DNA of 64,000 nucleotides from a virus (IMGVR_UViG_3300032607_000125:62001-126000); one strand, 5' to 3'. Counted from the stretch's first letter, positions 1-64,000 are shown. Numbers and translations are program-made. Notes: generated by a model not told the origin, from the sequence alone.

Positions 1-1
1 A

Positions 2-637
2 ATGAATGAGATTAAGAACACTAAAGCAGATATCTGCATGGGTCACCTAGAGATATCTGGATTTGCAATGTATAGAGGAGTTGAATCGCATGAAGGTTTA
101 TCTAAAGCAATGTTTGGCAAATTTGATATGGTGTTCTCCGGACATTATCATCATAAATCTAATAATGGGAACATATTTTATCTTGGTAACCCTTACGAAT
201 TAACATGGCAAGATTATAAAGATCCACGTGGTTTTCACTTCTTTGATCTTGACACTCGTCAACTAGAATTTGTTCAGAATCCATATAGTCTATTCGAGCG
301 TTATGAATATGATGATACTGTTGAAGATCCAGATGGTGTTGATACTAGTTTTGTCGCCGATAAGTATGTCAAAATTGTTGTGATCAATAAGACTGATTTT
401 TATAAATTTGATAAGTTTATCAACCGTGTCTATCTTCGCAATCCACTCGAAGTAAAGATCATCGAGAACTTTTCAGAATTTAGTGATGGTCAAGTTGATG
501 AAAATATAAACCTTGAAGATACTTCAAGCGTGCTATCGGATTATATTGACTCTGTTGAAACTGATGTTGATAAAGATAAAGTGAAGAATTTTATGAAAGC
601 TTTGTATACTGAAGCATTGAACAAGGATGTAGTCTAA
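2..637 (+). CDS. 47: Recombination endonuclease subunit gp47 (SbcD/Mre11-like), 5'-truncated
   Basis: This is the C-terminal part of the nuclease subunit of the gp46/gp47 complex, which resects DNA ends and feeds recombination-dependent replication. The visible part has the late phosphoesterase motif GHYHHKS (about residues 47-53 of the visible part), followed by a capping region typical of T4 gp47. The reading frame is open at the window edge, so the true start lies upstream. It overlaps gene 46 by one base (TAATG), which suggests translational coupling. Family assignment rests on the motif and on the adjacent SbcC-type partner. Confidence 0.9.
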   Translation: MNEIKNTKADICMGHLEISGFAMYRGVESHEGLSKAMFGKFDMVFSGHYHHKSNNGNIFYLGNPYELTWQDYKDPRGFHFFDLDTRQLEFVQNPYSLFERYEYDDTVEDPDGVDTSFVADKYVKIVVINKTDFYKFDKFINRVYLRNPLEVKIIENFSEFSDGQVDENINLEDTSSVLSDYIDSVETDVDKDKVKNFMKALYTEALNKDVV

Positions 638-2349
638 TGCTTATTTTTAAAACTCTAACTTGGCAAAACTTTCTATCAACTGGTAATTCTCCTAATACGA
701 TTATCCTTAATAGATCTGCTAGCACTCTTGTCATTGGTAAGAATGGAGAAGGCAAATCTACAATGCTTGACGCACTGACCTTTGCTTTGTTTGGTAAACC
801 ATTTCGTAACATTAATAAGCCACAATTAGTGAATAGTATTAATGGCAAAGGTTGTGTAGTTACTATTGAGTTTGAACTTGGTACTGCTGAGTATAAGATT
901 GTTCGTGGCATTAAACCGGGCATCTTTGAGATCTATCTCAATGGCGTTATGATCAATCAAGACGCAGCAGTTAAAGATTACCAAAAAGTTCTAGAACAAC
1001 AAATTTTACGTCTTAACTATAAGACTTTCACGCAAGTTATTATTCTTGGTTCTGCATCATTCGTTCCATTCATGCAACTACCAGCATGGCAACGTAGAGA
1101 AGTCATTGAAGATATTCTTGACATTGGTATCTTTTCCACTATGAATTCAATCTTAAAAGAAAGAATTAGTGAGACTAAAGAAGAGATGCATAGTATCGAG
1201 AATAAAATCGAGATTGCTAAGAACTCTGTAGTTGCTCAAAAGAAAATCATTACATCGATGGTGTCATCTAAGCAAGAATATGTAGATCATATTCGTAAAC
1301 AGATTGATGATAATGCCGTAGAGATTAAAGCAAATGAAGATCGTTGGGAAACTCTTACAGATCAAATGAATGCTCTACTTGCATCTAGTGATAACGCTAA
1401 AGATCTTAAAGAAGACATTGATAGAGCAACTGCCCTGCGTTCTAAACTAAACTCTAAAAAAGAACACATAGAAGAGACATTGCAGTTCTTTGCTGATAAT
1501 ACTACATGCCCTAGTTGTGCTCAAGATATTCCACATCAACATAAAACTAATATTAGTTCTAAGTTTAATCAAGAATATAATGATAGTGTAGATAACATTA
1601 ATGTTATTCAAGAAGCTTTTGATACTCTAATGGATCGCCAACAAAAGCTCAATGAATTGAATGTAAAACTGTTGACTATTAATTCACAGTCTAATGCTAC
1701 AATTACTGCTAATAAACTATTAACAAAGAGTACTAAAAAACTCAATGAAGACATCGCAGCAACAAAACAAGACACTGGCAATATTGATGTTGAGAAACAA
1801 AAACTTAAACAAGTCGCAGACGACGCAATAGTTCTAATTGATAAAAAGAATGAACTATCCGCTGAACGCAATATCCAAGAAGTATCGGCTTTACTGCTGA
1901 AAGATACTGGAATTAAAACTGCTATCATTAAGGAATACCTTCCTGTCATGAATAAGTTGATCAATGGTTACCTTACTGCAATGGACTTCTATGTTCACTT
2001 TGAATTAGATGAATCATTCAATGAAGTAATTAAATCTAGATTCCGAGATGAATTCACGTATGAATCTTTCTCAGAGGGCGAGAAAATGCGCATAGATTTG
2101 GCTATATTGTTTACATGGCGCCAGATTGCTAAGATGAAAAACTCTGTTAATACTAATCTTCTAATTCTTGATGAAATCTTTGATTCTAGTTTAGATAACT
2201 CTGGTACTGATTACTTCCTTTCTATCATGAATGCTATTGGAGATAAGTCCAACATATTTGTGATTAGCCATAAGGGAGACCAGTTGTTTGACAAGTTTCA
2301 CTCTGTGATCAAGTTCGAGAAGAAGAACGACTTTTCATCTATCGTTTAA
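637..2349 (+). CDS. 46: Recombination endonuclease subunit gp46 (SbcC/Rad50-like ATPase)
   Basis: This is the ATPase partner of gp47. Residues about 34-42 form Walker A (GKNGEGKST). A zinc-hook CPSC lies near residues 291-294 in the middle of a long coiled coil. The ABC signature FSEGEKMR is near residue 478, and Walker B LLILDEIFD is near residue 510. The 570-residue length fits T4 gp46. It starts one base inside the gp47 stop and is followed almost at once by a promoter for the next gene, so it probably ends an operon. Confidence 0.95.
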   Translation: MLIFKTLTWQNFLSTGNSPNTIILNRSASTLVIGKNGEGKSTMLDALTFALFGKPFRNINKPQLVNSINGKGCVVTIEFELGTAEYKIVRGIKPGIFEIYLNGVMINQDAAVKDYQKVLEQQILRLNYKTFTQVIILGSASFVPFMQLPAWQRREVIEDILDIGIFSTMNSILKERISETKEEMHSIENKIEIAKNSVVAQKKIITSMVSSKQEYVDHIRKQIDDNAVEIKANEDRWETLTDQMNALLASSDNAKDLKEDIDRATALRSKLNSKKEHIEETLQFFADNTTCPSCAQDIPHQHKTNISSKFNQEYNDSVDNINVIQEAFDTLMDRQQKLNELNVKLLTINSQSNATITANKLLTKSTKKLNEDIAATKQDTGNIDVEKQKLKQVADDAIVLIDKKNELSAERNIQEVSALLLKDTGIKTAIIKEYLPVMNKLINGYLTAMDFYVHFELDESFNEVIKSRFRDEFTYESFSEGEKMRIDLAILFTWRQIAKMKNSVNTNLLILDEIFDSSLDNSGTDYFLSIMNAIGDKSNIFVISHKGDQLFDKFHSVIKFEKKNDFSSIV

Positions 2350-2352
2350 CGG

Positions 2353-2381
2353 TGTACATTAATTCGTCTATTAGATATAAT
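2353..2381 (+). promoter_or_regulatory. Phage promoter TGTACA-17-TATAAT (CobT-like gene)
   Basis: TGTACA at 2353-2358, a 17 bp spacer beginning TTAATTCGT, and TATAAT at 2376-2381. The ATG at 2388 comes six bases after the -10 hexamer, so transcription should start at or next to the start codon. Confidence 0.8.
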
Positions 2382-2387
2382 AGACCT

Positions 2388-4556
2388 ATGGCAACACAAA
2401 CAAACACTCAATCTCAGGACATGCTAGCCAAGCTGCTAGCTACTGAGAACATCAACATCCTTCGTTCTAACGTTAAAACAGCTGCGTTTGACATTAAAGG
2501 CCGCACTCTATTCCTTCCTCGTTGGAAGGAAATGACACCAGTGATCGAAGAAGCACTCATGATGCATGAAGTTGGTCATGCGCTTTACACTGGAATTGAG
2601 ACCTATGGCGTAGTTTTTGAGGAAAAGAAACACCTTAAAGATTACGCCAATGTGATCGAGGACGTTCGCATCGAAAAGAAGATGAAGGAACGCTATCCTG
2701 GTTCGCGTAAGTCATTCAACAACGGGTATCGTGAACTTAACGACCGCGACTTCTTTGGCATCAAAAATCGAGATCTATCAAAACTTCTATTGATTGACCG
2801 CATTAACTTGTACTTTAAAGTAGGGTATAACTGTGGTGTGCAATTCAATGCCGAAGAACAAGAATTTATTCGTCGTGTAGACAAGTGCTCTTCTGAAAAT
2901 GATGTATTAGCATTGGCTGAAGAAATCTTTGCGTATAGTAAAGACACAATCAAAAGCAGCAACGAAAAGCGTAGAGTCGCCGGCGCACCAAAATCAAAAG
3001 GAAAAGCAGAAGAATCAGATGAAGACGAAGAATCTTCAATGTTTGATGAATATGCTGAAGAAGAAGAATCTGAAGAAGAATCTGAAGAACAAGATGGCAA
3101 CTCGGATGGAGAAGAAGAATCTGAAGAAGAGCAAGACGCTAAGGATAGCACTGGAACTTCATCTTCTAAACAAGCACCTAAAGAAGATGAAATAGACGAA
3201 GAAGAACTTCTTAAAGATCTTGCGCCTATTACCAATAAACAGTTTGAAGAAAAGTTAGAACTGCTTGCCGACGATTTACTCGTTACTCGTTACTTTGAAC
3301 CATCAATGGAACTAGAGTACGCCGACATTATTGTAAGCTATAAGAAAACTTTGCCAGTATTTGAAGAAACGCTTAAAGAAAGTGTTATCTCAAATAAGTC
3401 TAGGATTGCTAAGTTTAAATCAAACTCTTCTGGTATAGTTAGTTATCTAGTCAAAGAATTTGAAATGCGCAAATCAGCTACTGCTTATAAGCGCGCTAAA
3501 ATATCAAGGATTGGTCAATTAGACAGCAGAAAGCTTTACGCATATAAGATCAAAGAAGATTTGTTCCGCCAAATCATGACAGTGCAAGATGGTAAGAAAC
3601 ACGGCATGGTGTTCCTCCTCGATTGGTCGGGTTCTATGGCAGCTTGCATGGACGAAACGATTGAACAAGTTATCAATTTAGCTATGTTTTGTCAGAGAAT
3701 TCAAATTCCATATCAGGTATTTGCATTTACTGATGGATATACTAATACTAATGACGACGGAAAAGTTGCGAGTGCAAATGCAAATGGACTAACTGCAAAC
3801 GTTAGTCTTTTAGAATTATTTTCAAATAGAATGAGCAACGTTGAATTTAATCGTATGGTGAACTATATGATGTGCTCGCCGTACAATAGAATTCGTAACT
3901 ATTCGTTGAATGGTACTCCATTAAATGAAGCACTTCTATTTATGACTAGTTATCTTGGTAAGTTTATTCGTGATAATAATGTGGAAAAAACTACATTCAT
4001 TACTTTGACTGATGGCCAAGGCGGCGCACTTTATGGCAATAATACTGCCAACATTAAGAATGGTTTGGAGCATAAGTATAATGATAAACTTGAATATCGT
4101 GAAACTAAAGTCAAAAGCTATCTTCGTGATCCTATTACTAAAAAGGAATATGATCTAACCCGTGACTCCAGTGAACAGACTGCGCTATTTTTGAATGTCA
4201 TTAAAGATAGATACGGCGTTAAAAGCGTGGCATTCTTTGTTATGGATTCTACTATGAGAGCATGTGGAGCGTTCATAAGAGCTAATAGCACGATAACTAG
4301 TGCTTCTCAGGCTATTGATGCTTCTTCTCATATCATGAATTCATTGAGAAAAGATAAGTTCTGTGTTCTTACGAACATTCCTGGTCGCGATGAAATGTAT
4401 TTGTTAGTAGCTAATACTAAAATTCGAGATGATAGTATTAAGAATATCACTGAAGATATGTCTGCAAGCTCCATTGCACGTCTTCTTGGGAACTCTATGA
4501 ATTCGCGTAAGTCATCGCGGGTGGTTCTTAACAAATTTATTGGAATGGTTGCATAA
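2388..4556 (+). CDS. CobT-like VWA-domain protein with HEXXH motif
   Basis: Residues 60-64 read HEVGH, the zinc-metallopeptidase signature, in an N-terminal domain. A very acidic low-complexity linker follows (about residues 205-290). A C-terminal von Willebrand A domain carries a perfect MIDAS motif, DWSGS, near residue 413. This is the architecture of CobT-like partners of MoxR/CobS AAA+ ATPases, and such an ATPase follows directly. The start at 2388 (MATQTN) is preferred because an upstream in-frame ATG at 2352 lies before the promoter -35. No Shine-Dalgarno sequence is visible, and the mRNA is probably leaderless. The pair may remodel or proteolyse a protein target; the target is unknown. 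Confidence 0.75.
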   Translation: MATQTNTQSQDMLAKLLATENINILRSNVKTAAFDIKGRTLFLPRWKEMTPVIEEALMMHEVGHALYTGIETYGVVFEEKKHLKDYANVIEDVRIEKKMKERYPGSRKSFNNGYRELNDRDFFGIKNRDLSKLLLIDRINLYFKVGYNCGVQFNAEEQEFIRRVDKCSSENDVLALAEEIFAYSKDTIKSSNEKRRVAGAPKSKGKAEESDEDEESSMFDEYAEEEESEEESEEQDGNSDGEEESEEEQDAKDSTGTSSSKQAPKEDEIDEEELLKDLAPITNKQFEEKLELLADDLLVTRYFEPSMELEYADIIVSYKKTLPVFEETLKESVISNKSRIAKFKSNSSGIVSYLVKEFEMRKSATAYKRAKISRIGQLDSRKLYAYKIKEDLFRQIMTVQDGKKHGMVFLLDWSGSMAACMDETIEQVINLAMFCQRIQIPYQVFAFTDGYTNTNDDGKVASANANGLTANVSLLELFSNRMSNVEFNRMVNYMMCSPYNRIRNYSLNGTPLNEALLFMTSYLGKFIRDNNVEKTTFITLTDGQGGALYGNNTANIKNGLEHKYNDKLEYRETKVKSYLRDPITKKEYDLTRDSSEQTALFLNVIKDRYGVKSVAFFVMDSTMRACGAFIRANSTITSASQAIDASSHIMNSLRKDKFCVLTNIPGRDEMYLLVANTKIRDDSIKNITEDMSASSIARLLGNSMNSRKSSRVVLNKFIGMVA

Positions 4557-4561
4557 AGTCC

Positions 4562-4590
4562 TGTACATTAAATCGTCTATTTGATATAAT
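4562..4590 (+). promoter_or_regulatory. Phage promoter TGTACA-17-TATAAT (CobS-like gene)
   Basis: TGTACA 4562-4567, 17 bp, TATAAT 4585-4590. The sequence is nearly identical to the promoter at 2353, and the gene starts at 4618. Confidence 0.8.
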
Positions 4591-4617
4591 AGATCTATAA
4601 CTACCGAGTTCTATATT

Positions 4618-5733
4618 ATGGATACAAATTTTCTCTCTGTTCTTTTCAAAGAATTTCCCGATGTTGTAACATCGAAGCAGGTAACCCGCGCTCAAATCGT
4701 TGAAGTGATGGCTTTAACTGCTACGTCGAAATACCCTACTTGGCTTATGCAGAATCGCGTAGGCCGTGGTCTCTATGCTGTTCTAAACGACACCATTGAT
4801 GAAGTTCCACCTGAAGTTCCAACTCCTAAAAATCTTAAGTCTATGGTTAAAAATGAAGACACCGCATCTCTGATTCCAAAGGTAGACCCTAACTATGTCG
4901 CCTTTGGTAATCATAAGGACATTGATACGATCATTAAGTCTAAGCAGTTTTATCCTGCTTACATTTCAGGCCCAACTGGTAATGGTAAGTCTACTACTGT
5001 AGAACAGGCTTGTGCTAAGAACAAACGACCTCTCATTCGAGTTAACTTGAATATGATGACTGATGAAGATCAACTGATCGGGTCTAAGACTCTAGTAGAT
5101 GGCAATGTTGAAGTGATTGAAGGACCGGTTTTGATCGCTATGCGCTCCGGTATTCCTCTTCTGCTTGATGAGATTGATGCCGGTTCTGCGAACACACTAC
5201 TGTGTCTACAACCTATTCTTGAAGGTAAACCATTTTACTTCAAATTGAAGAATGAATTGATCTATCCTACTGAAGGCTTTACTGTATTTGCCACTGCGAA
5301 TACTAAAGGTAAAGGATCAGAAGATGGTCGTTACATTGGCACAAATGTTTTGAATGAGGCGTTCCTTGAGCGCTTTGCAATCACTTTTAATCAGGAGTAT
5401 CCATCTGCTTCTATTGAACGTAAGATTGTTATGAATCTAATGAAGTCCTACTCATGCGAAGATGAGGATTTTGCTGACACTCTAGTTAAATGGGCCGATG
5501 CAATTCGTAGGACTTTTGCAGATGGCGGAGTTGATGAGACCATTACAACCCGTCGTTTAGTACACATTGTTCGGGCATTCTCTATCTTTAAAGATAAGAA
5601 GAAAGCCGTTGAATTGTGTATTAATAGATTTGACGATATCACTCGCAATGCTTTCGCCGATCTATTTGAAAAGGTCTCAACGCCAATTGTTACAACTACT
5701 ATGCCTGTAGCATCAACTGAAATCCCATTCTAA
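4618..5733 (+). CDS. CobS/MoxR-like AAA+ ATPase
   Basis: An AAA+ ATPase with Walker A GPTGNGKST near residue 117 and Walker B LLLDEID near residue 180, with the arrangement of CobS/CbbQ/MoxR ATPases. These work with VWA-domain partners such as the upstream gene product. The first 70 residues form a separate module (TRAQIVEVM, then YPTWL, then VGRGLY) that recurs in the next gene. It has its own promoter and no strong ribosome binding site. The substrate is unknown. Confidence 0.8.
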   Translation: MDTNFLSVLFKEFPDVVTSKQVTRAQIVEVMALTATSKYPTWLMQNRVGRGLYAVLNDTIDEVPPEVPTPKNLKSMVKNEDTASLIPKVDPNYVAFGNHKDIDTIIKSKQFYPAYISGPTGNGKSTTVEQACAKNKRPLIRVNLNMMTDEDQLIGSKTLVDGNVEVIEGPVLIAMRSGIPLLLDEIDAGSANTLLCLQPILEGKPFYFKLKNELIYPTEGFTVFATANTKGKGSEDGRYIGTNVLNEAFLERFAITFNQEYPSASIERKIVMNLMKSYSCEDEDFADTLVKWADAIRRTFADGGVDETITTRRLVHIVRAFSIFKDKKKAVELCINRFDDITRNAFADLFEKVSTPIVTTTMPVASTEIPF

Positions 5734-5741
5734 GGACTTAT

Positions 5742-6098
5742 ATGAATTACACTACACTGAGCAAAACACAAAAGCGTTGCATTGATGCTTTTATTACTAT
5801 TCGCCCTGCTCTGGCGTCCCAATACAGTATTACGCGATCGGAGGTAGAAGCACTTTTTGCTGAACTACATTCAATGCGTAATACAGGCGGGGAAAAGATT
5901 GGTTACCCTATGTGGCTTGTCAAAGGTGACAAAGTTTCACGTGGTCACTATAAGTTCCCTGCACCAAATTTGATCGAAGCACAAGAAGCTCAGATCAAAT
6001 CTAATGCCAAAGCTGCTGAAGATTTGGTGAAAAATTCAGAAGAAGATAAAGAATATTTCACAGAATTGCATGCTTATGGTATAATGGAAGTAGCTTAA
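5742..6098 (+). CDS. Hypothetical protein sharing an N-module with the CobS-like ATPase
   Basis: 118 residues of unknown function. Residues about 30-75 (TRSEVEALF, YPMWLV, VSRGHYKFP) match the N-terminal module of the ATPase just upstream (TRAQIVEVM, YPTWLM, VGRGLYAVL). The two may therefore bind the same partner or nucleic acid. The gene lies eight bases after the ATPase stop with an AGGAC-type ribosome site, so it is probably cotranscribed. A TATAAT near its 3' end may drive the next gene. Confidence 0.55.
   Translation: MNYTTLSKTQKRCIDAFITIRPALASQYSITRSEVEALFAELHSMRNTGGEKIGYPMWLVKGDKVSRGHYKFPAPNLIEAQEAQIKSNAKAAEDLVKNSEEDKEYFTELHAYGIMEVA
6057..6085 (+). promoter_or_regulatory. Candidate promoter TTCACA-17-TATAAT
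   Basis: This lies inside the end of the preceding gene: TTCACA 6057-6062, 17 bp, TATAAT 6080-6085. The -35 is a weaker match than in the rest of the family. It would serve the gene at 6129. Confidence 0.45.
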
Positions 6099-6128
6099 CC
6101 GCTATATCATCAACATAATGGAGTTATC

Positions 6129-6374
6129 ATGAGTAAATTATCTCGACTTGAAAAATACCTGAAATCAGGTTCTACTGCAACGCCTCGCCAGATCACTGGC
6201 ATGTTTGGATTGCAAAATCCAACATCGGCAATCCACGCTCTTCGTAGTGCTGGTCTTTGCGTGTATGCAAATAAAGCTACACTTAGCACTGGTGTTACTA
6301 CTGTTAAATACAGTGTTGGTAAACCAACGAAGAAAATGATTGCAATGGCGCACGCGCTTGGCATGTTTGCTTAA
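6129..6374 (+). CDS. Small winged-helix-like protein
   Basis: 81 residues. The order of predicted helices (SRLEKYLKSG, TPRQITGMFG, TSAIHALRSAG) followed by a beta hairpin resembles a helix-turn-helix or winged-helix DNA-binding domain of the kind found in small phage regulators. A good ribosome site (GGAG) precedes the ATG. Its target is unknown, and the assignment rests on secondary-structure pattern only. Confidence 0.55.
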   Translation: MSKLSRLEKYLKSGSTATPRQITGMFGLQNPTSAIHALRSAGLCVYANKATLSTGVTTVKYSVGKPTKKMIAMAHALGMFA

Positions 6375-6380
6375 TTAGAT

Positions 6381-6409
6381 TGTACTTAAATGGGAGATTT
6401 TGATATAAT
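6381..6409 (+). promoter_or_regulatory. Phage promoter TGTACT-17-TATAAT
   Basis: TGTACT 6381-6386, 17 bp, TATAAT 6404-6409, upstream of the gene at 6435 and then the sliding clamp. Confidence 0.75.
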
Positions 6410-6434
6410 AGTATCTTAATCTCCTATTTTAATT

Positions 6435-6767
6435 ATGAAAAGCAAACCAATACTTACACCGGCAGGTCGCAAATTTGATGGTGGTAAACTTCGCTATGGA
6501 CTAATACCTCCTCTTGCACAACAAGAAATGGTAAAAGTTCTTACGTTTGGTGCAGAAAAGTATGAACCTGATAATTGGAAATATGTTGAAGGTTCTATCA
6601 CTCGCTATTTTGATGCCATGGAACGACATGTTTGGGCATGGAAAATGGGCGAAGAGTTAGATCCAGAAAGTGGAATCCACCACTTGGCCCACGCAATGTG
6701 TTGCCTTGCATTCCTCTATGAACATGATGTGAAATATACAAAGAAAGAACCAAATGGAATTAAGTAA
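6435..6767 (+). CDS. dATP/dGTP diphosphohydrolase-like protein (DUF5664 family)
   Basis: 110 residues matching the small phage family annotated as the N-terminal domain of dATP/dGTP diphosphohydrolase. It opens with GRKFDGGKLRYGLIPP and continues with VLTFGAEKY and a helix bearing HHLAHAMCCLAFL. The family is all-alpha and MazG-like in helix pattern, and probably hydrolyses dNTPs. Its end overlaps the start of the clamp gene by 14 bases. A role in shaping the dNTP pool is an inference. Confidence 0.7.
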   Translation: MKSKPILTPAGRKFDGGKLRYGLIPPLAQQEMVKVLTFGAEKYEPDNWKYVEGSITRYFDAMERHVWAWKMGEELDPESGIHHLAHAMCCLAFLYEHDVKYTKKEPNGIK

Positions 6768-7410
6768 AGAAACCCTGTCGTTGATCAAGAACTTCGCTGG
6801 CATTAATGGCAGTCTGATGCTTAAGCAGGGAAATAAGTTGTCCACAATCTCAGAAGGAAAGAACATCATGGCAGAAGTGTCAATTGATGAAGACTTTCCA
6901 ATGGATTTTGGAATTTACGATTTGAATGAATTCCTAAATGTCGTATCGCTGTTCCCAAGCACTCAACTTGACTTCAATGAGAAGTATGTCATGGTGTCTG
7001 ATGGTGGTACCAGCAAGATTAAATACTTTGCTGCAGGTGATGGTGTTGTTAAATCCGCGCCTTCTACGATTAAGTTTCCACAAGCCGATGTTGAGTTTAC
7101 AATTGATGCAGCTCAACTGGCAATGATTCTTAAAACCTCTTCAGCATTGAAGGCAAGTGACTTGTCTATTGTTGGTGACGGAAGTACTCTTAAAGTTCTA
7201 GTGTCTGATAAAAAGAATGATACTTCGAATGCATATGAAGTTACTATTGGCAAGACCAATGAAACCTTTAAAGCTAATCTTAAAGTAGAAAATCTTAAGA
7301 TGCTTCCCGGCGACTACGAAGTTTCTATCTCTAAAAAGAAAATCTCCCGCTTTAAAAGCACTACTGATCTCACATACTTTGTCGCTGTTGAAGCTGACTC
7401 GGAGTTCTAA
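6754..7410 (+). CDS. 45: Sliding clamp gp45
   Basis: 218 residues, similar over the full length to T4 gp45. This is the trimeric ring that tethers DNA polymerase gp43 and, in T4, also activates late transcription. The N-terminus (MELSKETLSLIKNFA) and the spacing of the repeated beta-alpha-beta units fit. It is followed by the clamp-loader genes as in T4. The start lies inside the previous gene. Because TATAAATA late promoters occur in this genome, the clamp may also act as the late-transcription coactivator, as it does in T4. Confidence 0.92.
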   Translation: MELSKETLSLIKNFAGINGSLMLKQGNKLSTISEGKNIMAEVSIDEDFPMDFGIYDLNEFLNVVSLFPSTQLDFNEKYVMVSDGGTSKIKYFAAGDGVVKSAPSTIKFPQADVEFTIDAAQLAMILKTSSALKASDLSIVGDGSTLKVLVSDKKNDTSNAYEVTIGKTNETFKANLKVENLKMLPGDYEVSISKKKISRFKSTTDLTYFVAVEADSEF

Positions 7411-7535
7411 TGGGCGAAGGTGCATTTAGAGGACTTGGTGAAGCATTTGTAATTGGCTTTATCCTTCTCTGCACACTAGGTTTTTTGGAAATTAGTGGAC
7501 ATTGTTATTTGGCTGTTTCAACACGTGAGCATTAA
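7410..7535 (+). CDS. Small membrane peptide, 41 residues
   Basis: This ORF overlaps the clamp stop by one base (TAATG). It encodes one hydrophobic segment (AFVIGFILLCTLGFLEI) after a short glycine-rich N-terminus. No family is recognised. The one-base overlap and the position between clamp and clamp-loader genes suggest it is translated, but no other support is visible. Confidence 0.45.
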   Translation: MGEGAFRGLGEAFVIGFILLCTLGFLEISGHCYLAVSTREH

Positions 7536-7541
7536 TATATT

Positions 7542-8480
7542 ATGAGTAATCAGTATCTTTGGACCGAGAAGTATAGACCATCGACAATCGATGAGTGTAT
7601 TCTCCCCGAAGCAATGAAGAAAACTTTCCGTGAGTTTATCGACTCCGGAGAGTTGCCTAATTTCTTATTCTGTGGCGGCGCTGGTGTGGGTAAAACCACA
7701 GTAGCAAAAGCACTATGTAATGAAATTGGTGCAGAATATCTCTTCATCAATGGATCAGAAGAATCTGGTATCGATGTTCTTCGTAGTAAGATTAAAAGTT
7801 TTGCATCTTCTGTCTCTTTGACTGATGCTAAGAAAGTAGTTATTCTTGATGAAGCAGACTATCTTAACGCTAATAGCACTCAGCCTGCTCTTCGTGGTTT
7901 TATTGAAGAGTTCAGTAATAACTGTAGGTTCATCTTTACCTGTAACTTCAAGAACCGAATCATCGAACCTCTGCATTCTCGCTGTGCAGTGGTCGAATTC
8001 AAAGTAGAGAATAAAGATAAGCCTGCAATCATGGGTGCATTCTATAAGCGTGTAGTTGGTATCCTTAAGACTGAAAATGTCACCTTTGAGCAAAAGGTTG
8101 TGGTTGAATTAGTTTCTAAGTACTTTCCAGATTATCGTCGTGTTCTAAATGAATTGCAACGATACTCTGTTAGTGGTACTATTGATTCTGGTTTGCTTGT
8201 CAATCTTGGCGATGAATCATACGTTGAACTTATCAAACACTTGAAGACTAAAAACTTTACTGAAGTTCGTAAGTGGGTCGGTAAGAATTCTGATACTGAA
8301 TCGACTGAACTATTTCGCAAGTTCTACGATAAAGCTGTTGACATTCTAGAGCAAGGATCTATTCCTCAATTAGTTTTGATTCTTGCTGAGTATCAATATA
8401 AAGCGGCCTTTGTCGCAGACCGTGAAATTAATACTATGGCAGCCTTGACTGAAATTATGGCACAACTAAAGTTTAAATAA
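7542..8480 (+). CDS. 44: Clamp-loader large subunit gp44
   Basis: 312 residues; an AAA+ ATPase of the RFC/gp44 type that opens and loads the gp45 clamp. It opens with the clamp-loader phrase WTEKYRPSTIDE. Walker A is GGAGVGKTT near residue 45, Walker B is ILDEADYL near residue 103, and an arginine-finger SRC motif lies near residue 147. Its partner gp62 is encoded just downstream, after one small gene. The length and gene order match T4-like phages. Confidence 0.93.
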   Translation: MSNQYLWTEKYRPSTIDECILPEAMKKTFREFIDSGELPNFLFCGGAGVGKTTVAKALCNEIGAEYLFINGSEESGIDVLRSKIKSFASSVSLTDAKKVVILDEADYLNANSTQPALRGFIEEFSNNCRFIFTCNFKNRIIEPLHSRCAVVEFKVENKDKPAIMGAFYKRVVGILKTENVTFEQKVVVELVSKYFPDYRRVLNELQRYSVSGTIDSGLLVNLGDESYVELIKHLKTKNFTEVRKWVGKNSDTESTELFRKFYDKAVDILEQGSIPQLVLILAEYQYKAAFVADREINTMAALTEIMAQLKFK

Positions 8481-8794
8481 TGAATGAATACCTTCAAATT
8501 GTATTGTTTGTAATTATCTTTTTTCTTGGTTGGTGGGGTCGTGAATGGTCAGCTAAGCGACAAGTAGACGCAATGTTAAAAGAAATTGCAGAAGAAGAAA
8601 CTGCAGTCGTAGATGGCAATAAGATTCGTATCACTGTTGAGAAACACGATGGGTGTTTCTATATCTATGATCGTAGTGGCACATACCTCTCTCATGGCGA
8701 AAGCTTTGACATCGTTGAAGCTATTCTGAAAGAAAAGTTTCCAGGTAAGTTGTTCGCAGCATCTGAAGAAGATCTAGCTAAGTTGAATTCATGA
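8480..8794 (+). CDS. Membrane-anchored hypothetical protein
   Basis: 104 residues. The N-terminal segment (QIVLFVIIFFLGWWG) is a transmembrane helix, followed by a soluble domain. The ORF overlaps gp44 by one base and gp62 by four, so it is embedded in the clamp-loader operon. No known function. Similar small genes between 44 and 62 occur in aquatic T4-like phages (from memory). Confidence 0.6.
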   Translation: MNEYLQIVLFVIIFFLGWWGREWSAKRQVDAMLKEIAEEETAVVDGNKIRITVEKHDGCFYIYDRSGTYLSHGESFDIVEAILKEKFPGKLFAASEEDLAKLNS

Positions 8795-9171
8795 GTTTCT
8801 TTGACTTCTTAAACGCGATCAATGATAGTAAAAAGGATCTTATAAAAGAAGACCCTCTTACTGAAAAGGATTATATTCCATTCATGGTGAACAGGGGCTT
8901 GTCATACTTTCCCGATACTATTATGTTTGCAAATGAAATGAATTCGCATGCTGCTATTCCAAAAGATTGGCAGTTTGCTTTTTATCTTAATGGAATCAAT
9001 AAGAAGAAACGTTTCTCTAAGTGGCATAAGAAAGATCAAAACTCTGATCACCTTAAACTTGTCATGAAGGAATATGATTACTCTGCAGAAAAAGCAGCAG
9101 TTGCATTAGAACTTCTTACCGATGAAAATATTAAAGAATTAACTACAAAATATAAAGAAGGTGGTAGATAA
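8791..9171 (+). CDS. 62: Clamp-loader small subunit gp62
   Basis: 126 residues. It opens with MSFFDFLNAIN and has the phrase YIPFMVNRGLSYFPDTI seen in gp62 of T4-like phages. It lacks ATPase motifs, as expected for the small subunit that scaffolds the gp44 tetramer. It is shorter than T4 gp62 (187 residues), which is usual for aquatic T4-like phages. The ATGA overlap with the preceding gene fits coupled translation. Confidence 0.85.
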   Translation: MSFFDFLNAINDSKKDLIKEDPLTEKDYIPFMVNRGLSYFPDTIMFANEMNSHAAIPKDWQFAFYLNGINKKKRFSKWHKKDQNSDHLKLVMKEYDYSAEKAAVALELLTDENIKELTTKYKEGGR

Positions 9172-9175
9172 GTAG

Positions 9176-9183
9176 TATAAATA
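9176..9183 (+). promoter_or_regulatory. T4-type late promoter TATAAATA before regA
   Basis: An exact TATAAATA, matching the T4 late consensus, 49 bases upstream of the regA ATG and in the gap after gp62. Confidence 0.55.
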
Positions 9184-9231
9184 TTCAGTCTCATATACAT
9201 ATTATGATAATAATATAACAAGGAAAAGTGA

Positions 9232-9654
9232 ATGACTGAATTAATTTATTACGATTGGACTCAAGATTCAATGCTTGAGGTGACGTTGCCAGAACCAGAT
9301 AATTTTCTTAAGGTTCGTGAAACTCTCACTCGTATTGGAGTAGCATCTCGTAAAGATAAGACACTGTATCAATCTTGCCACATCTTGCATAAGCAGGGTA
9401 GGTATTTTATTGTACACTTTAAAGAACTTTTTGCGCTTGATGGTAAAGAAGCTAATATTACTATCAGTGATATTGAGCGTAGAAATACGATTACTAGTTT
9501 GCTTGCAGACTGGGGATTGTTAAAAATCGTTCTTCCGTCTAAGGCAGAAGAGCGTGTATCGTTGTCTCAGATCAAAGTAGTATCCTTTAAGGAGAAACAA
9601 GATTGGACTCTAACTGCTAAATATAACATTGGCAAAAAACCTAACACTAATTAA
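9232..9654 (+). CDS. regA: Translational repressor RegA
   Basis: 140 residues, closely similar to T4 RegA. Conserved stretches include FLKVRETLTRIGVA, KDKTLYQSCHILHK and YFIVHFKELFALDG. RegA binds the initiator region of early mRNAs and blocks ribosome access. An N-terminal extension of about 13 residues (MTELIYYDWTQDS) precedes the T4-equivalent start. It keeps the T4 order after 62 and has a good ribosome site (AAGGAAAAG) and a late-type promoter upstream. Confidence 0.95.
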   Translation: MTELIYYDWTQDSMLEVTLPEPDNFLKVRETLTRIGVASRKDKTLYQSCHILHKQGRYFIVHFKELFALDGKEANITISDIERRNTITSLLADWGLLKIVLPSKAEERVSLSQIKVVSFKEKQDWTLTAKYNIGKKPNTN

Positions 9655-9663
9655 TGGACATAT

Positions 9664-9867
9664 ATGTTAAAATTTGAATTGACTCTTGAAGAAGCAAACG
9701 CTATTCTTGCTGCTCTTGGCAAAGGCACTTTTGATCAAGTTGCTGCGTTGATCAATAAACTTCAGCAACAAGCACAACCGCAATTGCCAGCACTGGAAGA
9801 AGCAATGGCAACCGCAGCAAAAGCTAACGCTGTTGCTGAAGCAGCTGACGCTTCAGCCGCTGCTTAA
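9664..9867 (+). CDS. Small helical hypothetical protein
   Basis: 67 residues. The first half is compact (LTLEEANAILAALGKGTFDQVAALINKL) and the tail is alanine-rich. Proteins of this kind are common small ORFs in aquatic T4-like phages, with no assigned function. It begins nine bases after regA. The alanine-rich C-terminus may be disordered. Confidence 0.55.
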   Translation: MLKFELTLEEANAILAALGKGTFDQVAALINKLQQQAQPQLPALEEAMATAAKANAVAEAADASAAA

Positions 9868-9885
9868 TAAATCTCAGGGATGGGA

Positions 9886-10045
9886 ACTAGGCGGCACCCT
9901 AGTAAATAACTGCCATTAATTTGGCCCACCTTAGGGCTGTTTGATGCTACGGTAAAAGGCGTCCGGGCAATTGCACTGTCACTCGTTAGTTGACCCTGTA
10001 TTAAGTAAGCAGGACTATCGTTATGCCTTCGGGGTAACACTTACT
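9886..10045 (+). ncRNA. Structured RNA leader upstream of hsp20
   Basis: This 200-base gap before hsp20 contains three stable hairpins. 9886-9903: ACTAGG pairs with CCTAGT. 9923-9938: GGCCC pairs with GGGCT. 10004-10045: AGTAAG pairs with CTTACT and encloses GTTA..TAAC with a UUCG tetraloop. GGCA at 9893-9896 could also pair with TGCC at 9911-9914. No open frame spans it. It may be a cis-regulatory leader (riboswitch or thermosensor) or a small RNA; no known family was recognised. Confidence 0.6.
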
Positions 10046-10068
10046 ACACTCGCTTAATAGGAGAAATC

Positions 10069-10578
10069 ATGACTAATTTTAAATTAGGTAATATCACGTT
10101 CGGTCCAGCATTCAAGGACTTTGACAAATACTTCGTAGGTCTTGAAGAACAACAAGATCACATGCAAAGACTGCATGCAGAAATCGCGAAGAACATCCCC
10201 GGTTACCCTCCATACAATATCAAGAAAAATAGTGACAACTCATACACTATCGAACTTGCTGTTGCCGGTTTCGCTCAAAGTGAAATTGACATCGAAATTG
10301 ATGGTGGCAAACTAATCGTTAAGGGCAATTCTGCTCTTACTGAAGACGACAAAAATGAAAACTTTCTGTTCAAAGGTATTGCTAATCGCGCGTTCACTCG
10401 TGCTTTTGCTATTGATGATCAGATTGAAGTAAAAGGTGCTGAACTTTTTAATGGTATGCTTAGAATTGTTTTGGAGCGCTTAATTCCAGAAGAAACTAAA
10501 CCGAAGAAAGTTCAAGTTAAAACTAGAGGTAAGACTCTTAGCGAAAGCGAAAAAGAGCATATCGCTAGTAGACTATAA
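10069..10578 (+). CDS. Hsp20-family small heat-shock protein
   Basis: 169 residues with an alpha-crystallin domain (about residues 45-135), including the conserved core YTIELAVAGFAQSEIDIEIDG and the IEVKGAELFNGMLRIVL beta strands. It is a chaperone that holds unfolded proteins. Hsp20 genes are frequent in T4-like phages of aquatic bacteria. AGGAGA sits eight bases before the ATG. The unusual structured leader upstream suggests post-transcriptional control. Confidence 0.88.
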   Translation: MTNFKLGNITFGPAFKDFDKYFVGLEEQQDHMQRLHAEIAKNIPGYPPYNIKKNSDNSYTIELAVAGFAQSEIDIEIDGGKLIVKGNSALTEDDKNENFLFKGIANRAFTRAFAIDDQIEVKGAELFNGMLRIVLERLIPEETKPKKVQVKTRGKTLSESEKEHIASRL

Positions 10579-10601
10579 ATGATTTAATATTTGGAGTTAT
10601 T

Positions 10602-10910
10602 ATGGCAGTGACAGTTTATAAACTTATCAGTGGTGAAGATATTATTGCAGATGTAGAAGGAGAAACTTCTACTACAGTTACTCTAAAAAACCCAGCTGCA
10701 ATTATTGTACAGCAAACAGATGATGGAAGAGTTGGAGCAGCTTTTGCTCCATTTACTCCATTTGCTAAAGACAATAGAGTTGTGATCTATAAATCAGCAA
10801 TTGCTGGTCATATGGAAATAGACGTTAAATTGGCTAATGAATATAGTAGGATTTTTGGATCTGGTATCATGATTGCTTCTGCGAACGAGATGCCAAAGAT
10901 GATTATCTAA
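10602..10910 (+). CDS. Sm-like small protein (hypothetical)
   Basis: 102 residues, mostly beta. It opens with VYKLISGEDIIADVEGE and continues with VTLKNPAAIIV, then a loop and VVIYKSAIAGHMEID. The pattern is that of Sm/LSm-like proteins found in marine and freshwater T4-like phages near gene 43. RNA binding is possible but not shown. A ribosome site (GGAG) precedes the ATG, and the gene ends just before the polymerase promoter. Confidence 0.55.
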   Translation: MAVTVYKLISGEDIIADVEGETSTTVTLKNPAAIIVQQTDDGRVGAAFAPFTPFAKDNRVVIYKSAIAGHMEIDVKLANEYSRIFGSGIMIASANEMPKMII

Positions 10911-10912
10911 AT

Positions 10913-10941
10913 TGTATTTTTAATCAGGAACAGGGTATAAT
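10913..10941 (+). promoter_or_regulatory. Phage promoter TGTATT-17-TATAAT (DNA polymerase)
   Basis: TGTATT 10913-10918, 17 bp, TATAAT 10936-10941. The predicted leader is about 36 bases. It includes a possible 11-codon upstream ORF at 10971 that overlaps the polymerase start in another frame. Confidence 0.65.
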
Positions 10942-10983
10942 TAATTTTATATCCTGTTTTACGTTATATCATGAAAGTTAAGA

Positions 10984-13518
10984 ATGCGATTTTATACATC
11001 TATTAATAGATACGGAAATAACTTATTGTACCGTGGATACGAAGATGGAGTGCGCGTTAAGAAAAAAATTCCATTTAAGCCTACGCTTTATGTTAAAGGC
11101 AAAGGCAAGTCTAAGTATAATGCATTGGATGGTACTAATGTAGATCCAATCAAACTCGGCTCAATGCGTGAAGCTAAAGAGTTTGTTGAGAAGTACGACA
11201 GCATTGAAAATTTTACCATTTATGGTAACACTAATTACATCGCTCAATTCATTGCGGAAGAATTCCCCGGTGACATTAAGTTTGATCGTAGCAAGATTCG
11301 AGTTCATACACTTGACATCGAAGTAGCATCTAATGAGGGTTTCCCTGAGCCAGATGTAGCACTTCACACAGTAACAGCAATTGGTATTAAAGATAGTGTT
11401 CTAAACGTTTACTTTGTTTGGGCTCTAGGCGACTATGACACGACCAAAGCAATCATGAAAGATTGCCAAATTCGCTATACGAAATGTAAAGATGAAGCAA
11501 CACTATTAAAGTCTTTCATTGCATTCTGGCATGATGAATTCTTATGTCCTGATGTAGTGACAGGATGGAATATTCGCACCTTTGATATTCCATATCTCGT
11601 TAATCGTATCAATCGAATTCTTGGTGAAGATGATGCTAAAAAGCTTTCACCGTGGGGAATGGTTGAAGCTAAGATGGTCACAATGCGTAAAGGCTTGGTT
11701 CAAGTTTATGAAATTACTGGTATTGCTCAGCTTGATTATCTTGATCTATTCCAAAAGTTTGGGTATTCCTTTGGTCCACAAGAATCATACAAACTTGATC
11801 ACATTGCGTATGTAGTGCTTGGTGAAAAGAAACTAGATTATGACGGTACTCTATATAGTCTTTATCTAACAGATCACCAAAAGTTTATTGATTACAACAT
11901 CAAAGACGTATGGCTTGTTGATCGCATGGAAGATAAGATTGCAATGATTACGCTGTGTTTGACTATGGCCTATAAAGCCGGTGTTAATTACTCGGATACA
12001 ATGGGCACTGTTGCAATTTGGGATGCATTGATTCATAGAACTCTGATGGCCGATAACATCATCATTCCGCCGAATAAGAATAGTTTTAAAACTGATTATG
12101 AAGGTGGATATGTTAAAGATCCACAGTGTGGAGTCCATGATTGGGTTGCTTCTTTTGACGTTAACTCGCTTTACCCAAACATCATTGTGCAATGGAATAT
12201 GAGTCCAGAAACTATTCTTAAAGGTGATGTTGAACGCAACGTTAATGTTGACACTTGTCTTAGTGGTCTTTTGAACACAACTGAAAAGTCTATGGCTGGA
12301 ACTGGTCAATACTTCTCAAAGCATAAGCAAGGATTCATGCCAAAGATCATTGAAGAAATGTATGAAGAACGAGTTGTCATTAAAAAGAAAATGATTGAGT
12401 CTAAGAAAGAACTTGAGGTATGTGATCGTACTGATAAAGTAGAAGTATATCGCATTGAACGTGACATTGCTCACTTTGAAAATCAACAAACTGCTATCAA
12501 GATTCTATTGAATTCATTGTATGGCGCTCTTGGCAATAAGTACTTCCGTTACTTTACGATGGAGATTGCAGAAGGTATTACTATCTCTGGCCAATTGATT
12601 ATTAAGTGGGGTGAGAAGTACATCAATAAGTATCTCAATGATATGCTTAAGACTAACAAAGATTATGTTATTGCAATCGATACTGATTCGATCTATGTAA
12701 GTCTTAATGATCTTGTTAATAAAGTTTATAGTGTTGATGGTATGGTTTCATCTGAGTTTCCCAAAGATAAAATTGTAGATTTTCTTAGTAGAGTTTGTAC
12801 TAAGATTGAAGCTGATGTATTTGACCGATGCTTTAAAGAACTTGGCGAAAACATGAATGTGTACAAACCTCGTATCACAATGAAACGAGAAAGCATTGCA
12901 GACCGTGCAATCTGGTCTGCAAAGAAACGATACATTCTAAATGTATTAGATAATGAAGGAGTTCGATATGCGCAACCGAAACTTAAAATCATGGGTATTG
13001 AGGCGATCAAATCGTCTACGCCGGCAACGTGTCGCAAGGCTTTTAAAGAGTTGTTTCAAGTGCTCATTAGCGGCACGGAAGCACAAACTCAGAGCTTTAT
13101 TCAAGATTTCCAAAAAAGATTCGATGCTTTACCAGCGGAAGACAAAGCATTCCCGCGTGGTGTATCGTCGCTTAAGAAGTATAGTGACCCAAAGCTAATC
13201 TATAAGAAAGGTACTCCAATCAATTCACGAGCATCACTATTGTATAATAACATGCTTAAATTGCATAAGTTAGAAAACAAGTATGAAGCTATTAAAGAAG
13301 GTGAAAAGATCAAGTACATTTATCTTAACCCTAGGAACCCTATGCGTGAAGATGTTATTGCATTTACTAGCATTCTGCCTCCTGAGTTTGGTCTACATCG
13401 CTTTATTGACAATACAACACAATTTGAAAAAGCTTTTCTCGATCCTGCAAAGATAATCATTACTTCTATTGGTTGGAAGGCGGCAGAGGAAGCATCACTT
13501 GAGGATTTCTTTAGTTGA
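10984..13518 (+). CDS. 43: DNA polymerase gp43 (family B)
   Basis: 844 residues; the replicative polymerase with proofreading exonuclease. The exonuclease motif LDIEVAS is near residue 109. Polymerase motif A is DVNSLYPNII (about 392), motif B KILLNSLYGALGNKYFRY (about 506), and motif C IDTDSIYV (about 565). It is slightly shorter than T4 gp43 (898). It has its own promoter, and the following hydroxylase gene overlaps its stop by four bases. Confidence 0.97.
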   Translation: MRFYTSINRYGNNLLYRGYEDGVRVKKKIPFKPTLYVKGKGKSKYNALDGTNVDPIKLGSMREAKEFVEKYDSIENFTIYGNTNYIAQFIAEEFPGDIKFDRSKIRVHTLDIEVASNEGFPEPDVALHTVTAIGIKDSVLNVYFVWALGDYDTTKAIMKDCQIRYTKCKDEATLLKSFIAFWHDEFLCPDVVTGWNIRTFDIPYLVNRINRILGEDDAKKLSPWGMVEAKMVTMRKGLVQVYEITGIAQLDYLDLFQKFGYSFGPQESYKLDHIAYVVLGEKKLDYDGTLYSLYLTDHQKFIDYNIKDVWLVDRMEDKIAMITLCLTMAYKAGVNYSDTMGTVAIWDALIHRTLMADNIIIPPNKNSFKTDYEGGYVKDPQCGVHDWVASFDVNSLYPNIIVQWNMSPETILKGDVERNVNVDTCLSGLLNTTEKSMAGTGQYFSKHKQGFMPKIIEEMYEERVVIKKKMIESKKELEVCDRTDKVEVYRIERDIAHFENQQTAIKILLNSLYGALGNKYFRYFTMEIAEGITISGQLIIKWGEKYINKYLNDMLKTNKDYVIAIDTDSIYVSLNDLVNKVYSVDGMVSSEFPKDKIVDFLSRVCTKIEADVFDRCFKELGENMNVYKPRITMKRESIADRAIWSAKKRYILNVLDNEGVRYAQPKLKIMGIEAIKSSTPATCRKAFKELFQVLISGTEAQTQSFIQDFQKRFDALPAEDKAFPRGVSSLKKYSDPKLIYKKGTPINSRASLLYNNMLKLHKLENKYEAIKEGEKIKYIYLNPRNPMREDVIAFTSILPPEFGLHRFIDNTTQFEKAFLDPAKIIITSIGWKAAEEASLEDFFS

Positions 13519-14090
13519 AAAATCTATCAGATTATATCAAAGTTTATGATGATGTATTTACAAAAGATTTTTGTTCATCGCTGATTACTAAATTTGAAAC
13601 GTTGGATAGTACTACTAGTCCTTCACTGAGATTGTCAGATCATTCTTGGGATAAAGATTATAGACGTTTCATGGAAGTCAACATAAAACAAGATCCAGCA
13701 TTTACAGATTTAATAGATCCATATTATGCTCGCATTCAGGAAGTTTACGCGCATTATAAACAGATGGTAGGCGGCGAATTCTTTCCATCTAAATTCTCAC
13801 TTGAAGAAGCAAGAATGAAGAGGTATTTAAACGACGACTACGAGCAGTTTGGTTGGCATGTCGACATCGGAGATAAGGCTTCGGCTAGTAGATATTTAGT
13901 TATGTTTACTTATCTGAATGACGTAGAGGATGGTGGGGAGACTGAGTTTAAGTCTAATTCAAATTTTACTGTTAAACCTAAATGTGGTAGAATTGTAGTA
14001 TTCCCTCCTTATTTTATGTTTGAACATCGAGGCAGAAAACCAATCAGCAATAACAAATATATCTTGTCTACATACTTACACTACGCATAA
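13515..14090 (+). CDS. 2-oxoglutarate/Fe(II) dioxygenase (prolyl-4-hydroxylase-like)
   Basis: 191 residues starting at TTG with GAGG upstream. The iron ligands are visible as HVD (about residue 115) and a distal FEHRG. The C-terminal arm KYILSTYLHY is typical of phage P4H-like dioxygenases. Such genes are common in T4-like phages of aquatic hosts. The substrate could be protein proline or a modified base and cannot be decided from sequence. It lies between polymerase and uvsX. Confidence 0.8.
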   Translation: MKNLSDYIKVYDDVFTKDFCSSLITKFETLDSTTSPSLRLSDHSWDKDYRRFMEVNIKQDPAFTDLIDPYYARIQEVYAHYKQMVGGEFFPSKFSLEEARMKRYLNDDYEQFGWHVDIGDKASASRYLVMFTYLNDVEDGGETEFKSNSNFTVKPKCGRIVVFPPYFMFEHRGRKPISNNKYILSTYLHYA

Positions 14091-14101
14091 GGAAACATCT
14101 A

Positions 14102-15187
14102 ATGAGCTTACTAGATAAAATTAAAAAAAATACAACGATCAAAGATTCTGCAATTCTCTCGCAGAGTAAATTCTTCACCAAGAAGGATATGATTCAAACG
14201 GCAATTCCAGCAATGAACGTTGCATTGTCGGGAGAACTTGATGGCGGCTTCGTTCCAGGACTTACACTTTGGTGCGGTCCATCAAAACACTTTAAGTCCA
14301 TGTTCTCTTTGATCATGGCAAAGTCCTATATGGACAAATACCCAGATGCAGTCATGGTATTCTATGACTGCGAATTCGGTACACCAACTGCTTACTTCAC
14401 AGCACTTCAAATCGATACTAGTCGTATTCTTCACGTTCCAATTATGAACATGGAAGAATTTAAATTTGACGTAATCAAACAACTTGAAAATCTTGATCGT
14501 GGTGATCGCGTTATCTTTGTTGTAGACTCACTTGGCAATATGTCATCTAAGAAAGAAATGGATGATGCTCTAGAAGGTAAGTCAGTTGCCGATATGTCTC
14601 GTGCTAAACAGATGAAGTCTATCTTCCGTATGATTACACCTTACTTGAATCGTCTTGATATTCCAATGGTAGCCGTTAATCACATCTATATGGAACAAGG
14701 ATTGTATCCTAAGGCTATCGTATCAGGTGGAACTGGTGTTTATCTTTCAGCTGATAATATCTACATCCTTGGTCGTCAACAAGAGAAAGATGGAACTGAT
14801 ATCATTGGTTACAACTTCATTATCAACGTTGAAAAATCACGATATGTTCGTGAGAAATCTAAGATTCCAGTTTGTGTTAAGTTTGAAGGCGGTCTAAGCA
14901 AATGGTCTGGACTTCTAGACATGGCACTTGAATCTAAGCATGTTATTAAACCAAGCAATGGCTGGTACGCCAAAGTAGATCCATCAACTGGAGAGATGGA
15001 AGAAAAGAAATGGCGTATTAAGGATACTGAATCGAAAGAATTTTGGAGTTCTATTCTCCTGGATGCTTCATTTAGAAATTGGGTTAAAGAACGCTATCAG
15101 GTATCACATGGTGATATCATTAATGATCACGAAATCTTAAAGGAAATGGAAACATATGCAGAAGACGACACCTCTGAGACCTCATAG
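14102..15187 (+). CDS. uvsX: RecA-like recombinase UvsX
   Basis: 361 residues. The UvsX-type P-loop GPSKHFKS lies near residue 58, Walker B (VIFVVDSLGN) near residue 140, and the loop phrase VSGGTGVYLSADNIYILGR further on. It catalyses strand invasion in recombination-dependent replication and cooperates with gp46/47 and helicase gp41. An AAGGA ribosome site lies before the ATG. It overlaps the next ORF by 32 bases. Confidence 0.93.
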   Translation: MSLLDKIKKNTTIKDSAILSQSKFFTKKDMIQTAIPAMNVALSGELDGGFVPGLTLWCGPSKHFKSMFSLIMAKSYMDKYPDAVMVFYDCEFGTPTAYFTALQIDTSRILHVPIMNMEEFKFDVIKQLENLDRGDRVIFVVDSLGNMSSKKEMDDALEGKSVADMSRAKQMKSIFRMITPYLNRLDIPMVAVNHIYMEQGLYPKAIVSGGTGVYLSADNIYILGRQQEKDGTDIIGYNFIINVEKSRYVREKSKIPVCVKFEGGLSKWSGLLDMALESKHVIKPSNGWYAKVDPSTGEMEEKKWRIKDTESKEFWSSILLDASFRNWVKERYQVSHGDIINDHEILKEMETYAEDDTSETS

Positions 15188-15539
15188 GGTTTTAGGTAAG
15201 ACTTCTCCCACTGGTGAACTTCATGCCTTGTCGTTCACTAGTGGAGAATTTGCTGATATTATATTCTCATACACTGATGTCAAGTTTATTGAACACGATG
15301 ATGCTTTAACTATTGCATTTGAGTATCATTTGCATGACGTACCTCATCACTTAAAAGACTTCAATACAGAAGTTTTTGAAAAAGAACTTGGTGATTTTAT
15401 AACAGCGTTACTCTACTATGGTATTGAACGCGACAAAATGGGATTTATTGATGGCGAACAGAATAGAGAAGACGATTCTTTCGAATCTGATGCACAACGA
15501 AGCGTACTGCCGGAAGGTAGTGCCATTCCTAAAGACTGA
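15156..15539 (+). CDS. Hypothetical protein between uvsX and gene 41
   Basis: 127 residues, in the same position as a small conserved gene of aquatic T4-like phages. The core (SGEFADIIFSYTDVKFIEHDD, ALTIAFEYHLHD) alternates beta strands and then a helix (VFEKELGDFITALLYYGI). It overlaps uvsX by 32 bases and the helicase start by about 89 bases, so its last 30 residues are doubly coded. The function is unknown. Overlap on both sides lowers certainty. Confidence 0.6.
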   Translation: MQKTTPLRPHRVLGKTSPTGELHALSFTSGEFADIIFSYTDVKFIEHDDALTIAFEYHLHDVPHHLKDFNTEVFEKELGDFITALLYYGIERDKMGFIDGEQNREDDSFESDAQRSVLPEGSAIPKD

Positions 15540-16086
15540 GTATTTCTCAGATCAATTTGAGAAAGTTGTTGCTCAAGAGTTAGTAGCGTTCTTCACTGAA
15601 TATAATAAGCCAGCATCACTTGAAATCCTTGCGATTCAACTCGGCAATCGCAAGGATCTTCGTGGTGAACAACTTGCTCAGGTTGAAAGCTACATCAATG
15701 AACTGACATTCAAAACTGATAACGATGAATGGTTGTATAAACACACTGAGGCTTTTTGTAAGAAGCAAGCGGTGTATAATGCAATCATTGATTCGTTTGA
15801 AATCATTGAAGGCAAAGACAAAGTTCGCAGTGAAGATGCTATTCCTTCCATGCTATCAGAAGCTCTTGCGGTTTCATTTGATGCATCGGTTGGCCATGAT
15901 TATCTTGAAGACTTTGAAGAACGATACGACTTCTATAATCGTACTGAAGAGAAACTAGAATTTGATCTAGATCTATTCAATAAAATTACAAAGGGTGGTC
16001 TATCGAAGAAGACTCTGAATGTTATTCTCGCAGGCTGCGTTCATCCAGATACTTTAGTTAGAGTGCGATTTAAGAAGAAAGCGTAA
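15451..16086 (+). CDS. 41: Replicative helicase gp41, N-terminal half with N-intein
   Basis: This encodes the first 195 residues of DnaB-type helicase gp41 (MANRIEKTILSNLMHNEAY, later FNKITKGGLSKKTLNVILAG) and then 16 residues, CVHPDTLVRVRFKKKA, before a stop. In T4 the sequence runs straight from NVLMAG into the P-loop. Here it breaks inside the P-loop, and the rest is encoded from 16754. The added residues start with Cys and have the block A pattern of an intein (C..xDTLV). The start at 15451 is chosen from alignment with the short T4 N-terminus; an earlier ATG at 15418 would add 11 residues. Confidence 0.9.
   Translation: MANRIEKTILSNLMHNEAYCRKVVPFLKTEYFSDQFEKVVAQELVAFFTEYNKPASLEILAIQLGNRKDLRGEQLAQVESYINELTFKTDNDEWLYKHTEAFCKKQAVYNAIIDSFEIIEGKDKVRSEDAIPSMLSEALAVSFDASVGHDYLEDFEERYDFYNRTEEKLEFDLDLFNKITKGGLSKKTLNVILAGCVHPDTLVRVRFKKKA
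16036..16086 (+). other. N-fragment of split intein (16 residues)
   Basis: TGC at 16036-16038 is the putative Cys1. The fragment CVHPDTLVRVRFKKKA holds only intein block A and ends at TAA. Natural split inteins usually have an N-part of about 100 residues. Atypical ones with N-parts of about 16-25 residues have been described from environmental T4-like phage genes (AceL and VidaL types, from memory). The C-terminal partner lies at 16754-17125. Confidence 0.88.
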
Positions 16087-16693
16087 ATCCTAATCTATAT
16101 CCATTAGACAAGAATTCGTTTAATCTTTCTTGACGAATTCTTGTTCTGTGTTTTCCATTTGTTACACAAATCATACCTATTAATGATTTTCCTCCAAGAG
16201 AAGCGTATTCAGATCTTTTTTCTTTATTGAAAATTGCAATTCCAGCTTTCATTTGTGATTGTGCGCCAATTTTACCACCTAATGATGCATGTTCTTTAAA
16301 TTTGTCTGGATTGTGAATACCAATCATATTCTTGATTTGCGTGGCTGCACCCATACGCCGCCATTCATTTCGTTCTTCTAAAGACTTTGAGAAAAATCCA
16401 ATGTCATTATCTCTGCAATATTCACCAGTTATTTTGCGCTGATGCGATGTTAAATTTGCACCGAGCATATACATAGCCCTTAAATCATTTGGAGATTTAT
16501 AAATTTTCCATAGTAAATAATGCGCAATAATGTGTTCTCTTATTGTCAAATATGTAAAATTAGAAATGTCATCAGTTCCACCAGCATGTTTAGGAATAAT
16601 ATGGTGCCTATGTAAATTAGAACTAGGTTTCCATTCATTTATGATTGTACTTTTACTCATACATAGATTATAATAAACTTTATCGTAGAACAT
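16070..16693 (-). CDS. HNH homing endonuclease on the opposite strand, inside the split intein
   Basis: 207 residues encoded antisense between the two intein halves. An HNH-like core LHRHHIIPKHAGGTDDISN is followed by LTIREHIIAHYLL. NUMOD-like repeats (EHASLGGKIG, EYASLGGKS) lie in the C-terminal half. GGAG lies eight bases before the ATG on the minus strand, and TATAAATA lies 37 bases upstream. Its 3' end overlaps the N-intein stop by 17 bases. It is a paralogue of the HNH gene that breaks nrdA at 37059. It probably promotes spread of the split-intein insertion. Confidence 0.9.
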   Translation of the reverse strand: MFYDKVYYNLCMSKSTIINEWKPSSNLHRHHIIPKHAGGTDDISNFTYLTIREHIIAHYLLWKIYKSPNDLRAMYMLGANLTSHQRKITGEYCRDNDIGFFSKSLEERNEWRRMGAATQIKNMIGIHNPDKFKEHASLGGKIGAQSQMKAGIAIFNKEKRSEYASLGGKSLIGMICVTNGKHRTRIRQERLNEFLSNGYRLGFTLSS

Positions 16694-16715
16694 TGGTTTC
16701 TCCTAAATTATCGCC

Positions 16716-16744
16716 TGTACCGGCTAACTTATTTATACTCTAAA
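16716..16744 (+). promoter_or_regulatory. Possible promoter TGTACC-17-TCTAAA for the gp41 C-half
   Basis: TGTACC 16716-16721 and TCTAAA 16739-16744 have the 17 bp spacing of the phage promoter family, but the -10 matches TATAAT at only four positions. It would start transcription about three bases before the ATG at 16754, which has no ribosome site. Confidence 0.35.
16730..16737 (-). promoter_or_regulatory. T4-type late promoter TATAAATA, minus strand
   Basis: On the minus strand this reads an exact TATAAATA. It lies 37 bases upstream of the only clear minus-strand gene in the window, the HNH endonuclease. Confidence 0.65.
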
Positions 16745-16753
16745 TTGAAAAAT

Positions 16754-17125
16754 ATGACTTGGATCACAAAAGAAATAAAAATAAATGACATTGAGTCTAT
16801 GCTAGAAGACTATGATGTTGAAGTAGATTCTCCAGATGGGTTTGTCCCAGTATCTCTATTTGTTGATAAGGGAGAATGGGACGAGTTTAAGTTGACAATG
16901 CTGGATGGTCGCACTATTCACGTCAACGAAAATCATCTATTTGAAACCGACTCAGGTTGGCAGTATGCTAAAGATTTAGTTGATACTGGTGTTAATACAT
17001 ATATTAGCGATACTGGCACTTCACTTGGTATTTTGACAAAAACTGGAAATCGTATTCCCATTGTTGATATTCAGGTAGAACACGAGAATCATAGGTATTA
17101 TACTAATGGAGTATCATCGCATAAT
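16754..17125 (+). other. C-fragment of split intein (124 residues)
   Basis: This begins MTWITKEIKIND and contains a block B-like segment (DGRTIHVNENHLFETDSGW), a block F-like segment (VDIQVEHENHRYYTNG) and block G SSHN. Asn at 17123-17125 is followed by Thr as the +1 nucleophile, directly joined to GVGKS of the helicase P-loop. All splicing motifs except block A are here, complementing the 16-residue N-fragment. Confidence 0.9.
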
Positions 17126-17932
17126 ACTGGCGTGGGCAAGAGTTTGTTCATGTGTCACGTCGCCGCTGGCGCTTTAATGCAAGGTAAGAACGTACTGTAT
17201 ATTACAATGGAAATGGCAGAAGAACGTATCGCTGAACGTATCGATGCTAACTTGCTTAACATGACAATGGAAGAACTTAGTAAAGTTACTAAGGACATCT
17301 ACGAGACTCGTCTTGGCAAGTTGATCAAGAAAACTGCTGGTAAGTTAATCGTTAAGGAATACCCCACAGCAGCAGCTCACTCTGGACACTTTAAAGCATT
17401 GCTTGAAGAGTTGAAGATGAAACGTAACTTCATGCCAGACTTAATCGTTATTGATTATCTAAACATCTGTTCTTCTGCTCGTATGAAAGCCGGTGCTGGA
17501 GTTAATTCATACACCTTCATTAAGTCTATTGCAGAAGAACTTCGTGGTCTAGCCGTTGAGTATAATGTACCAATCCTTAGTGCAACTCAAACTACTCGTA
17601 GTGGATTTGGTAATACCGATGTTGGACTAGAAGATACTTCTGAATCATTTGGTCTTCCAGCAACTACTGACTTTATGTTTGCGTTAATCTCCACTGAAGA
17701 ACTTGAGAATCTTAATCAGATCATGGTTAAACAACTTAAGAATCGTTATAATGATGTGAACTATTATAAACGATTCGTTATTGGTGTTGATAGATCTAGA
17801 ATGAAATTATATGATGTTGAAGAATCAGCGCAGAAGAATATATCTGATGCTGGTCAAGATGATGGCCCTGCCTTTGATAAGACTTCATTTGGTAAAAGGA
17901 TGAAAAGTGCCGGTGACGGGTTTACATTTTAA
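16754..17932 (+). CDS. 41: Replicative helicase gp41, C-terminal half with C-intein
   Basis: After 124 intein residues the protein continues TGVGKSLFMCHVAAG and matches T4 gp41 to its end. Helicase motifs include YITMEMAEERIAERIDAN, a Walker B LIVIDYLNIC, and SATQTTRSGFG. Splicing in trans with the N-half would rebuild the P-loop (LAG joined to TGVGKS), giving an uninterrupted helicase of about 460 residues. Without splicing neither half has a complete ATP site. No ribosome site precedes the ATG at 16754; a TTG at 16745 is an alternative start. Confidence 0.93.
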   Translation: MTWITKEIKINDIESMLEDYDVEVDSPDGFVPVSLFVDKGEWDEFKLTMLDGRTIHVNENHLFETDSGWQYAKDLVDTGVNTYISDTGTSLGILTKTGNRIPIVDIQVEHENHRYYTNGVSSHNTGVGKSLFMCHVAAGALMQGKNVLYITMEMAEERIAERIDANLLNMTMEELSKVTKDIYETRLGKLIKKTAGKLIVKEYPTAAAHSGHFKALLEELKMKRNFMPDLIVIDYLNICSSARMKAGAGVNSYTFIKSIAEELRGLAVEYNVPILSATQTTRSGFGNTDVGLEDTSESFGLPATTDFMFALISTEELENLNQIMVKQLKNRYNDVNYYKRFVIGVDRSRMKLYDVEESAQKNISDAGQDDGPAFDKTSFGKRMKSAGDGFTF

Positions 17933-17949
17933 TCGTAATGTGTTATAAT
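17921..17949 (+). promoter_or_regulatory. Phage promoter TTTACA-17-TATAAT
   Basis: TTTACA 17921-17926 overlaps the end of gene 41. TATAAT is at 17944-17949, followed by TAGGAG and the ATG at 17966. Confidence 0.7.
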
Positions 17950-17965
17950 TGTTATAGGAGAATAT

Positions 17966-18367
17966 ATGTCAACTAATTGGGTAAAAGACATGCAGGATAT
18001 GCATGCAAAATTTGGTGTTAACACCGTGATTCGTGGATTGGATAAAGCAAAGCTTGCTGCATTCATTCAATTTCGCATTAAGTTCTTGCAAGAAGAACTA
18101 GATGAAATGATCGTATCAGACAATGGTGATGATACAGTTGATGCATTGATTGATCTTTGTGTGGTTGCTATTGGAACACTTGATGCGCTAGATGTTAACG
18201 CATATACTGCTTGGGATCGAGTGCTAACAGCAAATATGACAAAAGAAATCGGTATTAAAGCGAGTAGACCTAATCCACTGGGATTACCAGACTTGATTAA
18301 ACCAGAAGGTTGGATTGCTCCAAGTCACGCTGATAATGTTGGATTGCTAAGTAAGGTACAAAAGTAA
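17966..18367 (+). CDS. MazG-like / phosphoribosyl-ATP pyrophosphohydrolase-like protein
   Basis: 133 residues. The helix FRIKFLQEELDEM and the downstream DTVDALIDLCVVAIGTLDAL reproduce the EExxE and ExxD metal-binding pattern of all-alpha NTP pyrophosphatases. It could hydrolyse nucleoside triphosphates or lower an alarmone. TAGGAG precedes the start, and it has its own promoter. The stop is adjacent to the next ATG. Confidence 0.75.
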   Translation: MSTNWVKDMQDMHAKFGVNTVIRGLDKAKLAAFIQFRIKFLQEELDEMIVSDNGDDTVDALIDLCVVAIGTLDALDVNAYTAWDRVLTANMTKEIGIKASRPNPLGLPDLIKPEGWIAPSHADNVGLLSKVQK

Positions 18368-19333
18368 ATGTTTTCTCTCACCGTGTTTAAATCAATCTTT
18401 GATAACAAGACGGATACTCGTATTGACTTTGAAACCTTTGAAAAGTTTGAGAAGTCTTTATATTATCTTTCTACTATTAAAGGTTATAAAGCTAAGCGCG
18501 GTGAGTTTGTAAAGCATGCATCTCCTCTTATTTCACCAGCTGTCTATAAGCCTGATACTACTAGAGCAAATGCAAACGTAATTGAATGGGCAGGCTGGGC
18601 CGCCCTTGATGTTGATAGTCACACCTTTGAAGGAGACCTTGAAAATGCATTGGCTAATTTATATCCTGACATTTATTTCGTTTGTTATTCTACTGCTAGC
18701 AGTACTCGCTTGGCACCTAAGTTCCGTCTCGTTTTTCCACTTGCGAGATCTATTAGGAGTGAGGAAATCAAACACTTCTGGTTTGCACTCAATACAGAAT
18801 TTGGCATGGTGGGAGATACACAGACTAAAGATCTATCTAGAATGTATTACGTCCCTGCGATATATCCTAATGCTCATAATTTTATCTTCAGTCATCGCAC
18901 TGATAAGTTTCTTGATGTTGATGCTCTTTTAAGCAAACACCCGTTTACTGCTCCAAGTACATCTAGTTCTTTTATGGATAGACTACCCGAGAGTATGCAA
19001 AAAGAAATAATTAAGCATCGTCAACAAAAACTATCAGAAGATAAAAAAGAATTTGAATGGACATCTTACAACGATTGCCCATTTTTAAGTAAGCATCTAA
19101 TTAGTGATTATAAAAGTATTTCTAGAGTAGATGGCTCAGGTCGATATTCTATGATCTATAAGATAATGACTAGCATTGCATGTAATGCTATTAAACGTAA
19201 ATACCCCATCACTGAATATGAAATTGTTGATATCGTTCGTAATCTGGATCGTGACACTAGCAATCGCTATGCTAAGCGCCCTCTTAATGTTGAAGCTTCC
19301 AGGGCTATCGAATTTGCATATAGAAACGTTTAG
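18368..19333 (+). CDS. Putative primase of AEP (PrimPol-like) fold
   Basis: 321 residues. WAALDVDSH (about residue 78) looks like the metal-binding DxD of archaeo-eukaryotic primases. VCYSTASSTRLAPKFRLVFPL and LSRMYYVPA follow the pattern of primase N-domains in phage VapE/D5-type proteins. The C-terminal helical part resembles a PriCT domain. It is placed just after helicase gp41, where T4-like phages often have primase 61, and no gp61 is seen here. The role as phage primase is an inference. Confidence 0.5.
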   Translation: MFSLTVFKSIFDNKTDTRIDFETFEKFEKSLYYLSTIKGYKAKRGEFVKHASPLISPAVYKPDTTRANANVIEWAGWAALDVDSHTFEGDLENALANLYPDIYFVCYSTASSTRLAPKFRLVFPLARSIRSEEIKHFWFALNTEFGMVGDTQTKDLSRMYYVPAIYPNAHNFIFSHRTDKFLDVDALLSKHPFTAPSTSSSFMDRLPESMQKEIIKHRQQKLSEDKKEFEWTSYNDCPFLSKHLISDYKSISRVDGSGRYSMIYKIMTSIACNAIKRKYPITEYEIVDIVRNLDRDTSNRYAKRPLNVEASRAIEFAYRNV

Positions 19334-19336
19334 TTG

Positions 19337-19365
19337 TTTACTTTAATTCGTTCTTATGGTATAAT
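19337..19365 (+). promoter_or_regulatory. Phage promoter TTTACT-17-TATAAT
   Basis: TTTACT 19337-19342, spacer starting TTAATTCGTT, TATAAT 19360-19365. It precedes the gene run from 19392. Confidence 0.75.
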
Positions 19366-19391
19366 AAAATTATACTTAATAGGAGTACTAT

Positions 19392-19610
19392 ATGAATGAT
19401 CGCGATTATAACAATCTGCAATTCTTGCTCACATCGAGTGAAGATGTCATCGCAGATTGGTTTTTAAAAACCAGTGTAGATGATATTGAATATGCTATGC
19501 AAATTATGCTTATGGCAGGTGAAGAGATGAGAGCTATCTCTTCTGAAATTCACGACGAAAATGAAACTTTTGAAGAAGCTAACGCAGTATTATCAAGATT
19601 CCGTCTATGA
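19392..19610 (+). CDS. Small acidic hypothetical protein
   Basis: 72 residues, helical and acidic, no family recognised. AGGAG is well placed before the ATG and a phage promoter lies directly upstream. It overlaps the next gene by four bases (ATGA), so it is the first gene of a nucleotide- and DNA-modification operon. Function unknown. Confidence 0.6.
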   Translation: MNDRDYNNLQFLLTSSEDVIADWFLKTSVDDIEYAMQIMLMAGEEMRAISSEIHDENETFEEANAVLSRFRL

Positions 19611-20041
19611 CTAATCAAGAAACGCTTGGCACTATAGGTGAGATCTATTATCAAGCTATCTTTGGCGGTCTTCTTTCCGAATACAAGTATGATGGCAATA
19701 AAGACCTCGTGCAAGTAGATGGGCTTCAAGTCGAAATAAAAACACAGAGCCGCTTACGTGGTTCTAATGCGTTCACTGTTAATAAAGCAAATGCGAACAA
19801 CTTAAAGAAATGTTTGTATGTTGATAGATTAATTTTTATAGAATATAGCCTTAGTGATATAATAATTATATACGAATGCACTGATCGTAGAAGTGTATTT
19901 GGCACCCTTACAGCTGATGGCCGAAACATGGCATGCTGGCCTATCAATCAAATGCAAGTTCTTAAAAAAGTAAAACACCCAAAACTCGCAGAAATCATGC
20001 GCAACTTCTCTAACTCTGAAACTCTAGGACATTTTGAATGA
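19607..20041 (+). CDS. PD-(D/E)XK nuclease-like protein
   Basis: 144 residues. A helix with GEIYYQAIFGG is followed by NKDLVQVDGLQVEIKTQSR, giving the D-x(n)-ExK active-site pattern of restriction-like nucleases. It could cut or bind DNA as a Holliday-junction or restriction-type enzyme. It overlaps both neighbours by four bases. Assignment is by motif only. Confidence 0.6.
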   Translation: MTNQETLGTIGEIYYQAIFGGLLSEYKYDGNKDLVQVDGLQVEIKTQSRLRGSNAFTVNKANANNLKKCLYVDRLIFIEYSLSDIIIIYECTDRRSVFGTLTADGRNMACWPINQMQVLKKVKHPKLAEIMRNFSNSETLGHFE

Positions 20042-20511
20042 AAGAAAATCAATACTCACGCGAATCAGCAAACATTCTCCTTGAAGCTGCAAAACTTCAA
20101 GAATCGAAAGGCCGTGATTATAACAACGCAGTATCCAGCGTCCAGCAAGCAGATTACTATCCACGTGGCGTGTATTCTATTCTAGACATTGTGAATGCAA
20201 AATATCTTCGTATGGTTTCAGTTCTCGAGACTATGGAACACGGTGGTAAAGTTAATTTTGAATCCGTTGAAGATTCCGCGATTGATCTTATTAACTATGC
20301 ATCATTTGTAGTTGCATATATTCGTGGTGAAGTTCCAGGCCAATTGACTAACAAAGATATCTTCAATAAAACCATGAGTAAAGAAACTCATCCAACTAAT
20401 TCACTGACTCCAAACAAGTTTAAAGCAACGCGCTTAGAATCAACTCCTATTGACGTTGATTGGGCTAATGCAAAAACTGGAACAGTTCGTGCTCAATTTA
20501 ACGATCGTTGA
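20038..20511 (+). CDS. Nucleotide-modification-associated domain protein (DUF1599/Nmad1-like)
   Basis: 157 residues. ESKGRDYNNA, YYPRGVYSILDIVNAKYLRM and EDSAIDLINYASFVVAYI follow the DUF1599 family, a MazG-like all-alpha fold found with phage base-modification genes. It sits directly before dCMP hydroxymethylase and may act on a nucleotide pool during hypermodification. The TGATATG junction shows the next gene begins two bases after its stop. Confidence 0.75.
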   Translation: MKENQYSRESANILLEAAKLQESKGRDYNNAVSSVQQADYYPRGVYSILDIVNAKYLRMVSVLETMEHGGKVNFESVEDSAIDLINYASFVVAYIRGEVPGQLTNKDIFNKTMSKETHPTNSLTPNKFKATRLESTPIDVDWANAKTGTVRAQFNDR

Positions 20512-20512
20512 T

Positions 20513-21232
20513 ATGAATACTGTACATGATATTCGACAAAAGCTTGCCACGCTTTACAAAAAAGGCGAGTTTGTAACTGATAAGTCTGGTGTAAAAACTG
20601 TTGAGATTATGAATGCAAACTTCATGGCCACATCACCTCTTATCTTTGGCGCTGTCAATGAAGACTATGTTCAGCGTGAACTAGCATGGTATAACTCTGA
20701 ATCATTGAATGTTAATGATATTCCCGGTGGACCTCCAGCAATCTGGAAACAGGTCGGCGATAAAGACGGGTTTATTAATAGTAACTATGGTTGGTGCGTC
20801 TATTCCGCTGATAACAACTATCAGTTTGATCACGTTGTAACTGAACTTGAAGAACGCCCTGATTCCCGTCGTGCCATTATGATCTACACTCGTCCTACGA
20901 TGTGGGGTGATCATAATAAGAATGGTCGTTCAGACTTCATGTGTACCAACACAGTTCAATACATGGTGCGTGATAATAACGTACATGCTATTGTTAACAT
21001 GCGTTCCAATGATGCATGGGCTGGATATCGCAATGACTACGCATGGCAAATGCATACATTGATTGCTGTAGCAAAATCGCTTAACTCTCGTGGTAAAGAT
21101 TATTTGCTTGGTGATATTTACTGGAGCGCTGGGTCACTTCACATTTATGAACGTCAGTTCTATTTGATTGACAACTATATCAAAACTGGTGACTTATCTA
21201 TCTCTAAAGAAGAATATGACAAATTGGTCTAA
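20513..21232 (+). CDS. 42: dCMP hydroxymethylase (gp42-like)
   Basis: 239 residues, similar along the full length to T4 gp42 (246). It is a thymidylate-synthase-fold enzyme that makes 5-hydroxymethyl-dCMP. The nucleophile Cys lies in SDFMCTNTVQYMVR (about residue 144). The motif RNDYAWQ carries Asp where thymidylate synthase has Asn, the known marker for dCMP specificity. The start at 20513 (MNTVHDIRQ) aligns with T4; the frame is open further upstream, but that part overlaps the previous gene. It implies hydroxymethylcytosine in the phage DNA. Confidence 0.93.
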   Translation: MNTVHDIRQKLATLYKKGEFVTDKSGVKTVEIMNANFMATSPLIFGAVNEDYVQRELAWYNSESLNVNDIPGGPPAIWKQVGDKDGFINSNYGWCVYSADNNYQFDHVVTELEERPDSRRAIMIYTRPTMWGDHNKNGRSDFMCTNTVQYMVRDNNVHAIVNMRSNDAWAGYRNDYAWQMHTLIAVAKSLNSRGKDYLLGDIYWSAGSLHIYERQFYLIDNYIKTGDLSISKEEYDKLV

Positions 21233-21659
21233 ACGATATCTCAGCTTAGCAAAAGAAGTTTCTACTTGGAGTAAAGATCCTAGTAGAAAAATTGGTGCTA
21301 TCGCTGTAGGATCTAAAGGTCAGATTTTATCTCAAGGCTATAATGGATTCCCTCGTGGAATTGATGATACTCTTGAAAGATATAATGACCGTGAAACAAA
21401 GTATAAATACGTCGTCCACGCAGAAATGAATGTAATTTATAATGCAACGTTTAATGGGGTATCCTTAGACGGAGCTTCATTGTACGTGTATGGGCTTCCA
21501 GTTTGCTCCGAGTGTGCTAAAGGTATTATCCAAGTTGGTATAAAGAACGTCATCATCTTCACTGATGACGTGGTTCCAGAAATTTGGACTAAAATGTATA
21601 ATTTGTCGTGGAGTATGTTTATAGAAAGTGGCGTTCAATGTGAATGGATTCATGACTAA
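21216..21659 (+). CDS. cd: dCMP deaminase
   Basis: 147 residues. The zinc-site motifs are HAEMN and PVCSECAKG, as in T4 Cd and other deoxycytidylate deaminases. It supplies dUMP for dTMP synthesis, here presumably by ThyX at 34975. The start MTNWSKRYLSLAKEV overlaps the hydroxymethylase end by 17 bases. Confidence 0.93.
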   Translation: MTNWSKRYLSLAKEVSTWSKDPSRKIGAIAVGSKGQILSQGYNGFPRGIDDTLERYNDRETKYKYVVHAEMNVIYNATFNGVSLDGASLYVYGLPVCSECAKGIIQVGIKNVIIFTDDVVPEIWTKMYNLSWSMFIESGVQCEWIHD

Positions 21660-21789
21660 CGAAGAAGTTTTAAAATTTTATGATGAATTGGTTGAACACT
21701 ATGGCGATGAACTAGTTGACTTTGAACACTGCCCAATTACATTCGCTCATCAAATTAAATTATACAAATATTATAAGGTGACTACATGA
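21652..21789 (+). CDS. Small conserved-type hypothetical protein, 45 residues
   Basis: The frame opens at an ATG overlapping the deaminase stop and closes with ATGA over the next start. The peptide (MTNEEVLKFYDELVEHYG..., HQIKLYKYYK) is like a small protein in other T4-like phages that ends in an LYKYY motif. Unknown function. Tight overlaps on both sides support translation. Confidence 0.6.
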   Translation: MTNEEVLKFYDELVEHYGDELVDFEHCPITFAHQIKLYKYYKVTT

Positions 21790-22991
21790 AAATAGCAATC
21801 ATCATGGGCCGTGGCATTGAAGGCTGTGGCGTAACTAAATTTACCGTTGAGCAAACTAAATGGTTTGCAAAGAATGGTCATGAATTTACTGTGTTCTCTT
21901 CTAAAGATAAGTCATGGACTCGTAAGAACGCGCATGATGTGTCAAACGTTGTTCAACTTAAATTTGCAAAACCAGAAGAAACTGATAAACTCATTGCGGG
22001 TTGTAATGCCGCCGATGTTGTTATTATCAATAGTCTACCATCGATAGGTCATTCTGAAGACTGTATCACTCAATTTAAACGAGCATTAAATGAAATCACT
22101 AAACCAATTGTTCTTATTCAACATGACCATTCTGCGCTATCAATTCGTCGTAATGCTGCAATCAATGAGTCTATTGGAAAAGCTAGTGTGCTCTTTGGCC
22201 ATAGTTCTACTAATGATTTCGCTCGTATCGTTGAGTCTTCAACTGGTGGCGGTGGTTTAGCAGGGTTTTTCGGTGAAGATAATTCTAAGAGTATTCTAAA
22301 CTTTCAACCAGGCATGGACTTTGATTCTGTTCGTGCTAAGTATTGGTTGCCCATCGAACAGACTAATCCTATAATGAATAAATGGGTTGGACGTACTACT
22401 TCTTGGAAAGGTTACGTTCAGATGTTTAAATTCCACAATGAATTTTTACGTCCAGGTGGATATATCACAACCTTTGAAGGTATTGAAAAGTCACCAGCAT
22501 ACTTAGCATTCCGTGAGTTGTCTGAATTTAATCCTCATATCAATGATAAAATTACAGATATTGCATTAAAGACTAATGAACCTGCATATGTATTTGGACC
22601 ATACATTAATCATGAAATGCTTCAACGTATGGCACTATGCGGATTTGGTTATCAACTATCTGCATTGGATGGACGATACATTGAACGATCAATTGAGTAT
22701 ACTCATTGTGAGGTTGCGTGTACTGGCGTAGTTCCTGTATTTCGTAAGGCTTATGGCGAACGTTGTACTCATCGATCACTTGGCGATAAACTAATTAATT
22801 GCAAAGACACCGGTACAATTTGGCTTGATGATAATAACATGCAGCCTGCGTATGAACTACTAAATAAGTTGGCCAAGGATGATATCATGAGAAACGAATA
22901 TCGTGAAATGGCATTTGAATTTTATAAACAACATCAAGATTCTCAACATACCTTTGATGAGATGATGGTACAAATCGAAAATAACTTATGA
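21786..22991 (+). CDS. agt: Alpha-glucosyltransferase (hydroxymethylcytosine glucosylation)
   Basis: 401 residues, similar throughout to T4 alpha-glucosyltransferase. Shared stretches are GRGIEGCGVTKFTVEQ, IVLIQHDHSALSIRRN, KWVGRTTSWKGYVQMF, YINHEMLQRMALCGFGYQLS and EYTHCEVACTGVVPVF. It is a GT-B enzyme that adds glucose to hydroxymethylcytosine in DNA and protects against restriction. It lies in one operon with the hydroxymethylase. A beta-glucosyltransferase is not seen in the window. Confidence 0.93.
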   Translation: MKIAIIMGRGIEGCGVTKFTVEQTKWFAKNGHEFTVFSSKDKSWTRKNAHDVSNVVQLKFAKPEETDKLIAGCNAADVVIINSLPSIGHSEDCITQFKRALNEITKPIVLIQHDHSALSIRRNAAINESIGKASVLFGHSSTNDFARIVESSTGGGGLAGFFGEDNSKSILNFQPGMDFDSVRAKYWLPIEQTNPIMNKWVGRTTSWKGYVQMFKFHNEFLRPGGYITTFEGIEKSPAYLAFRELSEFNPHINDKITDIALKTNEPAYVFGPYINHEMLQRMALCGFGYQLSALDGRYIERSIEYTHCEVACTGVVPVFRKAYGERCTHRSLGDKLINCKDTGTIWLDDNNMQPAYELLNKLAKDDIMRNEYREMAFEFYKQHQDSQHTFDEMMVQIENNL

Positions 22992-24175
22992 CCTTTAAAC
23001 ATGCAAGTATAGTTCCACTAATTGGTGGCGAAACACTTGGTCAAATGGCAGCATTTGGAACTAAACCAGATTACCTACTTTCATATTCACCATTTAGTAG
23101 TAACGATTCACATCTTGTTAATCACTTAAAGGATGTTCCATATATCTTACTTGATCAGGGTGGAACTCATCCTCATTACGTAGATGTTGTTAATGCAGTT
23201 TGTCCATGCGCAGGATTATCTTCATTGTCTCCATCTGCAAATTCTGACTCAGCCGTTAACGATTGGTTGACAACTACTGCTAAGTATGTACTAGAAGAAA
23301 TGAAACCAAAAGTTTTGTGGGGTGAAAATGCACCACGATTTGCCGGTGCAATGGGTAAACCAATCGTAGATAAACTTCATAAGCTTGCAAGCGACAATGG
23401 TTATACAATGTCAATCTATCGTACTAAGTCACTATTGCACGGCCTTAGTCAAGTTCGTGAACGTTCATTCTATTTCTTTTGGCAAGGTACAACCATTCCA
23501 ATCTTTAATTACTTTGATCGCCCAAATAAAAAGATTGAAGATCTTCTAACTGAAGTGCCAAAAGACGCTACTCAGAACGAAGTTACAAATAAAAGAATCC
23601 CATCAAAAGATGATCCTTATTATCGTTATGTGCTAGAAGAACTTGAAGGCGGTATCACCCACGCAGAGTTTGCTTCTAAGATCAATCTGTCATATGACAT
23701 TCTTAATTACATTGAATCTAAGACTAACTATCTAGAGGTTAAGAAGTGGGCTGAAAAACAAGGTCTCACTAAAATGGCAGCTAAGTGCCAGGTGATGCAT
23801 GACAAACTCGCCGCTGGTGGTAACATCATGAGACGTTCTTCTTATGTTCCAAAGAACTATAGCGGTGCATTCGTTGGACACCTTCCCATGAGTATGACTC
23901 ATCCTGTAGAAGATAGGTATCTAACATATCGTGAATGTATGGCAATGATGGGATTGCCAAATGACTTTGAATTGTTAAGTCCTGCTAAGAATCTAAACCA
24001 CATTTGTCAGAACGTACCAGTTGGAACTGCTACTGATATGGCTATGGAAGTTAAAGCATCGTTGGAGGGTAAGCGTGATAGAGTGAATGCTTCATTGCTT
24101 TATCAGTTTAACAACAATAAGACATATGAGATTCGAGACACTGAACCTATACAAAGTCTAGAAGAATTCTTCTAA
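22988..24175 (+). CDS. C5 cytosine methyltransferase homologue (divergent)
   Basis: 395 residues with recognisable C5-methyltransferase landmarks. VNAVCPCAGLSSLS is a variant of the catalytic PCQ motif, VLWGENAPR corresponds to ENV, and GLSQVRERSFYFFW to QxRxR. TYRECMAMMGLPNDFELL and NVPVGTATDMAMEV correspond to motifs VIII-X. The SAM-binding N-terminus (PLIGGETLGQ) is abnormal. A helical insert of about 80 residues (about 205-290) stands before motif VIII. It overlaps the glucosyltransferase by four bases. Whether it methylates, or does something else to a cytosine already modified at C5, is open. Confidence 0.75.
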   Translation: MTFKHASIVPLIGGETLGQMAAFGTKPDYLLSYSPFSSNDSHLVNHLKDVPYILLDQGGTHPHYVDVVNAVCPCAGLSSLSPSANSDSAVNDWLTTTAKYVLEEMKPKVLWGENAPRFAGAMGKPIVDKLHKLASDNGYTMSIYRTKSLLHGLSQVRERSFYFFWQGTTIPIFNYFDRPNKKIEDLLTEVPKDATQNEVTNKRIPSKDDPYYRYVLEELEGGITHAEFASKINLSYDILNYIESKTNYLEVKKWAEKQGLTKMAAKCQVMHDKLAAGGNIMRRSSYVPKNYSGAFVGHLPMSMTHPVEDRYLTYRECMAMMGLPNDFELLSPAKNLNHICQNVPVGTATDMAMEVKASLEGKRDRVNASLLYQFNNNKTYEIRDTEPIQSLEEFF

Positions 24176-24177
24176 TA

Positions 24178-24196
24178 AAATGCCCTTCGGGCATTT
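24178..24196 (+). terminator. Hairpin terminator after the DNA-modification operon
   Basis: AAATGCC pairs with GGCATTT around a CTTCG loop, directly after the stop. The T-tract is weak, so termination may be partial. Confidence 0.6.
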
Positions 24197-24242
24197 GTAG
24201 TTTATAATAAATAGAATTAGAAACTTTATAAATGGAATAATC

Positions 24243-25154
24243 ATGACGGCGAATACGATACTATCAGACATTAACGAACTATATACTGGATATGTGTTGA
24301 ATGGCAACAAATGGTATGACAGTGAAGCTCAACGCCAATATAATATTCGTGTAGGTCAAGCGCAACCAGATGAAGTTGCAGATGCAATTGGTAAAGCTAA
24401 AGTCATGGCCGAAGAGTTTTTAAAATGGGCTAAAGCTAATAAGTATTCTAACAATGTAAAAGGTGTATGGTGGACAGCTAGACCGGGATCTATGAGTTCT
24501 GCATTTGGTTCGCCAGTTGATCAAAAAAAGAATCCAACAGATATTTTAGTGCAGTTTACTTCTGGTCCAATTAATGGATTTTTAGGATTATCCGCAAAAG
24601 CTACTAAAGGCAGTGGCGATATTGGATTTAAGAATCCAGGTCTTGGCACAGTAGATAGAAATCTAGGACTTAAATTAGCAGATGAATACGCTAATCAGAG
24701 CAAACAAACTATTGTTAAATTTGCTTTGCCAGAAGCGGCACAGGCTCGTAAAGAATATATTCGTAAGAATCCTGGTATTAAAAAACACACAGAAGCGATT
24801 GGTTCTAGTATATTATCTGCAATGAGAGATGAGATGTTAGTAAGATTAAATAAGTTTAATCAAAAAGATCTTATGAAGTATCTATTGACTGATTGGATGG
24901 ATGCTGATATAGTATCTCCTCCATATGTTAAAGTTACTGGTCAAGGCAATAAGCAACCATATAAAGCAGTAGTAATGGATCCAACAGATAATGAGAAACT
25001 TAATGCATTATCTAAATATACAATTACATTAGAAAAAGTAGGTAATGAATCTATTGGTGTTAAAGCTGGCGCTAAAAAGATAATGAAGATTCGATTTAAA
25101 TTTGAATCCGAAAAGATGGCTTCTTCTGTTAAATTGTCTGGTGATCCTTGGTGA
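24243..25154 (+). CDS. Conserved-type hypothetical protein of aquatic T4-like phages
   Basis: 303 residues, no motif of known function. Features are an N-terminal helical region (EAQRQYNIRVGQAQPDEVADAIG), a basic stretch KEYIRKNPGIKKH in the middle, and a beta-rich end. From memory, homologues sit next to the same ligase-like gene in other aquatic T4-like phages. It may be a virion or DNA-processing protein. A TATAATAAATA sequence about 30 bases upstream resembles a late promoter imperfectly. Confidence 0.5.
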   Translation: MTANTILSDINELYTGYVLNGNKWYDSEAQRQYNIRVGQAQPDEVADAIGKAKVMAEEFLKWAKANKYSNNVKGVWWTARPGSMSSAFGSPVDQKKNPTDILVQFTSGPINGFLGLSAKATKGSGDIGFKNPGLGTVDRNLGLKLADEYANQSKQTIVKFALPEAAQARKEYIRKNPGIKKHTEAIGSSILSAMRDEMLVRLNKFNQKDLMKYLLTDWMDADIVSPPYVKVTGQGNKQPYKAVVMDPTDNEKLNALSKYTITLEKVGNESIGVKAGAKKIMKIRFKFESEKMASSVKLSGDPW

Positions 25155-25160
25155 AAGCCC

Positions 25161-25189
25161 TGTACAATAAATCTAATGTGTGGTATAAT
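25161..25189 (+). promoter_or_regulatory. Phage promoter TGTACA-17-TATAAT
   Basis: TGTACA 25161-25166, 17 bp, TATAAT 25184-25189. The ATG at 25207 leaves a leader of about 11 bases without a clear ribosome site. Confidence 0.75.
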
Positions 25190-25206
25190 ACTACTATAAA
25201 GACAAA

Positions 25207-26436
25207 ATGCTAAATCTAAAAGACTACCTTAAAGAAGAAAAGAATACGCACATGGAACACATTGAAGATTTGGTCTTCAATGAGGGCGTTACCGGTACTC
25301 GTAAAGCTATTAACTTTTTGCAAGACTTGCGTAATATGCTTGCTGGCAATAGTAAAAGTAAAGTCACTGCGACAGTTAAATGGGATGGCGCACCTGCAAT
25401 CTTTGTTGGTGTAGATCCAACGGATGGAAAATTCTTTGTAGCAAAGAAGGGTATCTTCAATAAGAATCCAAAAGTCTACAAGACAAACACAGAGATTGAT
25501 GCTGATCTATCCGGCGAACTTGCTGCAAAGTTTAAAGTTGCTCTTAAAGAATTTGCAAAACTTGGTATTAAATCCGGTGTTTATCAAGGTGACTTAATGT
25601 TCACTGATGATAAAAAGACTGAAACGATTGATGGCGAGAAGTATATCACTTTCCATCCAAACACCATTATGTATGCAGTTCCATATGATTCGATTCTTGG
25701 CAAGAAGATTCGTTCTGCAAAGATCGGCGTGATTTGGCATACCACATATGTTGGCGATTCATTTGAATCAATGTCTGCTTCATTTGGTAAGACTATTGTT
25801 GACAAGCTTAACGCTATTTCAAGTGTTTGGATGGATGACGCTAACTATAAAGACTATTCTGGTACTGCAACATTTACTGCTGCAGAAACTAAAGAAGTTA
25901 CTACAATCTTATCACGTGCTGGCACTTTGTTTAATTCTATTAGCGCTCCAACGTTGAATGCTATTAGCAATGATGAAGACTTGCTAATGGTTGTTAAAAC
26001 ATTTGGCAACTCTAAGATTCGTAAAGGTGAAGTGATTACCAACACTAAAGCTCATGTACAAGAACTCTACCATTGGATTCACGATAGATACGAAAAAGAA
26101 ATAGAAAAGAAAAAGACTTTGGCTGGAAAGAAAACACAAGAACAGATGCGTAAGAAAATCCTAAGTTTCTTTGCTCATCATGATCAGAATCAAATTGTCG
26201 CAATCTTTGATTTGGTTAATTTACTAGTTGAAGCAAAATCAATGATCATTGGTAAGATGAATCAGGCTGGCCACGTTAGCACATTTCTTAAGACTGCTAA
26301 TGGTTTTAAAACAACCGGCGTTGAAGGATTTGTTGCAATAGATCACCTCACTGGCGGTGCTGTAAAGATTGTAGATCGTATGGAATTCAGCAATGCTAAT
26401 TTTTCTGCTAACATTATTAAAGGATGGACAAAATGA
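25207..26436 (+). CDS. Ligase/nucleotidyltransferase-fold protein (DUF6267-like)
   Basis: 409 residues. Elements of the covalent nucleotidyltransferase superfamily appear in order: KWDGAPAIFVG (motif I, KxDG, about residue 59), GVYQGDLMF (motif III-like), GVEGFVAIDH (motif IV-like) and VKIVDRMEF (motif V-like). It could therefore be an RNA or DNA ligase or end-healing enzyme. The N-terminus MLNLKDYLKEEK looks like a T4-type capsid-targeting peptide, suggesting the protein is packed in the head. Activity and packaging are inferences. Confidence 0.6.
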   Translation: MLNLKDYLKEEKNTHMEHIEDLVFNEGVTGTRKAINFLQDLRNMLAGNSKSKVTATVKWDGAPAIFVGVDPTDGKFFVAKKGIFNKNPKVYKTNTEIDADLSGELAAKFKVALKEFAKLGIKSGVYQGDLMFTDDKKTETIDGEKYITFHPNTIMYAVPYDSILGKKIRSAKIGVIWHTTYVGDSFESMSASFGKTIVDKLNAISSVWMDDANYKDYSGTATFTAAETKEVTTILSRAGTLFNSISAPTLNAISNDEDLLMVVKTFGNSKIRKGEVITNTKAHVQELYHWIHDRYEKEIEKKKTLAGKKTQEQMRKKILSFFAHHDQNQIVAIFDLVNLLVEAKSMIIGKMNQAGHVSTFLKTANGFKTTGVEGFVAIDHLTGGAVKIVDRMEFSNANFSANIIKGWTK

Positions 26437-26957
26437 TAGATTTTAAAACATACTTAGAAGAAAAGCGCGGGCTTTGGGATAACATCCACGCTAAGCGTAA
26501 ACGAATTGAAGCCGGTTCAGGCGAACGTATGCGTAAACCTGGCAGCAAAGGCGCTCCATCTGAAGCTGATCTAAAAGCAGCAAATGAACAGTTCGATCTT
26601 ATTGAAGAAGTAGTAGAACAACTTGCCGAAGAACAAGGTATTGATTCAGAAACTATCTGGGAAACTCTCGAGTCAGTCGATGATAATGAATTGTATGAAT
26701 ATGCTATTGACGCAAAAGGCCATAAGAGTTCTACTGGCGGCCTAACGCAAAAAGGTGTTGATGCGTACAATGCAAAGACTGGTGGTAACCTTAAGACTGC
26801 CGTAACAACTCCACCTTCTAAATTGAAGCCTGGTTCAAAAGCTGCTAATCGCCGTAAGTCTTTCTGTGCTAGAATGGGCGGAGTTGAAGGTCCAATGAAA
26901 GACGATAAAGGTCGTCCAACTCGTAAAGCATTGGCACTCAAGAAGTGGAACTGCTAA
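26433..26957 (+). CDS. DUF6321-like protein with capsid-targeting-like N-terminus
   Basis: 174 residues. Two conserved blocks, GLWDNIHAKRKRIEAGSGERM near the start and PTRKALALKKWNC at the end, are typical of a small family in phages and some bacteria. They flank an acidic middle (EEVVEQLAEEQGID). MIDFKTYLEEK at the N-terminus resembles a capsid-targeting sequence. The ATGA overlap with the ligase-like gene supports the 26433 start over 26424. Function unknown. Confidence 0.65.
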   Translation: MIDFKTYLEEKRGLWDNIHAKRKRIEAGSGERMRKPGSKGAPSEADLKAANEQFDLIEEVVEQLAEEQGIDSETIWETLESVDDNELYEYAIDAKGHKSSTGGLTQKGVDAYNAKTGGNLKTAVTTPPSKLKPGSKAANRRKSFCARMGGVEGPMKDDKGRPTRKALALKKWNC

Positions 26958-27103
26958 TGATTACGTTTAAAGATTGGTTAAAAGAAGAGAATACTCAAGG
27001 TGATGAGGGAACTGATAAGCTTACCAAGCATCGCAAGAAGCTTACGCCGGGCGAATTACCAATTACCGCAGAACCTCTTAAGAATTTTGAAATGTATAAA
27101 TAA
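26957..27103 (+). CDS. Small protein with capsid-targeting-like N-terminus, 48 residues
   Basis: It begins at a TAATG overlap with the previous gene. MITFKDWLKEEN is again of the MxxFKxxLxEE type; the rest is charged (TKHRKKLTPGELP). The stop overlaps a TATAAATA late-promoter sequence. It may be a minor internal-head peptide; no family is known. Confidence 0.5.
   Translation: MITFKDWLKEENTQGDEGTDKLTKHRKKLTPGELPITAEPLKNFEMYK
27095..27102 (+). promoter_or_regulatory. T4-type late promoter TATAAATA
   Basis: An exact TATAAATA 31 bases upstream of the ATG at 27133, overlapping the stop of the preceding small gene. Confidence 0.6.
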
Positions 27104-27132
27104 GAGTATAACAATTGTATTGATGGAACAAA

Positions 27133-29217
27133 ATGAAAAAACTAAGACAGGTCTTAAAAGAACTGCCATCTAGAAAAGTAGTATTCGCATTTGGTCGCTT
27201 TCAGCCACCAACGACAGGGCACGAGTTGCTTGTTAATGCAGTCAAAAAGATCGCCTCCGCACAGAAGGCCGATCATGTCATCTTCGCTTCTCGAACAAAT
27301 GACAAAAAATCAAACCCACTTCCAGTAGATCGTAAGGTATATTACCTTACGAGAATGTTTCCGCGAACTAACTTTGTTGCTGCTAATGATGAAATTCGCA
27401 CATTCATTGAAGCTGCGAAGATGTTATCCGGCAAGTATAAAAATCTAGTCATGATTGCAGGTTCAGATAGAGTTCCTGAATATACTAAGATCTTAAATAA
27501 ATATAATGGCGATATATTTCACTTTGACACAGTTGAAGTAGTTTCAGCCGGCGAACGAGATCCAGATAGCGATAGCGCTACAGGAATGTCCGGTACTAAG
27601 ATGCGTGAAGCTGCAGTCGCTGGCGATTTTAAAAAATTCAAAACAGGTCTACCACGTACACTAACTGATCTTGATGGCAAGCGTCTCATGAACGAGATTC
27701 GTCATGGCATGGGCATTGAAGCTGTTAAAGAACAAGTAAAGTTTGCAACTAATACTTTGCGTGAAAAGTATTACGCCGGCGAAATATTCAACATTGGTGA
27801 TAAAGTAACTGATGGCAATAATGTATATGAGATTCTTGATCGTGGTTCTAACTATATCACCGTTGTCAATGAATCCGGCGCAACAAGTAAAAAGTGGCTC
27901 GACGCAGTACAACCGATTGTAGTAGAAGACGTCAAACCTGGATATGATCCAAAGCAAATATCGTATAAGGGTTATACCACAAAGAATTTTGATAGATCAG
28001 AAGATGCTGCAAAAGCGTTTCAAGATACTATCAATAGAGATGGCGATCCAGTTGCAATTTTAAACGCAATCAAAGCAACTGATACATATATGGGTCTTAA
28101 TGATAAGCACCTAACTGGTGAAAAATTTACAGATCAAGAAAAAGAAACATGGATTGCAGCGCATGAAAAGGCTAGAGAGTCTTTAAACAGAGTCGGTGAA
28201 TTTGCTCATCACCAAGATTACTGGCATATGCATCATAATGAATTAGAAGGCACATTAGTTCATTATGATGAAACTGGCAAAGAAGAAATGCGCGAACAAA
28301 TAGAAAGAATAGAAGAAATGAAATTCTCACCATCGGATAAAATTAAAGTAGCTCGCATTATTGCCGGTTCACTTGGCGTAAATAATGTAGACGACAAATC
28401 AGGTCCTGAAGGAATGGTTAATCAAGGTTTACGTACTATTAAAAATAAACGTATGACACCGGAAGCATGGGCTGTCATTAAAAACATGCTTACAATGGCG
28501 ACAGATGCTGGTATTAAATTCGATGCTAATATCGTTGGCAAGAAAGTAGAAGAAGCTGTCGCTATTGCAGATAAAAATAAGAACAACACTTCAGATCAAG
28601 AGGCATTGCAATCAGATATAGTTGCTAATGACAAAAGTAACGTTGGTCATACACTTGGCGGTACGAATGATTCTCATCGTAGAATGAAAATTAAATATTC
28701 ACTTGGTGAAGAATCTGAAAGAGAAGAACTTGAAGATGAAGGTCTATCAGATGAAGAAATCGATAAGATGATTGAAGACTTATCGGATGATGATTACTTA
28801 GAAGCATACGACGACGAAGAACTATCTGTTGTTGATGAAGACACTGGCGATCATATTAACGAGTTAAAGGAAGAAGAAATAATTATGGAAGTTCTTTCGC
28901 GTGCTGAAAGAATTAGATCAAAAATTAGATTTGCTCGCTCATCATCAAAGCGCGAACGTAGAACCCGCATTGCTCTTAAGACTAGATCTACTGGCAAAGT
29001 TATTAATGGAAGAGCCCGTAAAATGGCAATCATGGCAATGAAAAAGAGAATTGCAAAGAAACCATTGAATACATTGTCTATTGGCGAAAAAGAAAGAATC
29101 GAAAAGATTATCGCTCGTAGAAAAGCAGTCATCAATCGCATTGCAATGAAGATGGTTCCAAAAGTTCGCAAGATTGAGAACGATAGATTAGTGCATAAGA
29201 CATACACAAAAGGTTAA
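27133..29217 (+). CDS. Nucleotidyltransferase (NMNAT/cytidylyltransferase-like) fused to a basic C-terminal module
   Basis: 694 residues. The N-terminal 185 residues carry FAFGRFQPPTTGHELL (HxGH-like) and GMSGTKMREA (ISSTxxR-like), the signatures of adenylyl/cytidylyltransferases of the NadR/CoaD fold. A middle region (about 210-530) is unassigned. An acidic stretch (EEESEREELEDEG-like) leads to a strongly basic last 100 residues (RSKIRFARSSSKRERRTRIALK). That module is seen in virion proteins of aquatic T4-like phages (from memory) and is suited to DNA binding. A late-type promoter lies upstream. Confidence 0.65.
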   Translation: MKKLRQVLKELPSRKVVFAFGRFQPPTTGHELLVNAVKKIASAQKADHVIFASRTNDKKSNPLPVDRKVYYLTRMFPRTNFVAANDEIRTFIEAAKMLSGKYKNLVMIAGSDRVPEYTKILNKYNGDIFHFDTVEVVSAGERDPDSDSATGMSGTKMREAAVAGDFKKFKTGLPRTLTDLDGKRLMNEIRHGMGIEAVKEQVKFATNTLREKYYAGEIFNIGDKVTDGNNVYEILDRGSNYITVVNESGATSKKWLDAVQPIVVEDVKPGYDPKQISYKGYTTKNFDRSEDAAKAFQDTINRDGDPVAILNAIKATDTYMGLNDKHLTGEKFTDQEKETWIAAHEKARESLNRVGEFAHHQDYWHMHHNELEGTLVHYDETGKEEMREQIERIEEMKFSPSDKIKVARIIAGSLGVNNVDDKSGPEGMVNQGLRTIKNKRMTPEAWAVIKNMLTMATDAGIKFDANIVGKKVEEAVAIADKNKNNTSDQEALQSDIVANDKSNVGHTLGGTNDSHRRMKIKYSLGEESEREELEDEGLSDEEIDKMIEDLSDDDYLEAYDDEELSVVDEDTGDHINELKEEEIIMEVLSRAERIRSKIRFARSSSKRERRTRIALKTRSTGKVINGRARKMAIMAMKKRIAKKPLNTLSIGEKERIEKIIARRKAVINRIAMKMVPKVRKIENDRLVHKTYTKG

Positions 29218-29221
29218 TAAC

Positions 29222-29668
29222 ATGAATGGATTACTACCAGCGCTAAGAACATCATTGGCTAACACCTTTGTAATGTACTTCAAAACACAGGGCTTTCACT
29301 GGAATGTCGAAGGTATTCACTTTAGTCAATATCATAGTTTCTTTGGTGATCTTTATGATGACCTTTATGGAGCAGTAGATCCATTAGCTGAAAATGTTAG
29401 AAAACTTGGAGAGTATGCTCCAAGAAGTCTTACTGAAATTTATAAGTATAGTACACTTACAGAGTCTGACCTCGTTGGAACCGACGTAAAAGAAATGCTA
29501 AATAGTTTACTAACAGACAATACTGAAGTACTTAATTCACTGAATAGAACATTTGCATTAGCAAATACCGCAAATGAACAAGGTCTTGCAGACTACATTG
29601 CAGCACGTATTGACGCACATAAGAAGCATGAATGGCAATTGCGTTCATCACTAAAGGGACAAGAATGA
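29222..29668 (+). CDS. Dps-like ferritin
   Basis: 148 residues. FHWNVEGIHFSQYHSFFGDLYDDL and AVDPLAENVRKLGEYAP supply the His, His, Asp and Glu ligands of the Dps intersubunit ferroxidase site. The length and four-helix pattern fit. Dps proteins bind or shield DNA and oxidise iron with peroxide. Embedding among probable virion genes suggests use on packaged or newly injected DNA, which is an inference. The start has an AATAAC context without a strong ribosome site, and the next gene overlaps by four bases. Confidence 0.8.
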   Translation: MNGLLPALRTSLANTFVMYFKTQGFHWNVEGIHFSQYHSFFGDLYDDLYGAVDPLAENVRKLGEYAPRSLTEIYKYSTLTESDLVGTDVKEMLNSLLTDNTEVLNSLNRTFALANTANEQGLADYIAARIDAHKKHEWQLRSSLKGQE

Positions 29669-31422
29669 GCACACTTAAAAAAATCTTAGAACGTCGTGGC
29701 ATGGGCAAACAACAATGTTGCCCAGATTGTGGAAGCCGCGTGCAAATGCAAGAAGGCGGTTGTCCAGATTGCGGTATTAATTATGGATTAAGCATGGGCG
29801 CTAAAGATGCACCGGGCATGTCTGAAGCTAAAACAGAAAAAGAAGAACAACCCACATCTGATTTTAAATTAGACAAAGCTGGTAGAAAAATTAAAGCATC
29901 AAAAATTATCTTTAGTTCAGGTGAAGATGATTCAACAAAGAGAGTACAGGAAAATATGAAAACAGCATACAAAGATTTAGTTGGAGCATATTCTGCACTA
30001 CGACTAGAATCTCTACAACTTGAAGATGAGATCAATGAAGTCTTATCTAAAGACGCTGCAGCTGGCGAATGGATTAGTGACTTTGTTCACAGTGATAATC
30101 CAAAGTTTGCCAGTAAGTCTAAAGAGAAGCGTAAACAGATGGCCCTTGCTGCTTATTATGCTAAGCAAAAGAATGAAGAAGTTGATATTGATGAAGGCAC
30201 CGGATCACTTAAGCCGGGTTGGATGTTAAAGAAAGATTCAGAACTTGCTAAAAAAGTAAAAGCTAATCAAGATTTAAACAAAAAGCGTGAAGCATCTTAC
30301 GGCGATAAAGAAGCTGGTAAATCTGTTAAAGAAGAAGTCATTGATGAACTATCAGTTGATACTTTAAAATCTTATGATAAAAAAGCTACAATGGATTATG
30401 CAGTAAAGCGCTTGGCTGGCGATGATGTTGAAAAACGCCGCGCTGGTGTTAAAAATGCTAGAGCAAAATTGGCTAAAGAAGATCTCGAACTGGACGAAGT
30501 AGATGATGCTCTTAATAAGCGTAATGCAGCATTAGCCGCCTTTGATAAAAAATCAACAGCAGATTATTGGAAAAGTCATGCTGAACTAAAAAAACATGAT
30601 CCTAGAACAGCAAAGCCTACTGACAAATCTGTTAAAGAAGACCTTGAACTAGCCGAAGCAGAAAAAGAATATAAGCCTTCCACTGCTCAAATGGGCCATG
30701 CAGGTAAGACAACAATCAAGCATATTAAGAATCCAGACGTTACACAACGCATGGCAGCTCACGATGTAAAATCATATGCCGATCGTATTGCTCTTCTTAA
30801 AGATGCAAAGCGCAAGGGCAACTTAAAGGAAGACGGCATGCAAGAATCAGTATTTGATTATAAGAATAATCCAAGAGAAACTAAAGACAAGACTAAAACA
30901 TCGACATACCATGATGTGAAGAAAGTGTCTACTGGAACTGTTTACACTAAACAGTTTGACAAAGATGGTACTTCAAAAGGTAGTGGAGATGATGCTGCTA
31001 AGAAAGCTGAAGGCGCTGTAAAACGTGGTCGTGGGCGTCCAAAGAAAGATAGATTCGCAGAATCAGTTGAAATTCTTATGAGCCTATCTGAAGAACAATT
31101 TGACTCAATGATGGAAGAAGGCTTTGACGCATTCTTTGAAGCATACGAACAAATCGATGAGTTGTCTAAGGATACTCTAAAGTCATATGTTAAGAAAGCC
31201 GCTCACTCTGCATCTAATACTGGTGCTGAATTTGGTTCACGCCACGCAGCTGGTCAAGAAGTAGAACGTTTTGCTAATCGTCACATGGCTGATAAGTTTG
31301 GTAATCAAGACAAAATGAAAGCAATGGTCGGCGCTTCCCAGAAAGAAGTTGAAGCTGCTCGTGAGAAAAGCATGAAACGTGTAAGCGGCATCAAACAAGC
31401 CGTTGACAAATTAACAAAATAA
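29665..31422 (+). CDS. Zinc-ribbon / AT-hook protein with repeated modules (probable internal virion protein)
   Basis: 585 residues. It begins with a zinc ribbon (CCPDCG, then CPDCG). It then shows repeated acidic-basic modules, including IDELSVDTLKSY (about residue 225) and IDELSKDTLKSYVKKA (about residue 498). KRGRGRPKKD near residue 455 is an AT-hook. PKFASKSKEKRKQMALAAYYA is a module met in many phage head proteins. It is low-complexity, Lys/Glu-rich and has no enzyme motif. DNA binding inside the head is the likely role. The start at 29665 is set by the ATGA overlap with the Dps gene. Confidence 0.6.
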   Translation: MSTLKKILERRGMGKQQCCPDCGSRVQMQEGGCPDCGINYGLSMGAKDAPGMSEAKTEKEEQPTSDFKLDKAGRKIKASKIIFSSGEDDSTKRVQENMKTAYKDLVGAYSALRLESLQLEDEINEVLSKDAAAGEWISDFVHSDNPKFASKSKEKRKQMALAAYYAKQKNEEVDIDEGTGSLKPGWMLKKDSELAKKVKANQDLNKKREASYGDKEAGKSVKEEVIDELSVDTLKSYDKKATMDYAVKRLAGDDVEKRRAGVKNARAKLAKEDLELDEVDDALNKRNAALAAFDKKSTADYWKSHAELKKHDPRTAKPTDKSVKEDLELAEAEKEYKPSTAQMGHAGKTTIKHIKNPDVTQRMAAHDVKSYADRIALLKDAKRKGNLKEDGMQESVFDYKNNPRETKDKTKTSTYHDVKKVSTGTVYTKQFDKDGTSKGSGDDAAKKAEGAVKRGRGRPKKDRFAESVEILMSLSEEQFDSMMEEGFDAFFEAYEQIDELSKDTLKSYVKKAAHSASNTGAEFGSRHAAGQEVERFANRHMADKFGNQDKMKAMVGASQKEVEAAREKSMKRVSGIKQAVDKLTK

Positions 31423-31439
31423 TTCAAGGAGAATAAAAA

Positions 31440-32003
31440 ATGGCACTATGGAATAAAACAGACGTTAGTGGAAGTAAGCCTAAGTATCTTAGCGCTGCTG
31501 ATGCTGCAAAAACAGTATTCGTATCACGCGAAGAAGCATTGCTTAAAACAAATAAAGACAAAGGTATCACTAGCGCAGGTTGGTGGTTATTTAAAGAACA
31601 TAAAGATAGCAGTGGTAAAACACGATATAAAGCAGAATGCCTTGTAGCTATGAGTGTTGCTAATGCAATCTCCGGTGACGATGCAGATGATGCAATCGTT
31701 GCAGACGTTGAAATTACAATCACTATTGCTGCACAACCTACTGCTCAAACATCAGTAACTGGCGCAGCAACATTCGGTGTAACTGCTTCAGTTAATACTG
31801 GTGCAGTTACATACCAATGGCAACGTGCTTTAGCAGCAACGCCAACACGCTTTGCTAATGTATCAGCAGCTACTTCAGCAACTCTAACACTAAGTGGCGT
31901 TGCTGCTGGCGATACTGGTAACCTATATAGAGTCGTTCTAAGTTCTGATTCTGGCGCTGCTAAAGTTAATTCTACTTCAGCTGCATTGACTTTCGGTTCT
32001 TAA
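31440..32003 (+). CDS. Virion structural protein with Ig-like C-terminal domain
   Basis: 187 residues. The N-terminal domain (MALWNKTDVSGSKPKYLS, then GITSAGWWLFKEHKDSSG) is typical of small structural proteins of aquatic T4-like phages. The C-terminal 90 residues form a bacterial Ig-like domain (VTYQWQRALA, ATLTLSGVAAGDTGNLYRVV) of the kind that decorates phage surfaces. AAGGAG precedes the ATG, and a hairpin follows the stop. Confidence 0.75.
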   Translation: MALWNKTDVSGSKPKYLSAADAAKTVFVSREEALLKTNKDKGITSAGWWLFKEHKDSSGKTRYKAECLVAMSVANAISGDDADDAIVADVEITITIAAQPTAQTSVTGAATFGVTASVNTGAVTYQWQRALAATPTRFANVSAATSATLTLSGVAAGDTGNLYRVVLSSDSGAAKVNSTSAALTFGS

Positions 32004-32008
32004 TAGAC

Positions 32009-32022
32009 TGGGCTTCGGCCCA
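32009..32022 (+). terminator. Small hairpin after the Ig-domain gene
   Basis: TGGGC pairs with GCCCA around a TTCG loop just after the stop. There is no T-run, so it may be a processing or stability hairpin instead. Confidence 0.4.
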
Positions 32023-32030
32023 TCTTAAAT

Positions 32031-32402
32031 ATGAAATTAAATGATGATAACTTTCTTCTATATGCAATGCACAACTATGATAACATACAGTGCCAAACAA
32101 TAGAAGAGTTTGAAGAAGATTTAAAGAAGCTTCTTTACATTAAGAAGCTTCTTTCCAGATATAAAAATGATAATGATTTAAGAGAAAGATTAATCTTAAA
32201 TCATATCATAGTGTTATATAATGTTTTTGGTGATGCTTTCACTAATATGATTTTTTTCAAGATAGATGAAGAGCACTGGCCAGCATTGATAACATTCTTA
32301 GTATGCGTTAATCGTATGCCAGATCTAATAGAATCCTATGGGATTCGTTTGTCTGATATTGTTCTTGATCAGAACATTATATCAGCGTTAAGGAAAATCT
32401 AA
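32031..32402 (+). CDS. Conserved-type hypothetical protein
   Basis: 123 residues, largely helical. Phrases such as LYAMHNYDN, LRERLILNHIIVLYNVFGD and EHWPALITFLVCVNRMP recur in a family of unknown function in T4-like phages of aquatic bacteria (from memory), usually followed by the same neighbour as here. Probable structural or assembly role by position only. Confidence 0.6.
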   Translation: MKLNDDNFLLYAMHNYDNIQCQTIEEFEEDLKKLLYIKKLLSRYKNDNDLRERLILNHIIVLYNVFGDAFTNMIFFKIDEEHWPALITFLVCVNRMPDLIESYGIRLSDIVLDQNIISALRKI

Positions 32403-32403
32403 A

Positions 32404-32943
32404 ATGATTGACAATTTAATAGCATTCAGAATTCTGTATATGCTCGTTACATCATTCGATAAGACAGATGCGTTTAAACTTGGTATCATTGATGCTGAAG
32501 GTAATCCTCTTAAGAAAATTAAAGATCTTAAGACATCTGAAGAAAAGAACGCATATGACATGCTTGATCGTTTAGTGTTCTCATTGAAGAAATTGCTTAG
32601 CAAATTGCCGGGTGGTAAGAGTAAACTTGCAAGTTTAGCTGCGGCATATTGGTTAGTTAAGGAGTCCTACGAGACTCAAGAAGTAGTGACACAAGAACAA
32701 CTAAATAGTCTTGTAGACCTCATTGAATCAAATCAAATTGTATTAAAAGAACAAGCAAACATTCAGGGTTACCTAAGTCTTACCGAAGAAGGTGAAGGCG
32801 GAATAGCTAATGTTTCTGGTGCTGCAACTTCAACAGATAAACCTGTTGTTAAATTAAATAAAAAGAATAAACCAGTGTCCGGCATAATTGGTACTCCTAA
32901 TTATGTTGTACGTCGCAACAAAAAAATTACACCGATGGGATGA
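32404..32943 (+). CDS. Conserved-type hypothetical protein
   Basis: 179 residues. The N-terminal part (MIDNLIAFRILYMLVTSFDKTDAF, KLGIIDAEG) and a helical middle belong to a family seen beside the previous gene in other aquatic T4-like phages. The C-terminal third is glycine- and lysine-rich and probably disordered. No function assigned. It begins one base after the previous stop. Confidence 0.6.
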   Translation: MIDNLIAFRILYMLVTSFDKTDAFKLGIIDAEGNPLKKIKDLKTSEEKNAYDMLDRLVFSLKKLLSKLPGGKSKLASLAAAYWLVKESYETQEVVTQEQLNSLVDLIESNQIVLKEQANIQGYLSLTEEGEGGIANVSGAATSTDKPVVKLNKKNKPVSGIIGTPNYVVRRNKKITPMG

Positions 32944-32945
32944 TC

Positions 32946-33890
32946 ATGAAAAACTTTAAAGAATTTAGCGTAGAATTAGACGAAGTTTCTAATGATTATT
33001 TTAAACGCCGTAAAGATGAAGAAGATCGCATTGCTGGAAAGAAAGCTCCCGCTAAACGTAAGCCTAAGCAAACTGATTACGAAAAGAAACGCAAAGAGCA
33101 AATGAAAGAAGATATTGCTATTTGCTCAGAGTGCGGTCAAGCACCATGTGTGTGTGATGATAGTCATGGGTTTGTATCAGAAGCTGCCACTAGTGTAAAA
33201 GGTTGGGCTGCACAAGTTCGAAAAACCCATGGTGCAACTGTTAAGTTTGTCAACAAAGCGTCTGGTAGTGGCATAGACAATAGATCAATTGCTAGAAATG
33301 CAAAAGGTGAAACTGTTGGAGTGTATAATCGCAACACGGGTAATGCTACTGTGCACGAACCAAAGTCGAATATAAAAGAAGCTGCTTTAGATGAAGTTGC
33401 ACAAGGCCATACTATTGAAGCTCATGGCATTCGTGGTATGAAAGGGACTGCTTGGAAAAAGACTTTCAAGAGTCATGATCATTTAGCTAAATGGGCAGAC
33501 GCCAATGATAGCATTGAAGTACATGCTACTCGCGATCTTGATGGCGTTAAAAAGAAAACAAATGAAGAAGCATTATCGAAAAGAATGCCTGGAAATGTTG
33601 GCGATTCCCTCGGGTATTTAAATGCTGCGGAACGCGCCAAAGAACTTGCACGTCGTAAAGCTAAGATAGCTGGTAACACAACTCCTGCTAGTAAAGCATT
33701 TGTTAATAAAGCACTCAAAAAAGAAGAAGTTCTTGATGAACTCTCTACTGATACTTTAACTTCCTATAAAAAGAAAGCTGGAGAATCAGCCACTGCAGCA
33801 GATAAAGCCGGTGATACTACTAAAGGCCATAAGCGCTTTAAGGGTATCATGAAAGCTACATTCAAACAGTTCGCTAACGACGCTAAGTAA
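32946..33890 (+). CDS. Virion-type protein with capsid-targeting-like N-terminus and Cys cluster
   Basis: 314 residues. MKNFKEFSVELDEVS closely resembles T4 capsid-targeting peptides. A Cys-rich motif CSECGQAPCVC lies near residue 60. A module EVLDELSTDTLTSYKKKAGESA near the C-terminus matches the repeats in the gene at 29665. Basic and low-complexity overall. An alternative ATG at 32940 overlaps the previous stop. Probably an internal head protein processed by the prohead protease; this is an inference. Confidence 0.55.
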   Translation: MKNFKEFSVELDEVSNDYFKRRKDEEDRIAGKKAPAKRKPKQTDYEKKRKEQMKEDIAICSECGQAPCVCDDSHGFVSEAATSVKGWAAQVRKTHGATVKFVNKASGSGIDNRSIARNAKGETVGVYNRNTGNATVHEPKSNIKEAALDEVAQGHTIEAHGIRGMKGTAWKKTFKSHDHLAKWADANDSIEVHATRDLDGVKKKTNEEALSKRMPGNVGDSLGYLNAAERAKELARRKAKIAGNTTPASKAFVNKALKKEEVLDELSTDTLTSYKKKAGESATAADKAGDTTKGHKRFKGIMKATFKQFANDAK

Positions 33891-33892
33891 TC

Positions 33893-34462
33893 ATGTGGCT
33901 ACTTAGCTTCCTTCCAGATTATGCCTTTCACTTATTGACTCTACTTGGAGTCATAGGTGTTATCGCCTGTTTATTTCCAATTCCATATAAACAAATCGTT
34001 CAAATTTTATCTGTGATCGTATTATCATTTTCATTATATATTGAAGGTGGTATCGCGAATAGAATAGAATGGGAAGCTAAAGTTGCTCAATTAAATCTTG
34101 ACATCGCAAAGAAAGATGTTAAAGCTGCTCAAGTCACTACTGAAATAGTTACTAAATATATAATCAAAACACAAATTGTGAAGGAAAAGGGCGATGTCAT
34201 CATTAAAGAAATTCCAGTATACATCACTAAAGATGATGATGCTAGGTGTATTGTGCCTAATGGTTTCGTCTTGCTCCACGATAGTGCCAGTAGAAATGAA
34301 GTTCCCGTCACCGCCGGAAGAGTTAATGAAAGCGCCTCAGATGTTAAAATCTCTGAAGTCGCAGGAACAGTCATCGCAAATTACACCACCTACTATCAAA
34401 TCGCAGAGCAATTAAAAGCGCTCCAAGATTGGGTAAGAGAACAACAAAAAAATTATAAGTGA
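33893..34462 (+). CDS. Inner-membrane spanin (Rz-like)
   Basis: 189 residues. Two hydrophobic segments at the N-terminus (HLLTLLGVIGVIACLF and IVQILSVIVLSFSLYI) are followed by a long periplasmic helical region and a charged C-terminus (LKALQDWVREQQKN). A lipoprotein gene is nested inside it in another frame, the arrangement of Rz/Rz1. Spanins fuse inner and outer membranes at lysis and imply a Gram-negative host. Two predicted membrane segments instead of one is unusual. Confidence 0.7.
   Translation: MWLLSFLPDYAFHLLTLLGVIGVIACLFPIPYKQIVQILSVIVLSFSLYIEGGIANRIEWEAKVAQLNLDIAKKDVKAAQVTTEIVTKYIIKTQIVKEKGDVIIKEIPVYITKDDDARCIVPNGFVLLHDSASRNEVPVTAGRVNESASDVKISEVAGTVIANYTTYYQIAEQLKALQDWVREQQKNYK
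34194..34415 (+). CDS. Outer-membrane spanin lipoprotein (Rz1-like), nested
   Basis: 73 residues, wholly inside the Rz-like gene in the +1 frame. Basic start (MSSLKKFQYTSLKMM), hydrophobic stretch (MLGVLCLMVSSC) with lipobox Cys at residue 27, and then a proline-containing tail (VEMKFPSPPEELMKAP). These are the marks of an o-spanin. A nested position and lipobox together make this unlikely to be a chance frame. Confidence 0.75.
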   Translation: MSSLKKFQYTSLKMMMLGVLCLMVSSCSTIVPVEMKFPSPPEELMKAPQMLKSLKSQEQSSQITPPTIKSQSN

Positions 34463-34471
34463 GTATGTCTA

Positions 34472-34912
34472 ATGGCTGCGGAAATAGAAGTAGAAGTACT
34501 AAAAAGTGTAGTTAAAAAACTAGACTCATCGCTCGATAAAATATCTGAAGTAAGCAACACAATTGCAAAACTGTTAGCTGTTCACGATGAAAGAATTAGT
34601 TCCTTGGAAAAAAATACAGATAAAAAAGAAGATGAGATTAAAGAATTACATTTTCGGCTTACGACGCAGACCCGTGAGATCTTTGATAAATTAGAATTAA
34701 TGGAAGCTAGAATTGAGAAGCGTATTACTGAAGGTGGCATAACAACTTCACTTCAACATGAAAGAATTGATGCAGAAATGAAAGCAGAAATTAAAAATAT
34801 TTCCGAAAGAATTCAAGTATTAGAATCATGGCGTTGGTATCTTCTTGGTGGCGCAGCTGTTGGCGGTTGGGTTTTATCTAAGTTTACAGATTGGACTAGT
34901 TTTCTAAAATAA
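34472..34912 (+). CDS. Coiled-coil protein with C-terminal membrane anchor
   Basis: 146 residues. A long coiled coil (about residues 5-120, heptad-like VLKSVVKKLDSSLDKISEV) is followed by one transmembrane segment (WYLLGGAAVGGWVLSKF). It follows the spanin genes, so a lysis or membrane role is possible, but no family with known function is recognised. Confidence 0.6.
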   Translation: MAAEIEVEVLKSVVKKLDSSLDKISEVSNTIAKLLAVHDERISSLEKNTDKKEDEIKELHFRLTTQTREIFDKLELMEARIEKRITEGGITTSLQHERIDAEMKAEIKNISERIQVLESWRWYLLGGAAVGGWVLSKFTDWTSFLK

Positions 34913-34914
34913 TT

Positions 34915-34943
34915 TGTACTTCTTTTCCTCGTTGATATATAAT
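34915..34943 (+). promoter_or_regulatory. Phage promoter TGTACT-17-TATAAT (thyX)
   Basis: TGTACT 34915-34920, 17 bp, TATAAT 34938-34943. The promoter lies over the first in-frame ATG (34942), so thyX must start downstream. Confidence 0.75.
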
Positions 34944-34974
34944 GTATTATGTGAATTTATTAATGGAGAAGTCT

Positions 34975-35658
34975 GTGCAAAGTGTAAAATTAATTTCGTC
35001 CTCAAAGCCTTCAAAAGAATTAGTCTTAGAAGGTCTTTATGATGCTCAAGAACTCATCGCATATTGCGCTCGAGTTTCAAATCCGTCTAACCAGTTAAAC
35101 ACTGGTTCATCAGACAAACTAATCAAATATCTAATTAAGCACCAACATTGGTCACCTCTTGAAATGGTGTCAGCTTGCTTAGAGATTGAAACTACTCGAG
35201 ATATTGCTCGGCAAATTCTTCGTCACCGTAGTTTTTCATTCCAAGAATTCTCTCAACGATATGCAGATCCAACTAAGGATCTTTCATTCGTTACTCGGGA
35301 AGCTCGTCTTCAAGATACGAAGAATCGTCAAAACTCAATTGAAACAGATAATTTAGCTTTACAAGCATTCTGGGAAACTCGTCAACAGCGCGTTATTGAT
35401 GAATGTAAAGCAGCATATGAGTGGGCCATTGCAAATGGCATTGCAAAAGAACAAGCCCGTGCAGTTCTACCAGAAGGTTTGACTGCTTCTCGCATGTACG
35501 TTAATGGTACTCTTCGTTCATGGATTCACTTTATTCAAGTTAGATCCGACGTTAGTACACAGAAAGAACATCGTCTAATTGCTCTCGAATGCGCTAAGAT
35601 TATCGCCGAGATTTTTCCTCTGATGAATGAAATATATAGTAACCAAGCAGAACAATAA
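34975..35658 (+). CDS. thyX: Flavin-dependent thymidylate synthase ThyX
   Basis: 227 residues from a GTG start. The ThyX motif RHRSFSFQEFSQRY is complete and LPEGLTASRMYVNGTLRSWIHF marks the C-terminal half. It makes dTMP from dUMP with FADH2. GGAG at 34965-34968 is six bases before GTG 34975, while the upstream ATGs at 34942 (inside the -10) and 34963 lack a ribosome site. It replaces T4 Td. With dCMP deaminase (21216) it completes thymidylate supply. Confidence 0.92.
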   Translation: MQSVKLISSSKPSKELVLEGLYDAQELIAYCARVSNPSNQLNTGSSDKLIKYLIKHQHWSPLEMVSACLEIETTRDIARQILRHRSFSFQEFSQRYADPTKDLSFVTREARLQDTKNRQNSIETDNLALQAFWETRQQRVIDECKAAYEWAIANGIAKEQARAVLPEGLTASRMYVNGTLRSWIHFIQVRSDVSTQKEHRLIALECAKIIAEIFPLMNEIYSNQAEQ

Positions 35659-35666
35659 GGAAAATA

Positions 35667-37016
35667 ATGAACGATGTAATTCATGGTATCAAGGTAGATT
35701 ATTCACGCGATAGTCTATTCGATGAACTTGGTAAGATTAGACTTAGAGAATCTTACATGAAAGATGATGAAGTCTCACCACAAGAAAGATTTGCATACGT
35801 ATCATCTACTTTTGGCAGTAACCCCGAACATACACAAAGATTATATGAATATTCTAGTCTTCATTGGTTGTCTTATGCTACTCCAATTCTTTCTTTTGGT
35901 CGCAGTAAGCGTGGTTTGCCTATATCATGCTTCCTTAATTATATTGAAGATACTGCGGAGGGTCTAGTTGATAACCTTTCAGAAACTAATTGGCTCAGTA
36001 TGCTCGGCGGTGGTGTGGGCATTGGCTTTGGCATTCGTTCTGCCGATGATAAGTCTACTGGTATTATGCCACATCTTAAAATGTATGATGCTTCTTCTTT
36101 GGCGTATCGTCAAGGTCGCACTCGCCGTGGTTCTTATGCCGCTTATCTTGATATCTCTCATCCCGATATTATTCCTTTCTTAGAAATGCGAAAGCCTACA
36201 GGCGATCAAAATCTACGTACATTGAATATGCATCATGGTGTTAACATTCCAGATGCGTTCATGGACATCATTGAAAAATGTATGCTTGATCCAGAAGCAG
36301 ATGATTCGTGGGATCTAATAGATCCAGCAAGTCTTGAAGTTCGTGAAACAGTTTCAGCTAAGCACCTATGGCAGCAATTGCTTGAATTGCGCATGACAAC
36401 AGGTGAACCATATCTTCACTTCATTGATGAATCAAATCGTAAGCTTCCACAATGGCTTAAGGATAAAGGTTTGAGGGTACACCAGTCTAATCTGTGTTCG
36501 GAGATTATTCTTCCAACAAATAAAGATCGTACTGCCGTATGCTGTTTGTCATCATTAAATTTGGAATATTACGATGCTTGGAAAGATCACCCAACTTTTC
36601 TACGGGACGTGGCTGAGATGCTTGATAACGTTTTACAGTACTTCATTGATAATGCTCCTGACAGCATATCAAGAGCAAAGCATAGCGCTACTCTTGAACG
36701 CTCTATTGGTATTGGTGCCCTCGGTTTTCATGCACTACTCCAAAAGAACAATATTGCATGGGAAAGCGTTGTAGCAAAATCACTAAACATTCGTATGTTT
36801 AAAGGAATTCGGAGTAAATTAGATGAAGCAAATAAGAGTTTGGGATCTGAACGAGGTGAAGCACCTGATGTACAAAGCCTTATTGAGTTTGAAGATTCTG
36901 ATGGCAATACCCGTAGCATTAATTCTTCTGATTTTGTTAGCGTTATCCGCAATGGTGAAGAAATTTCTATTCGTGCTTGTGCCATCGTTGAAGGAGATGA
37001 CATTCTGAGTTTATAA
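35667..37016 (+). CDS. nrdA: Ribonucleotide reductase alpha subunit NrdA, N-terminal part (fractured gene)
   Basis: 449 residues matching class Ia NrdA up to SLGSERGEAPD (about residue 401). Recognisable stretches are GGGVGIGFGIRS, the SNLCSEI and AVCCLSSLNLEYY cysteine/active-site region, and SIGIGALGFHALLQ. After GEAPD come 48 residues without NrdA similarity (ending GDDILSL), then a stop. The rest of NrdA is encoded at 37583 after an HNH gene. No intein Cys1 is present at the break, so this looks like a genes-in-pieces NrdA as in Aeromonas phage Aeh1, the two polypeptides assembling without splicing. Confidence 0.92.
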   Translation: MNDVIHGIKVDYSRDSLFDELGKIRLRESYMKDDEVSPQERFAYVSSTFGSNPEHTQRLYEYSSLHWLSYATPILSFGRSKRGLPISCFLNYIEDTAEGLVDNLSETNWLSMLGGGVGIGFGIRSADDKSTGIMPHLKMYDASSLAYRQGRTRRGSYAAYLDISHPDIIPFLEMRKPTGDQNLRTLNMHHGVNIPDAFMDIIEKCMLDPEADDSWDLIDPASLEVRETVSAKHLWQQLLELRMTTGEPYLHFIDESNRKLPQWLKDKGLRVHQSNLCSEIILPTNKDRTAVCCLSSLNLEYYDAWKDHPTFLRDVAEMLDNVLQYFIDNAPDSISRAKHSATLERSIGIGALGFHALLQKNNIAWESVVAKSLNIRMFKGIRSKLDEANKSLGSERGEAPDVQSLIEFEDSDGNTRSINSSDFVSVIRNGEEISIRACAIVEGDDILSL

Positions 37017-37020
37017 ATTT

Positions 37021-37028
37021 TATAAATA
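37021..37028 (+). promoter_or_regulatory. T4-type late promoter TATAAATA (HNH gene)
   Basis: An exact TATAAATA 31 bases before the HNH ATG, just after the nrdA N-part stop. Confidence 0.65.
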
Positions 37029-37058
37029 CCATTAGGAGCAAAATTAAAGGTGATCCCA

Positions 37059-37586
37059 ATGCAGTACGATAAAATTTACATAAGTATAATAGAACAAGCA
37101 AAATCTAGACAATTAGACGGATATAGTGAAAAACATCATATTATTCCACGTTGTTTAGGTGGAATAGACGATAAATCTAACCTAGTTGCGCTTACATATA
37201 GAGAACACTTTGTATGCCATAAACTTTTATGTAAGATGTATCCCGGAAATCTTAAGCTTATTTGTGCTATATCTTTTATGATATACTCTTCTAAAAAGAA
37301 TAAGCGCTTGATAAACTTAAAGGATTTTGATTATGTGAAGCGTATGTTAGCTCCTCATATGGGATCATGGAATAAAGGTAGAGAACCATGGAATAAAGGT
37401 TTGAAAGGTGATGATTTTAAATCTAAAAATCCTAATCATAGTAAACCTCCAAGCATGATTGGTTATAAATGGATAAACAACGTAACTGAACAAACAAAAC
37501 TAGCGCCAACTAAAGAATTACCAAATGGATGGACCTATGGTAGAATAGACAATAGAGGCGATAATAATGGAATGAGAAAAAAATGA
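37059..37586 (+). CDS. HNH homing endonuclease interrupting nrdA
   Basis: 175 residues. EKHHIIPRCLGGIDDKSNL and LTYREHFVCHKLLCKMY form the HNH-type core and match the antisense HNH gene inside gp41. The C-terminal half has repeated WNKG phrases (GSWNKGREPWNKGLKG) typical of NUMOD DNA-contact modules. The start at 37059 follows AAAGGTGAT, a near-perfect ribosome site; GTG at 37050 is an alternative. It overlaps the nrdA C-part by four bases, so the three genes form one unit. Confidence 0.9.
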   Translation: MQYDKIYISIIEQAKSRQLDGYSEKHHIIPRCLGGIDDKSNLVALTYREHFVCHKLLCKMYPGNLKLICAISFMIYSSKKNKRLINLKDFDYVKRMLAPHMGSWNKGREPWNKGLKGDDFKSKNPNHSKPPSMIGYKWINNVTEQTKLAPTKELPNGWTYGRIDNRGDNNGMRKK

Positions 37587-38200
37587 CATTTAAAGTAAAA
37601 AAGATTAACAAAGAACATGATGGAGTTGGCAATAGATTTTCGCATTGTTCAGCAATAGCGCCAAACGCATCAAGCAGTATTCTTATGGGCAACACTAGTC
37701 CTTCTGTTGAACCTTATCGTGCCAATGCTTATCGCCAAGACACTCTATCGGGTTCTCACCTAAATAAGAACCGGTTCCTTGATGCTCTATTGCGCAGTAA
37801 GCTTAATGAAAGTGAACTGCAAGATGCATGGTCGAGTATCATGGCAAATGATGGTTCAGTACAACATTTGAATATATTAACAGACGTTGAAAAAGAAGTC
37901 TTTAAGACATCGATGGAAATTGATCAACGTTGGGTTATTGAACACGCAGCTGATCGCCAAGAATACATTGATCAAGCACAGTCTATCAATGTATTCTTTA
38001 GACCAGATAGCCACATCAAATATATTCATAGTGTTCACTTTTTAGCATGGAAAAAGAAACTTAAGACTCTTTATTATTGCCGCTCTGAAAAGATTGGCAA
38101 AGCAGACAAAGTATCGAAAAGAGTTGAGCGTGAAATCATTAAAGAAATTGATATGAGATCTATTGTGGAAGGCAATGATTGTATCGCTTGTGAAGGGTAA
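37583..38200 (+). CDS. nrdA: Ribonucleotide reductase alpha subunit NrdA, C-terminal part (fractured gene)
   Basis: 205 residues. After about 14 extra N-terminal residues (MTFKVKKINKEHDG) the sequence resumes NrdA at VGNRFSHCSAIAPNASSS and NTSPSVEPYRANAYRQDTLSG. It ends in IVEGNDCIACEG with the C-terminal redox CxxC-type cysteines. Only two or three residues of a continuous NrdA appear to be missing between the two parts. Both halves keep their catalytic and redox residues, so a functional two-piece enzyme is likely. Confidence 0.92.
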   Translation: MTFKVKKINKEHDGVGNRFSHCSAIAPNASSSILMGNTSPSVEPYRANAYRQDTLSGSHLNKNRFLDALLRSKLNESELQDAWSSIMANDGSVQHLNILTDVEKEVFKTSMEIDQRWVIEHAADRQEYIDQAQSINVFFRPDSHIKYIHSVHFLAWKKKLKTLYYCRSEKIGKADKVSKRVEREIIKEIDMRSIVEGNDCIACEG

Positions 38201-38202
38201 CT

Positions 38203-38352
38203 ATGTGGAAGCTCTGGGCAAAAGCTCTAGGCGATAAAGCATCAAACGATAATAAAGAAGCAGATCGTATAGCATACATTAGAACATCGATTGTAATGGT
38301 ATATGTTATAACTAACTTCTTTATTATTGCTGGCGTAATCAAACATTGGTAG
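38203..38352 (+). CDS. Small membrane protein, 49 residues
   Basis: MWKLWAKALGDKASND at the start, then EADRIAYIRT, then one membrane segment (IVMVYVITNFFIIAGVI). Proteins of this form occur near nrd genes in aquatic T4-like phages (from memory). Unknown function. It sits two bases after nrdA and six bases before the thioredoxin gene. Confidence 0.6.
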   Translation: MWKLWAKALGDKASNDNKEADRIAYIRTSIVMVYVITNFFIIAGVIKHW

Positions 38353-38358
38353 GAGTAT

Positions 38359-38604
38359 ATGAAAGAAGTATTAAAATTTAGTGCATCATGGTGTGGTCCA
38401 TGTAAGACACTTAGTAAGACAATAGAAAGCGCTGGTGATCTTGGCGTTAATATTCTAGAAATGGATATTGATGATCAGCTTACGTTAGCAGCTAAATACG
38501 ACATTAGAACTGTTCCAACATTAATCATCATGGAAAATGGAGTTGAACTTAAACGTAAAACAGGTGCTATGACTTTATCACAATTAAAAGAATTTTTAAC
38601 ATAA
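38359..38604 (+). CDS. nrdC: Thioredoxin-like protein
   Basis: 81 residues with the redox motif WCGPC at residues about 11-15 and the cis-proline phrase TVPTLIIMENG. It probably reduces phage ribonucleotide reductase, since it lies between nrdA and nrdB. AGGAG precedes the ATG. A strong terminator follows. Confidence 0.88.
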   Translation: MKEVLKFSASWCGPCKTLSKTIESAGDLGVNILEMDIDDQLTLAAKYDIRTVPTLIIMENGVELKRKTGAMTLSQLKEFLT

Positions 38605-38625
38605 ATTCATATAGACTTTGACACT

Positions 38626-38660
38626 ATGATCGCAATTAGTAATAGTTGCGATCATTTTAT
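38626..38660 (+). terminator. Rho-independent terminator after thioredoxin
   Basis: A perfect 10 bp stem (ATGATCGCAA with TTGCGATCAT) and a 10-base loop, followed by TTTATTATTTT. Confidence 0.8.
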
Positions 38661-38677
38661 TATTTTAATAACGATTT

Positions 38678-38714
38678 AAATAATAATTCTAAATTTTGCC
38701 TAGAATTATTATTT
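38678..38714 (+). repeat. 14 bp perfect inverted repeat upstream of nrdB
   Basis: AAATAATAATTCTA at 38678-38691 pairs with TAGAATTATTATTT at 38701-38714 around a nine-base loop. A third, imperfect hairpin (AAGTC.AATC with GATT.GGACTT) follows at 38714-38738. It may be an RNase III-type site, an operator or an mRNA stabiliser for nrdB. Confidence 0.6.
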
Positions 38715-38766
38715 AAGTCAATCACTAAAGATTGGACTTGTAATGATTAAACTCAAAGGCAAAAAA

Positions 38767-39756
38767 ATGACAAAAAAACCGCAGAATCTGCTATCGGACC
38801 GTAATTCGTTTAAACCATTCAATTACCCGTGGGCATATGATGCTTGGCTAAAACATGAACAATCTCATTGGCTTCACACAGAAGTTCCAATGGCGGAAGA
38901 CGTAAAAGATTGGAAAAAGAAACTAAGCGCAGAGGAGAAGCAATTCTTGACTCACATCTTTAGATTCTTTACACAAGGTGATATTGACGTTGCAGGTGGA
39001 TACGTTAAGAACTACCTTCCGTACTTCCCTCAACCAGAAGTACGTATGATGTTGCTTGGATTTGCAGCTCGTGAAGCACTACACATCGCGGCATATTCTC
39101 ACTTAATTGAAACATTGGGCTTACCTGATACTACATACAATGAGTTCCTAGAGTACGCAGAGATGAAAGAAAAGCATGATTACGTGCTTGACCTATCAGC
39201 CCAGAATACTACTAAGGAAAATACAGCGAAGCATATTGCTGTATTTTCTGCATTTACTGAAGGTATGCAACTGTTCTCTTCATTCATTATGTTGTTGAAC
39301 TTCCCTCGTCATGGTAAGATGAAAGGTATGGGTCAAATCGTTACTTGGTCTATCGTTGATGAAACAATGCATACCGAAGGAATGGTCAAACTCTTCCGCG
39401 AATATATAAAAGAGAACTCAGAGATTTGGAACGACCAACTCAAAGGAGAACTATATACCATTGCAGAACGAATGGTAGAACTTGAAGATAAGTTCATTGA
39501 CTTAGCGTTTGCATTGGGACCTATGCAAGATTTAACTTCTGCTGATGTTAAACAGTACATTCGCTATATCACTGATCGCCGCTTAATCAGTCTTGGACTA
39601 AAGGGTATCTTCAAGGTTAAGAAAAATCCATTGCCGTGGGTCGAAGAAATGATCAACGCGCCTATTCATGGAAACTTCTTTGAAAATCGAGTCACTGATT
39701 ACGCAAAAGGCGCACTTGGTGGCACCTGGAATGACGTATGGGGAAAGGCAGCATAA
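38767..39756 (+). CDS. nrdB: Ribonucleotide reductase beta subunit NrdB
   Basis: 329 residues, class Ia-type R2. IFRFFTQGDIDVAGGYV, REALHIAAYSHLIETLGLP and WSIVDETMHTEGM supply the di-iron ligands, and Tyr four residues after His in EALHIAAY fits the radical tyrosine. AAAGG seven bases before ATG 38767 favours this start over 38743. It partners the two-piece NrdA. Its end overlaps the next small gene by one base. Confidence 0.93.
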   Translation: MTKKPQNLLSDRNSFKPFNYPWAYDAWLKHEQSHWLHTEVPMAEDVKDWKKKLSAEEKQFLTHIFRFFTQGDIDVAGGYVKNYLPYFPQPEVRMMLLGFAAREALHIAAYSHLIETLGLPDTTYNEFLEYAEMKEKHDYVLDLSAQNTTKENTAKHIAVFSAFTEGMQLFSSFIMLLNFPRHGKMKGMGQIVTWSIVDETMHTEGMVKLFREYIKENSEIWNDQLKGELYTIAERMVELEDKFIDLAFALGPMQDLTSADVKQYIRYITDRRLISLGLKGIFKVKKNPLPWVEEMINAPIHGNFFENRVTDYAKGALGGTWNDVWGKAA

Positions 39757-39911
39757 TGGCTATTAGCAGATTATTCGAATGTTCACAGTGTGGTGCATTT
39801 GGCAAGATTACATTAAAAAGTGAAGAACATGAAAAGTCTTCAATCGTTTGCTGCCCGGTTTGTGCAGCTGATATCAGTGAGGACGAAAAATATGATGACG
39901 AAGAAGATTAA
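39756..39911 (+). CDS. Small zinc-ribbon protein, 51 residues
   Basis: MAISRLFECSQCGAFG with a second pair CCPVC near residue 34 forms a two-knuckle zinc ribbon, followed by an acidic tail. Short zinc-ribbon genes after nrdB recur in aquatic T4-like phages. Function unknown. The TAATG overlap with nrdB supports translation. Confidence 0.65.
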   Translation: MAISRLFECSQCGAFGKITLKSEEHEKSSIVCCPVCAADISEDEKYDDEED

Positions 39912-40158
39912 CAAAATAATTATCTACTATAACGATGGAACATTCGAAGAAATTAAAACTGGCGTTCATGATGTGGCGCCTCAACAAAATCCGAACTTTA
40001 CTAGCCCGCCTAGTATCTTGAATTATCCACCCGGCATGCGTACGCCAAACATGACACCTCCATGGAATGTCACAAGTACTTGTGGTCCAGGAGATAAATA
40101 TTCCATTGCAACTAATAGTAATGGACATGTGGACTTTTCAAACAACAATAGTAGATAA
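39892..40158 (+). CDS. Hypothetical protein
   Basis: 88 residues from ATG 39892. A beta-strand start (KIIIYYNDGTFEEIKTG) resembles small phage proteins with a YYNDG motif; the rest is Pro/Asn-rich and probably disordered. It overlaps the previous gene by 20 bases and the following endonuclease-like gene by about 32. Moderately supported. Confidence 0.45.
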   Translation: MMTKKINKIIIYYNDGTFEEIKTGVHDVAPQQNPNFTSPPSILNYPPGMRTPNMTPPWNVTSTCGPGDKYSIATNSNGHVDFSNNNSR

Positions 40159-40552
40159 CCTACCTGAAGACTGCGTTGGTTTTGTTTATTTAATTACGAA
40201 TAAAACCAACGACAGGAAATACATCGGCAAAAAATTAGCGAAGTTCTCTAAGACTACGTATAAGACTGTAGTCTTAAAAAACGGCACTAAGAAGAAAAAG
40301 AAAATCAGATCAAAAATTGATTCTGATTGGGTGACCTACTATGGTTCTAGCGTAGAACTATGCAAGGATATAGCGTTACTCGGTGAAGATAACTTTACTC
40401 GAGAAATTCTATTCTATTGCAAGTCTAAAGCAGAATGTTCATATGTTGAAGCCAGGGAGCAATTCACCCGGCGAGTACTTGAGACTACTGAGTACTATAA
40501 TGGACAAATATCAGTGAGAGTCCACGGCTCTCATATCATAGGAAAAATATGA
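40127..40552 (+). CDS. GIY-YIG-like endonuclease domain protein
   Basis: 141 residues. VGFVYLITNKTNDRKYIGKKL is the GIY-YIG opening (here VYL and YIG). It is followed by a basic run GTKKKKKIRSK, DWVTYYGSS and FTREILFYCKSKAECSYVEA. This is a single-domain family in T4-like phages, often annotated as an endonuclease, and it is not obviously mobile. It ends VRVHGSHIIGK and overlaps the next gene by four bases. Confidence 0.65.
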   Translation: MWTFQTTIVDNLPEDCVGFVYLITNKTNDRKYIGKKLAKFSKTTYKTVVLKNGTKKKKKIRSKIDSDWVTYYGSSVELCKDIALLGEDNFTREILFYCKSKAECSYVEAREQFTRRVLETTEYYNGQISVRVHGSHIIGKI

Positions 40553-41445
40553 CATACATGTTATTTTTATCAGCTATAGCTCTCTCAAGTGTAGCTGCGT
40601 ATTATTCAATCATGGGACTAATTTCAATATTCTCAGGCGCTGCCATGTCTATTGCAATTATGGGAGGAGTTTTAGAAGTTTCTAAATTAACTGTGACATC
40701 ATGGTTATATAGAAATTGGAAAGAAACGCCGAGATTATTAAAGGCTTACTTTATAACGGCAATCATTGTGCTTATGCTTATAACTAGCATGGGCATATTC
40801 GGATACCTATCTAAGGCTCACTTAGAACAAGGCATATCATCTGGTAATGCATCGGCAGAAATAGCCCTATTAGATGAAAAAATCAATATACAAAAGGAAA
40901 ATATAAATGCAGCTCGTACAACGCTTACTCAATTGGATTCACAAGTCAACGCAGCCCTTGATAGGACGACTAACGCCTCCGGAGCCAACAACTCCAATTT
41001 TATTAGAAGAAGTCAAACTAGAGAACGAAACCGTCTTGCCGAAGAAATCACAAACGCGCAGACGCAAGTCAACAGCCTCAGTCAAGAAAAAGCACCTTTG
41101 GCCATCCAGCTTCGAGCAATAGAAGTTGAAGTAGGTCCAATCAAATACATCGCAGCATTGATTTATGGTGAGGGTCAAGATTCTACTACATTAGAAAAAT
41201 CTGTACGCATTATCATCTTAATGCTAGTGTTTGTATTTGATCCATTGGCCGTTTTGATGTTTATTGCCGTTAATCAATCTGCGACAACACGGACCAAAAC
41301 TCGTAAAATAAAGAAGATAGAAGAAGACAGTGAAGTTGAAGAGGATAGTAACATTCATATCAACAACACTATTGATGTTAAAGATCAATTCATTATTGAA
41401 AAGTGGTCTGATGGTTCTCAACATATGCATAAACAAGTTATTTGA
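40549..41445 (+). CDS. Membrane protein with periplasmic coiled coil
   Basis: 298 residues. Two or three N-terminal membrane segments (LFLSAIALSSVAAYYSIMG, ITAIIVLMLITSMGIFGYL) are followed by a coiled coil (about residues 100-190) and another membrane segment (IIILMLVFVFDPLAVLMF), then a charged tail. This layout is shared by an uncharacterised membrane family in aquatic T4-like phages. It may alter the host envelope; no function is known. Confidence 0.6.
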   Translation: MTYMLFLSAIALSSVAAYYSIMGLISIFSGAAMSIAIMGGVLEVSKLTVTSWLYRNWKETPRLLKAYFITAIIVLMLITSMGIFGYLSKAHLEQGISSGNASAEIALLDEKINIQKENINAARTTLTQLDSQVNAALDRTTNASGANNSNFIRRSQTRERNRLAEEITNAQTQVNSLSQEKAPLAIQLRAIEVEVGPIKYIAALIYGEGQDSTTLEKSVRIIILMLVFVFDPLAVLMFIAVNQSATTRTKTRKIKKIEEDSEVEEDSNIHINNTIDVKDQFIIEKWSDGSQHMHKQVI

Positions 41446-41455
41446 TTAAATTTAT

Positions 41456-41484
41456 TGTACACAGTTATGCCGCAATGGTATAAT
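41456..41484 (+). promoter_or_regulatory. Phage promoter TGTACA-17-TATAAT (upstream of a tandem pair)
   Basis: TGTACA 41456-41461, TATAAT 41479-41484. A second copy follows 45 bases downstream. Confidence 0.75.
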
Positions 41485-41500
41485 AACCCTCTGGTTTCAG

Positions 41501-41529
41501 TGTACAATAATTCGTTAGTGTGTTATAAT
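41501..41529 (+). promoter_or_regulatory. Phage promoter TGTACA-17-TATAAT (downstream of a tandem pair)
   Basis: TGTACA 41501-41506, TATAAT 41524-41529. The ATG at 41535 is only five bases beyond the -10, so this promoter should give a leaderless mRNA, while the upstream one gives a leadered mRNA. Confidence 0.78.
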
Positions 41530-41534
41530 CAATC

Positions 41535-42119
41535 ATGACATTCACTCTAGCAGAAAAAACAAAGATTCTTAAACTTAAGACAAATCTGTCTATAGTATTC
41601 AACACCAAGCTAAAAGAGATAAACGATCCACACTTTAGTACATTGATACGAACTAATTGTATCATCACTGGTGGAGCGATAGCATCTATATATCATAATC
41701 AAAAGATCAATGATATAGATCTATATGCTAAAGATAACGTAATCAGTATCAAAGATTACGTTATCACTCAAATGCCAAATCACATTAAGCAGTATACATC
41801 GTATGATATGCTGCAGAAAAATGTACCAGCTATTACTAATAATGCAGTGACACTAGCTAATGATTTACAATTCATTTATATCGATAAAGCGGAAAAGTGT
41901 AGATCAGAATTTGATTTTATTCATTGCATGCCATGGTTTGATATTTTGACACAAAAGCTTTACATTTCACCTGAACAATATTCGGCAATTGCCACTATGC
42001 ACTTAATTCCCAATCCACGCGGACAACCTGCAAAATTTTTACGTATAGACAAATATACTAAACGTGGTTGGGGTATCGATCATACATTATATGAAAACGC
42101 AAAAAAGGAAATACAATGA
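41535..42119 (+). CDS. Nucleotidyltransferase-fold protein (pol-beta superfamily-like)
   Basis: 194 residues. IITGGAIASIYHNQKINDIDLYA has the glycine-rich GG(A)xxS and DxD pattern of pol-beta-type nucleotidyltransferases. A second part (FDFIHCMPWFD) recurs in a T4-like phage family of unknown role. A tRNA nucleotidyltransferase or toxin-like role cannot be decided. Two tandem promoters drive it, and no ribosome site is visible. Confidence 0.55.
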   Translation: MTFTLAEKTKILKLKTNLSIVFNTKLKEINDPHFSTLIRTNCIITGGAIASIYHNQKINDIDLYAKDNVISIKDYVITQMPNHIKQYTSYDMLQKNVPAITNNAVTLANDLQFIYIDKAEKCRSEFDFIHCMPWFDILTQKLYISPEQYSAIATMHLIPNPRGQPAKFLRIDKYTKRGWGIDHTLYENAKKEIQ

Positions 42120-42307
42120 GTGGACCTGGATTTATAGCACCTGAAGAAGACAAGATTTGTGAACTATGCGGCGTTGAAGATGAATGTCGTCCGTATGGAC
42201 CTAAGTACGAGCAAATTTGCTTTGATTGTGGTATGCTAAATGTAGAACTCACCAAGCAAAGAATGACAGAGTACATTTTCGGTGGACCAAAGAGTCCTGT
42301 ACAATAA
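42116..42307 (+). CDS. Small zinc-finger protein
   Basis: 63 residues with CELCGVEDEC and CFDCG, a four-cysteine zinc-ribbon pattern. It overlaps the previous gene by four bases (ATGA), and its end carries the -35 of the next promoter. It may bind nucleic acid or protein; no family with function is known. Confidence 0.6.
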   Translation: MSGPGFIAPEEDKICELCGVEDECRPYGPKYEQICFDCGMLNVELTKQRMTEYIFGGPKSPVQ

Positions 42308-42326
42308 TTCATCTTTAGAGTATAAT
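42298..42326 (+). promoter_or_regulatory. Phage promoter TGTACA-17-TATAAT
   Basis: TGTACA 42298-42303 overlaps the stop of the zinc-finger gene. TATAAT is at 42321-42326, ahead of the AAA+ gene at 42352. Confidence 0.75.
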
Positions 42327-42351
42327 TACTCATACAAACAAACTTTATATT

Positions 42352-43413
42352 ATGACTTACTTTATTCGTAGTGGCAATCAATTCGACGTTTCTGCTGAAG
42401 CAGCTCTTGACATTAAAGAAGCGTTGCCTGCAGGCAACTATATCGTTAAAGAACGACCAATGGGCGGTCCTCTGTTTCTAGAATCTGTAGATGACTTTAA
42501 GCCATTGACAAAGTTGTATGGTAATACCACGTGTCATGCGGGTCGTATCATTAACACATATCGTGATCGTGGTGCTAGTACCGGCGTATTATTAAATGGT
42601 GAAAAAGGCTCTGGCAAAACACTATTGGCTCGTCAATTGTCTATTGAATGTGCTACACTGGGCATTCCAACTATTATCATCAATGCTCCATGGACTGGTG
42701 ATAAGTTCAACAAGTTCATGCAAGACATCTCTCAAGAGTGTATGGTTCTATTCGATGAATTTGAAAAGGTCTATGATGCTGATCAACAAGAAGTTATTCT
42801 AACGTTGTTGGATGGTGTATTCCCATCACGCAAACTGTTTGTTTTGACCTGCAATGATAAGTGGCGTATCGATTCTCACATGCGTAATCGTCCTGGTCGC
42901 ATCTTCTATATGTTGGACTTCAAAGGATTGGAAGCTGAATTCATTGCTGAATACTGTGAAGACAATCTAAAGAACAAAAGCCACATTGAAAAGGTTTGTC
43001 AAGTTGGAGCTATGTTCTCACAATTCAACTTTGATATGTTGAAAGCTCTTGTCGAGGAAATGAATCGTTATGATGAAACTCCACAAGAAGCACTGTTAAT
43101 GTTGAATGCTAAACCTGAATTTGCAGGTGATAGTAGGTTTAAAGTTGAGATGCGAGTTGATGGTAAGATCATTGAGACCAATGATTGCGATCCAAATAAC
43201 TGGAATGGTAATCCATTGACAAGTGCAATGATTCATGCTTCGTATGATACTGATCCAGATGATGCAGATTCTAACTGGAAGAACTTGCAATTTTCTAACA
43301 ATGACTTGACTCAAGTTCATCCAAAAGAAGGACGATTTGTATATGAACAAGGCAATTGTGAAATCACGTTGATTCGTCAACAAGAAAAGACATTCCATTG
43401 GGATGCATTTTAA
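42352..43413 (+). CDS. AAA+ ATPase
   Basis: 353 residues. Walker A GEKGSGKT is near residue 83, Walker B MVLFDEFEK near residue 130, and sensor-type TCNDKWR and RNRPGR follow, as in FtsH/Cdc48-like AAA cores. Helical lid and C-terminal beta region are unassigned. It could be a chaperone or remodelling ATPase. The leader has no clear ribosome site. Confidence 0.75.
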   Translation: MTYFIRSGNQFDVSAEAALDIKEALPAGNYIVKERPMGGPLFLESVDDFKPLTKLYGNTTCHAGRIINTYRDRGASTGVLLNGEKGSGKTLLARQLSIECATLGIPTIIINAPWTGDKFNKFMQDISQECMVLFDEFEKVYDADQQEVILTLLDGVFPSRKLFVLTCNDKWRIDSHMRNRPGRIFYMLDFKGLEAEFIAEYCEDNLKNKSHIEKVCQVGAMFSQFNFDMLKALVEEMNRYDETPQEALLMLNAKPEFAGDSRFKVEMRVDGKIIETNDCDPNNWNGNPLTSAMIHASYDTDPDDADSNWKNLQFSNNDLTQVHPKEGRFVYEQGNCEITLIRQQEKTFHWDAF

Positions 43414-43417
43414 TTAT

Positions 43418-43960
43418 ATGAAAACATACATCACATCTGACTTGCACTTTGGCCATGTAAACATCCTAAAGTTTTGCGCGTCAACTCGTCAATATAATGA
43501 TGTTGATCATATGAACGATCTAATGATTAAAGAATGGAACTCCATCGTTAAGCCAGAAGATCTTACTTACATTCTTGGTGACTTTGCTTTTTGTAACGCC
43601 GAACGTGCTACATCTATTGCGTATTCTCTAAATGGCCGTAAGATTCTTATTGAAGGCAATCATGATCGTAAAATTCTTAAAGATGATAACTTTCGCAATT
43701 GTTTTGAAGAAATTCACAAGTATCATGAAGTGAATGTAGATAAGACTAAAGTTTGTATGTTCCATTACCCTATTGCTGAGTGGAATCAATGCTATAGTGG
43801 TTCTGTACACTTTCATGGTCATCTGCATGGTAGTAGAAGTGGCATTGATCAATATCGTGCACTTGATGTTGGTATGGATGCAATGGGCGCTATTGCTATT
43901 GAGATGAATGAAATGATTGCTTTAGCAATGAAGAAATCAATCAAAACCCATCACAATTAA
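43418..43960 (+). CDS. Calcineurin-like metallophosphoesterase
   Basis: 180 residues. The metal-binding motifs appear in order: SDLHFGH (DxH), LGDFAF (GDxxx), GNHDRK (GNHD), FHYPIAEW and HFHGHLHGS (GHxH). It acts on a phosphomonoester, phosphodiester or nucleotide. The start at 43418 (MKTYITSDLHF) places the first motif at the usual distance. Confidence 0.88.
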   Translation: MKTYITSDLHFGHVNILKFCASTRQYNDVDHMNDLMIKEWNSIVKPEDLTYILGDFAFCNAERATSIAYSLNGRKILIEGNHDRKILKDDNFRNCFEEIHKYHEVNVDKTKVCMFHYPIAEWNQCYSGSVHFHGHLHGSRSGIDQYRALDVGMDAMGAIAIEMNEMIALAMKKSIKTHHN

Positions 43961-43962
43961 GA

Positions 43963-43991
43963 TATACATTAAATCACTGATATATTATAAT
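43963..43991 (+). promoter_or_regulatory. Phage promoter TATACA-17-TATAAT
   Basis: TATACA 43963-43968, spacer beginning TTAAATC, TATAAT 43986-43991, followed by AGGTAA and the ATG at 44013. Confidence 0.65.
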
Positions 43992-44012
43992 TAATTTTTA
44001 CAGGTAACTATC

Positions 44013-44240
44013 ATGCAAGGAGATAAACCATTGGCAGCACTATTTAAAGCTAAAGTCGAATCAGAAGACGTGATGACTATCACTAAATTCACAACTCTTA
44101 AAGAAGGGTGGATGATCCAATCAGACTTTGATAAAAGTTTAGGATATGTAGCAACAAAGGTTTTTCCAACAGAGGCCTCAGCAAAAGCTTCTTCTGATGG
44201 TAATAACATTATTAGAGTAAAAGTAGAATGGCAACTTTAA
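44013..44240 (+). CDS. Small hypothetical protein
   Basis: 75 residues, mixed alpha/beta, no family recognised. A promoter and a ribosome site (CAGGTAAC) lie upstream, and it overlaps the next gene by 13 bases. First of a run of small overlapping genes. Confidence 0.55.
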   Translation: MQGDKPLAALFKAKVESEDVMTITKFTTLKEGWMIQSDFDKSLGYVATKVFPTEASAKASSDGNNIIRVKVEWQL

Positions 44241-44449
44241 ATATCGATTATGATGAATTTTATAGACTTCGCGTAGATATCTATAAGACTAATGAAGACT
44301 TATTTCAATTTGTCTTAGCCAGAATTGATATGAATCCAGATCGTGTTGGTAAACCATTTGCCGAATCTAAGCATGAGTATTTTTTAAACAAACAACAACT
44401 GAAGCAATTCGTTGAACATATTAATGAGGCAACTCGTGATCACATCTAA
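44228..44449 (+). CDS. Small hypothetical protein
   Basis: 73 residues, helical and acidic (DEFYRLRVDIYKTNEDLFQFVLARI). No recognised family. It overlaps both neighbours, which supports a tightly packed operon. Function unknown. Confidence 0.5.
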   Translation: MATLNIDYDEFYRLRVDIYKTNEDLFQFVLARIDMNPDRVGKPFAESKHEYFLNKQQLKQFVEHINEATRDHI

Positions 44450-44774
44450 CTCTCCCATCGATTTTTCAAGTATCGCATCCGCATCTGGCGGCACTGATTC
44501 TTATACAAACACTCCTGAATTTAAAGAGTGGATCGTAGATCTTCTTTCAGAAGGTAATCCTACAACGATTACATTTACAAAGAAAGATGGTACATCTCGT
44601 GTTATGAGATGTACTCGTAATGCAGCACTTATTCCAAGTGCTCATACTCCAGCTGATGCTCAAGATTCTACTCGTAAAGTATCAACTACCAATGTCACGG
44701 CCTTTGATCTTGATAAACAAGAATGGCGTTCTTTCCTTCCTGAAAATATTACACACATTAATTATGAATTCTAA
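44436..44774 (+). CDS. SH3-barrel / DUF2693-like protein
   Basis: 112 residues from GTG 44436, with GAGG six bases upstream. TTITFTKKDGTSRVMRCTRN and FDLDKQEWRSFLPENI are the family core, thought to be a small beta barrel related to WYL or SH3-like domains. Its role in phages is unknown; nucleic-acid binding is possible. The GTG start fits better than the in-frame ATG at 44424. Confidence 0.65.
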   Translation: MITSNSPIDFSSIASASGGTDSYTNTPEFKEWIVDLLSEGNPTTITFTKKDGTSRVMRCTRNAALIPSAHTPADAQDSTRKVSTTNVTAFDLDKQEWRSFLPENITHINYEF

Positions 44775-44952
44775 TACTTCCGTTTTTCTTGGCATTATCC
44801 TACTAATTATTCTTATTGCCTTTGGTCCATTAGTTACCATCTGGTCGTTAAATATTCTATTTCCTCTATTGGCAATTCAATACAATTTTGCTACTTGGTT
44901 CGCAATCATTTGGATCGGCGCTTTCTTTAAAACAACTGTGAAAACTAAATAA
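44764..44952 (+). CDS. Small membrane protein, 62 residues
   Basis: Two hydrophobic segments (VFLGIILLIILIAFGPLVTIWSL-type and WFAIIWIGAFF). The phrase AFGPLVTIWSLN is shared with small membrane proteins of other aquatic T4-like phages (from memory). It overlaps the previous gene by 11 bases and the next by one. Function unknown. Confidence 0.6.
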   Translation: MNSNTSVFLGIILLIILIAFGPLVTIWSLNILFPLLAIQYNFATWFAIIWIGAFFKTTVKTK

Positions 44953-45215
44953 TGACTCAAATCTCTAGTCCTGCTGACCGCGTAAAGATCAAGAAAATGC
45001 TTGGTGAAATCTCCGATTCATACACTCGTATGTCTGCTGAACGAGATCTCATTAAGGAAACCATTAGTGAGATGTCGAAGGAATTTAATCTTCCCAAGCG
45101 TACGCTGAATAAGATGGCGAAAACCTATCATAAACAGTCTTTCTTTAAAGATTCTGCAGACCATGAAGAGTTTGAAGCACTTTATCAGACTGTCGTAGAG
45201 CTGCAAAACCCTTAA
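44952..45215 (+). CDS. DsbA-like double-stranded DNA-binding protein
   Basis: 87 residues, helical. KKMLGEISDSYTRMSAERDLIKE followed by LPKRTLNKMAKTYHKQSF matches the shape of T4 DsbA (89 residues), a late-transcription regulator that binds DNA. Given T4-type late promoters in the window, a role in late expression fits. Similarity is moderate and based on reading only. Confidence 0.6.
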   Translation: MTQISSPADRVKIKKMLGEISDSYTRMSAERDLIKETISEMSKEFNLPKRTLNKMAKTYHKQSFFKDSADHEEFEALYQTVVELQNP

Positions 45216-45222
45216 TCGACGG

Positions 45223-45251
45223 TGTACTTTAATTCGTGAATGGTATATAAT
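45223..45251 (+). promoter_or_regulatory. Phage promoter TGTACT-17-TATAAT
   Basis: TGTACT 45223-45228, spacer beginning TTAATTCGT, TATAAT 45246-45251. A TGGAG ribosome site precedes the ATG at 45276. Confidence 0.8.
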
Positions 45252-45275
45252 AGATCATAATCTGGAGAAAAGTAC

Positions 45276-46469
45276 ATGTCTGTTGAAAAAGTGAAACCCG
45301 TAAAAGTAGTGTCTAAAGAACCAAAGATGCTACCAAGTGAACGTCGTAATCTAAAGCGTAGAGAAGTTGCTGAAAAGGCAACACTAGTTTTTGGCACTGG
45401 CAAAGGTAGTTTAGAACCTACTATTCGACCTTTGGCCTATAAGCCTGATTTGTTAAAAGCATTGAATTATTATAATGCTGCATACGATAACAAAGACAAG
45501 CGCAAGTGGACGATGGCATACGTTGGCAAAGTCCATGCCAATGAATATGACGCACTTCCCGACTGGCAATTCAGTTCAGTTGGTACAATCATTCGAATGA
45601 AATCTCGCGATGTATATCTTGAACAAAATGAACTAGATTTTATTGAAACAAAGCTTACTGAACTTCGTGAGTTGTCGGCAATGGGTGGTATGAAGCCATC
45701 TTCACTTAAAGGTGTACCAACTCCAAAAGCTGATAAACCTACAGTGTCAGTTCAAGATCGTATCGCCGAGAATGCTTCCACTCGCATTGGCGATATCAAT
45801 GGAATGATTGATGAATTCATTACCAATGATGTTGAAGTCGATGTTGCATCGTATCTTAAAAGCAATGATGTAAGTCCTGCTGTAAGTAAGCTTATTCCCA
45901 TTGCTTTTGATAAAGCAATCGCTGAACTTAAAGAAGCAATCAAAGGTGAAGATGCTCAACTAGTTGAGGGTTATTCTTTCCTCAAGAAAGTTAAACTGCG
46001 TAAACTCTTGAAAGCATATGAAAGCATTGCCGATGCCTGTAATCAACAAGCTGTTAGTGTTAAGTCAGTTCGTAAACCAACAGTTCGTTTGATCAAAGAA
46101 AAACCAGCTGCACTGATTGCTTCTAAAGTTAAGTTCCTTCGTGAGTTTCCAGAACTTGGATTGAAATCAGTTATGCCTGTTGGCATTGTTGGTGCCAATG
46201 AAGTCTGGATTTATAACACTAAATACAAAAAGATTCACGTATATCGCGCACTTGGCGATGCTAAACTTTCAATCAAGGGTACTTCTATTCTTAATTACGA
46301 AGTAGCATCGTCTGATTGTAAGACTATTCGTAAACCAGAAATTGTCAAAACATTCGTCAGCATGGCACGTAAAACTATCTCTGCTGAATATGTTGCTTTG
46401 AAAACAAAGGTTGGTGTTGCGAATGGACGTATCAATGAAGATTGTATTATTCTGAAAGTGTTCTCATGA
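45276..46469 (+). CDS. Conserved-type hypothetical protein
   Basis: 397 residues. Basic N-terminus (SERRNLKRREVAEKA), a helical middle, and a beta-rich end with WIYNTKYKKIHVY and SDCKTIRKPEIV. No enzyme motif is seen. Position before RNase H and ligase suggests a link with replication, which is speculative. It overlaps the next gene by four bases. Confidence 0.55.
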   Translation: MSVEKVKPVKVVSKEPKMLPSERRNLKRREVAEKATLVFGTGKGSLEPTIRPLAYKPDLLKALNYYNAAYDNKDKRKWTMAYVGKVHANEYDALPDWQFSSVGTIIRMKSRDVYLEQNELDFIETKLTELRELSAMGGMKPSSLKGVPTPKADKPTVSVQDRIAENASTRIGDINGMIDEFITNDVEVDVASYLKSNDVSPAVSKLIPIAFDKAIAELKEAIKGEDAQLVEGYSFLKKVKLRKLLKAYESIADACNQQAVSVKSVRKPTVRLIKEKPAALIASKVKFLREFPELGLKSVMPVGIVGANEVWIYNTKYKKIHVYRALGDAKLSIKGTSILNYEVASSDCKTIRKPEIVKTFVSMARKTISAEYVALKTKVGVANGRINEDCIILKVFS

Positions 46470-46768
46470 AAAAACTTATTCTAATCTTAGCATTAGTTTC
46501 TACTTCCACTTTTGCACAACATCGTGGCAATCATGGAAATTGGAACTATGGCGGCAATCAATGGATTGCTCCATTGATCATTGGTGGCGTTATTGGATAT
46601 GGGTTTAGTCAAAATAGACCTGTACAACAAGTACCTTCTTATGGTACAATCTATCAACAGCCAATTTATTCAAACCCACCTATGCAACCTGTCTATCAAG
46701 AAGTAGTTGTATATAACCAAGATTGCTTTTGCTATATGAAACAATACCGTCAAATTGGATGGCAATAA
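46466..46768 (+). CDS. Exported small protein with signal peptide
   Basis: 100 residues. MKKLILILALVSTSTFAQ is a classical signal peptide with cleavage after TFA. The mature part is Gly/Asn/Gln/Pro/Tyr-rich with a hydrophobic glycine stretch (IIGGVIGYGF) and ends with CFCYMKQYRQ. It would act in the periplasm or outer membrane, for example in superinfection exclusion; this is unproven. The ATGA overlap with the preceding gene supports the start. Confidence 0.65.
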   Translation: MKKLILILALVSTSTFAQHRGNHGNWNYGGNQWIAPLIIGGVIGYGFSQNRPVQQVPSYGTIYQQPIYSNPPMQPVYQEVVVYNQDCFCYMKQYRQIGWQ

Positions 46769-47638
46769 ATGATTCTCATTGATTACTCAGCAGTAGCTGT
46801 TAATGCTATCTTGGCGTTCTCAGCAGATCTTAAACGTGGTTCTGATAATGAGAAGAAAGATCTTATTCGCCATGTGACATTGTCTTGCATTCGTTCTTAT
46901 AAAAAGAAATATGGCAAGGAGTTTGGCGATATCGTTATCGCTTGTGATGGTCGTCATTACTGGCGTCGTGAAGTCTTTCAATACTACAAAGGTTCGCGTA
47001 AGAAAGCCCGTGAAGCTTCTGAAATCGATTGGCAAATCATCTTTGATACGCTGACTGAAATTCGTATTGACTTGGCTGAACACTTTCCTTATAAAGTAGT
47101 TCACTATGATCGGGCCGAAGGTGATGACGTTATCTTTGTTATTTCAGAATCCACTCAAGAGTTTGGTCAACACGAACCAGTCATGATCGTATCTTCTGAT
47201 CATGACTTTGTCCAACTCCAAGAATTTGATAATGTAAGTCAATTCAGTCCTATGACTAAAAAGCTTATTAAAGTTAATAAAAAAGAATTGCACGAAAAGC
47301 TTATCACTCACGTTGTCAAAGCCGGTGACGATGGTATTCCCAATATCCTTTCCGCCGATGATGTATTCATGACAGGCACTCGTCAAACTACAGTAACTGC
47401 TAAACGCCTTGCTGAGTTTATTGAACTTGGTATTGATGCATGCCGTAATGATCTTGAGCGTGCTCGCTGGCAACGTAACTACATGTTAACTAGTTTTAAA
47501 TCTATTCCTGTAGACGTTAAAGAAACTATTTTGGCAATGTACTATGATCAAAAGCCAAAAGGTGATAAGAATTCTATTATGAATTATCTGATCAAACATA
47601 AATGCAGACAACTTTTAGATTCAATCGAGGACTTTTGA
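46769..47638 (+). CDS. rnh: RNase H / 5'-3' exonuclease (T4 Rnh-like)
   Basis: 289 residues of the FEN/T4 RNase H family, which removes RNA primers and flaps. Acidic motifs are MILIDYS, IVIACDGRHYWRR, DRAEGDDVIF and VSSDHDFVQL, followed by DDVFMTGTRQTT. The length is close to T4 Rnh (305). It starts immediately after the exported-protein gene and overlaps the next gene by one base. Confidence 0.9.
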   Translation: MILIDYSAVAVNAILAFSADLKRGSDNEKKDLIRHVTLSCIRSYKKKYGKEFGDIVIACDGRHYWRREVFQYYKGSRKKAREASEIDWQIIFDTLTEIRIDLAEHFPYKVVHYDRAEGDDVIFVISESTQEFGQHEPVMIVSSDHDFVQLQEFDNVSQFSPMTKKLIKVNKKELHEKLITHVVKAGDDGIPNILSADDVFMTGTRQTTVTAKRLAEFIELGIDACRNDLERARWQRNYMLTSFKSIPVDVKETILAMYYDQKPKGDKNSIMNYLIKHKCRQLLDSIEDF

Positions 47639-48087
47639 TGTTTAAACATATCCCGGAAATTTTAGACGAATGCAATAAGGATACCACACTTCTTGCAAAT
47701 TACAAAGGCAACGCAGCTCTTAAGTTTGTCTTTGAGCATGCATTTCTTGCCGAAAAGAAATTCGTTCTACCAGAAGGTGATCCTCCATTTAAAGAAGATG
47801 CTGCACCTATTGGTATGACTCCTGCTAATTTTACTCAAGAGACTAAAAAGCTTTATGTGTTTACTGCAGCACGTGAGTTAAAATCTCTACGCCGTGAAAC
47901 TCTTTTCATTCAACTGCTTGAAAATATTCATCCATCAGAAGCAAAAGTTTTGCTCGCCATTAAAGACCAGAAGCTAAATAAGCTATACAAGAACATCACT
48001 GCAAAAGTTGCGGCGAAGTATGGGTTTATTCCAGAACAGGTAAAAAATGAAAAACAAAACGGGGAACCAGCACCAAAAAAATCTTAA
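47638..48087 (+). CDS. DUF6433-like protein
   Basis: 149 residues, helical. FKHIPEILDECNKDTTLL, GNAALKFVFEHAF and LFIQLLENIHPSEAKVLLAIKDQKL mark a small phage family that usually follows rnh. No function is known. The start at 47638 (one-base overlap with rnh) is preferred over the longer frame from 47602. Confidence 0.7.
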   Translation: MFKHIPEILDECNKDTTLLANYKGNAALKFVFEHAFLAEKKFVLPEGDPPFKEDAAPIGMTPANFTQETKKLYVFTAARELKSLRRETLFIQLLENIHPSEAKVLLAIKDQKLNKLYKNITAKVAAKYGFIPEQVKNEKQNGEPAPKKS

Positions 48088-48268
48088 GATCATTCTTTCG
48101 ATGGAGCAAATTGCACTCGCCAGGTGGTTGGCTGATCTACCCGACGAAGAAATTGTCTATGTGGAATGGCTTATTGAAGAAGTTGAATCTGCGCTAGATG
48201 AAATCGTTTTGCAACATAGTGGACTGATCGAAGCAACAGAAGTACTAGACGAAATACGTAGACTTTAA
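48047..48268 (+). CDS. Small helical hypothetical protein
   Basis: Up to 73 residues. The core MEQIAL...WLADLPDEEIVYVEWLI starts at an internal ATG (48101), but only the upstream ATG at 48047 has a possible ribosome site (AGGT). The start is therefore uncertain. The frame overlaps the previous gene by 41 bases if 48047 is used. Unknown function. Confidence 0.5.
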   Translation: MKNKTGNQHQKNLKIILSMEQIALARWLADLPDEEIVYVEWLIEEVESALDEIVLQHSGLIEATEVLDEIRRL

Positions 48269-48271
48269 CGG

Positions 48272-48300
48272 TGTACATTAATTCGTCTATTTGATATAAT
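48272..48300 (+). promoter_or_regulatory. Phage promoter TGTACA-17-TATAAT (DNA ligase)
   Basis: TGTACA 48272-48277, 17 bp, TATAAT 48295-48300. The ATG at 48307 lies six bases after the -10, the same spacing as at 2388, so a leaderless ligase mRNA is expected. Confidence 0.82.
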
Positions 48301-48306
48301 AGACTC

Positions 48307-49596
48307 ATGATATTACAAATCCTTAATGAATTAGCAGCAACTTCCTCTCGCCTTGAGAAGGAAGCTATCATCCGTCGTGAAAAAGACAATATGCTTTTGA
48401 AGCGTGTTTACTTCCTTGCGTATGATCCATTCACTCAATTTTACCAACGTAAGATTCCAGCGTATACACCTGCTCAAGCGAATCAAGCAGACTCGCTTGA
48501 TTCTGTACTTGATAGTTTGGCTATGTTGTCTACGCGTCAAGTTACTGGTAATGCCGCTATTGGATACTTAACAAAACTCTTAAGTTCACTCGTTGAACGC
48601 GATGCTCAAGTGATTGAACGTATCATTGGCAAAGATCTTAAGTGTGGTGCTTCTGATTCAACGGCTAATAAAATTTGGCCTGGTCTTGTACACGAATATC
48701 CTTGCATGCTTGCATCTAAGTATGATGAAAAACTTGTCGCTAAAATCAAATGGCCAGCGATGGCACAATTGAAGATGGATGGTATGCGATTCAATGCTAT
48801 CGTTAAAGATGGCAAGTGTGAATTTCGTACACGTAATGGCAAGGAAGTAAATCTGCTGGGTAATCTTGAGCAAGAATTTATTGCTTTAGCTAAAGATAAG
48901 AATGTTATCTTTGATGGTGAGTTAGTCGTACTCAGTGAAGATGGAATGTCTTATCTTGATCGACAAACTGGTAATGGTATTCTAAACAAAGCTGTTAAGG
49001 GAACCATCACTGCTAAAGATACTAGTCAAGTTAGTGCAACACTATGGGATATCATTGATTATGAAGACTTTCATAATGGTGTATCAAATCAGTCTTACCA
49101 CTTGAGATTTAACAAGCTTGAACTGATGCCTTTGGATTCTGGTAAAATTAGGCGTGTTGCTAGTCAGACTATCAATAACATTGAAGAAGCTCGAGAGATA
49201 TTTGAACAATATTTGTCTGAAGGCCAAGAAGGTATTATTCTTAAAGACTTGAATAATATTTGGGAAAACAAGCGTTCACGTGGTCAAATCAAAATGAAAG
49301 GTGAACTTGAATGTGATCTTAAAATCGTTGGCATTCAAGAAGGCACTGGAAAATACGTTGGTAAAGTTGGTGCATACATTTGTGAATCAGAAGATGGTAT
49401 CATTAAAGTTGATGTAGGTTCTGGTTTTAAAGATCATCAGCGTATCATTGATCAAAGTGTAATCGGTAAAGTGATTGCAGTTAAATATAATGCACGTATT
49501 AAAAATCGTCAGGGTGGTGATTCTCTTTTTCTCCCAATTTTTCTCGAAGTACGTGAAGATAAAAAAGTTGCAGATAATGCAAAAGAAATTGAATAG
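48307..49596 (+). CDS. 30: ATP-dependent DNA ligase gp30
   Basis: 429 residues. The adenylation motif KMDGMR is near residue 155 (AQLKMDGMR), motif III is FDGELVVL, motif IV EGIILK, and motif V IKMKGELECDLKI. The N-terminal helical domain resembles T4 gp30 (487 residues). It joins nicks in replication and recombination. It has its own promoter and no ribosome site. Confidence 0.93.
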   Translation: MILQILNELAATSSRLEKEAIIRREKDNMLLKRVYFLAYDPFTQFYQRKIPAYTPAQANQADSLDSVLDSLAMLSTRQVTGNAAIGYLTKLLSSLVERDAQVIERIIGKDLKCGASDSTANKIWPGLVHEYPCMLASKYDEKLVAKIKWPAMAQLKMDGMRFNAIVKDGKCEFRTRNGKEVNLLGNLEQEFIALAKDKNVIFDGELVVLSEDGMSYLDRQTGNGILNKAVKGTITAKDTSQVSATLWDIIDYEDFHNGVSNQSYHLRFNKLELMPLDSGKIRRVASQTINNIEEAREIFEQYLSEGQEGIILKDLNNIWENKRSRGQIKMKGELECDLKIVGIQEGTGKYVGKVGAYICESEDGIIKVDVGSGFKDHQRIIDQSVIGKVIAVKYNARIKNRQGGDSLFLPIFLEVREDKKVADNAKEIE

Positions 49597-49641
49597 TAAC
49601 GTTTGAAACGTATATATAAGTAATACAACAAAAGAAGTAAC

Positions 49642-49737
49642 ATGCTTTCACTCCTATCTTATCGCAAAAATATATTCTTAGGTCTTAATGACCAGAGTAT
49701 TGCGTGCCCGTTCACATTTGAAGGTTGGGACGATTAG
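49642..49737 (+). CDS. Possible 31-residue peptide
   Basis: A short frame MLSLLSYRKNIFLGLNDQ... ending GWDD, between ligase and its terminator. AGAAG eight bases upstream is a weak ribosome site, and a TATATAAGTAAT sequence 20 bases upstream may be a late-promoter variant. No family known; could be a chance frame. Confidence 0.3.
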   Translation: MLSLLSYRKNIFLGLNDQSIACPFTFEGWDD

Positions 49738-49761
49738 AGCTTAGAAGTTACGTATGTACTT

Positions 49762-49798
49762 AAAGCTCTAACCTAAAAAGTTAGAGCTTTTGTTTTTT
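49762..49798 (+). terminator. Rho-independent terminator before the tRNA array
   Basis: An 11 bp perfect stem (AAAGCTCTAAC with GTTAGAGCTTT) and a seven-base loop, followed by TGTTTTTT. Confidence 0.88.
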
Positions 49799-49802
49799 GT
49801 AG

Positions 49803-49831
49803 TGTACAATAAATCATAGATGGTGTATAAT
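49803..49831 (+). promoter_or_regulatory. Phage promoter TGTACA-17-TATAAT (tRNA array)
   Basis: TGTACA 49803-49808, TATAAT 49826-49831, about 60 bases before the first tRNA. Confidence 0.8.
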
Positions 49832-49868
49832 ACATCTATCAGCAGATTAATCTTAGTCTGCATAAAAG

Positions 49869-49884
49869 ATTCTTTAACAATTCA
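49869..49884 (+). promoter_or_regulatory. boxA-like antitermination sequence
   Basis: ATTCTTTAACAATTCA closely resembles bacterial rRNA-operon boxA (core CTTTAACAA), located in the leader between the array promoter and the first tRNA. A second copy lies at 51720. Confidence 0.6.
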
Positions 49885-49897
49885 GGTTTTCTTATGT

Positions 49898-49975
49898 TGG
49901 GGTGTAGCCTAGTCCGGTCTAAGGCAACGGTCTTTGAAATCGTCATCATTGGTTCGAATCCAATCACCCCTGCCA
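49898..49975 (+). tRNA. tRNA-Gln(TTG)
   Basis: Cloverleaf with acceptor TGGGGTG/CACCCCT, anticodon stem ACGGT/ATCGT and loop CTTTGAA, T arm ATTGG/CCAAT, and encoded CCA. U1 opposite U72 replaces the weak U1-A72 pair of bacterial tRNA-Gln. Confidence 0.88.
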
Positions 49976-50056
49976 TATAAAAACACATTGGGCTTGATGC
50001 AAATCATCGCGGGTATAGTGCTCTCCGAGCCGCGGACTAGAGTGTGTTTCTATATG
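49973..50056 (+). ncRNA. Structured inter-tRNA RNA, copy A
   Basis: The outer stem starts in the CCA of tRNA-Gln. CATATA pairs with TATATG (50051-50056), then an A/C mismatch, then AAACACA pairs with TGTGTTT. Inside, CGCGG pairs with CCGCG. It has the same layout as copies at 51820, 52042 and 55597. Confidence 0.65.
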
Positions 50057-50064
50057 ATATTTTT

Positions 50065-50154
50065 GGAGATATGGATGAGTGGCTTAAATCAACGGTTTGC
50101 TAAACCGTCGCTGGGTAAATCTGGCCGCAGGTTCGAATCCTGCTATCTCCGCCA
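50065..50154 (+). tRNA. tRNA-Ser(GCT)
   Basis: Acceptor GGAGATA/TATCTCC, anticodon stem ACGGT/ACCGT with loop TTGCTAA, long variable arm, T arm CAGG/CCTG, discriminator G, CCA encoded. Confidence 0.92.
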
Positions 50155-50160
50155 AACATC

Positions 50161-50235
50161 GCGACTATAGCATAGTGGTAGTGCCGAGAACTCATAATTC
50201 TTAAGGGGTAGGTTCGAATCCTACTGGTCGCACCA
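50161..50235 (+). tRNA. tRNA with CAT anticodon (Met or Ile2)
   Basis: Acceptor GCGACTA/TGGTCGC, loop CTCATAA, T arm GTAGG/CCTAC, CCA encoded. The paired first base excludes initiator tRNA. Elongator Met or lysidine-modified Ile cannot be separated by eye. Confidence 0.88.
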
Positions 50236-50253
50236 ATTTTAAAAAGGAAGTTT

Positions 50254-50814
50254 ATGTCTACAGTATTAGCATTAGATGCAACAGGACTTCCACGTAAATG
50301 GATCAACTATGAAGATGCTATTTCATATTTTGCAAAAGATATGGTGGTGTGGACATTAGGTGAAACTGTTGCAACATTTCGTGGAGGTATTCAAAATGAC
50401 GGTGAGATGTCGGTGCTTAGCACTCCATCTATTATCGCTGTTCGTGGTAAAGGATTCTCCATAGAAAAAGCTGGTACAGTAGCACTGACTAATAAGATTT
50501 TGTTCGCTAGAGATAGAAACATTTGTGCTTATTGCGGTGGCTCCTTTACTAACAATCATTTGTCTAGAGATCACGTTCATCCTGTTTCACGGGGTGGACA
50601 AGACGTTTGGACTAACGTAGTAAGTGCATGTGTAAAGTGCAACACTCATAAGAGTGCTAAGCTTTTAAAAGAATGTGGATTAGAACTTTTATACGTTCCC
50701 TACGTTCCATCGCACTACGAAAATATGATTCTGCAAAATAGAAACATATTAGCAGATCAAATGAATTATCTGATGAGTGGTGTTCCAAAGCACAGTAGAA
50801 TTCGATTAAATTAA
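50254..50814 (+). CDS. HNH endonuclease (McrA-like) within the tRNA array
   Basis: 186 residues. A zinc-bound HNH site is visible: CAYCGG, then LSRDHVHPVSRGGQDVWTN, then CVKCNTHKS. The N-terminal part (VLALDATGLPRKWINYEDAI) fits the common HNH family of phages and bacteria. AAGGAAG precedes the ATG, 19 bases after the CAT tRNA. It may be a mobile or free-standing nuclease. Unlike three other endonuclease genes in the array it does not overlap a tRNA. Confidence 0.85.
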   Translation: MSTVLALDATGLPRKWINYEDAISYFAKDMVVWTLGETVATFRGGIQNDGEMSVLSTPSIIAVRGKGFSIEKAGTVALTNKILFARDRNICAYCGGSFTNNHLSRDHVHPVSRGGQDVWTNVVSACVKCNTHKSAKLLKECGLELLYVPYVPSHYENMILQNRNILADQMNYLMSGVPKHSRIRLN

Positions 50815-50819
50815 TTAAC

Positions 50820-50897
50820 GTACAGGTGCCCGAGAGGTCCAAGGGAACTGATTGCAAACCAGTAAAACCATGAGTTCAAATCTCATTCTGTACTCCA
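50820..50897 (+). tRNA. tRNA-Cys(GCA)
   Basis: Acceptor GTACAGG/TCTGTAC, anticodon loop TTGCAAA in stem ACTGA/CCAGT (one A-C mismatch), T arm ATGAG/CTCAT, discriminator T and CCA encoded. The variable region is slightly long. Confidence 0.85.
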
Positions 50898-50908
50898 AAT
50901 GACCATTT

Positions 50909-51006
50909 TAGGGCATAAACACCCTATATGAATCAACAACTTAGACACCTCAAAGTGACGTACGTTCATACTTCCCACGAAGATGTATGGATACCCGCTT
51001 TGAGGT
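50909..51006 (+). ncRNA. Structured spacer after tRNA-Cys
   Basis: TAGGG at 50909-50913 pairs with CCCTA at 50922-50926. ACCTCAAAG at 50947-50955 pairs with CTTTGAGGT at 50998-51006. It is a different sequence from the CATAT copies but has the same idea of a long outer stem. Confidence 0.5.
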
Positions 51007-51029
51007 CTTTCAGGCACCTGAGGGACGGC

Positions 51030-51088
51030 AAACAACGGTGTACATTAATTAGAAGTTGTGGTATAATTGATCTATCAAAACAAAGGAT
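51030..51088 (+). repeat. 59 bp direct repeat, copy 1 (promoter cassette)
   Basis: Identical to 51285-51343. It contains the promoter and leader up to AAAGGAT, so two neighbouring genes share the same control sequence. Confidence 0.92.
51039..51067 (+). promoter_or_regulatory. Phage promoter TGTACA-17-TATAAT
   Basis: TGTACA 51039-51044, TATAAT 51062-51067, upstream of the gene at 51095. Confidence 0.8.
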
Positions 51089-51094
51089 AGAAAA

Positions 51095-51286
51095 ATGACT
51101 CGTAAATCTAAAGACATTGTCAACATTGTTGACGGCGTTAAAGTTACAATCTGTGCTTATCGTGGACCTCGTTTCAATGAACAAACGTTCGATGTAAACA
51201 AGAGTCGTTACACAGCTTGGCATCAAGGTGTCAAGAACTATGAGCATGGCACCCGTGGAGTTCAAGGAACTGTAACAAGTTTGTAA
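51095..51286 (+). CDS. Small hypothetical protein between tRNAs
   Basis: 63 residues, basic (MTRKSKDIVNIVDGVKVTI, then YRGPRFNEQTFDVNKSRYTAWHQG). An AAAGGA ribosome site and its own promoter support expression. No family recognised. The end of the gene overlaps the second copy of the promoter repeat by two bases. Confidence 0.6.
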   Translation: MTRKSKDIVNIVDGVKVTICAYRGPRFNEQTFDVNKSRYTAWHQGVKNYEHGTRGVQGTVTSL

Positions 51287-51343
51287 ACAACGGTGTACAT
51301 TAATTAGAAGTTGTGGTATAATTGATCTATCAAAACAAAGGAT
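51285..51343 (+). repeat. 59 bp direct repeat, copy 2 (promoter cassette)
   Basis: Perfect copy of 51030-51088, placed just after the first small gene. Confidence 0.92.
51294..51322 (+). promoter_or_regulatory. Phage promoter TGTACA-17-TATAAT
   Basis: TGTACA 51294-51299, TATAAT 51317-51322, inside repeat copy 2 and upstream of the gene at 51349. Confidence 0.8.
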
Positions 51344-51348
51344 CCATT

Positions 51349-51630
51349 ATGAAAAAAGTTAGAACAGACGCTTATATGTTTACAGCAGATCCTCTGTGTG
51401 TAGGTGATATGCAAATGATTGAAACAGTTCGTAAGACAATTGCGATTGTGAACAAACAAGCAAACATTATTGCTAAATGGTCACAGCAACCTGCAAAATT
51501 GTTTAGAGTTTGTTTGAAAGCGCGCTTGGGTAAGGGAAATCCTCTTTCTGAGAAATATAAAAATCAGTGGATTAAAAGCATTAAGCTTGAAGATGCACGC
51601 ACAATAGACGTATACGTACAACGTCGTTAA
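51349..51630 (+). CDS. Small hypothetical protein between tRNAs
   Basis: 93 residues, basic and helical (MKKVRTDAYMFTADPL, TVRKTIAIVNKQANIIAKW). AAAGGA precedes the ATG and the promoter is a duplicate of that of the previous gene, although the two proteins are not alike. Function unknown. Confidence 0.6.
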   Translation: MKKVRTDAYMFTADPLCVGDMQMIETVRKTIAIVNKQANIIAKWSQQPAKLFRVCLKARLGKGNPLSEKYKNQWIKSIKLEDARTIDVYVQRR

Positions 51631-51647
51631 TGTTAGTAAAATAACGG

Positions 51648-51676
51648 TGTACAAATAATAAAGAATGTGGTATAAT
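51648..51676 (+). promoter_or_regulatory. Phage promoter TGTACA-17-TATAAT (second tRNA run)
   Basis: TGTACA 51648-51653, TATAAT 51671-51676, followed by a boxA-like sequence and tRNA-Glu. Confidence 0.78.
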
Positions 51677-51719
51677 TACTACATAAACTAGGAAAGATCA
51701 TCGAATCTTTTCACAATAG

Positions 51720-51734
51720 TTCTTTAACAATTCA
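51720..51734 (+). promoter_or_regulatory. boxA-like antitermination sequence, second copy
   Basis: TTCTTTAACAATTCA, identical over 15 bases to the sequence at 49870-49884, again between a promoter and the first tRNA of a run. Confidence 0.6.
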
Positions 51735-51747
51735 AGTTTCTTATTTT

Positions 51748-51822
51748 ACTGCTATCGTCTATCGGTTAGGACACTAGGTTTTCAACCTGGTAAGCGGGGT
51801 TCAACTCCCCGTAGCAGTACCA
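51748..51822 (+). tRNA. tRNA-Glu(TTC)
   Basis: Acceptor ACTGCTA/TAGCAGT, anticodon stem CTAGG/CCTGG with loop TTTTCAA, T arm CGGGG/CCCCG, CCA encoded. Confidence 0.93.
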
Positions 51823-51911
51823 TATTAAAGCACATTAGATTCCTTTTACTCTGCCCTCTGCACCTAGTGCCACTGGCGGATTAGATTTCTTTTAGTGTGC
51901 TCTAATATGGT
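51820..51911 (+). ncRNA. Structured inter-tRNA RNA, copy B
   Basis: CCATATTA, beginning with the CCA of tRNA-Glu, pairs with TAATATGG. After an A/C mismatch, AGCACA pairs with TGTGCT. The interior contains GCAC-CTA-GTGC, shared with copy C. Confidence 0.68.
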
Positions 51912-51934
51912 AATGAAGGACTAATTACCCTTCA

Positions 51935-52000
51935 CCATAATCGGGAGTCATGAACCGATGAACTCGTAGTCATCTAATGGTAAGGTAGGCCCGATTATGG
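51935..52000 (+). repeat. 11 bp inverted repeat capturing an anticodon arm
   Basis: CCATAATCGGG at 51935-51945 is an exact complement of CCCGATTATGG at 51990-52000, which is the anticodon arm of the tRNA-like element at 51960. The two structures are mutually exclusive. Confidence 0.65.
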
Positions 52001-52042
52001 GGCCGCATGCAGGTTTCGAAATCCTGTCTACAATGAGTTCGC
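51960..52042 (+). pseudogene. Degenerate tRNA-like element
   Basis: GAACTCG pairs with TGAGTTC, GGCCC pairs with GGGCC around loop GATTATG, and a T arm (CAGG/CCTG) is present. However, U33 is missing, seven extra bases (TCTACAA) separate T arm and acceptor, and CCA is not encoded (GCA follows). It is probably a decayed tRNA or a tRNA-like RNA; the anticodon cannot be assigned. Confidence 0.5.
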
Positions 52043-52113
52043 ATATACAAACATACTTAACCGCCCATGTTGCACCTAGTGCGTGAAGGATCCGAGAGTA
52101 TGTTTCTATATGT
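52042..52113 (+). ncRNA. Structured inter-tRNA RNA, copy C
   Basis: CATATA pairs with TATATG. A C/C mismatch separates this from AAACATACT paired with AGTATGTTT. The interior has GCAC-CTA-GTGC as in copy B. It follows directly on the tRNA-like element. Confidence 0.65.
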
Positions 52114-52125
52114 TTTAAAAAGATT

Positions 52126-52200
52126 GCGGCATTCATATAACGGTCATTATCTCGGATTGTCTATCCGAAGACGGGAGTTCGACTCTCCCATGTCGCGCCA
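52126..52200 (+). tRNA. tRNA-Asp(GTC)
   Basis: Acceptor GCGGCAT/ATGTCGC, anticodon stem TCGGA/TCCGA with loop TTGTCTA, T arm GGGAG/CTCCC, discriminator G, CCA encoded. Confidence 0.9.
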
Positions 52201-52327
52201 GTATTAGTTGGATTGATCATCCAAGATAGTAAACGCTAACCGTCGTGGCCACCCGGCGGTTCTTGCAGTGTTATACTGCTACGAAAAGGCGGGGTAAGAG
52301 TCCCGATATAGGGTGTGCTAGTAATTT
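52201..52327 (+). ncRNA. Structured spacer between tRNA-Asp and tRNA-Ala
   Basis: Several hairpins are visible: TTGGAT/ATCCAA, AACCG..CGGTT, and CAGT/ACTG. No frame or tRNA signature is present. Possibly a stable small RNA comparable in position to the T4 array RNAs C and D. Confidence 0.4.
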
Positions 52328-52403
52328 GGGGGATTAGCTCAGCTGGGAGAGCAATTGCTTTGCAAGCAATAGGTCAACGGTTCGATCCCGTTATCCTCCA
52401 CCA
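52328..52403 (+). tRNA. tRNA-Ala(TGC)
   Basis: Acceptor GGGGGAT/ATCCTCC, D arm GCTC/GAGC, anticodon stem ATTGC/GCAAT with loop TTTGCAA, CCA encoded. Confidence 0.95.
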
Positions 52404-52411
52404 AGTTTTAA

Positions 52412-52483
52412 GCGGGTTGTTTGTGGAATACGTTTAGCCTTCCAAGCTGAAAGATGCAGGTTCGAATCCTGTAGCCCGCTCCA
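52412..52483 (+). tRNA. tRNA-Gly(TCC)
   Basis: Acceptor GCGGGTT/AGCCCGC, anticodon stem TTAGC/GCTGA with loop CTTCCAA, T arm GCAGG/CCTGT, discriminator T and CCA. The D arm is short, giving a 72-base gene. Confidence 0.85.
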
Positions 52484-52538
52484 GTAACTCTCCCTTGTAT
52501 GCGGAGTATAATATGATAAGTAGTATACAAACGAATTA

Positions 52539-52623
52539 GCCCCGATGGTGGAATTGGTAGACATCCCGGTCTTAGAAGCCGGCGCCGAAAGGCATGCGAG
52601 TTCGAATCTCGCTTGGGGCACCA
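52539..52623 (+). tRNA. tRNA-Leu(TAG)
   Basis: Acceptor GCCCCGA/TTGGGGC, anticodon stem CCGGT/GCCGG with loop CTTAGAA, long variable arm, T arm GCGAG/CTCGC, CCA encoded. Confidence 0.93.
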
Positions 52624-52638
52624 AAGCAGCGTATAGGT

Positions 52639-52710
52639 TACATTATTCAGTATGAGCAACAGGGTACCTAGGTAAATCCTTGGGCGGGCAATAGTACGTA
52701 CATCAATGTA
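52639..52710 (+). ncRNA. Structured spacer after tRNA-Leu
   Basis: GTTACATT pairs with AATGTAAC about 55 bases downstream, enclosing a further sequence with CCTAGG. It is of the long-outer-stem type seen elsewhere in the array, without the CATAT motif. Confidence 0.45.
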
Positions 52711-52767
52711 ACAGGTGGTAGTGATCTACTTCGGACGAAGACCTCAAAACTTCGTCTACTAAATTTA

Positions 52768-52859
52768 GGAAAGTAATGCAGCGGGGTTGGTCCTGCGACC
52801 AGCCTTGAAAACTGGGTTCTCTTAATCGGGATGGGGTTCGACTCCTCTGCTTTCCGCCA
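52768..52859 (+). tRNA. tRNA-Ser(TGA)
   Basis: Acceptor GGAAAGT/GCTTTCC, anticodon loop CTTGAAA in stem CCAGC/ACTGG, long variable arm, T loop TTCGACT, discriminator G, CCA encoded. Confidence 0.88.
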
Positions 52860-52867
52860 ATGTTTAT

Positions 52868-52943
52868 GTTGTCGTTAGTGTAATGGTTAGCACCAGAGAT
52901 TGTGAATCTCTTAGCATGGGTTCGAATCCCATACGTCAACCCA
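52868..52943 (+). tRNA. tRNA-His(GTG)
   Basis: Anticodon loop TTGTGAA in stem AGAGA/TCTCT. The extra G at -1 pairs with C73, the histidine identity pair. T arm ATGGG/CCCAT, CCA encoded. Confidence 0.93.
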
Positions 52944-52944
52944 T

Positions 52945-53020
52945 ACAACTTTAGCTGATGTGGTCATAGCGGTGTCTTGAAGCGGCATTGAAGCAGGTTC
53001 GATTCCTGCAGGTTGTACCA
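52945..53020 (+). tRNA. tRNA-Phe(GAA)
   Basis: Acceptor ACAACTT/AGGTTGT, anticodon stem GTGTC/GGCAT with loop TTGAAGC, T arm GCAGG/CCTGC, CCA encoded. Confidence 0.85.
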
Positions 53021-53026
53021 AAAGTT

Positions 53027-53081
53027 TTGATAGTGTCGTAGATTTTGCATTAGTAGTTTAAGCAGAGGAATACATTATCAA
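53027..53081 (+). ncRNA. Structured spacer before tRNA-Ile
   Basis: TTGATAGTGT pairs with ACATTATCAA (one G-T), enclosing 35 bases. Confidence 0.45.
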
Positions 53082-53085
53082 TCAT

Positions 53086-53160
53086 TGCCTTATAGCTCAG
53101 AGGAAGAGCAAACGCTTGATAAGCGTTAGGTCGACATTTCGAAATTGTCTAAGGCAACCA
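53086..53160 (+). tRNA. tRNA-Ile(GAT)
   Basis: Acceptor TGCCTTA/TAAGGCA, D arm GCTC/GAGC, anticodon stem AACGC/GCGTT with loop TTGATAA, CCA encoded. Confidence 0.92.
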
Positions 53161-53204
53161 ATTTAATGGACTGAAACTTTAAGGTGAAGTAATTGGCTTT
53201 ATTA

Positions 53205-53212
53205 TATAAATA
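53205..53212 (+). promoter_or_regulatory. T4-type late promoter TATAAATA (endonuclease gene)
   Basis: An exact TATAAATA 22 bases before the endonuclease ATG at 53234. Confidence 0.65.
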
Positions 53213-53233
53213 CATAAACTATAAGGAATATGT

Positions 53234-53836
53234 ATGGAAAAATGTAAATTTTGCGCAAAATTGGGATTTAAGAATTTAAAAATTCATGAAAGACAATGCA
53301 AAGAAAACGTTAATAGAACTTGTGCTATTGGTCATAAAGGCGGAAACCACTTTACTACTGGTAAATCTAAAACACATTCTGATTTTACTAAAAATAAAAT
53401 GAGCCAATCACAATTGGGGAAAGCTCATACAGAAGAGACTAAGAAAAAGTTATCAATTATACGAAAATTATATTTAGAAAATAATCCAGATAAAGTTCCA
53501 TATCTTTTAAACCATTCTTCAAAGATAAGTTATCCTGAACAATATTTTATTGATTGTTTTATTAATGATGTTGATGCTAAATTTCAACATCATGTTTATA
53601 GATATAAATTAGATTTTGCCAATGTCAAAGAAAAATTATACTTTGAAATTGATGGTGAGCAACATTATAATGATAAAAGAATTGTTGAACACGATATCAA
53701 AAGAACTCAAAAGTTAAATGAAATGGGATGGACATGTTTTAGATTGAGATGGTCTCATTTTCAAAAGTTAAACGAAGAAGAAAAAAAACAAAAAGTTTTA
53801 GAGATACGATTTATGATGAAATGGTATCATAGTTGA
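53234..53836 (+). CDS. Homing endonuclease, Vsr/EDxHD-like, ending inside tRNA-Lys
   Basis: 200 residues. An N-terminal zinc finger (CKFC...H...C), NUMOD-type repeats (SQSQLGKAHTEETKKKLS) and a C-terminal nuclease domain with ISYPEQ and FEIDGEQHYNDKRIVEHDIKR. These resemble the EDxHD (Vsr-like) homing endonucleases first seen with fractured phage genes. AAGGAA precedes the ATG. The last nine sense codons and the TGA are part of the following tRNA-Lys gene (30 shared bases), so the tRNA supplies the C-terminus. Homologous to the gene at 56103. Confidence 0.82.
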   Translation: MEKCKFCAKLGFKNLKIHERQCKENVNRTCAIGHKGGNHFTTGKSKTHSDFTKNKMSQSQLGKAHTEETKKKLSIIRKLYLENNPDKVPYLLNHSSKISYPEQYFIDCFINDVDAKFQHHVYRYKLDFANVKEKLYFEIDGEQHYNDKRIVEHDIKRTQKLNEMGWTCFRLRWSHFQKLNEEEKKQKVLEIRFMMKWYHS

Positions 53837-53880
53837 CTTTTAATCAACCTTTCCCAGTTCGAATCTGGGTGAATCGACCA
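53807..53880 (+). tRNA. tRNA-Lys(TTT), 5' half overlapping an endonuclease ORF
   Basis: Acceptor CGATTTA/TGAATCG, D arm ATG/CAT, anticodon stem GTTGA/TCAAC with loop CTTTTAA, T arm CCCAG/CTGGG, CCA encoded. Bases 53807-53836 also encode the end of the upstream ORF. Confidence 0.92.
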
Positions 53881-54029
53881 AGTTTTGTTTATGTGTGTAT
53901 GGTAATACCTTATGTGAATGCGGACCCATTTTTCATCCGGCTGCATTGTACTCGAAGCCCATAGCAGTAGGTGTCGAGCCTATTGGTGATTGACTGAAAA
54001 TATAGATCACAGTGAACAAATTAATTTTC
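53881..54029 (+). other. Spacer between tRNA-Lys and tRNA-Tyr
   Basis: No gene. Hairpins AATGC/GCATT and CTCGA/TCGAG are visible. A frame crossing into tRNA-Tyr (53990-54277) is judged spurious. Confidence 0.5.
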
Positions 54030-54114
54030 GGAGTAGAAGCATCAATGGTGATGCAGAAGGCTGTAACCCTTCCGCCCTCGGGCACGCCTGGTTCGATCCC
54101 AGGATACTCCACCA
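54030..54114 (+). tRNA. tRNA-Tyr(GTA)
   Basis: Acceptor GGAGTAG/ATACTCC (last pair G-A), anticodon stem GAAGG/CCTTC with loop CTGTAAC, long variable arm, T arm CCTGG/CCAGG, CCA encoded. Confidence 0.9.
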
Positions 54115-54121
54115 GTCAAAC

Positions 54122-54137
54122 GATAGTGCGCACTATC
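54122..54137 (+). repeat. 16 bp perfect palindrome
   Basis: GATAGTGC followed by GCACTATC, eight bases after tRNA-Tyr. It forms a hairpin in RNA only if the centre opens. It could also be a protein or nuclease site. Confidence 0.6.
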
Positions 54138-54267
54138 TAACGGTTGTAAGTGACGATGAGTTATATCGGAACTTTCACTATTTTATTCCTGAGTTTAGCG
54201 GGTTTTGCGCAGACCTTGCCAATGTTAGTAACGTGCTATGCGATGAGCACCTTAGGAGCCAGTTTAT

Positions 54268-54340
54268 TCCCCAGTAGCACAGCGGTAGTTGCGCAACACT
54301 GTTAATGTTGATGTCGTACGTTCGATCCGTACCTGGGGAG
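54268..54340 (+). tRNA. tRNA-Asn(GTT)
   Basis: Acceptor TCCCCAG/CTGGGGA, anticodon stem CAACA/TGTTG with loop CTGTTAA, T arm GTACG/CGTAC. CCC follows the discriminator G, so the final A must be added by CCA enzyme. Confidence 0.92.
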
Positions 54341-54346
54341 CCCTTC

Positions 54347-54371
54347 GGTTGAAGTACAAAATACTTCAACC
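54347..54371 (+). repeat. 10 bp hairpin between tRNA-Asn and tRNA-Arg
   Basis: GGTTGAAGTA pairs perfectly with TACTTCAACC around a five-base loop. Probably a processing hairpin. Confidence 0.65.
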
Positions 54372-54381
54372 ACAATTTAAT

Positions 54382-54456
54382 GCGTCTGTAGTATAATGGA
54401 TAATATTCTAGGCTACGAACTTAGTAATGGTGGTTCGATTCCATCCAGACGCACCA
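54382..54456 (+). tRNA. tRNA-Arg(ACG)
   Basis: Acceptor GCGTCTG/CAGACGC, anticodon stem CTAGG/CTTAG with loop CTACGAA, T arm TGG/CCA region, CCA encoded. A34 would need host TadA to become inosine. Confidence 0.92.
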
Positions 54457-54466
54457 AGTATTTTAT

Positions 54467-54542
54467 AACTCAGTAGCTCAATTGGCAGAGCACTTCCTTC
54501 ATACGGAATAGGTTTCCAGTTCGAGTCTGGACTTCACGACCA
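54467..54542 (+). pseudogene. tRNA-Met-like element with broken acceptor stem
   Basis: D arm (GCTC/GAGC), anticodon arm (CTTCC, loop TTCATAC, GGAAT) and T arm (TCCAG/CTGGA) are intact and CCA is encoded. The 5' strand AACTCAG cannot pair with CTTCACG. Its anticodon arm is identical to that of the sound CAT tRNA at 55871, suggesting recombination between tRNA genes. Confidence 0.6.
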
Positions 54543-54550
54543 GTTTTATT

Positions 54551-54624
54551 GCCCTTGTATCCTTAATGGTAGAGGTGTCCTGTTTTGTAAGCAGGGTGCG
54601 GAGGTTCGATTCCTTCCTGGGGCA
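54551..54624 (+). tRNA. tRNA-Thr(TGT), first copy
   Basis: Acceptor GCCCTTG/CTGGGGC (one mismatch), anticodon stem CCTGT/GCAGG with loop TTTGTAA, T arm GGAGG/CCTTC. CTG follows the discriminator, so CCA is not encoded. Confidence 0.85.
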
Positions 54625-54640
54625 CTGGTAATACTGTAAA

Positions 54641-54670
54641 AAAGATGACTAAACGAAATAGTTATCTTCA
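54641..54670 (+). repeat. Hairpin between tRNA-Thr and tRNA-Val
   Basis: AAGAT.ACTA pairs with TAGT.ATCTT around a seven-base loop. Confidence 0.5.
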
Positions 54671-54683
54671 AAAATATAAATTA

Positions 54684-54757
54684 GCCTCGGTAGTTTAATG
54701 GTAGAACGTCGTCTTTACATGGCGAATACGGGAGTTCAATTCTCCAACGAGGTACCA
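54684..54757 (+). tRNA. tRNA-Val(TAC)
   Basis: Acceptor GCCTCGG/ACGAGGT (G-T first pair, weak last pair), anticodon stem TCGTC/GGCGA with loop TTTACAT, T arm GGGAG/CTCC, CCA encoded. Confidence 0.85.
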
Positions 54758-54772
54758 ATATTATAGGAGGTC

Positions 54773-54800
54773 GGGATTTCAAAATTCCCCCCGGACACCA
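54773..54800 (+). pseudogene. 3' tRNA half (T arm, acceptor strand, CCA)
   Basis: GGGAT/TTCCC T arm with loop TTCAAAA, acceptor strand CCCGGAC, A, CCA. No matching 5' half precedes it, so it is a remnant. Confidence 0.55.
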
Positions 54801-54920
54801 GAATATAAATTAGTCTATTAGCCAACTGATAGATTAACTATGATGACTTTGTATGCCGAAGAACCGTGCATGCATTAAAAAAGTGGTATAGTCCACAACG
54901 GTCTGTCTATCAACTTCACA

Positions 54921-54949
54921 TGTACTTTAAATCGTACATGTGATATAAT
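54921..54949 (+). promoter_or_regulatory. Phage promoter TGTACT-17-TATAAT
   Basis: TGTACT 54921-54926, spacer beginning TTAAATCGT, TATAAT 54944-54949, before the small gene at 54972. Confidence 0.8.
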
Positions 54950-54971
54950 TAATCTTTAATAGGAATATATA

Positions 54972-55121
54972 ATGAAACCAACCAAGAACTTTAAGATGTC
55001 CAGCACTACTAAAACACTGTTGGCGTCTATTGCCGATAAAGATGTCTATAACCTTTTTAAAGCAAACATGGTTCAAGCTCAACTGGCTTCAGAAATTAAA
55101 CCAGCAAAAGAAAAGAAATAA
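54972..55121 (+). CDS. Small conserved-type protein, 49 residues
   Basis: MKPTKNFKMSSTTKTLLASI, then KANMVQAQLASEIKP and a basic end. Small proteins of this pattern occur in many aquatic T4-like phages (from memory), without known function. It has its own promoter and an AGGAA ribosome site, within the tRNA array. Confidence 0.7.
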   Translation: MKPTKNFKMSSTTKTLLASIADKDVYNLFKANMVQAQLASEIKPAKEKK

Positions 55122-55127
55122 ATATAA

Positions 55128-55198
55128 CGCGGGGATTCAGGTGATCGGTCAGTCTCATAAGCTCGACCTAGAAGTTTCGAATACTTCCTCCGCAACCA
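55128..55198 (+). tRNA. Initiator-type tRNA-Met(CAT)
   Basis: C1 opposite A72 with CGCGGGG/CTCCGCA is the bacterial initiator signature, and the 3' end CGCAACCA matches. Loop CTCATAA. T arm GAAGT/ACTTC. The D arm is shortened and the anticodon stem is atypical (seven pairs with a bulge, no three G-C pairs), so activity is uncertain. Confidence 0.65.
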
Positions 55199-55210
55199 AT
55201 TAGCGTTTAT

Positions 55211-55492
55211 TTGCAAAGTTCTTATGAAATAAAATTTGCAACTTTATTAGATGAATTGAACATTGAATGGTCTAGACCGGATCCATTAACGTGGATAGAT
55301 GATAACGGTGGTGATCATAGATATTATCCAGATTTTTTAGTTGGTAATATCTACATAGATATGAAAAATGACTATTTAGCAATTAAAGATAAACCTAAAA
55401 TTGATACAGTAAGACACCAAAATAAAGTTGATATTAGGATAGTAACAAAAGATTTTATAACAAAAGATTATATTTTAGCTCTTAAAGCATAG
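55211..55492 (+). pseudogene. Truncated homing endonuclease ending inside tRNA-Thr
   Basis: 93 codons from TTG, without ribosome site or late promoter. The sequence YEIKFATLLDELNIEWSRP, then YYPDFLVGNIYIDMKND, has the PD-(D/E)XK arrangement of a nuclease domain, but no zinc finger or NUMOD part precedes it. The stop TAG lies in the D arm of the following tRNA-Thr, with 15 shared bases. Probably the residue of a larger endonuclease gene. Confidence 0.6.
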
Positions 55493-55552
55493 ATGGCGAT
55501 GTACCGGTTTTGTAATCCGGTTAGTAGGGTTCAAGTCCTTGTGAGAGCACCA
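55478..55552 (+). tRNA. tRNA-Thr(TGT), second copy, overlapping an endonuclease remnant
   Basis: Acceptor GCTCTTA/TGAGAGC, D arm GCAT/ATGT, anticodon stem CCGGT/TCCGG with loop TTTGTAA, T loop TTCAAGT, CCA encoded. Confidence 0.9.
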
Positions 55553-55571
55553 TAACAAAAGTTCCGGGTGT

Positions 55572-55599
55572 GGGAGTTCGATTCTCTCCTGGGGCACCA
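55572..55599 (+). pseudogene. 3' tRNA half related to tRNA-Thr(TGT)
   Basis: T arm GGGAG/CTCTC with loop TTCGATT, acceptor strand CTGGGGC, A, CCA. The acceptor strand is the same as in the Thr tRNA at 54551, pointing to a partial duplication. Confidence 0.6.
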
Positions 55600-55684
55600 T
55601 ATTAAAATACATAAAGTGAGTTAGCTTTAGGCTTTCCACCTATACATAGCAATCGCCGGACCTATGTTGTGTATTTCAATATGG
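55597..55684 (+). ncRNA. Structured inter-tRNA RNA, copy D
   Basis: CCATATT, starting at the CCA of the tRNA remnant, pairs with AATATGG. An A/C mismatch follows, then AAATACA pairs with TGTATTT. Same 7-mismatch-7 layout as copy A, with different bases. Confidence 0.68.
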
Positions 55685-55735
55685 CAAAACTATTTAAGTA
55701 CAATGGTCACACGCCCTTGCTTAAATTTGAAGTTG

Positions 55736-55860
55736 TCATATTAGAACTTTATTGACGTGCATAACTTGCAAGTTGCGCAAGACCTGTGTGCGGTGATCTA
55801 GTAGTTGCGAACGGCTCTTGTACTAGCGAGAAAGCTTATATCGATAATGTTCTAATATGA
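55736..55860 (+). ncRNA. Structured inter-tRNA RNA, copy E
   Basis: TCATATTAGAAC at 55736-55747 pairs perfectly with GTTCTAATATGA at 55849-55860, enclosing about 100 bases. It has the CATAT end but no tRNA directly before it. Confidence 0.6.
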
Positions 55861-55870
55861 TAATGTTCAT

Positions 55871-55946
55871 GGTAATGTAGCTTAGAGGCAAAAGCACTTC
55901 CTTCATACGGAATAGATCGTGAGTTCGAGTCTCACCATTACCACCA
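55871..55946 (+). tRNA. tRNA with CAT anticodon (Met or Ile2), second
   Basis: Acceptor GGTAATG/CATTACC, D arm GCTT/AAGC, loop TTCATAC, T arm GTGAG/CTCAC, CCA encoded. One of the two sound non-initiator CAT tRNAs may be Ile2. Confidence 0.92.
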
Positions 55947-55957
55947 TTAATTAATTT

Positions 55958-56036
55958 CCGAGCGTAGGATAGTCTGGCTCATTCCGCCTGCTTTGGGAGC
56001 AGGATGTCGCAGGTTCAAATCCTGCCGCTCGGACCA
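55958..56036 (+). tRNA. tRNA-Pro(TGG)
   Basis: Acceptor CCGAGCG/CGCTCGG, anticodon stem CCTGC/GCAGG with loop TTTGGGA, T arm GCAGG/CCTGC, CCA encoded. Confidence 0.95.
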
Positions 56037-56076
56037 AAATATAGTGGTGATAATTGGTATCACACTGCGTTAAATG

Positions 56077-56084
56077 TATAAATA
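56077..56084 (+). promoter_or_regulatory. T4-type late promoter TATAAATA (endonuclease gene)
   Basis: An exact TATAAATA 19 bases before the endonuclease ATG at 56103. Confidence 0.65.
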
Positions 56085-56102
56085 ATAGTATAGGAGAAAC
56101 TT

Positions 56103-56765
56103 ATGCTATTATGTAAATTTTGCAACAAAGAATGTAAAAACGAAAACTCTCAACGAAATCATCAAAGACTTTGTAAGAGTAATGCTAATCGGCAATCAAC
56201 ATGGCTTGAAACCCATCGAGATCAATTGCCATCTTGGAATAAAGGTCATACTAAAGAAACTGATCCAAGGATTGCAGTTAATGCTGCAAATACTTCCATT
56301 GGCATGAAACTAGCAATAGGCGAAGGTAGACATTCCGGTGCTTGGAATTCAGAGTATTGGACTGAAGAAGTTCGTAAAAATAAATCTGAAGAAAAAAAAG
56401 AACTTTATAGAAAATTTCCAGAAAAACATCCTAATAGAAAATTAGCTGGAAATAGAAATAAAATGACTTATCCAGAGCAAGTTGCTCATGATTGGTTGTT
56501 AGACAATAAAATATTATTCGAACCACAGAAGTTAATTGATGGAAAATATATTGACTTTTGTGTTGATAATATTGTTATTGAAATAGATGGTGAGCATTGG
56601 CATCCAATTGGAAATACTGCAGATGCTGACCGTGATTCAAAACTAAAATCTTTGGGGTATGACGTTTATCGCATACGTAGTAAAGAAAATATACATAGTA
56701 GACTAGAAACAATTTTTAATCGCTCTTTTAGTATAAAGGCATTACAATACATTGGTAATGTATAG
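56103..56765 (+). CDS. Homing endonuclease, Vsr/EDxHD-like, ending inside tRNA-Thr(GGT)
   Basis: 220 residues. Zinc finger CKFC...H...C at the N-terminus, a NUMOD-like middle (SWNKGHTKETDPRI), then MTYPEQ and the nuclease motif IEIDGEHWHPIG with ADRDSKLKSLGYDVYRI. Same order as the gene at 53234. AGGAG and a late promoter lie upstream. The last 14 sense codons and TAG are shared with tRNA-Thr (44 bases), so the tRNA 5' half encodes the protein end. Confidence 0.85.
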   Translation: MLLCKFCNKECKNENSQRNHQRLCKSNANRQSTWLETHRDQLPSWNKGHTKETDPRIAVNAANTSIGMKLAIGEGRHSGAWNSEYWTEEVRKNKSEEKKELYRKFPEKHPNRKLAGNRNKMTYPEQVAHDWLLDNKILFEPQKLIDGKYIDFCVDNIVIEIDGEHWHPIGNTADADRDSKLKSLGYDVYRIRSKENIHSRLETIFNRSFSIKALQYIGNV

Positions 56766-56795
56766 ACGCTGGATCGTTACCAGCAAGGAGCACCA
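56722..56795 (+). tRNA. tRNA-Thr(GGT), overlapping an endonuclease ORF
   Basis: Acceptor GCTCTTT/AAGGAGC, D arm GTA/TAC, anticodon stem ATACA/TGTAT with loop TTGGTAA, T arm GCTGG/CCAGC with loop ATCGTTA, CCA encoded. AAGGAG, the ribosome site of the next gene, starts at the last base of the CCA. Confidence 0.88.
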
Positions 56796-56805
56796 AGGAG
56801 TAGAT

Positions 56806-57012
56806 ATGAATCACGGCGGTAAGGGGTCTAAACCTAGACCAATCAGTGTAAGCGATATTGAATACGCAGATCGTTGGGATACAATCTTCGGTAAAGATAA
56901 GAAACCTGAATTGAAAGAAGTAGTCGAATACGATAGTCGAAAGATGTTGACTGAAGTAGATCCTCTTCAAAAATTAGTAGACATATCCCAAGAATTGGGA
57001 TTGTATGATTAA
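56806..57012 (+). CDS. Small conserved-type hypothetical protein
   Basis: 68 residues. MNHGGKGSKPRPISV at the start is shared with small proteins of other T4-like phages (from memory); the rest is charged and helical. The AAGGAG ribosome site directly abuts the tRNA-Thr CCA end, so 3' processing of the tRNA would cut right before it. Function unknown. Confidence 0.65.
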   Translation: MNHGGKGSKPRPISVSDIEYADRWDTIFGKDKKPELKEVVEYDSRKMLTEVDPLQKLVDISQELGLYD

Positions 57013-57052
57013 CACGGCTTAGTCCTCTACGTAAGTACGACTGGGTTCTTTT

Positions 57053-57135
57053 ACCTGCATGGGGAAATTGGTAAACCCAGCGCACTTAAAATGCGCCACG
57101 CAAGTTTCCCGGTTCGACTCCGGGTGCAGGTACCA
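57053..57135 (+). tRNA. tRNA-Leu(TAA)
   Basis: Acceptor ACCTGCA/TGCAGGT, anticodon stem GCGCA/TGCGC with loop CTTAAAA, long variable arm, T arm CCCGG/CCGGG, CCA encoded. Confidence 0.95.
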
Positions 57136-57138
57136 TTT

Positions 57139-57212
57139 ATATCCATAGTGTAATGGCAACACTTTGTTCTCCAAAAGCAACATTCTAGGTTCGAGTCCTA
57201 GTGGATATGCCA
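57139..57212 (+). tRNA. tRNA-Trp(CCA)
   Basis: Acceptor ATATCCA/TGGATAT, anticodon stem TTGTT/AGCAA with loop CTCCAAA, T arm CTAGG/CCTAG, discriminator G, CCA encoded. Confidence 0.93.
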
Positions 57213-57288
57213 ATCATAAGAGTCCTGGACACGCGGACTTTAAAATGAGGTGGATGTAAGTGGAATCCTTACAACTAATAAATAAATT

Positions 57289-57423
57289 ATGACACTTATA
57301 AAATACAGAGATGCTGGTATGGCAACATACACTTGGTTCTGGGTTGACTCTGAAACTAAACATCAAGTAAGTCCATATTTTGATTCTGAAAAAGACGCAA
57401 ATAAATGGGCAAATAGTGCATAA
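57289..57423 (+). CDS. Possible small protein, 44 residues
   Basis: MTLIKYRDAGMATYTWFWVD then HQVSPYFDSEKDANKWANS looks like a compact small domain. No ribosome site or promoter is clear. It follows two hairpins (AGTCC/GGACT and TGTAAG/CTTACA). Unknown. Confidence 0.4.
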   Translation: MTLIKYRDAGMATYTWFWVDSETKHQVSPYFDSEKDANKWANSA

Positions 57424-57741
57424 CTGAATCTTGTTTTATATGAATAAATCTATCAAGGGAACTTGGTAACGCTTACAGTGGCGAATCACTGTGGCAAGTG
57501 GAACACTTCCACAATATGTTATGACTACACTTAATGATATGAAGGGTCACTTCATTATACCTATCGCAATGAATAAAACATATTGAGTCGTTCGTCACGG
57601 GATCGTAACTGACCGCACCAGGGAATCTGGAATTAACCAGTGCACTTTATAGACATATGAAGTTACGAACAAATAGCAGTAGATGTATTGCTTTTCAAAG
57701 GGAATCTTCGGATTCCCTTTGTCGTTTTATATAAGTAATGT
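57424..57741 (+). other. Gene-free end of the tRNA region
   Basis: Hairpins are visible: ACAGTG/CACTGT (57476-57493), and a long outer stem CAATATGTT with AACATATTG (57513-57586) like those between tRNAs. A strong terminator is at 57697. No tRNA signature (TTCRA loop) or convincing ORF is present. Confidence 0.55.
57697..57720 (+). terminator. Terminator closing the tRNA region
   Basis: AAAGGGAATC pairs perfectly with GATTCCCTTT around a TTCG loop, followed by GTCGTTTTAT. Confidence 0.75.
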
Positions 57742-58053
57742 ATGGCAATAAAACCACCCACACCTACAGCCGCAGCAGGCAGATATAAAGAACATGCATG
57801 TCCAAAGTGTAATGTATTGCACAGAGGTCGGGGACCATATTGCACTAAATCATGTGCTAATCTTGATCGCAGTGAAGAAGTTAAAAAGAAACTTAGTGAT
57901 ACTAAGAAGTATGGCGATAAGGGTCAACTAGCAACATGGGAACTAAACTGGGGTATAGATTATGAGCCTATCATAGCTGGACCGCCCGTGGGGCTAAATG
58001 ATAATCAATTCGTTGAAGGTGGCGATGTTTGGACTTCAGATGACTCTTGGTGA
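57742..58053 (+). CDS. Small Cys-cluster hypothetical protein
   Basis: 103 residues. CPKCNVLHRGRGPYCTKSC forms a probable zinc site. The N-terminus is Pro/Ala-rich (MAIKPPTPTAAAGRYKEH) and the C-terminus acidic with Trp (WTSDDSW). A TATATAAGTAAT sequence directly upstream may be a late-promoter variant. It precedes tail-fibre genes. No function recognised. Confidence 0.55.
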   Translation: MAIKPPTPTAAAGRYKEHACPKCNVLHRGRGPYCTKSCANLDRSEEVKKKLSDTKKYGDKGQLATWELNWGIDYEPIIAGPPVGLNDNQFVEGGDVWTSDDSW

Positions 58054-58055
58054 AT

Positions 58056-58063
58056 TATAAATA
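58056..58063 (+). promoter_or_regulatory. T4-type late promoter TATAAATA (tail-fibre genes)
   Basis: An exact TATAAATA 31 bases before the ATG at 58094. Confidence 0.7.
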
Positions 58064-58093
58064 GAATAATATGAAAGTTTTACTGGAGATCAC

Positions 58094-58789
58094 ATGCCGT
58101 TAGCAAGAGGTTTATCACAATTAGCAGGTTTAATTACTATCGATGGAAATGATGTAATTATGAATGGTGCGCTGGGTGCAACAAATTTAATAGGAAATAA
58201 TACTGGCGATGAAACACTAGCAACTATCAAGAGCAAGTTGGGTGTTACAACCCTCAGTGGTACTAACACTGGGGACCAAATCATCCCAACAACTTTGCCA
58301 GCCTCTGACGTCTATGCATGGGCAAAGGCAACAATAAAGCCAACTTACTACGCCGCAGACGTTGGCTTGGGCAGTGTTGATAACACTTCAGACTTAGCCA
58401 AGCCAGTCAGCACAGCCCAAGCCGAGGCAAACACCGCAGTTCAAAACGCAGCAGCCTCAGACGCCACAAGCAAAGCCAATGCTCGGCAAGCTACCCTAGT
58501 CTCTGGCACAAACATTCGTACAGTGAATGGTCAATCTGTGTTAGGCACTGGAGACTTGACTATCTCATCTAGTTCAGTGACAATGAGTACAACTGTACCG
58601 AATACTCCATCATCTGGAGACCAATGGTGGGACTCTACAGAAGGCGCATTATATATTTATTATGATGATGGTGATTCTCTACAGTGGGTTCCTTCTACAA
58701 ATAATTTTGCTGGTCCAGTTGCAAGCACTACAGAATCAGTCGGAATCACTACAGGTAAATCAATTGCAATGGCAATTGTATTCGGATAA
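58094..58789 (+). CDS. Tail-fibre-like protein
   Basis: 231 residues. LSGTNTGDQ, GLGSVDNTSDLAKPVSTAQ and SGTNIRTVNGQSVLGTGDL are repeat phrases of phage tail fibres. A short C-terminal part (GDQWWDSTEGALYIYYDDG) resembles a fibre tip or head-binding domain. Bases about 58280-58520 use many more GCC, AGC and CAA codons than their neighbours, suggesting an acquired segment. Late promoter upstream. Confidence 0.75.
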   Translation: MPLARGLSQLAGLITIDGNDVIMNGALGATNLIGNNTGDETLATIKSKLGVTTLSGTNTGDQIIPTTLPASDVYAWAKATIKPTYYAADVGLGSVDNTSDLAKPVSTAQAEANTAVQNAAASDATSKANARQATLVSGTNIRTVNGQSVLGTGDLTISSSSVTMSTTVPNTPSSGDQWWDSTEGALYIYYDDGDSLQWVPSTNNFAGPVASTTESVGITTGKSIAMAIVFG

Positions 58790-58798
58790 GGAATAAAA

Positions 58799-59161
58799 AT
58801 GGCAAACCCCAACATAGTAAACGTCACCTCAATTTTTGGAAAAACTAACGGACTAGCAGTGACAACTACACCGACTGCAATAGTTACGAACCTTTCAGCT
58901 TCTAATAAAATTCTTAAAATTAATTCATTAATTATAGCAAATGTTAATGGAACATCATCTGCTGATATAACTGCAGATGTGCTTAAAAATGGTACAACTT
59001 CTCGAAGAATTGCATTTACTATTGCAGTTCCTAATGATGCAACTTTGGTGTTGATATCTAAAGATACCTCGATATACCTTGAAGAGAATGATAGTATTAG
59101 ATTAACGGCAAGTGCTAACACCGCCTTGGAGGCGGTGTGTTCATATGAAGAGATAAGTTAA
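58799..59161 (+). CDS. Virion structural protein
   Basis: 120 residues, beta-rich. MANPNIVNVTSIFGKTNG and the ending LEAVCSYEEIS are typical of a small structural protein of aquatic phages (from memory). KILKINSLIIANVNG and IYLEENDSIRL suggest a jelly-roll-like or tail-associated fold. AAGGAA precedes the ATG. It overlaps the next gene by one base. Confidence 0.7.
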   Translation: MANPNIVNVTSIFGKTNGLAVTTTPTAIVTNLSASNKILKINSLIIANVNGTSSADITADVLKNGTTSRRIAFTIAVPNDATLVLISKDTSIYLEENDSIRLTASANTALEAVCSYEEIS

Positions 59162-60153
59162 TGGGATTTTATACAACAAATCAAGGATACATTGGAGTTG
59201 TTGGCAGCAATAGATCAACCAATTTACAAGTAATTGGTTCTTCAGTAGTATTAGGCGCAGTAGGATTGTATCCATTTAGTAATTTTACTTTTACCAACGG
59301 AACACAAGTAGGCCGATTTGGGCCAGATCTGAGTAACTTGCTTAGTTCGTACAACACAACAGTGGACCCGTGGTTAACCGATTTAGAGTTTTATAATGCT
59401 GTCGATGGGATTCAATTTTGGACAGTACCTGCCGATGGTTTGTATCAAATAACATGCTATGGTGCACAAGGCGGCGGAGACCAAGGCGGGTTAGGAGCAA
59501 GTATTAAAGGTACTTTTACGTTAACCTCCGGCGAAGTATTAAATATATTGGTGGGTCACGTTGGATTAAGTTCAACTCATGCAGCAGGCGGGGGCGGTGT
59601 ATCTGCTGCATGGAGAAGTGATTTAACATTGTTAGTTGCAGCAGGCGCCGGCGGCGGCGTAACTCCTGGTGGCACCAGGGTAGATGGGTGCAACGGACAA
59701 ATAGCTACATCAGGTAGTGTCGGGCAAGCAAGCCCTGCTTGGAATAACTATTCAGGTGGTGATGATGGCGGCGGCGGCGCCAGCTCATCAGGAACCGGCG
59801 GCGGCGGCTCAGGAGGAGGATGGTTATTTGATGCTGGATCGGATAGCACTGGCGCAGCTCAGGGCTTAGGTCGACCAAACGGCTGGTTAGGTGGAATCAG
59901 TAGAACGTCCGGTACTGTGCCAGTTACTGGATCGTTCGGCGGTGGCGGTGGCGCAAGTTCCGGCAGCCCTATAAATACATTTAATGGTGGTGCCGGCGGC
60001 GGCGGTTATTCGGGTGGTGGTGCTGGCGTGGGTGATGGTGACGGTAGTCCCGGTCGAGGCGGTGGTGGTGGATCATTTAACTCTGGCAGCAATCGGCTTA
60101 ACCAAACTGGTATCGGCCTCGGCGATGGATTAGTGGAAATCGCACTTTTATAA
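59161..60153 (+). CDS. Glycine-rich adhesin / tail-fibre tip protein
   Basis: 330 residues. A short N-terminal region is followed by FWTVPADGLYQITCYGAQGG and GTFTLTSGEVLNILVG, the opening of Gly-rich (ALK-type) domains. Long runs of Gly with Ser/Ala fill the C-terminal half. Poly-glycine sandwiches of this kind form receptor-binding tips in T4-like phages. Host-range role is an inference. Confidence 0.75.
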   Translation: MGFYTTNQGYIGVVGSNRSTNLQVIGSSVVLGAVGLYPFSNFTFTNGTQVGRFGPDLSNLLSSYNTTVDPWLTDLEFYNAVDGIQFWTVPADGLYQITCYGAQGGGDQGGLGASIKGTFTLTSGEVLNILVGHVGLSSTHAAGGGGVSAAWRSDLTLLVAAGAGGGVTPGGTRVDGCNGQIATSGSVGQASPAWNNYSGGDDGGGGASSSGTGGGGSGGGWLFDAGSDSTGAAQGLGRPNGWLGGISRTSGTVPVTGSFGGGGGASSGSPINTFNGGAGGGGYSGGGAGVGDGDGSPGRGGGGGSFNSGSNRLNQTGIGLGDGLVEIALL

Positions 60154-60171
60154 TATGGATGAAAAAAAGAT

Positions 60172-61257
60172 ATGAGAAGAAATTCCGGTATAATAGGTGA
60201 ACAGCAGACAACTTCCACTGAACATGCTTCCGGTGTATTTGACTTGTTTGATGTATACAATGCTAGAAAAAATGATATGTGGCCGATTACGCCATTTACA
60301 CCAATTTCAGCTTCACCTCCTGCATCAATATCAAATACATACAGTTTCAACTTTACTGGATCTGATCAATTATTCACTATACCGGATAATGTAAATTGGA
60401 TACTTGTAACGGCTGATGGTGGAGGAGGAGGTGCCGGTGTAAGCATTGCAACGCCTCCTGGACACGGCGGCCGCATTACAGGATGGGTAATAGTTGAACC
60501 TGGCCAAGTATATACGGTTATTGCTGGCGGTGGTGGCTCCGGGCGAGGCCCAGCCGCTACTGCTAGGTATGGCGGTGGCGCTGGTGGCTTTAGTGGTATT
60601 CTTAATAACTTAGGAAATCATATTATTACAGCGGGCGGCGGAGGAGCCAGTCAAATAAACTTACCTATCATTACATCTGGGCTAGCAGTGACTGCAGGAG
60701 GACATTCGCTTGTTTTTAGTAATACTTCAGCAGCTGGCGGCCTTGGTGGGTTTGCTAATTCGAATACATCATCTGACTCTATTTTAATTGGAGCAGCTGG
60801 GGCGTCAACAGGCGGCGGAGAGGGTGGAACTACGTGGAATGGCAGTTCGTCTCTTGACGCAGGTGGCGGTGGCGGTGGTGGCGGCTTTGGTGTTATTGCT
60901 GGCCTTGGAGGACTAGGTAATAATGGAAGCAATACATCAGTAAATAATACCGGCGAAGGCGGTGGTGGCGGTTATGGTGGTGGTGGCGGTGGTGGTGGTG
61001 GTGGCTTTGGCAGTCAAACACAACGTACGAATCCCGGATCTGGTGGTGGCGGCGGCTATATAGGAGGCCAAGGCGGCGAGAATTCATTATCAAACCGACA
61101 CAGTGCTGGCCAAGGTGGATGGAATTTCTTTTTTTGGTCCTCTAATCCTAGAGGTGGCAATTCGATAGCTCCTACTTCGACGCAGGGCGCAGGGGCACTT
61201 GGCGCAACAGCAGCAGGCGGTAATGGTGCTAACGGCACAGTAACAATACAATGGTGA
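60172..61257 (+). CDS. Glycine-rich tail-fibre/adhesin protein
   Basis: 361 residues. The N-terminus MRRNSGIIGEQQTTS, then SGVFDLFDVYNARKNDMWP, is a virion-attachment motif common in fibres of aquatic phages. The rest is Gly-rich (up to 10 consecutive Gly), with QLFTIPDNVNWILVTADGG and GRITGWVIVEPGQVYTVIAG matching the domain start of its neighbours. Likely a receptor-binding protein, paralogous to 59161 and 62645. Confidence 0.75.
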   Translation: MRRNSGIIGEQQTTSTEHASGVFDLFDVYNARKNDMWPITPFTPISASPPASISNTYSFNFTGSDQLFTIPDNVNWILVTADGGGGGAGVSIATPPGHGGRITGWVIVEPGQVYTVIAGGGGSGRGPAATARYGGGAGGFSGILNNLGNHIITAGGGGASQINLPIITSGLAVTAGGHSLVFSNTSAAGGLGGFANSNTSSDSILIGAAGASTGGGEGGTTWNGSSSLDAGGGGGGGGFGVIAGLGGLGNNGSNTSVNNTGEGGGGGYGGGGGGGGGGFGSQTQRTNPGSGGGGGYIGGQGGENSLSNRHSAGQGGWNFFFWSSNPRGGNSIAPTSTQGAGALGATAAGGNGANGTVTIQW

Positions 61258-61379
61258 TCTTATGGTTTTTCAAATTAAATAAACATAGATGATTAATACA
61301 TTGTCAAATAACTGTGATAATATCAATAGTCCATTTAATATTATTTGGCTGACAGAGTATAATAAAATAGGAATTAAAG

Positions 61380-62648
61380 ATGGCATCAATTAACTTTCCA
61401 GCAACACCTTCTCTTAACGACACGTTCATTTTTGGTAATATCACATTTCAGTGGGATGGTGTGAAATGGAAAACTGTAGCATCTAGTCAGTCGTCAAACA
61501 CTGTATTTGCAGCCCCAAATGGGACTACAGGAACTCCTTCTTTTAGAGCGATTGTAGCTGCTGATATACCCACATTAAATCAAAACACTACAGGTTCAGC
61601 AGGTTCAGCAGCTACGCTTACTACATCTAGAACGATTGGTGGTGTTAGCTTTAATGGTTCAGCTAATATTAACTTACCTGGTGTCAATGCAGCAGGTAAT
61701 CAAAGTACGACTGGCTCAGCAGCTACGCTTACTACATCTAGAACGATTGGTCTTTCTGGTGCAGCAACAGGTACAGCTACCGGCTTTAATGGTTCAGCTA
61801 ATATTACTATTGCAGTCACTGCACTTAATGCCACTAATTTAACATCTGGGACAGTCCCTAATGCTAGAGTATCTGGTACTTATACTGGTCTGACTAACTT
61901 GACTGGTTCAGGCACAGTTGACTTTGCGAAGTTTGCAGGGCTCGTTACTGACCTAGTTAGTACACCTAGTTTTACATGGACAGGTGATTTAACTACTGGT
62001 TTTTATAGACCTACTGTTAGTCAAATTGGTGTAACAATAGCTGGTACGCAGAGAGCATTGTTTACTTCTACTGGTTTAACTGTAAATGGAACTGTTACTA
62101 GTACAAATTTGTCGGGTACAAATACTGGCGATCAAACTCTTGCTTCTTTAGGTGGTCAAGAAGCCCTAGTCTCCGGCACAAACATCCGAACCATTAACGG
62201 TGAAACCCTGCTTGGCGCAAGCAATATAGTCGTTACTGGTGCAACTGGACCAACTGGACCAACTGGACCAACTGGACCTGCTGGTGCAGATTCTACTGTT
62301 CCTGGACCTCAAGGCGACGGCTTTTTAGTAATTCCTCAAGTTGTGTATTCGTCTAATACGTTTTTACCTCTTAGTACTTCTGGAAAACATGTCTTGCACC
62401 CATCTACTGCTGTTGATTCTGTAACTTATTACATAAGAGGTACATATAATTGGGAAACAGGAACTGTAATTACAATAATAAATCAAATTGGCGCTGGAGC
62501 AATAATTATATCAGAATATGAAAACACTATCATAAGACTTGCTGGTTCAGGTGAAACTGGCAGTAAAACATTAGATGCTGCCTGTATGGCAACATTGTTA
62601 TATTTGGGTAATAATGAATGGATCGCAAGTGGTATGGGATTATCATGA
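61380..62648 (+). CDS. Tail-fibre protein with collagen-like stretch
   Basis: 422 residues. Repeats such as TTGSAATLTTSRTIG and SFNGSANI, a FYRPTVSQIGVTIAGT segment, LSGTNTGDQTLASLGG and SGTNIRTINGETLLG are shared with the fibre at 58094. A GPTGPTGPTGPAGAD collagen-like triplet run near residue 290 leads to a globular C-terminal domain. A weak TTAATA-17-TATAAT lies upstream (61335-61363). Confidence 0.78.
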   Translation: MASINFPATPSLNDTFIFGNITFQWDGVKWKTVASSQSSNTVFAAPNGTTGTPSFRAIVAADIPTLNQNTTGSAGSAATLTTSRTIGGVSFNGSANINLPGVNAAGNQSTTGSAATLTTSRTIGLSGAATGTATGFNGSANITIAVTALNATNLTSGTVPNARVSGTYTGLTNLTGSGTVDFAKFAGLVTDLVSTPSFTWTGDLTTGFYRPTVSQIGVTIAGTQRALFTSTGLTVNGTVTSTNLSGTNTGDQTLASLGGQEALVSGTNIRTINGETLLGASNIVVTGATGPTGPTGPTGPAGADSTVPGPQGDGFLVIPQVVYSSNTFLPLSTSGKHVLHPSTAVDSVTYYIRGTYNWETGTVITIINQIGAGAIIISEYENTIIRLAGSGETGSKTLDAACMATLLYLGNNEWIASGMGLS

Positions 62649-63451
62649 GTGTAGTACAACAAATTTTATTAATTCAAGGTAATGCGTTTAGTCTTGTTAC
62701 GCCAGGACAAGAAGAATTTATAACGCCTGGAACATATTCTTGGGTTGCACCAGCAACAGTTACAAGCGTTTCTGTACTTTGTATTGGTGGAGGCTCAAAC
62801 TTATTATATGGTGGTGGCGGTGGCGGTCTAGGTTATATAAACAATTATGCTGTTATACCAGGAGAAACATACCTTGTAGTAGTAGGTGTGGGCGGAATTA
62901 AAGATATAAATACCGGGCTTGGTGATGATACTTATTTTATTTCAATTGATGTTGTCTGTGGTGGTGGTGGTACAGCTGCCAGTAATACTACAGTTGGTTT
63001 TGGCGGCCGGTTTGTTGGAACAGGTGGCGGCAATGGCGGAAGTGGCGGTGTTGCTGGAAGTGGTGCTGCTGGCGGTTATAGTGGAGGTGGTCGAGGTGGA
63101 AGTGGCAAAGGCGCAAATAGTCAAGTTGTAGCAGGTAATGCTGGAAGTAACGGAGGTGGTGGCGGCGGTGGTTCAGGTTCTGGTTATTCGCCGGGCGGTG
63201 GCGGTGGCACCGGAATATATGGAATGGGCGAAAGTGGCGCTGGAGGTGATAGTAGTGGCGGCGGTGGCGGCGGCGGTTCAGGTGGAACTGCTGGAAGTAG
63301 TAATATGCCTTTTAGTATTGGCGGTGTATATGGTGGAGGCGCTTCTCATCGAGGTAGCAATAATGGTGGAACTGCTGGACATGGAGCTTTACGCATTATT
63401 TGGCCGGGTGAGACTCGAAGATTTCCAAGTCTTAGAACAATAGATGAATAA
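62645..63451 (+). CDS. Glycine-rich adhesin protein
   Basis: 268 residues. After a short start (MSVVQQILLIQGNAF), FITPGTYSWVAPATVTSVSVLCIGG opens a Gly-rich domain like the two upstream paralogues. The C-terminal GHGALRIIWPG closes it as is usual for such domains. It overlaps the previous stop by four bases (ATGA). Probably one of several alternative receptor-binding tips. Confidence 0.75.
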   Translation: MSVVQQILLIQGNAFSLVTPGQEEFITPGTYSWVAPATVTSVSVLCIGGGSNLLYGGGGGGLGYINNYAVIPGETYLVVVGVGGIKDINTGLGDDTYFISIDVVCGGGGTAASNTTVGFGGRFVGTGGGNGGSGGVAGSGAAGGYSGGGRGGSGKGANSQVVAGNAGSNGGGGGGGSGSGYSPGGGGGTGIYGMGESGAGGDSSGGGGGGGSGGTAGSSNMPFSIGGVYGGGASHRGSNNGGTAGHGALRIIWPGETRRFPSLRTIDE

Positions 63452-63460
63452 GGATAAACA

Positions 63461-64000
63461 ATGAAATATGCACAAATAAATCAAACGAGCACTGAAGCTA
63501 TTCAAATAAATGAAAATGAAATTATTGCATGGGATTCAACTCATTTTTGTCGTATATTAAAATTAACAGCCGATCAAATTGTACAATTCAAAATTGTAGA
63601 ACTGCATGTGACGCCTGAACCACAAATTGATCCTATTACTCAAACTGTGATGCGCGATGGTTGCGAATTTGCAAATAACGTATGGCAATATAAATGGTCA
63701 ATTATTGAATTATTTGCTACACAAGAAGAGCGTGACAAAGCACACGCCGAATTAGCTGAAGATATGCGATTAGCTTCAATTCCATTTAAAGTCGATATGC
63801 GCCAAGCACGCCTTGCTCTACTTCAAAGTGGACATCTTTCAACAGTATCAAATGCAATTGCATCAATGCAAGGCGTTGATGGGGACGCAGCAAGAATTGA
63901 ATGGGAATTTGCTGCGACAGTAATACGCGATGATTCACTTACACAAGCACTAATATCTATTTTGGGTTTAACTGATTTACAAGTAGATGAACTATTCACA
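63461..64000 (+). CDS. Tail-fibre assembly / structural protein, 3'-truncated by the window
   Basis: 180 codons are visible and the frame stays open. The later part (PFKVDMRQARLALLQSGHLS, then GDAARIEWEFAATVIRDD and LGLTDLQVDELF) is typical of small proteins at the end of phage fibre operons, often linked with fibre assembly. The N-terminal half is unassigned. AAGGA precedes the ATG. Confidence 0.65.
   Translation, partial: MKYAQINQTSTEAIQINENEIIAWDSTHFCRILKLTADQIVQFKIVELHVTPEPQIDPITQTVMRDGCEFANNVWQYKWSIIELFATQEERDKAHAELAEDMRLASIPFKVDMRQARLALLQSGHLSTVSNAIASMQGVDGDAARIEWEFAATVIRDDSLTQALISILGLTDLQVDELFT

What the first reader, a model, noticed from the sequence alone, without database searches (positions are those of the whole stretch)
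15451..17932. Helicase gp41 is encoded in two pieces carrying a split intein with a 16-residue N-fragment
Seen directly: the N-half ends ...NVILAG-CVHPDTLVRVRFKKKA-stop, and the C-half carries 124 residues ending SSHN before TGVGKSL, so the break falls inside the P-loop. Block A is in one gene; blocks B-, F- and G-like motifs are in the other. Known: most natural split inteins divide near the endonuclease site, while a few from metagenomic T4-like genes have N-fragments of about 16-25 residues. This is such a case in genomic context, with the interrupting element present. Trans-splicing would be needed to make any active helicase.
Basis: partly seen in the sequence, partly recalled or inferred. 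Interest (0 to 1): 0.92.

Follow-up and report, generated by a model that had tools for sequence, protein, structure and literature searches.

The report
Phage helicase in two intein-tagged pieces
A virus of bacteria makes its DNA-unwinding helicase as two separate proteins that are almost certainly stitched together afterwards by a self-removing protein piece (a split intein, here cut after only 16 residues), and related viruses show this piece whole, split around a gene-cutting parasite, or split with the parasite decayed away.

Summary
gp41 is encoded as 15451-16086 (ending LNVILAG|CVHPDTLVRVRFKKKA-stop) and 16754-17932 (124-aa IntC ending SSHN|TGVGKSL). The break in gp41 lies in the Walker A loop. 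An HNH homing endonuclease gene (HEG, 16070-16693, minus strand, late-promoter-like TATAAATA upstream) lies between the halves. All class-1 splicing residues are present. The closest solved intein is VidaL, also split after 16 residues. A contiguous relative models at pLDDT 96.6 and matches VidaL (TM 0.89); the split falls in the loop after strand beta-2. So this is a new member of the known atypically split inteins. I located VidaL itself in uvsX, not gp41.

In one lineage the gap shrinks from 704 to 387, 169 and 34 nt while both halves are kept. In one pair the whole IntN-HEG-IntC unit is 99.7% identical between gp41 genes 75% identical outside it, with sharp edges. Trans-splicing was not tested; the direction of contiguous/split changes is unresolved.

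The parts
15451..16086 (+). gp41 N-half: N-extein (195 aa) plus IntN (16 aa)
   Evidence: ORF; DnaB N-domain and phrog_19 N part
16036..16083 (+). IntN, CVHPDTLVRVRFKKKA; Cys1 at 16036-16038; stop at 16084-16086
   Evidence: sequence; alignment with contiguous relatives L003/L018; VidaL IntN has the same length
16070..16693 (-). HNH homing endonuclease gene (207 aa) in the gap, antisense to gp41, 17-nt tail overlap with the N-half; Shine-Dalgarno AGGAG before its ATG
   Evidence: PF01844 over cut-off, phrog_655 homing endonuclease E 4e-18; minus-strand sequence
16730..16737 (-). T4 late-promoter-like TATAAATA 37 nt upstream of the HEG start
   Evidence: the same motif precedes three other HEGs of the window and is kept at this place in most minus-strand-HEG relatives
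16754..17932 (+). gp41 C-half: IntC (124 aa) plus C-extein (268 aa)
   Evidence: ORF; phrog_19 C part, DnaB_C
16754..17125 (+). IntC with block B-like NENHLF, block F-like DIQVEHENHRYY and SSHN end
   Evidence: phmmer to VidaL 6vgv E 1e-9 to 9e-13; invariant catalytic columns
17126..17932 (+). C-extein starting at Thr+1: rest of Walker A (TGVGKS) and helicase domain
   Evidence: phmmer to phage DnaB-like replicative helicase structures 8dtp E 4e-63
15451..16035 (+). N-extein ending LNVILAG (start of Walker A)
   Evidence: continuous with TGVGKS in empty relatives L086, L087

Best explanation
gp41 carries a class-1, VidaL-type split intein in its Walker A loop. An HNH homing endonuclease gene sits in the hairpin loop between intein strands beta-2 and beta-3, so the gene is expressed as two polypeptides. 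The 16-residue IntN docks into the nearly complete IntC. Cys1 and Thr+1 then transfer the N-extein, the terminal Asn cyclises, and a 463-residue helicase with an intact P-loop is released. IntN, HEG and IntC behave as one mobile cassette: the endonuclease, made late in infection, probably cuts intein-less gp41 at the P-loop-coding DNA. Shown here: anatomy, homology, fold, conservation, sharp-edged transfer of the cassette in relatives, and decay of the HEG with both halves kept. Inferred: trans-splicing, the cutting site, late expression, and the order of events.
For: Two ORFs with an exact junction. Exact empty site in relatives. VidaL homology by sequence and fold. Break in the loop after strand 7-13 of the modelled contiguous relative. 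Catalytic residues invariant in 55 sequences. IntC dN/dS mostly 0.03-0.2. HNH HEG between the halves with late promoter motif. Contiguous alleles at the same site. Cassette L026/L027 1144 of 1148 nt identical against 74.7/76.0% in the flanking 150 nt. HEG erosion 704 to 387, 169, 34 nt with both halves kept. No intact gp41 elsewhere in the record. No group I intron in the window.
Against: No protein data. The C-half start in the window has no clear ribosome-binding site. The 130-kb record may be incomplete. Across 34 HEG-bearing loci HEG distances follow the C-extein (Mantel r 0.44) more than the intein (0.26), so HEG and intein are not strictly linked over long times.
Confidence: 0.9

Rival explanations
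1. The two helicase halves work as a non-covalent complex without splicing, like the nrdA pieces of phage Aeh1.
For: Such genes-in-pieces enzymes exist (PMC2988022), and nrdA in this same window is split by an HNH HEG without visible intein blocks.
Against: The break cuts Walker A and puts 124 foreign residues directly before TGVGKS. Splicing residues are invariant in 55 relatives, and contiguous alleles have the intein uninterrupted inside one gp41 chain.
Confidence: 0.04
2. gp41 is a pseudogene here, and another helicase (host or elsewhere) does its work.
For: The gene is interrupted and the record may be incomplete.
Against: One helicase gene only in the record; purifying selection on IntC and C-extein; the same split kept in dozens of lineages, even after the HEG is gone.
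Confidence: 0.03
3. The gap is removed at the RNA level (intron) or bypassed by the ribosome, so one chain is made.
For: T4-like phages have introns and a ribosomal bypass in gene 60 (general knowledge; introns also in PMC2988022).
Against: No intron match in the window at Rfam gathering scores; the HEG fills nearly the whole gap; gap sizes in one lineage are 704, 387, 169 and 34 nt; L006 and L009 have the C-half in different frames relative to the N-half.
Confidence: 0.02
4. Assembly artefact.
For: Metagenomic record.
Against: Same arrangement in many independent contigs; each HEG-erosion state was found in at least two assemblies.
Confidence: 0.01

Closest known systems
VidaL split intein (PDB 6vgv/6vgw)
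   Same: Homologous intein (29% identity in the fold match, TM 0.89, rmsd 1.6). IntN of 16 residues ending just after strand beta-2, IntC starting with Met. Sits in a Walker A loop. Gap with or without a HEG.
   Different: VidaL lies in uvsX (GESG|...|SGKSY; Ser+1) with a plus-strand 373-aa ORF (probably an endonuclease) in the gap. This one lies in gp41 (LAG|...|TGVGKS; Thr+1) with a minus-strand HNH HEG.
gp41-1 and gp41-8 split inteins, 'fractured genes' (Dassa 2009; known only through citations and memory)
   Same: T4-like gp41 host gene, split intein, endonuclease gene associated with the break.
   Different: Canonical split (long IntN), other gp41 insertion site (+1 SSS), and the endonuclease family described there is VSR-like, not HNH (from memory). 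Weaker sequence and fold match (TM 0.75).
AceL-TerL, GOS-TerL and PolB16 OarG atypically split inteins
   Same: Short IntN (25, 37, 15 aa) and long IntC (PMC13014065, PMC10189870, PMC11766414).
   Different: TerL or DNA polymerase hosts; the TerL inteins are split one element later (after helix alpha-1); PolB16 uses Ser1/Ser+1.
Aeh1 nrdA/mobE genes-in-pieces
   Same: HNH HEG breaks an essential phage gene in two (PMC2988022).
   Different: No intein; the pieces work without splicing.

Membership tests
class 1 intein (Hint fold) | Cys/Ser at position 1 | tested here: met
   TGC at 16036; Cys1 in the relatives listed
class 1 intein (Hint fold) | block B histidine | tested here: met
   NENHLF; H invariant in 55 rows (H78 of L003)
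class 1 intein (Hint fold) | C-terminal His-Asn and Cys/Ser/Thr at +1 | tested here: met
   SSHN|T at 17126; His-Asn invariant in A3
class 1 intein (Hint fold) | Hint fold | tested here: met
   contiguous relative L003 modelled, pLDDT 96.6; 55 PDB matches at E<=0.001, those listed are inteins or BIL domains; the window's own two chains were not modelled as a complex
naturally split intein | two genes, each fused to one extein half | tested here: met
naturally split intein | protein trans-splicing activity | not testable with these tools
   needs expression of both halves
atypically (S1) split, VidaL-type | IntN about 15-35 aa, break right after strand beta-2 | tested here: met
   16 aa; loop 14-19 between strands 7-13 and 20-25; definition from PMC13014065
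atypically (S1) split, VidaL-type | homology to VidaL | tested here: met
   phmmer E 9e-13, Foldseek E 1e-11
the VidaL allele itself | same host gene and site | tested here: not met
   VidaL IntN/IntC are found in a uvsX-like Walker A
gp41-1/gp41-8 inteins | same insertion site and canonical split | tested here: not met
   site is the P-loop with Thr+1, IntN 16 aa; gp41-1 junction is SSS
fractured genes (Dassa 2009) | endonuclease gene between the halves of a split-intein gene | tested here: met
   HEG 16070-16693; definition from memory, paper not held
fractured genes (Dassa 2009) | VSR-like (EDxHD) endonuclease | tested here: not met
   HNH family

The most novel reading that the evidence does not exclude
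One intein at one site goes through a full two-way cycle: a contiguous mini-intein is invaded in its beta-2/beta-3 hairpin by HNH endonuclease genes of either orientation, becoming a split intein; the split intein plus HEG homes as a unit into empty gp41 genes; the HEG then erodes, leaving a stable two-gene HEG-less split intein; and some lineages fuse back to a contiguous intein.
Probability: 0.3. Interest if true: 0.78.

Novelty: new member of a known kind. Interest (0 to 1): 0.62.

Why it matters
How natural split inteins arise, spread and persist is mostly argued from isolated examples. Here one gp41 site shows the states side by side in related phages, some nearly identical in DNA, so each step (invasion, joint homing, loss of the endonuclease, possible re-fusion) can be tested. 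The family also offers dozens of new short-IntN (14-18 aa) split inteins, with natural contiguous counterparts, for protein labelling and semisynthesis. It suggests that the unusual 16-residue split follows from where the endonuclease gene inserted.

Tried and rejected
Genome-contig scan with the IntC alignment: 26 pattern hits, none a relative. Cultured phages: no relative above 35% identity at this site. Scar search for HEG relics inside contiguous alleles: only the shared intein flanks matched, no HEG remnant, so re-fusion is not shown. Local test that contiguous L052 lies outside the split clade: p 0.066, not decisive. HEG-intein co-inheritance: weaker than HEG-extein, so strict long-term coupling is rejected. 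The classifier mis-took the N-half of L079/L082/L083/L084 (correct ones), and tree counted L042 as contiguous; one search repeats the counts with L042 corrected (12 changes, at least 6 forced by well-supported branches). The first ten or so residues of the query were mistyped; it still shows a single gp41 N-half. Papers for Dassa 2009 and Bachmann and Mootz 2015 are not held. My memory that a 'VidaL T4Lh-1' helicase intein is published could not be checked.

Full report
1. The observation. The gp41 N-half (15451-16086, +) ends NVILAG-CVHPDTLVRVRFKKKA-stop; the C-half (ATG 16754 to 17932, +) starts with 124 residues ending SSHN and goes on TGVGKSL. Joined at Cys1 (16036) and Thr+1 (17126) the exteins give a 463-residue helicase with the P-loop LAGTGVGKSL. 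The closest relatives without an insert, L086 and L087 (87% and 86% identical over the C-extein), read this sequence uninterrupted. Family searches assign the halves to the two parts of the T4-type DnaB-like helicase. The 130-kb virus record holds one helicase C-domain and one N-domain.

2. What lies between. An ORF of 207 residues on the minus strand (16070-16693) is an HNH homing endonuclease (PF01844 over cut-off; phrog_655, E 4e-18). Its last codons overlap the last codons of the N-half by 17 nt, tail to tail. On the minus strand it has AGGAG before its ATG and TATAAATA 37 nt upstream, the sequence of T4-type late promoters (general knowledge). TATAAATA as such is not enriched in the window (10 against 7 expected), but three of the other nine copies (37021, 53205, 56077) stand 19-22 nt before further homing endonuclease genes. 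No intron is found by Rfam.

3. The intein. phmmer finds VidaL (6vgv) as best solved relative, E 1e-11 for the joined intein and 9e-13 with flanks. The contiguous relative L003 (its IntC part about 67% identical to the window's) was modelled on an alignment of 55 related sequences: pLDDT 96.6, pTM 0.87; strands 7-13 and 20-25 with a loop at 14-19. The window's break (after residue 16) falls in that loop, the S1 position described for VidaL (PMC13014065). Foldseek gives VidaL first with TM 0.89/0.86 and rmsd 1.6 A, ahead of gp41-1 at 0.75. The block B His, the terminal His-Asn and the surrounding residues are invariant over 55 sequences. Between close pairs IntC has dN/dS of 0.03-0.2 in most cases, 0.33 at most.

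4. The family. One IMG/VR scan found 331 relatives of IntC (best 80 kept), a second one added more. 128 loci carry the intein at the gp41 P-loop, 86 after removing near-copies. States among the 86: 39 split with a minus-strand HNH HEG, 6 split with a plus-strand HNH HEG, 22 contiguous mini-inteins without endonuclease, 10 split with an eroded HEG or none, 5 split with a long gap not classified by the strict motif, 4 incomplete. IntN is 14-18 residues in the split ones. Of 80 gp41 loci nearest to the window's C-extein, 69 are empty, one carries the intein and the rest were not classified. Cultured phages have nothing closer than about 31% identity.

5. HEG decay with the split kept. Four groups of contigs share IntN CVHPETRVRIRFRKKQ and 97.8-100% identical IntC, but the gap measures 704 nt (intact HEG; L037, L038), 387 nt (L035, L036), 169 nt (L028, L033) and 34 nt (L029-L032, L040). 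Blastn shows these as different internal deletions of one HEG. The 34-nt remnant still holds the promoter relic TTATTTATA and the ribosome-binding site GAGG before the C-half. L006, L009, L042, L148 and L194 are further eroded or HEG-less cases. VidaL shows the same: in uvsX, with a 373-aa ORF in the gap in L217, a broken one in L218, and a 58-nt gap in L219 and L220. So the split outlives the endonuclease that sits in it.

6. Mobility. L026 and L027 share an IntN-HEG-IntC cassette of 1148 nt with 4 differences, while the 150 nt of gp41 on either side are 74.7% and 76.0% identical; the change falls at the intein borders apart from about 10 and 23 conserved nucleotides. L035/L037 and L028/L037 show the same contrast. 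This is the footprint expected of homing of the split intein together with its HEG. Over longer times the coupling is loose: HEG distances follow the C-extein more than the intein.

7. Contiguous and split alleles. Contiguous L199/L203 and split L077 are nearly identical around the break: AGGAAGATTTCTTGGTGGATTG against AGGAAGATTTCTTGA...HEG...ATGTGGATTG. On a tree of 72 inteins the contiguous/split label needs 12 changes, at least 6 of them forced by well-supported branches. The short intein gives many weak forks and no root, and no HEG relic was found in contiguous alleles. Several changes therefore happened; their direction is not settled.

8. Mechanism. Shown: anatomy, homology, fold, conservation, sharp-edged cassette transfer, HEG decay. 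Inferred from the biochemistry of class-1 and VidaL-type inteins: docking of IntN on IntC, Cys1 thioester, transfer to Thr+1, Asn cyclisation, ligation. Inferred from homing biology: cutting of empty gp41 P-loop DNA by the late-expressed HNH enzyme. Because the insertion lies in Walker A, neither half is expected to be an active ATPase without splicing, so imprecise loss should be lethal and the element hard to lose.

9. Verdict. The element is a new member of the atypically split, VidaL-related inteins, in a host gene other than VidaL's and with an HNH endonuclease in the gap. What lifts it above a routine annotation is the series of alleles around it.

Noticed in passing
window 35667-38200: nrdA is also broken in two: N part 35667-37016 with a 46-residue non-NrdA tail (QSLIEFEDSDGNTRSINSS...), an HNH HEG of the same family (phrog_655) at 37050-37586, and the C part at 37583-38200. 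No intein blocks seen, so the same phage has one HEG-split gene with an intein and one apparently without (like Aeh1 nrdA). The tail has no match in cultured phages.
   Followed up: partly
window 37021-37028, 53205-53212, 56077-56084: TATAAATA stands 19-22 nt before the HEGs at 37050, 53234 and 56103, as it does 37 nt before the gp41 HEG: these four HEGs look like late genes.
   Followed up: partly
window 53234-53836 and 56103-56765: Two DUF559 (VSR-like) HEGs, one with NUMOD3, lie inside a cluster of 23 tRNA genes (49898-57212) and overlap the ends of tRNA-Lys and tRNA-Thr genes.
   Followed up: no
L217-L220: Genomic home of the VidaL intein: uvsX-like Walker A downstream of a gp32-like gene, with a 373-aa plus-strand ORF, a broken ORF, or a 58-nt gap between the halves.
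   Followed up: yes
L015, L017, L027, L042: uvsX next to gp41 also carries intein C-fragments (e.g. L015 2219-2683, L027 2-547), in L015/L017 with a GIY-YIG-like ORF just upstream and in L042 an HNH-like ORF: neighbouring replication genes both split.
   Followed up: no
L006, L009: HEG-less split alleles in which the C-half frame relative to the N-half differs (+1 in one, -1 in the other), so read-through to one chain is not maintained.
   Followed up: yes
L079, L082-L084: The gap holds an extra gene besides the HEG (for example a 257-aa plus-strand ORF in L079), giving gaps of 1.1-1.6 kb.
   Followed up: no
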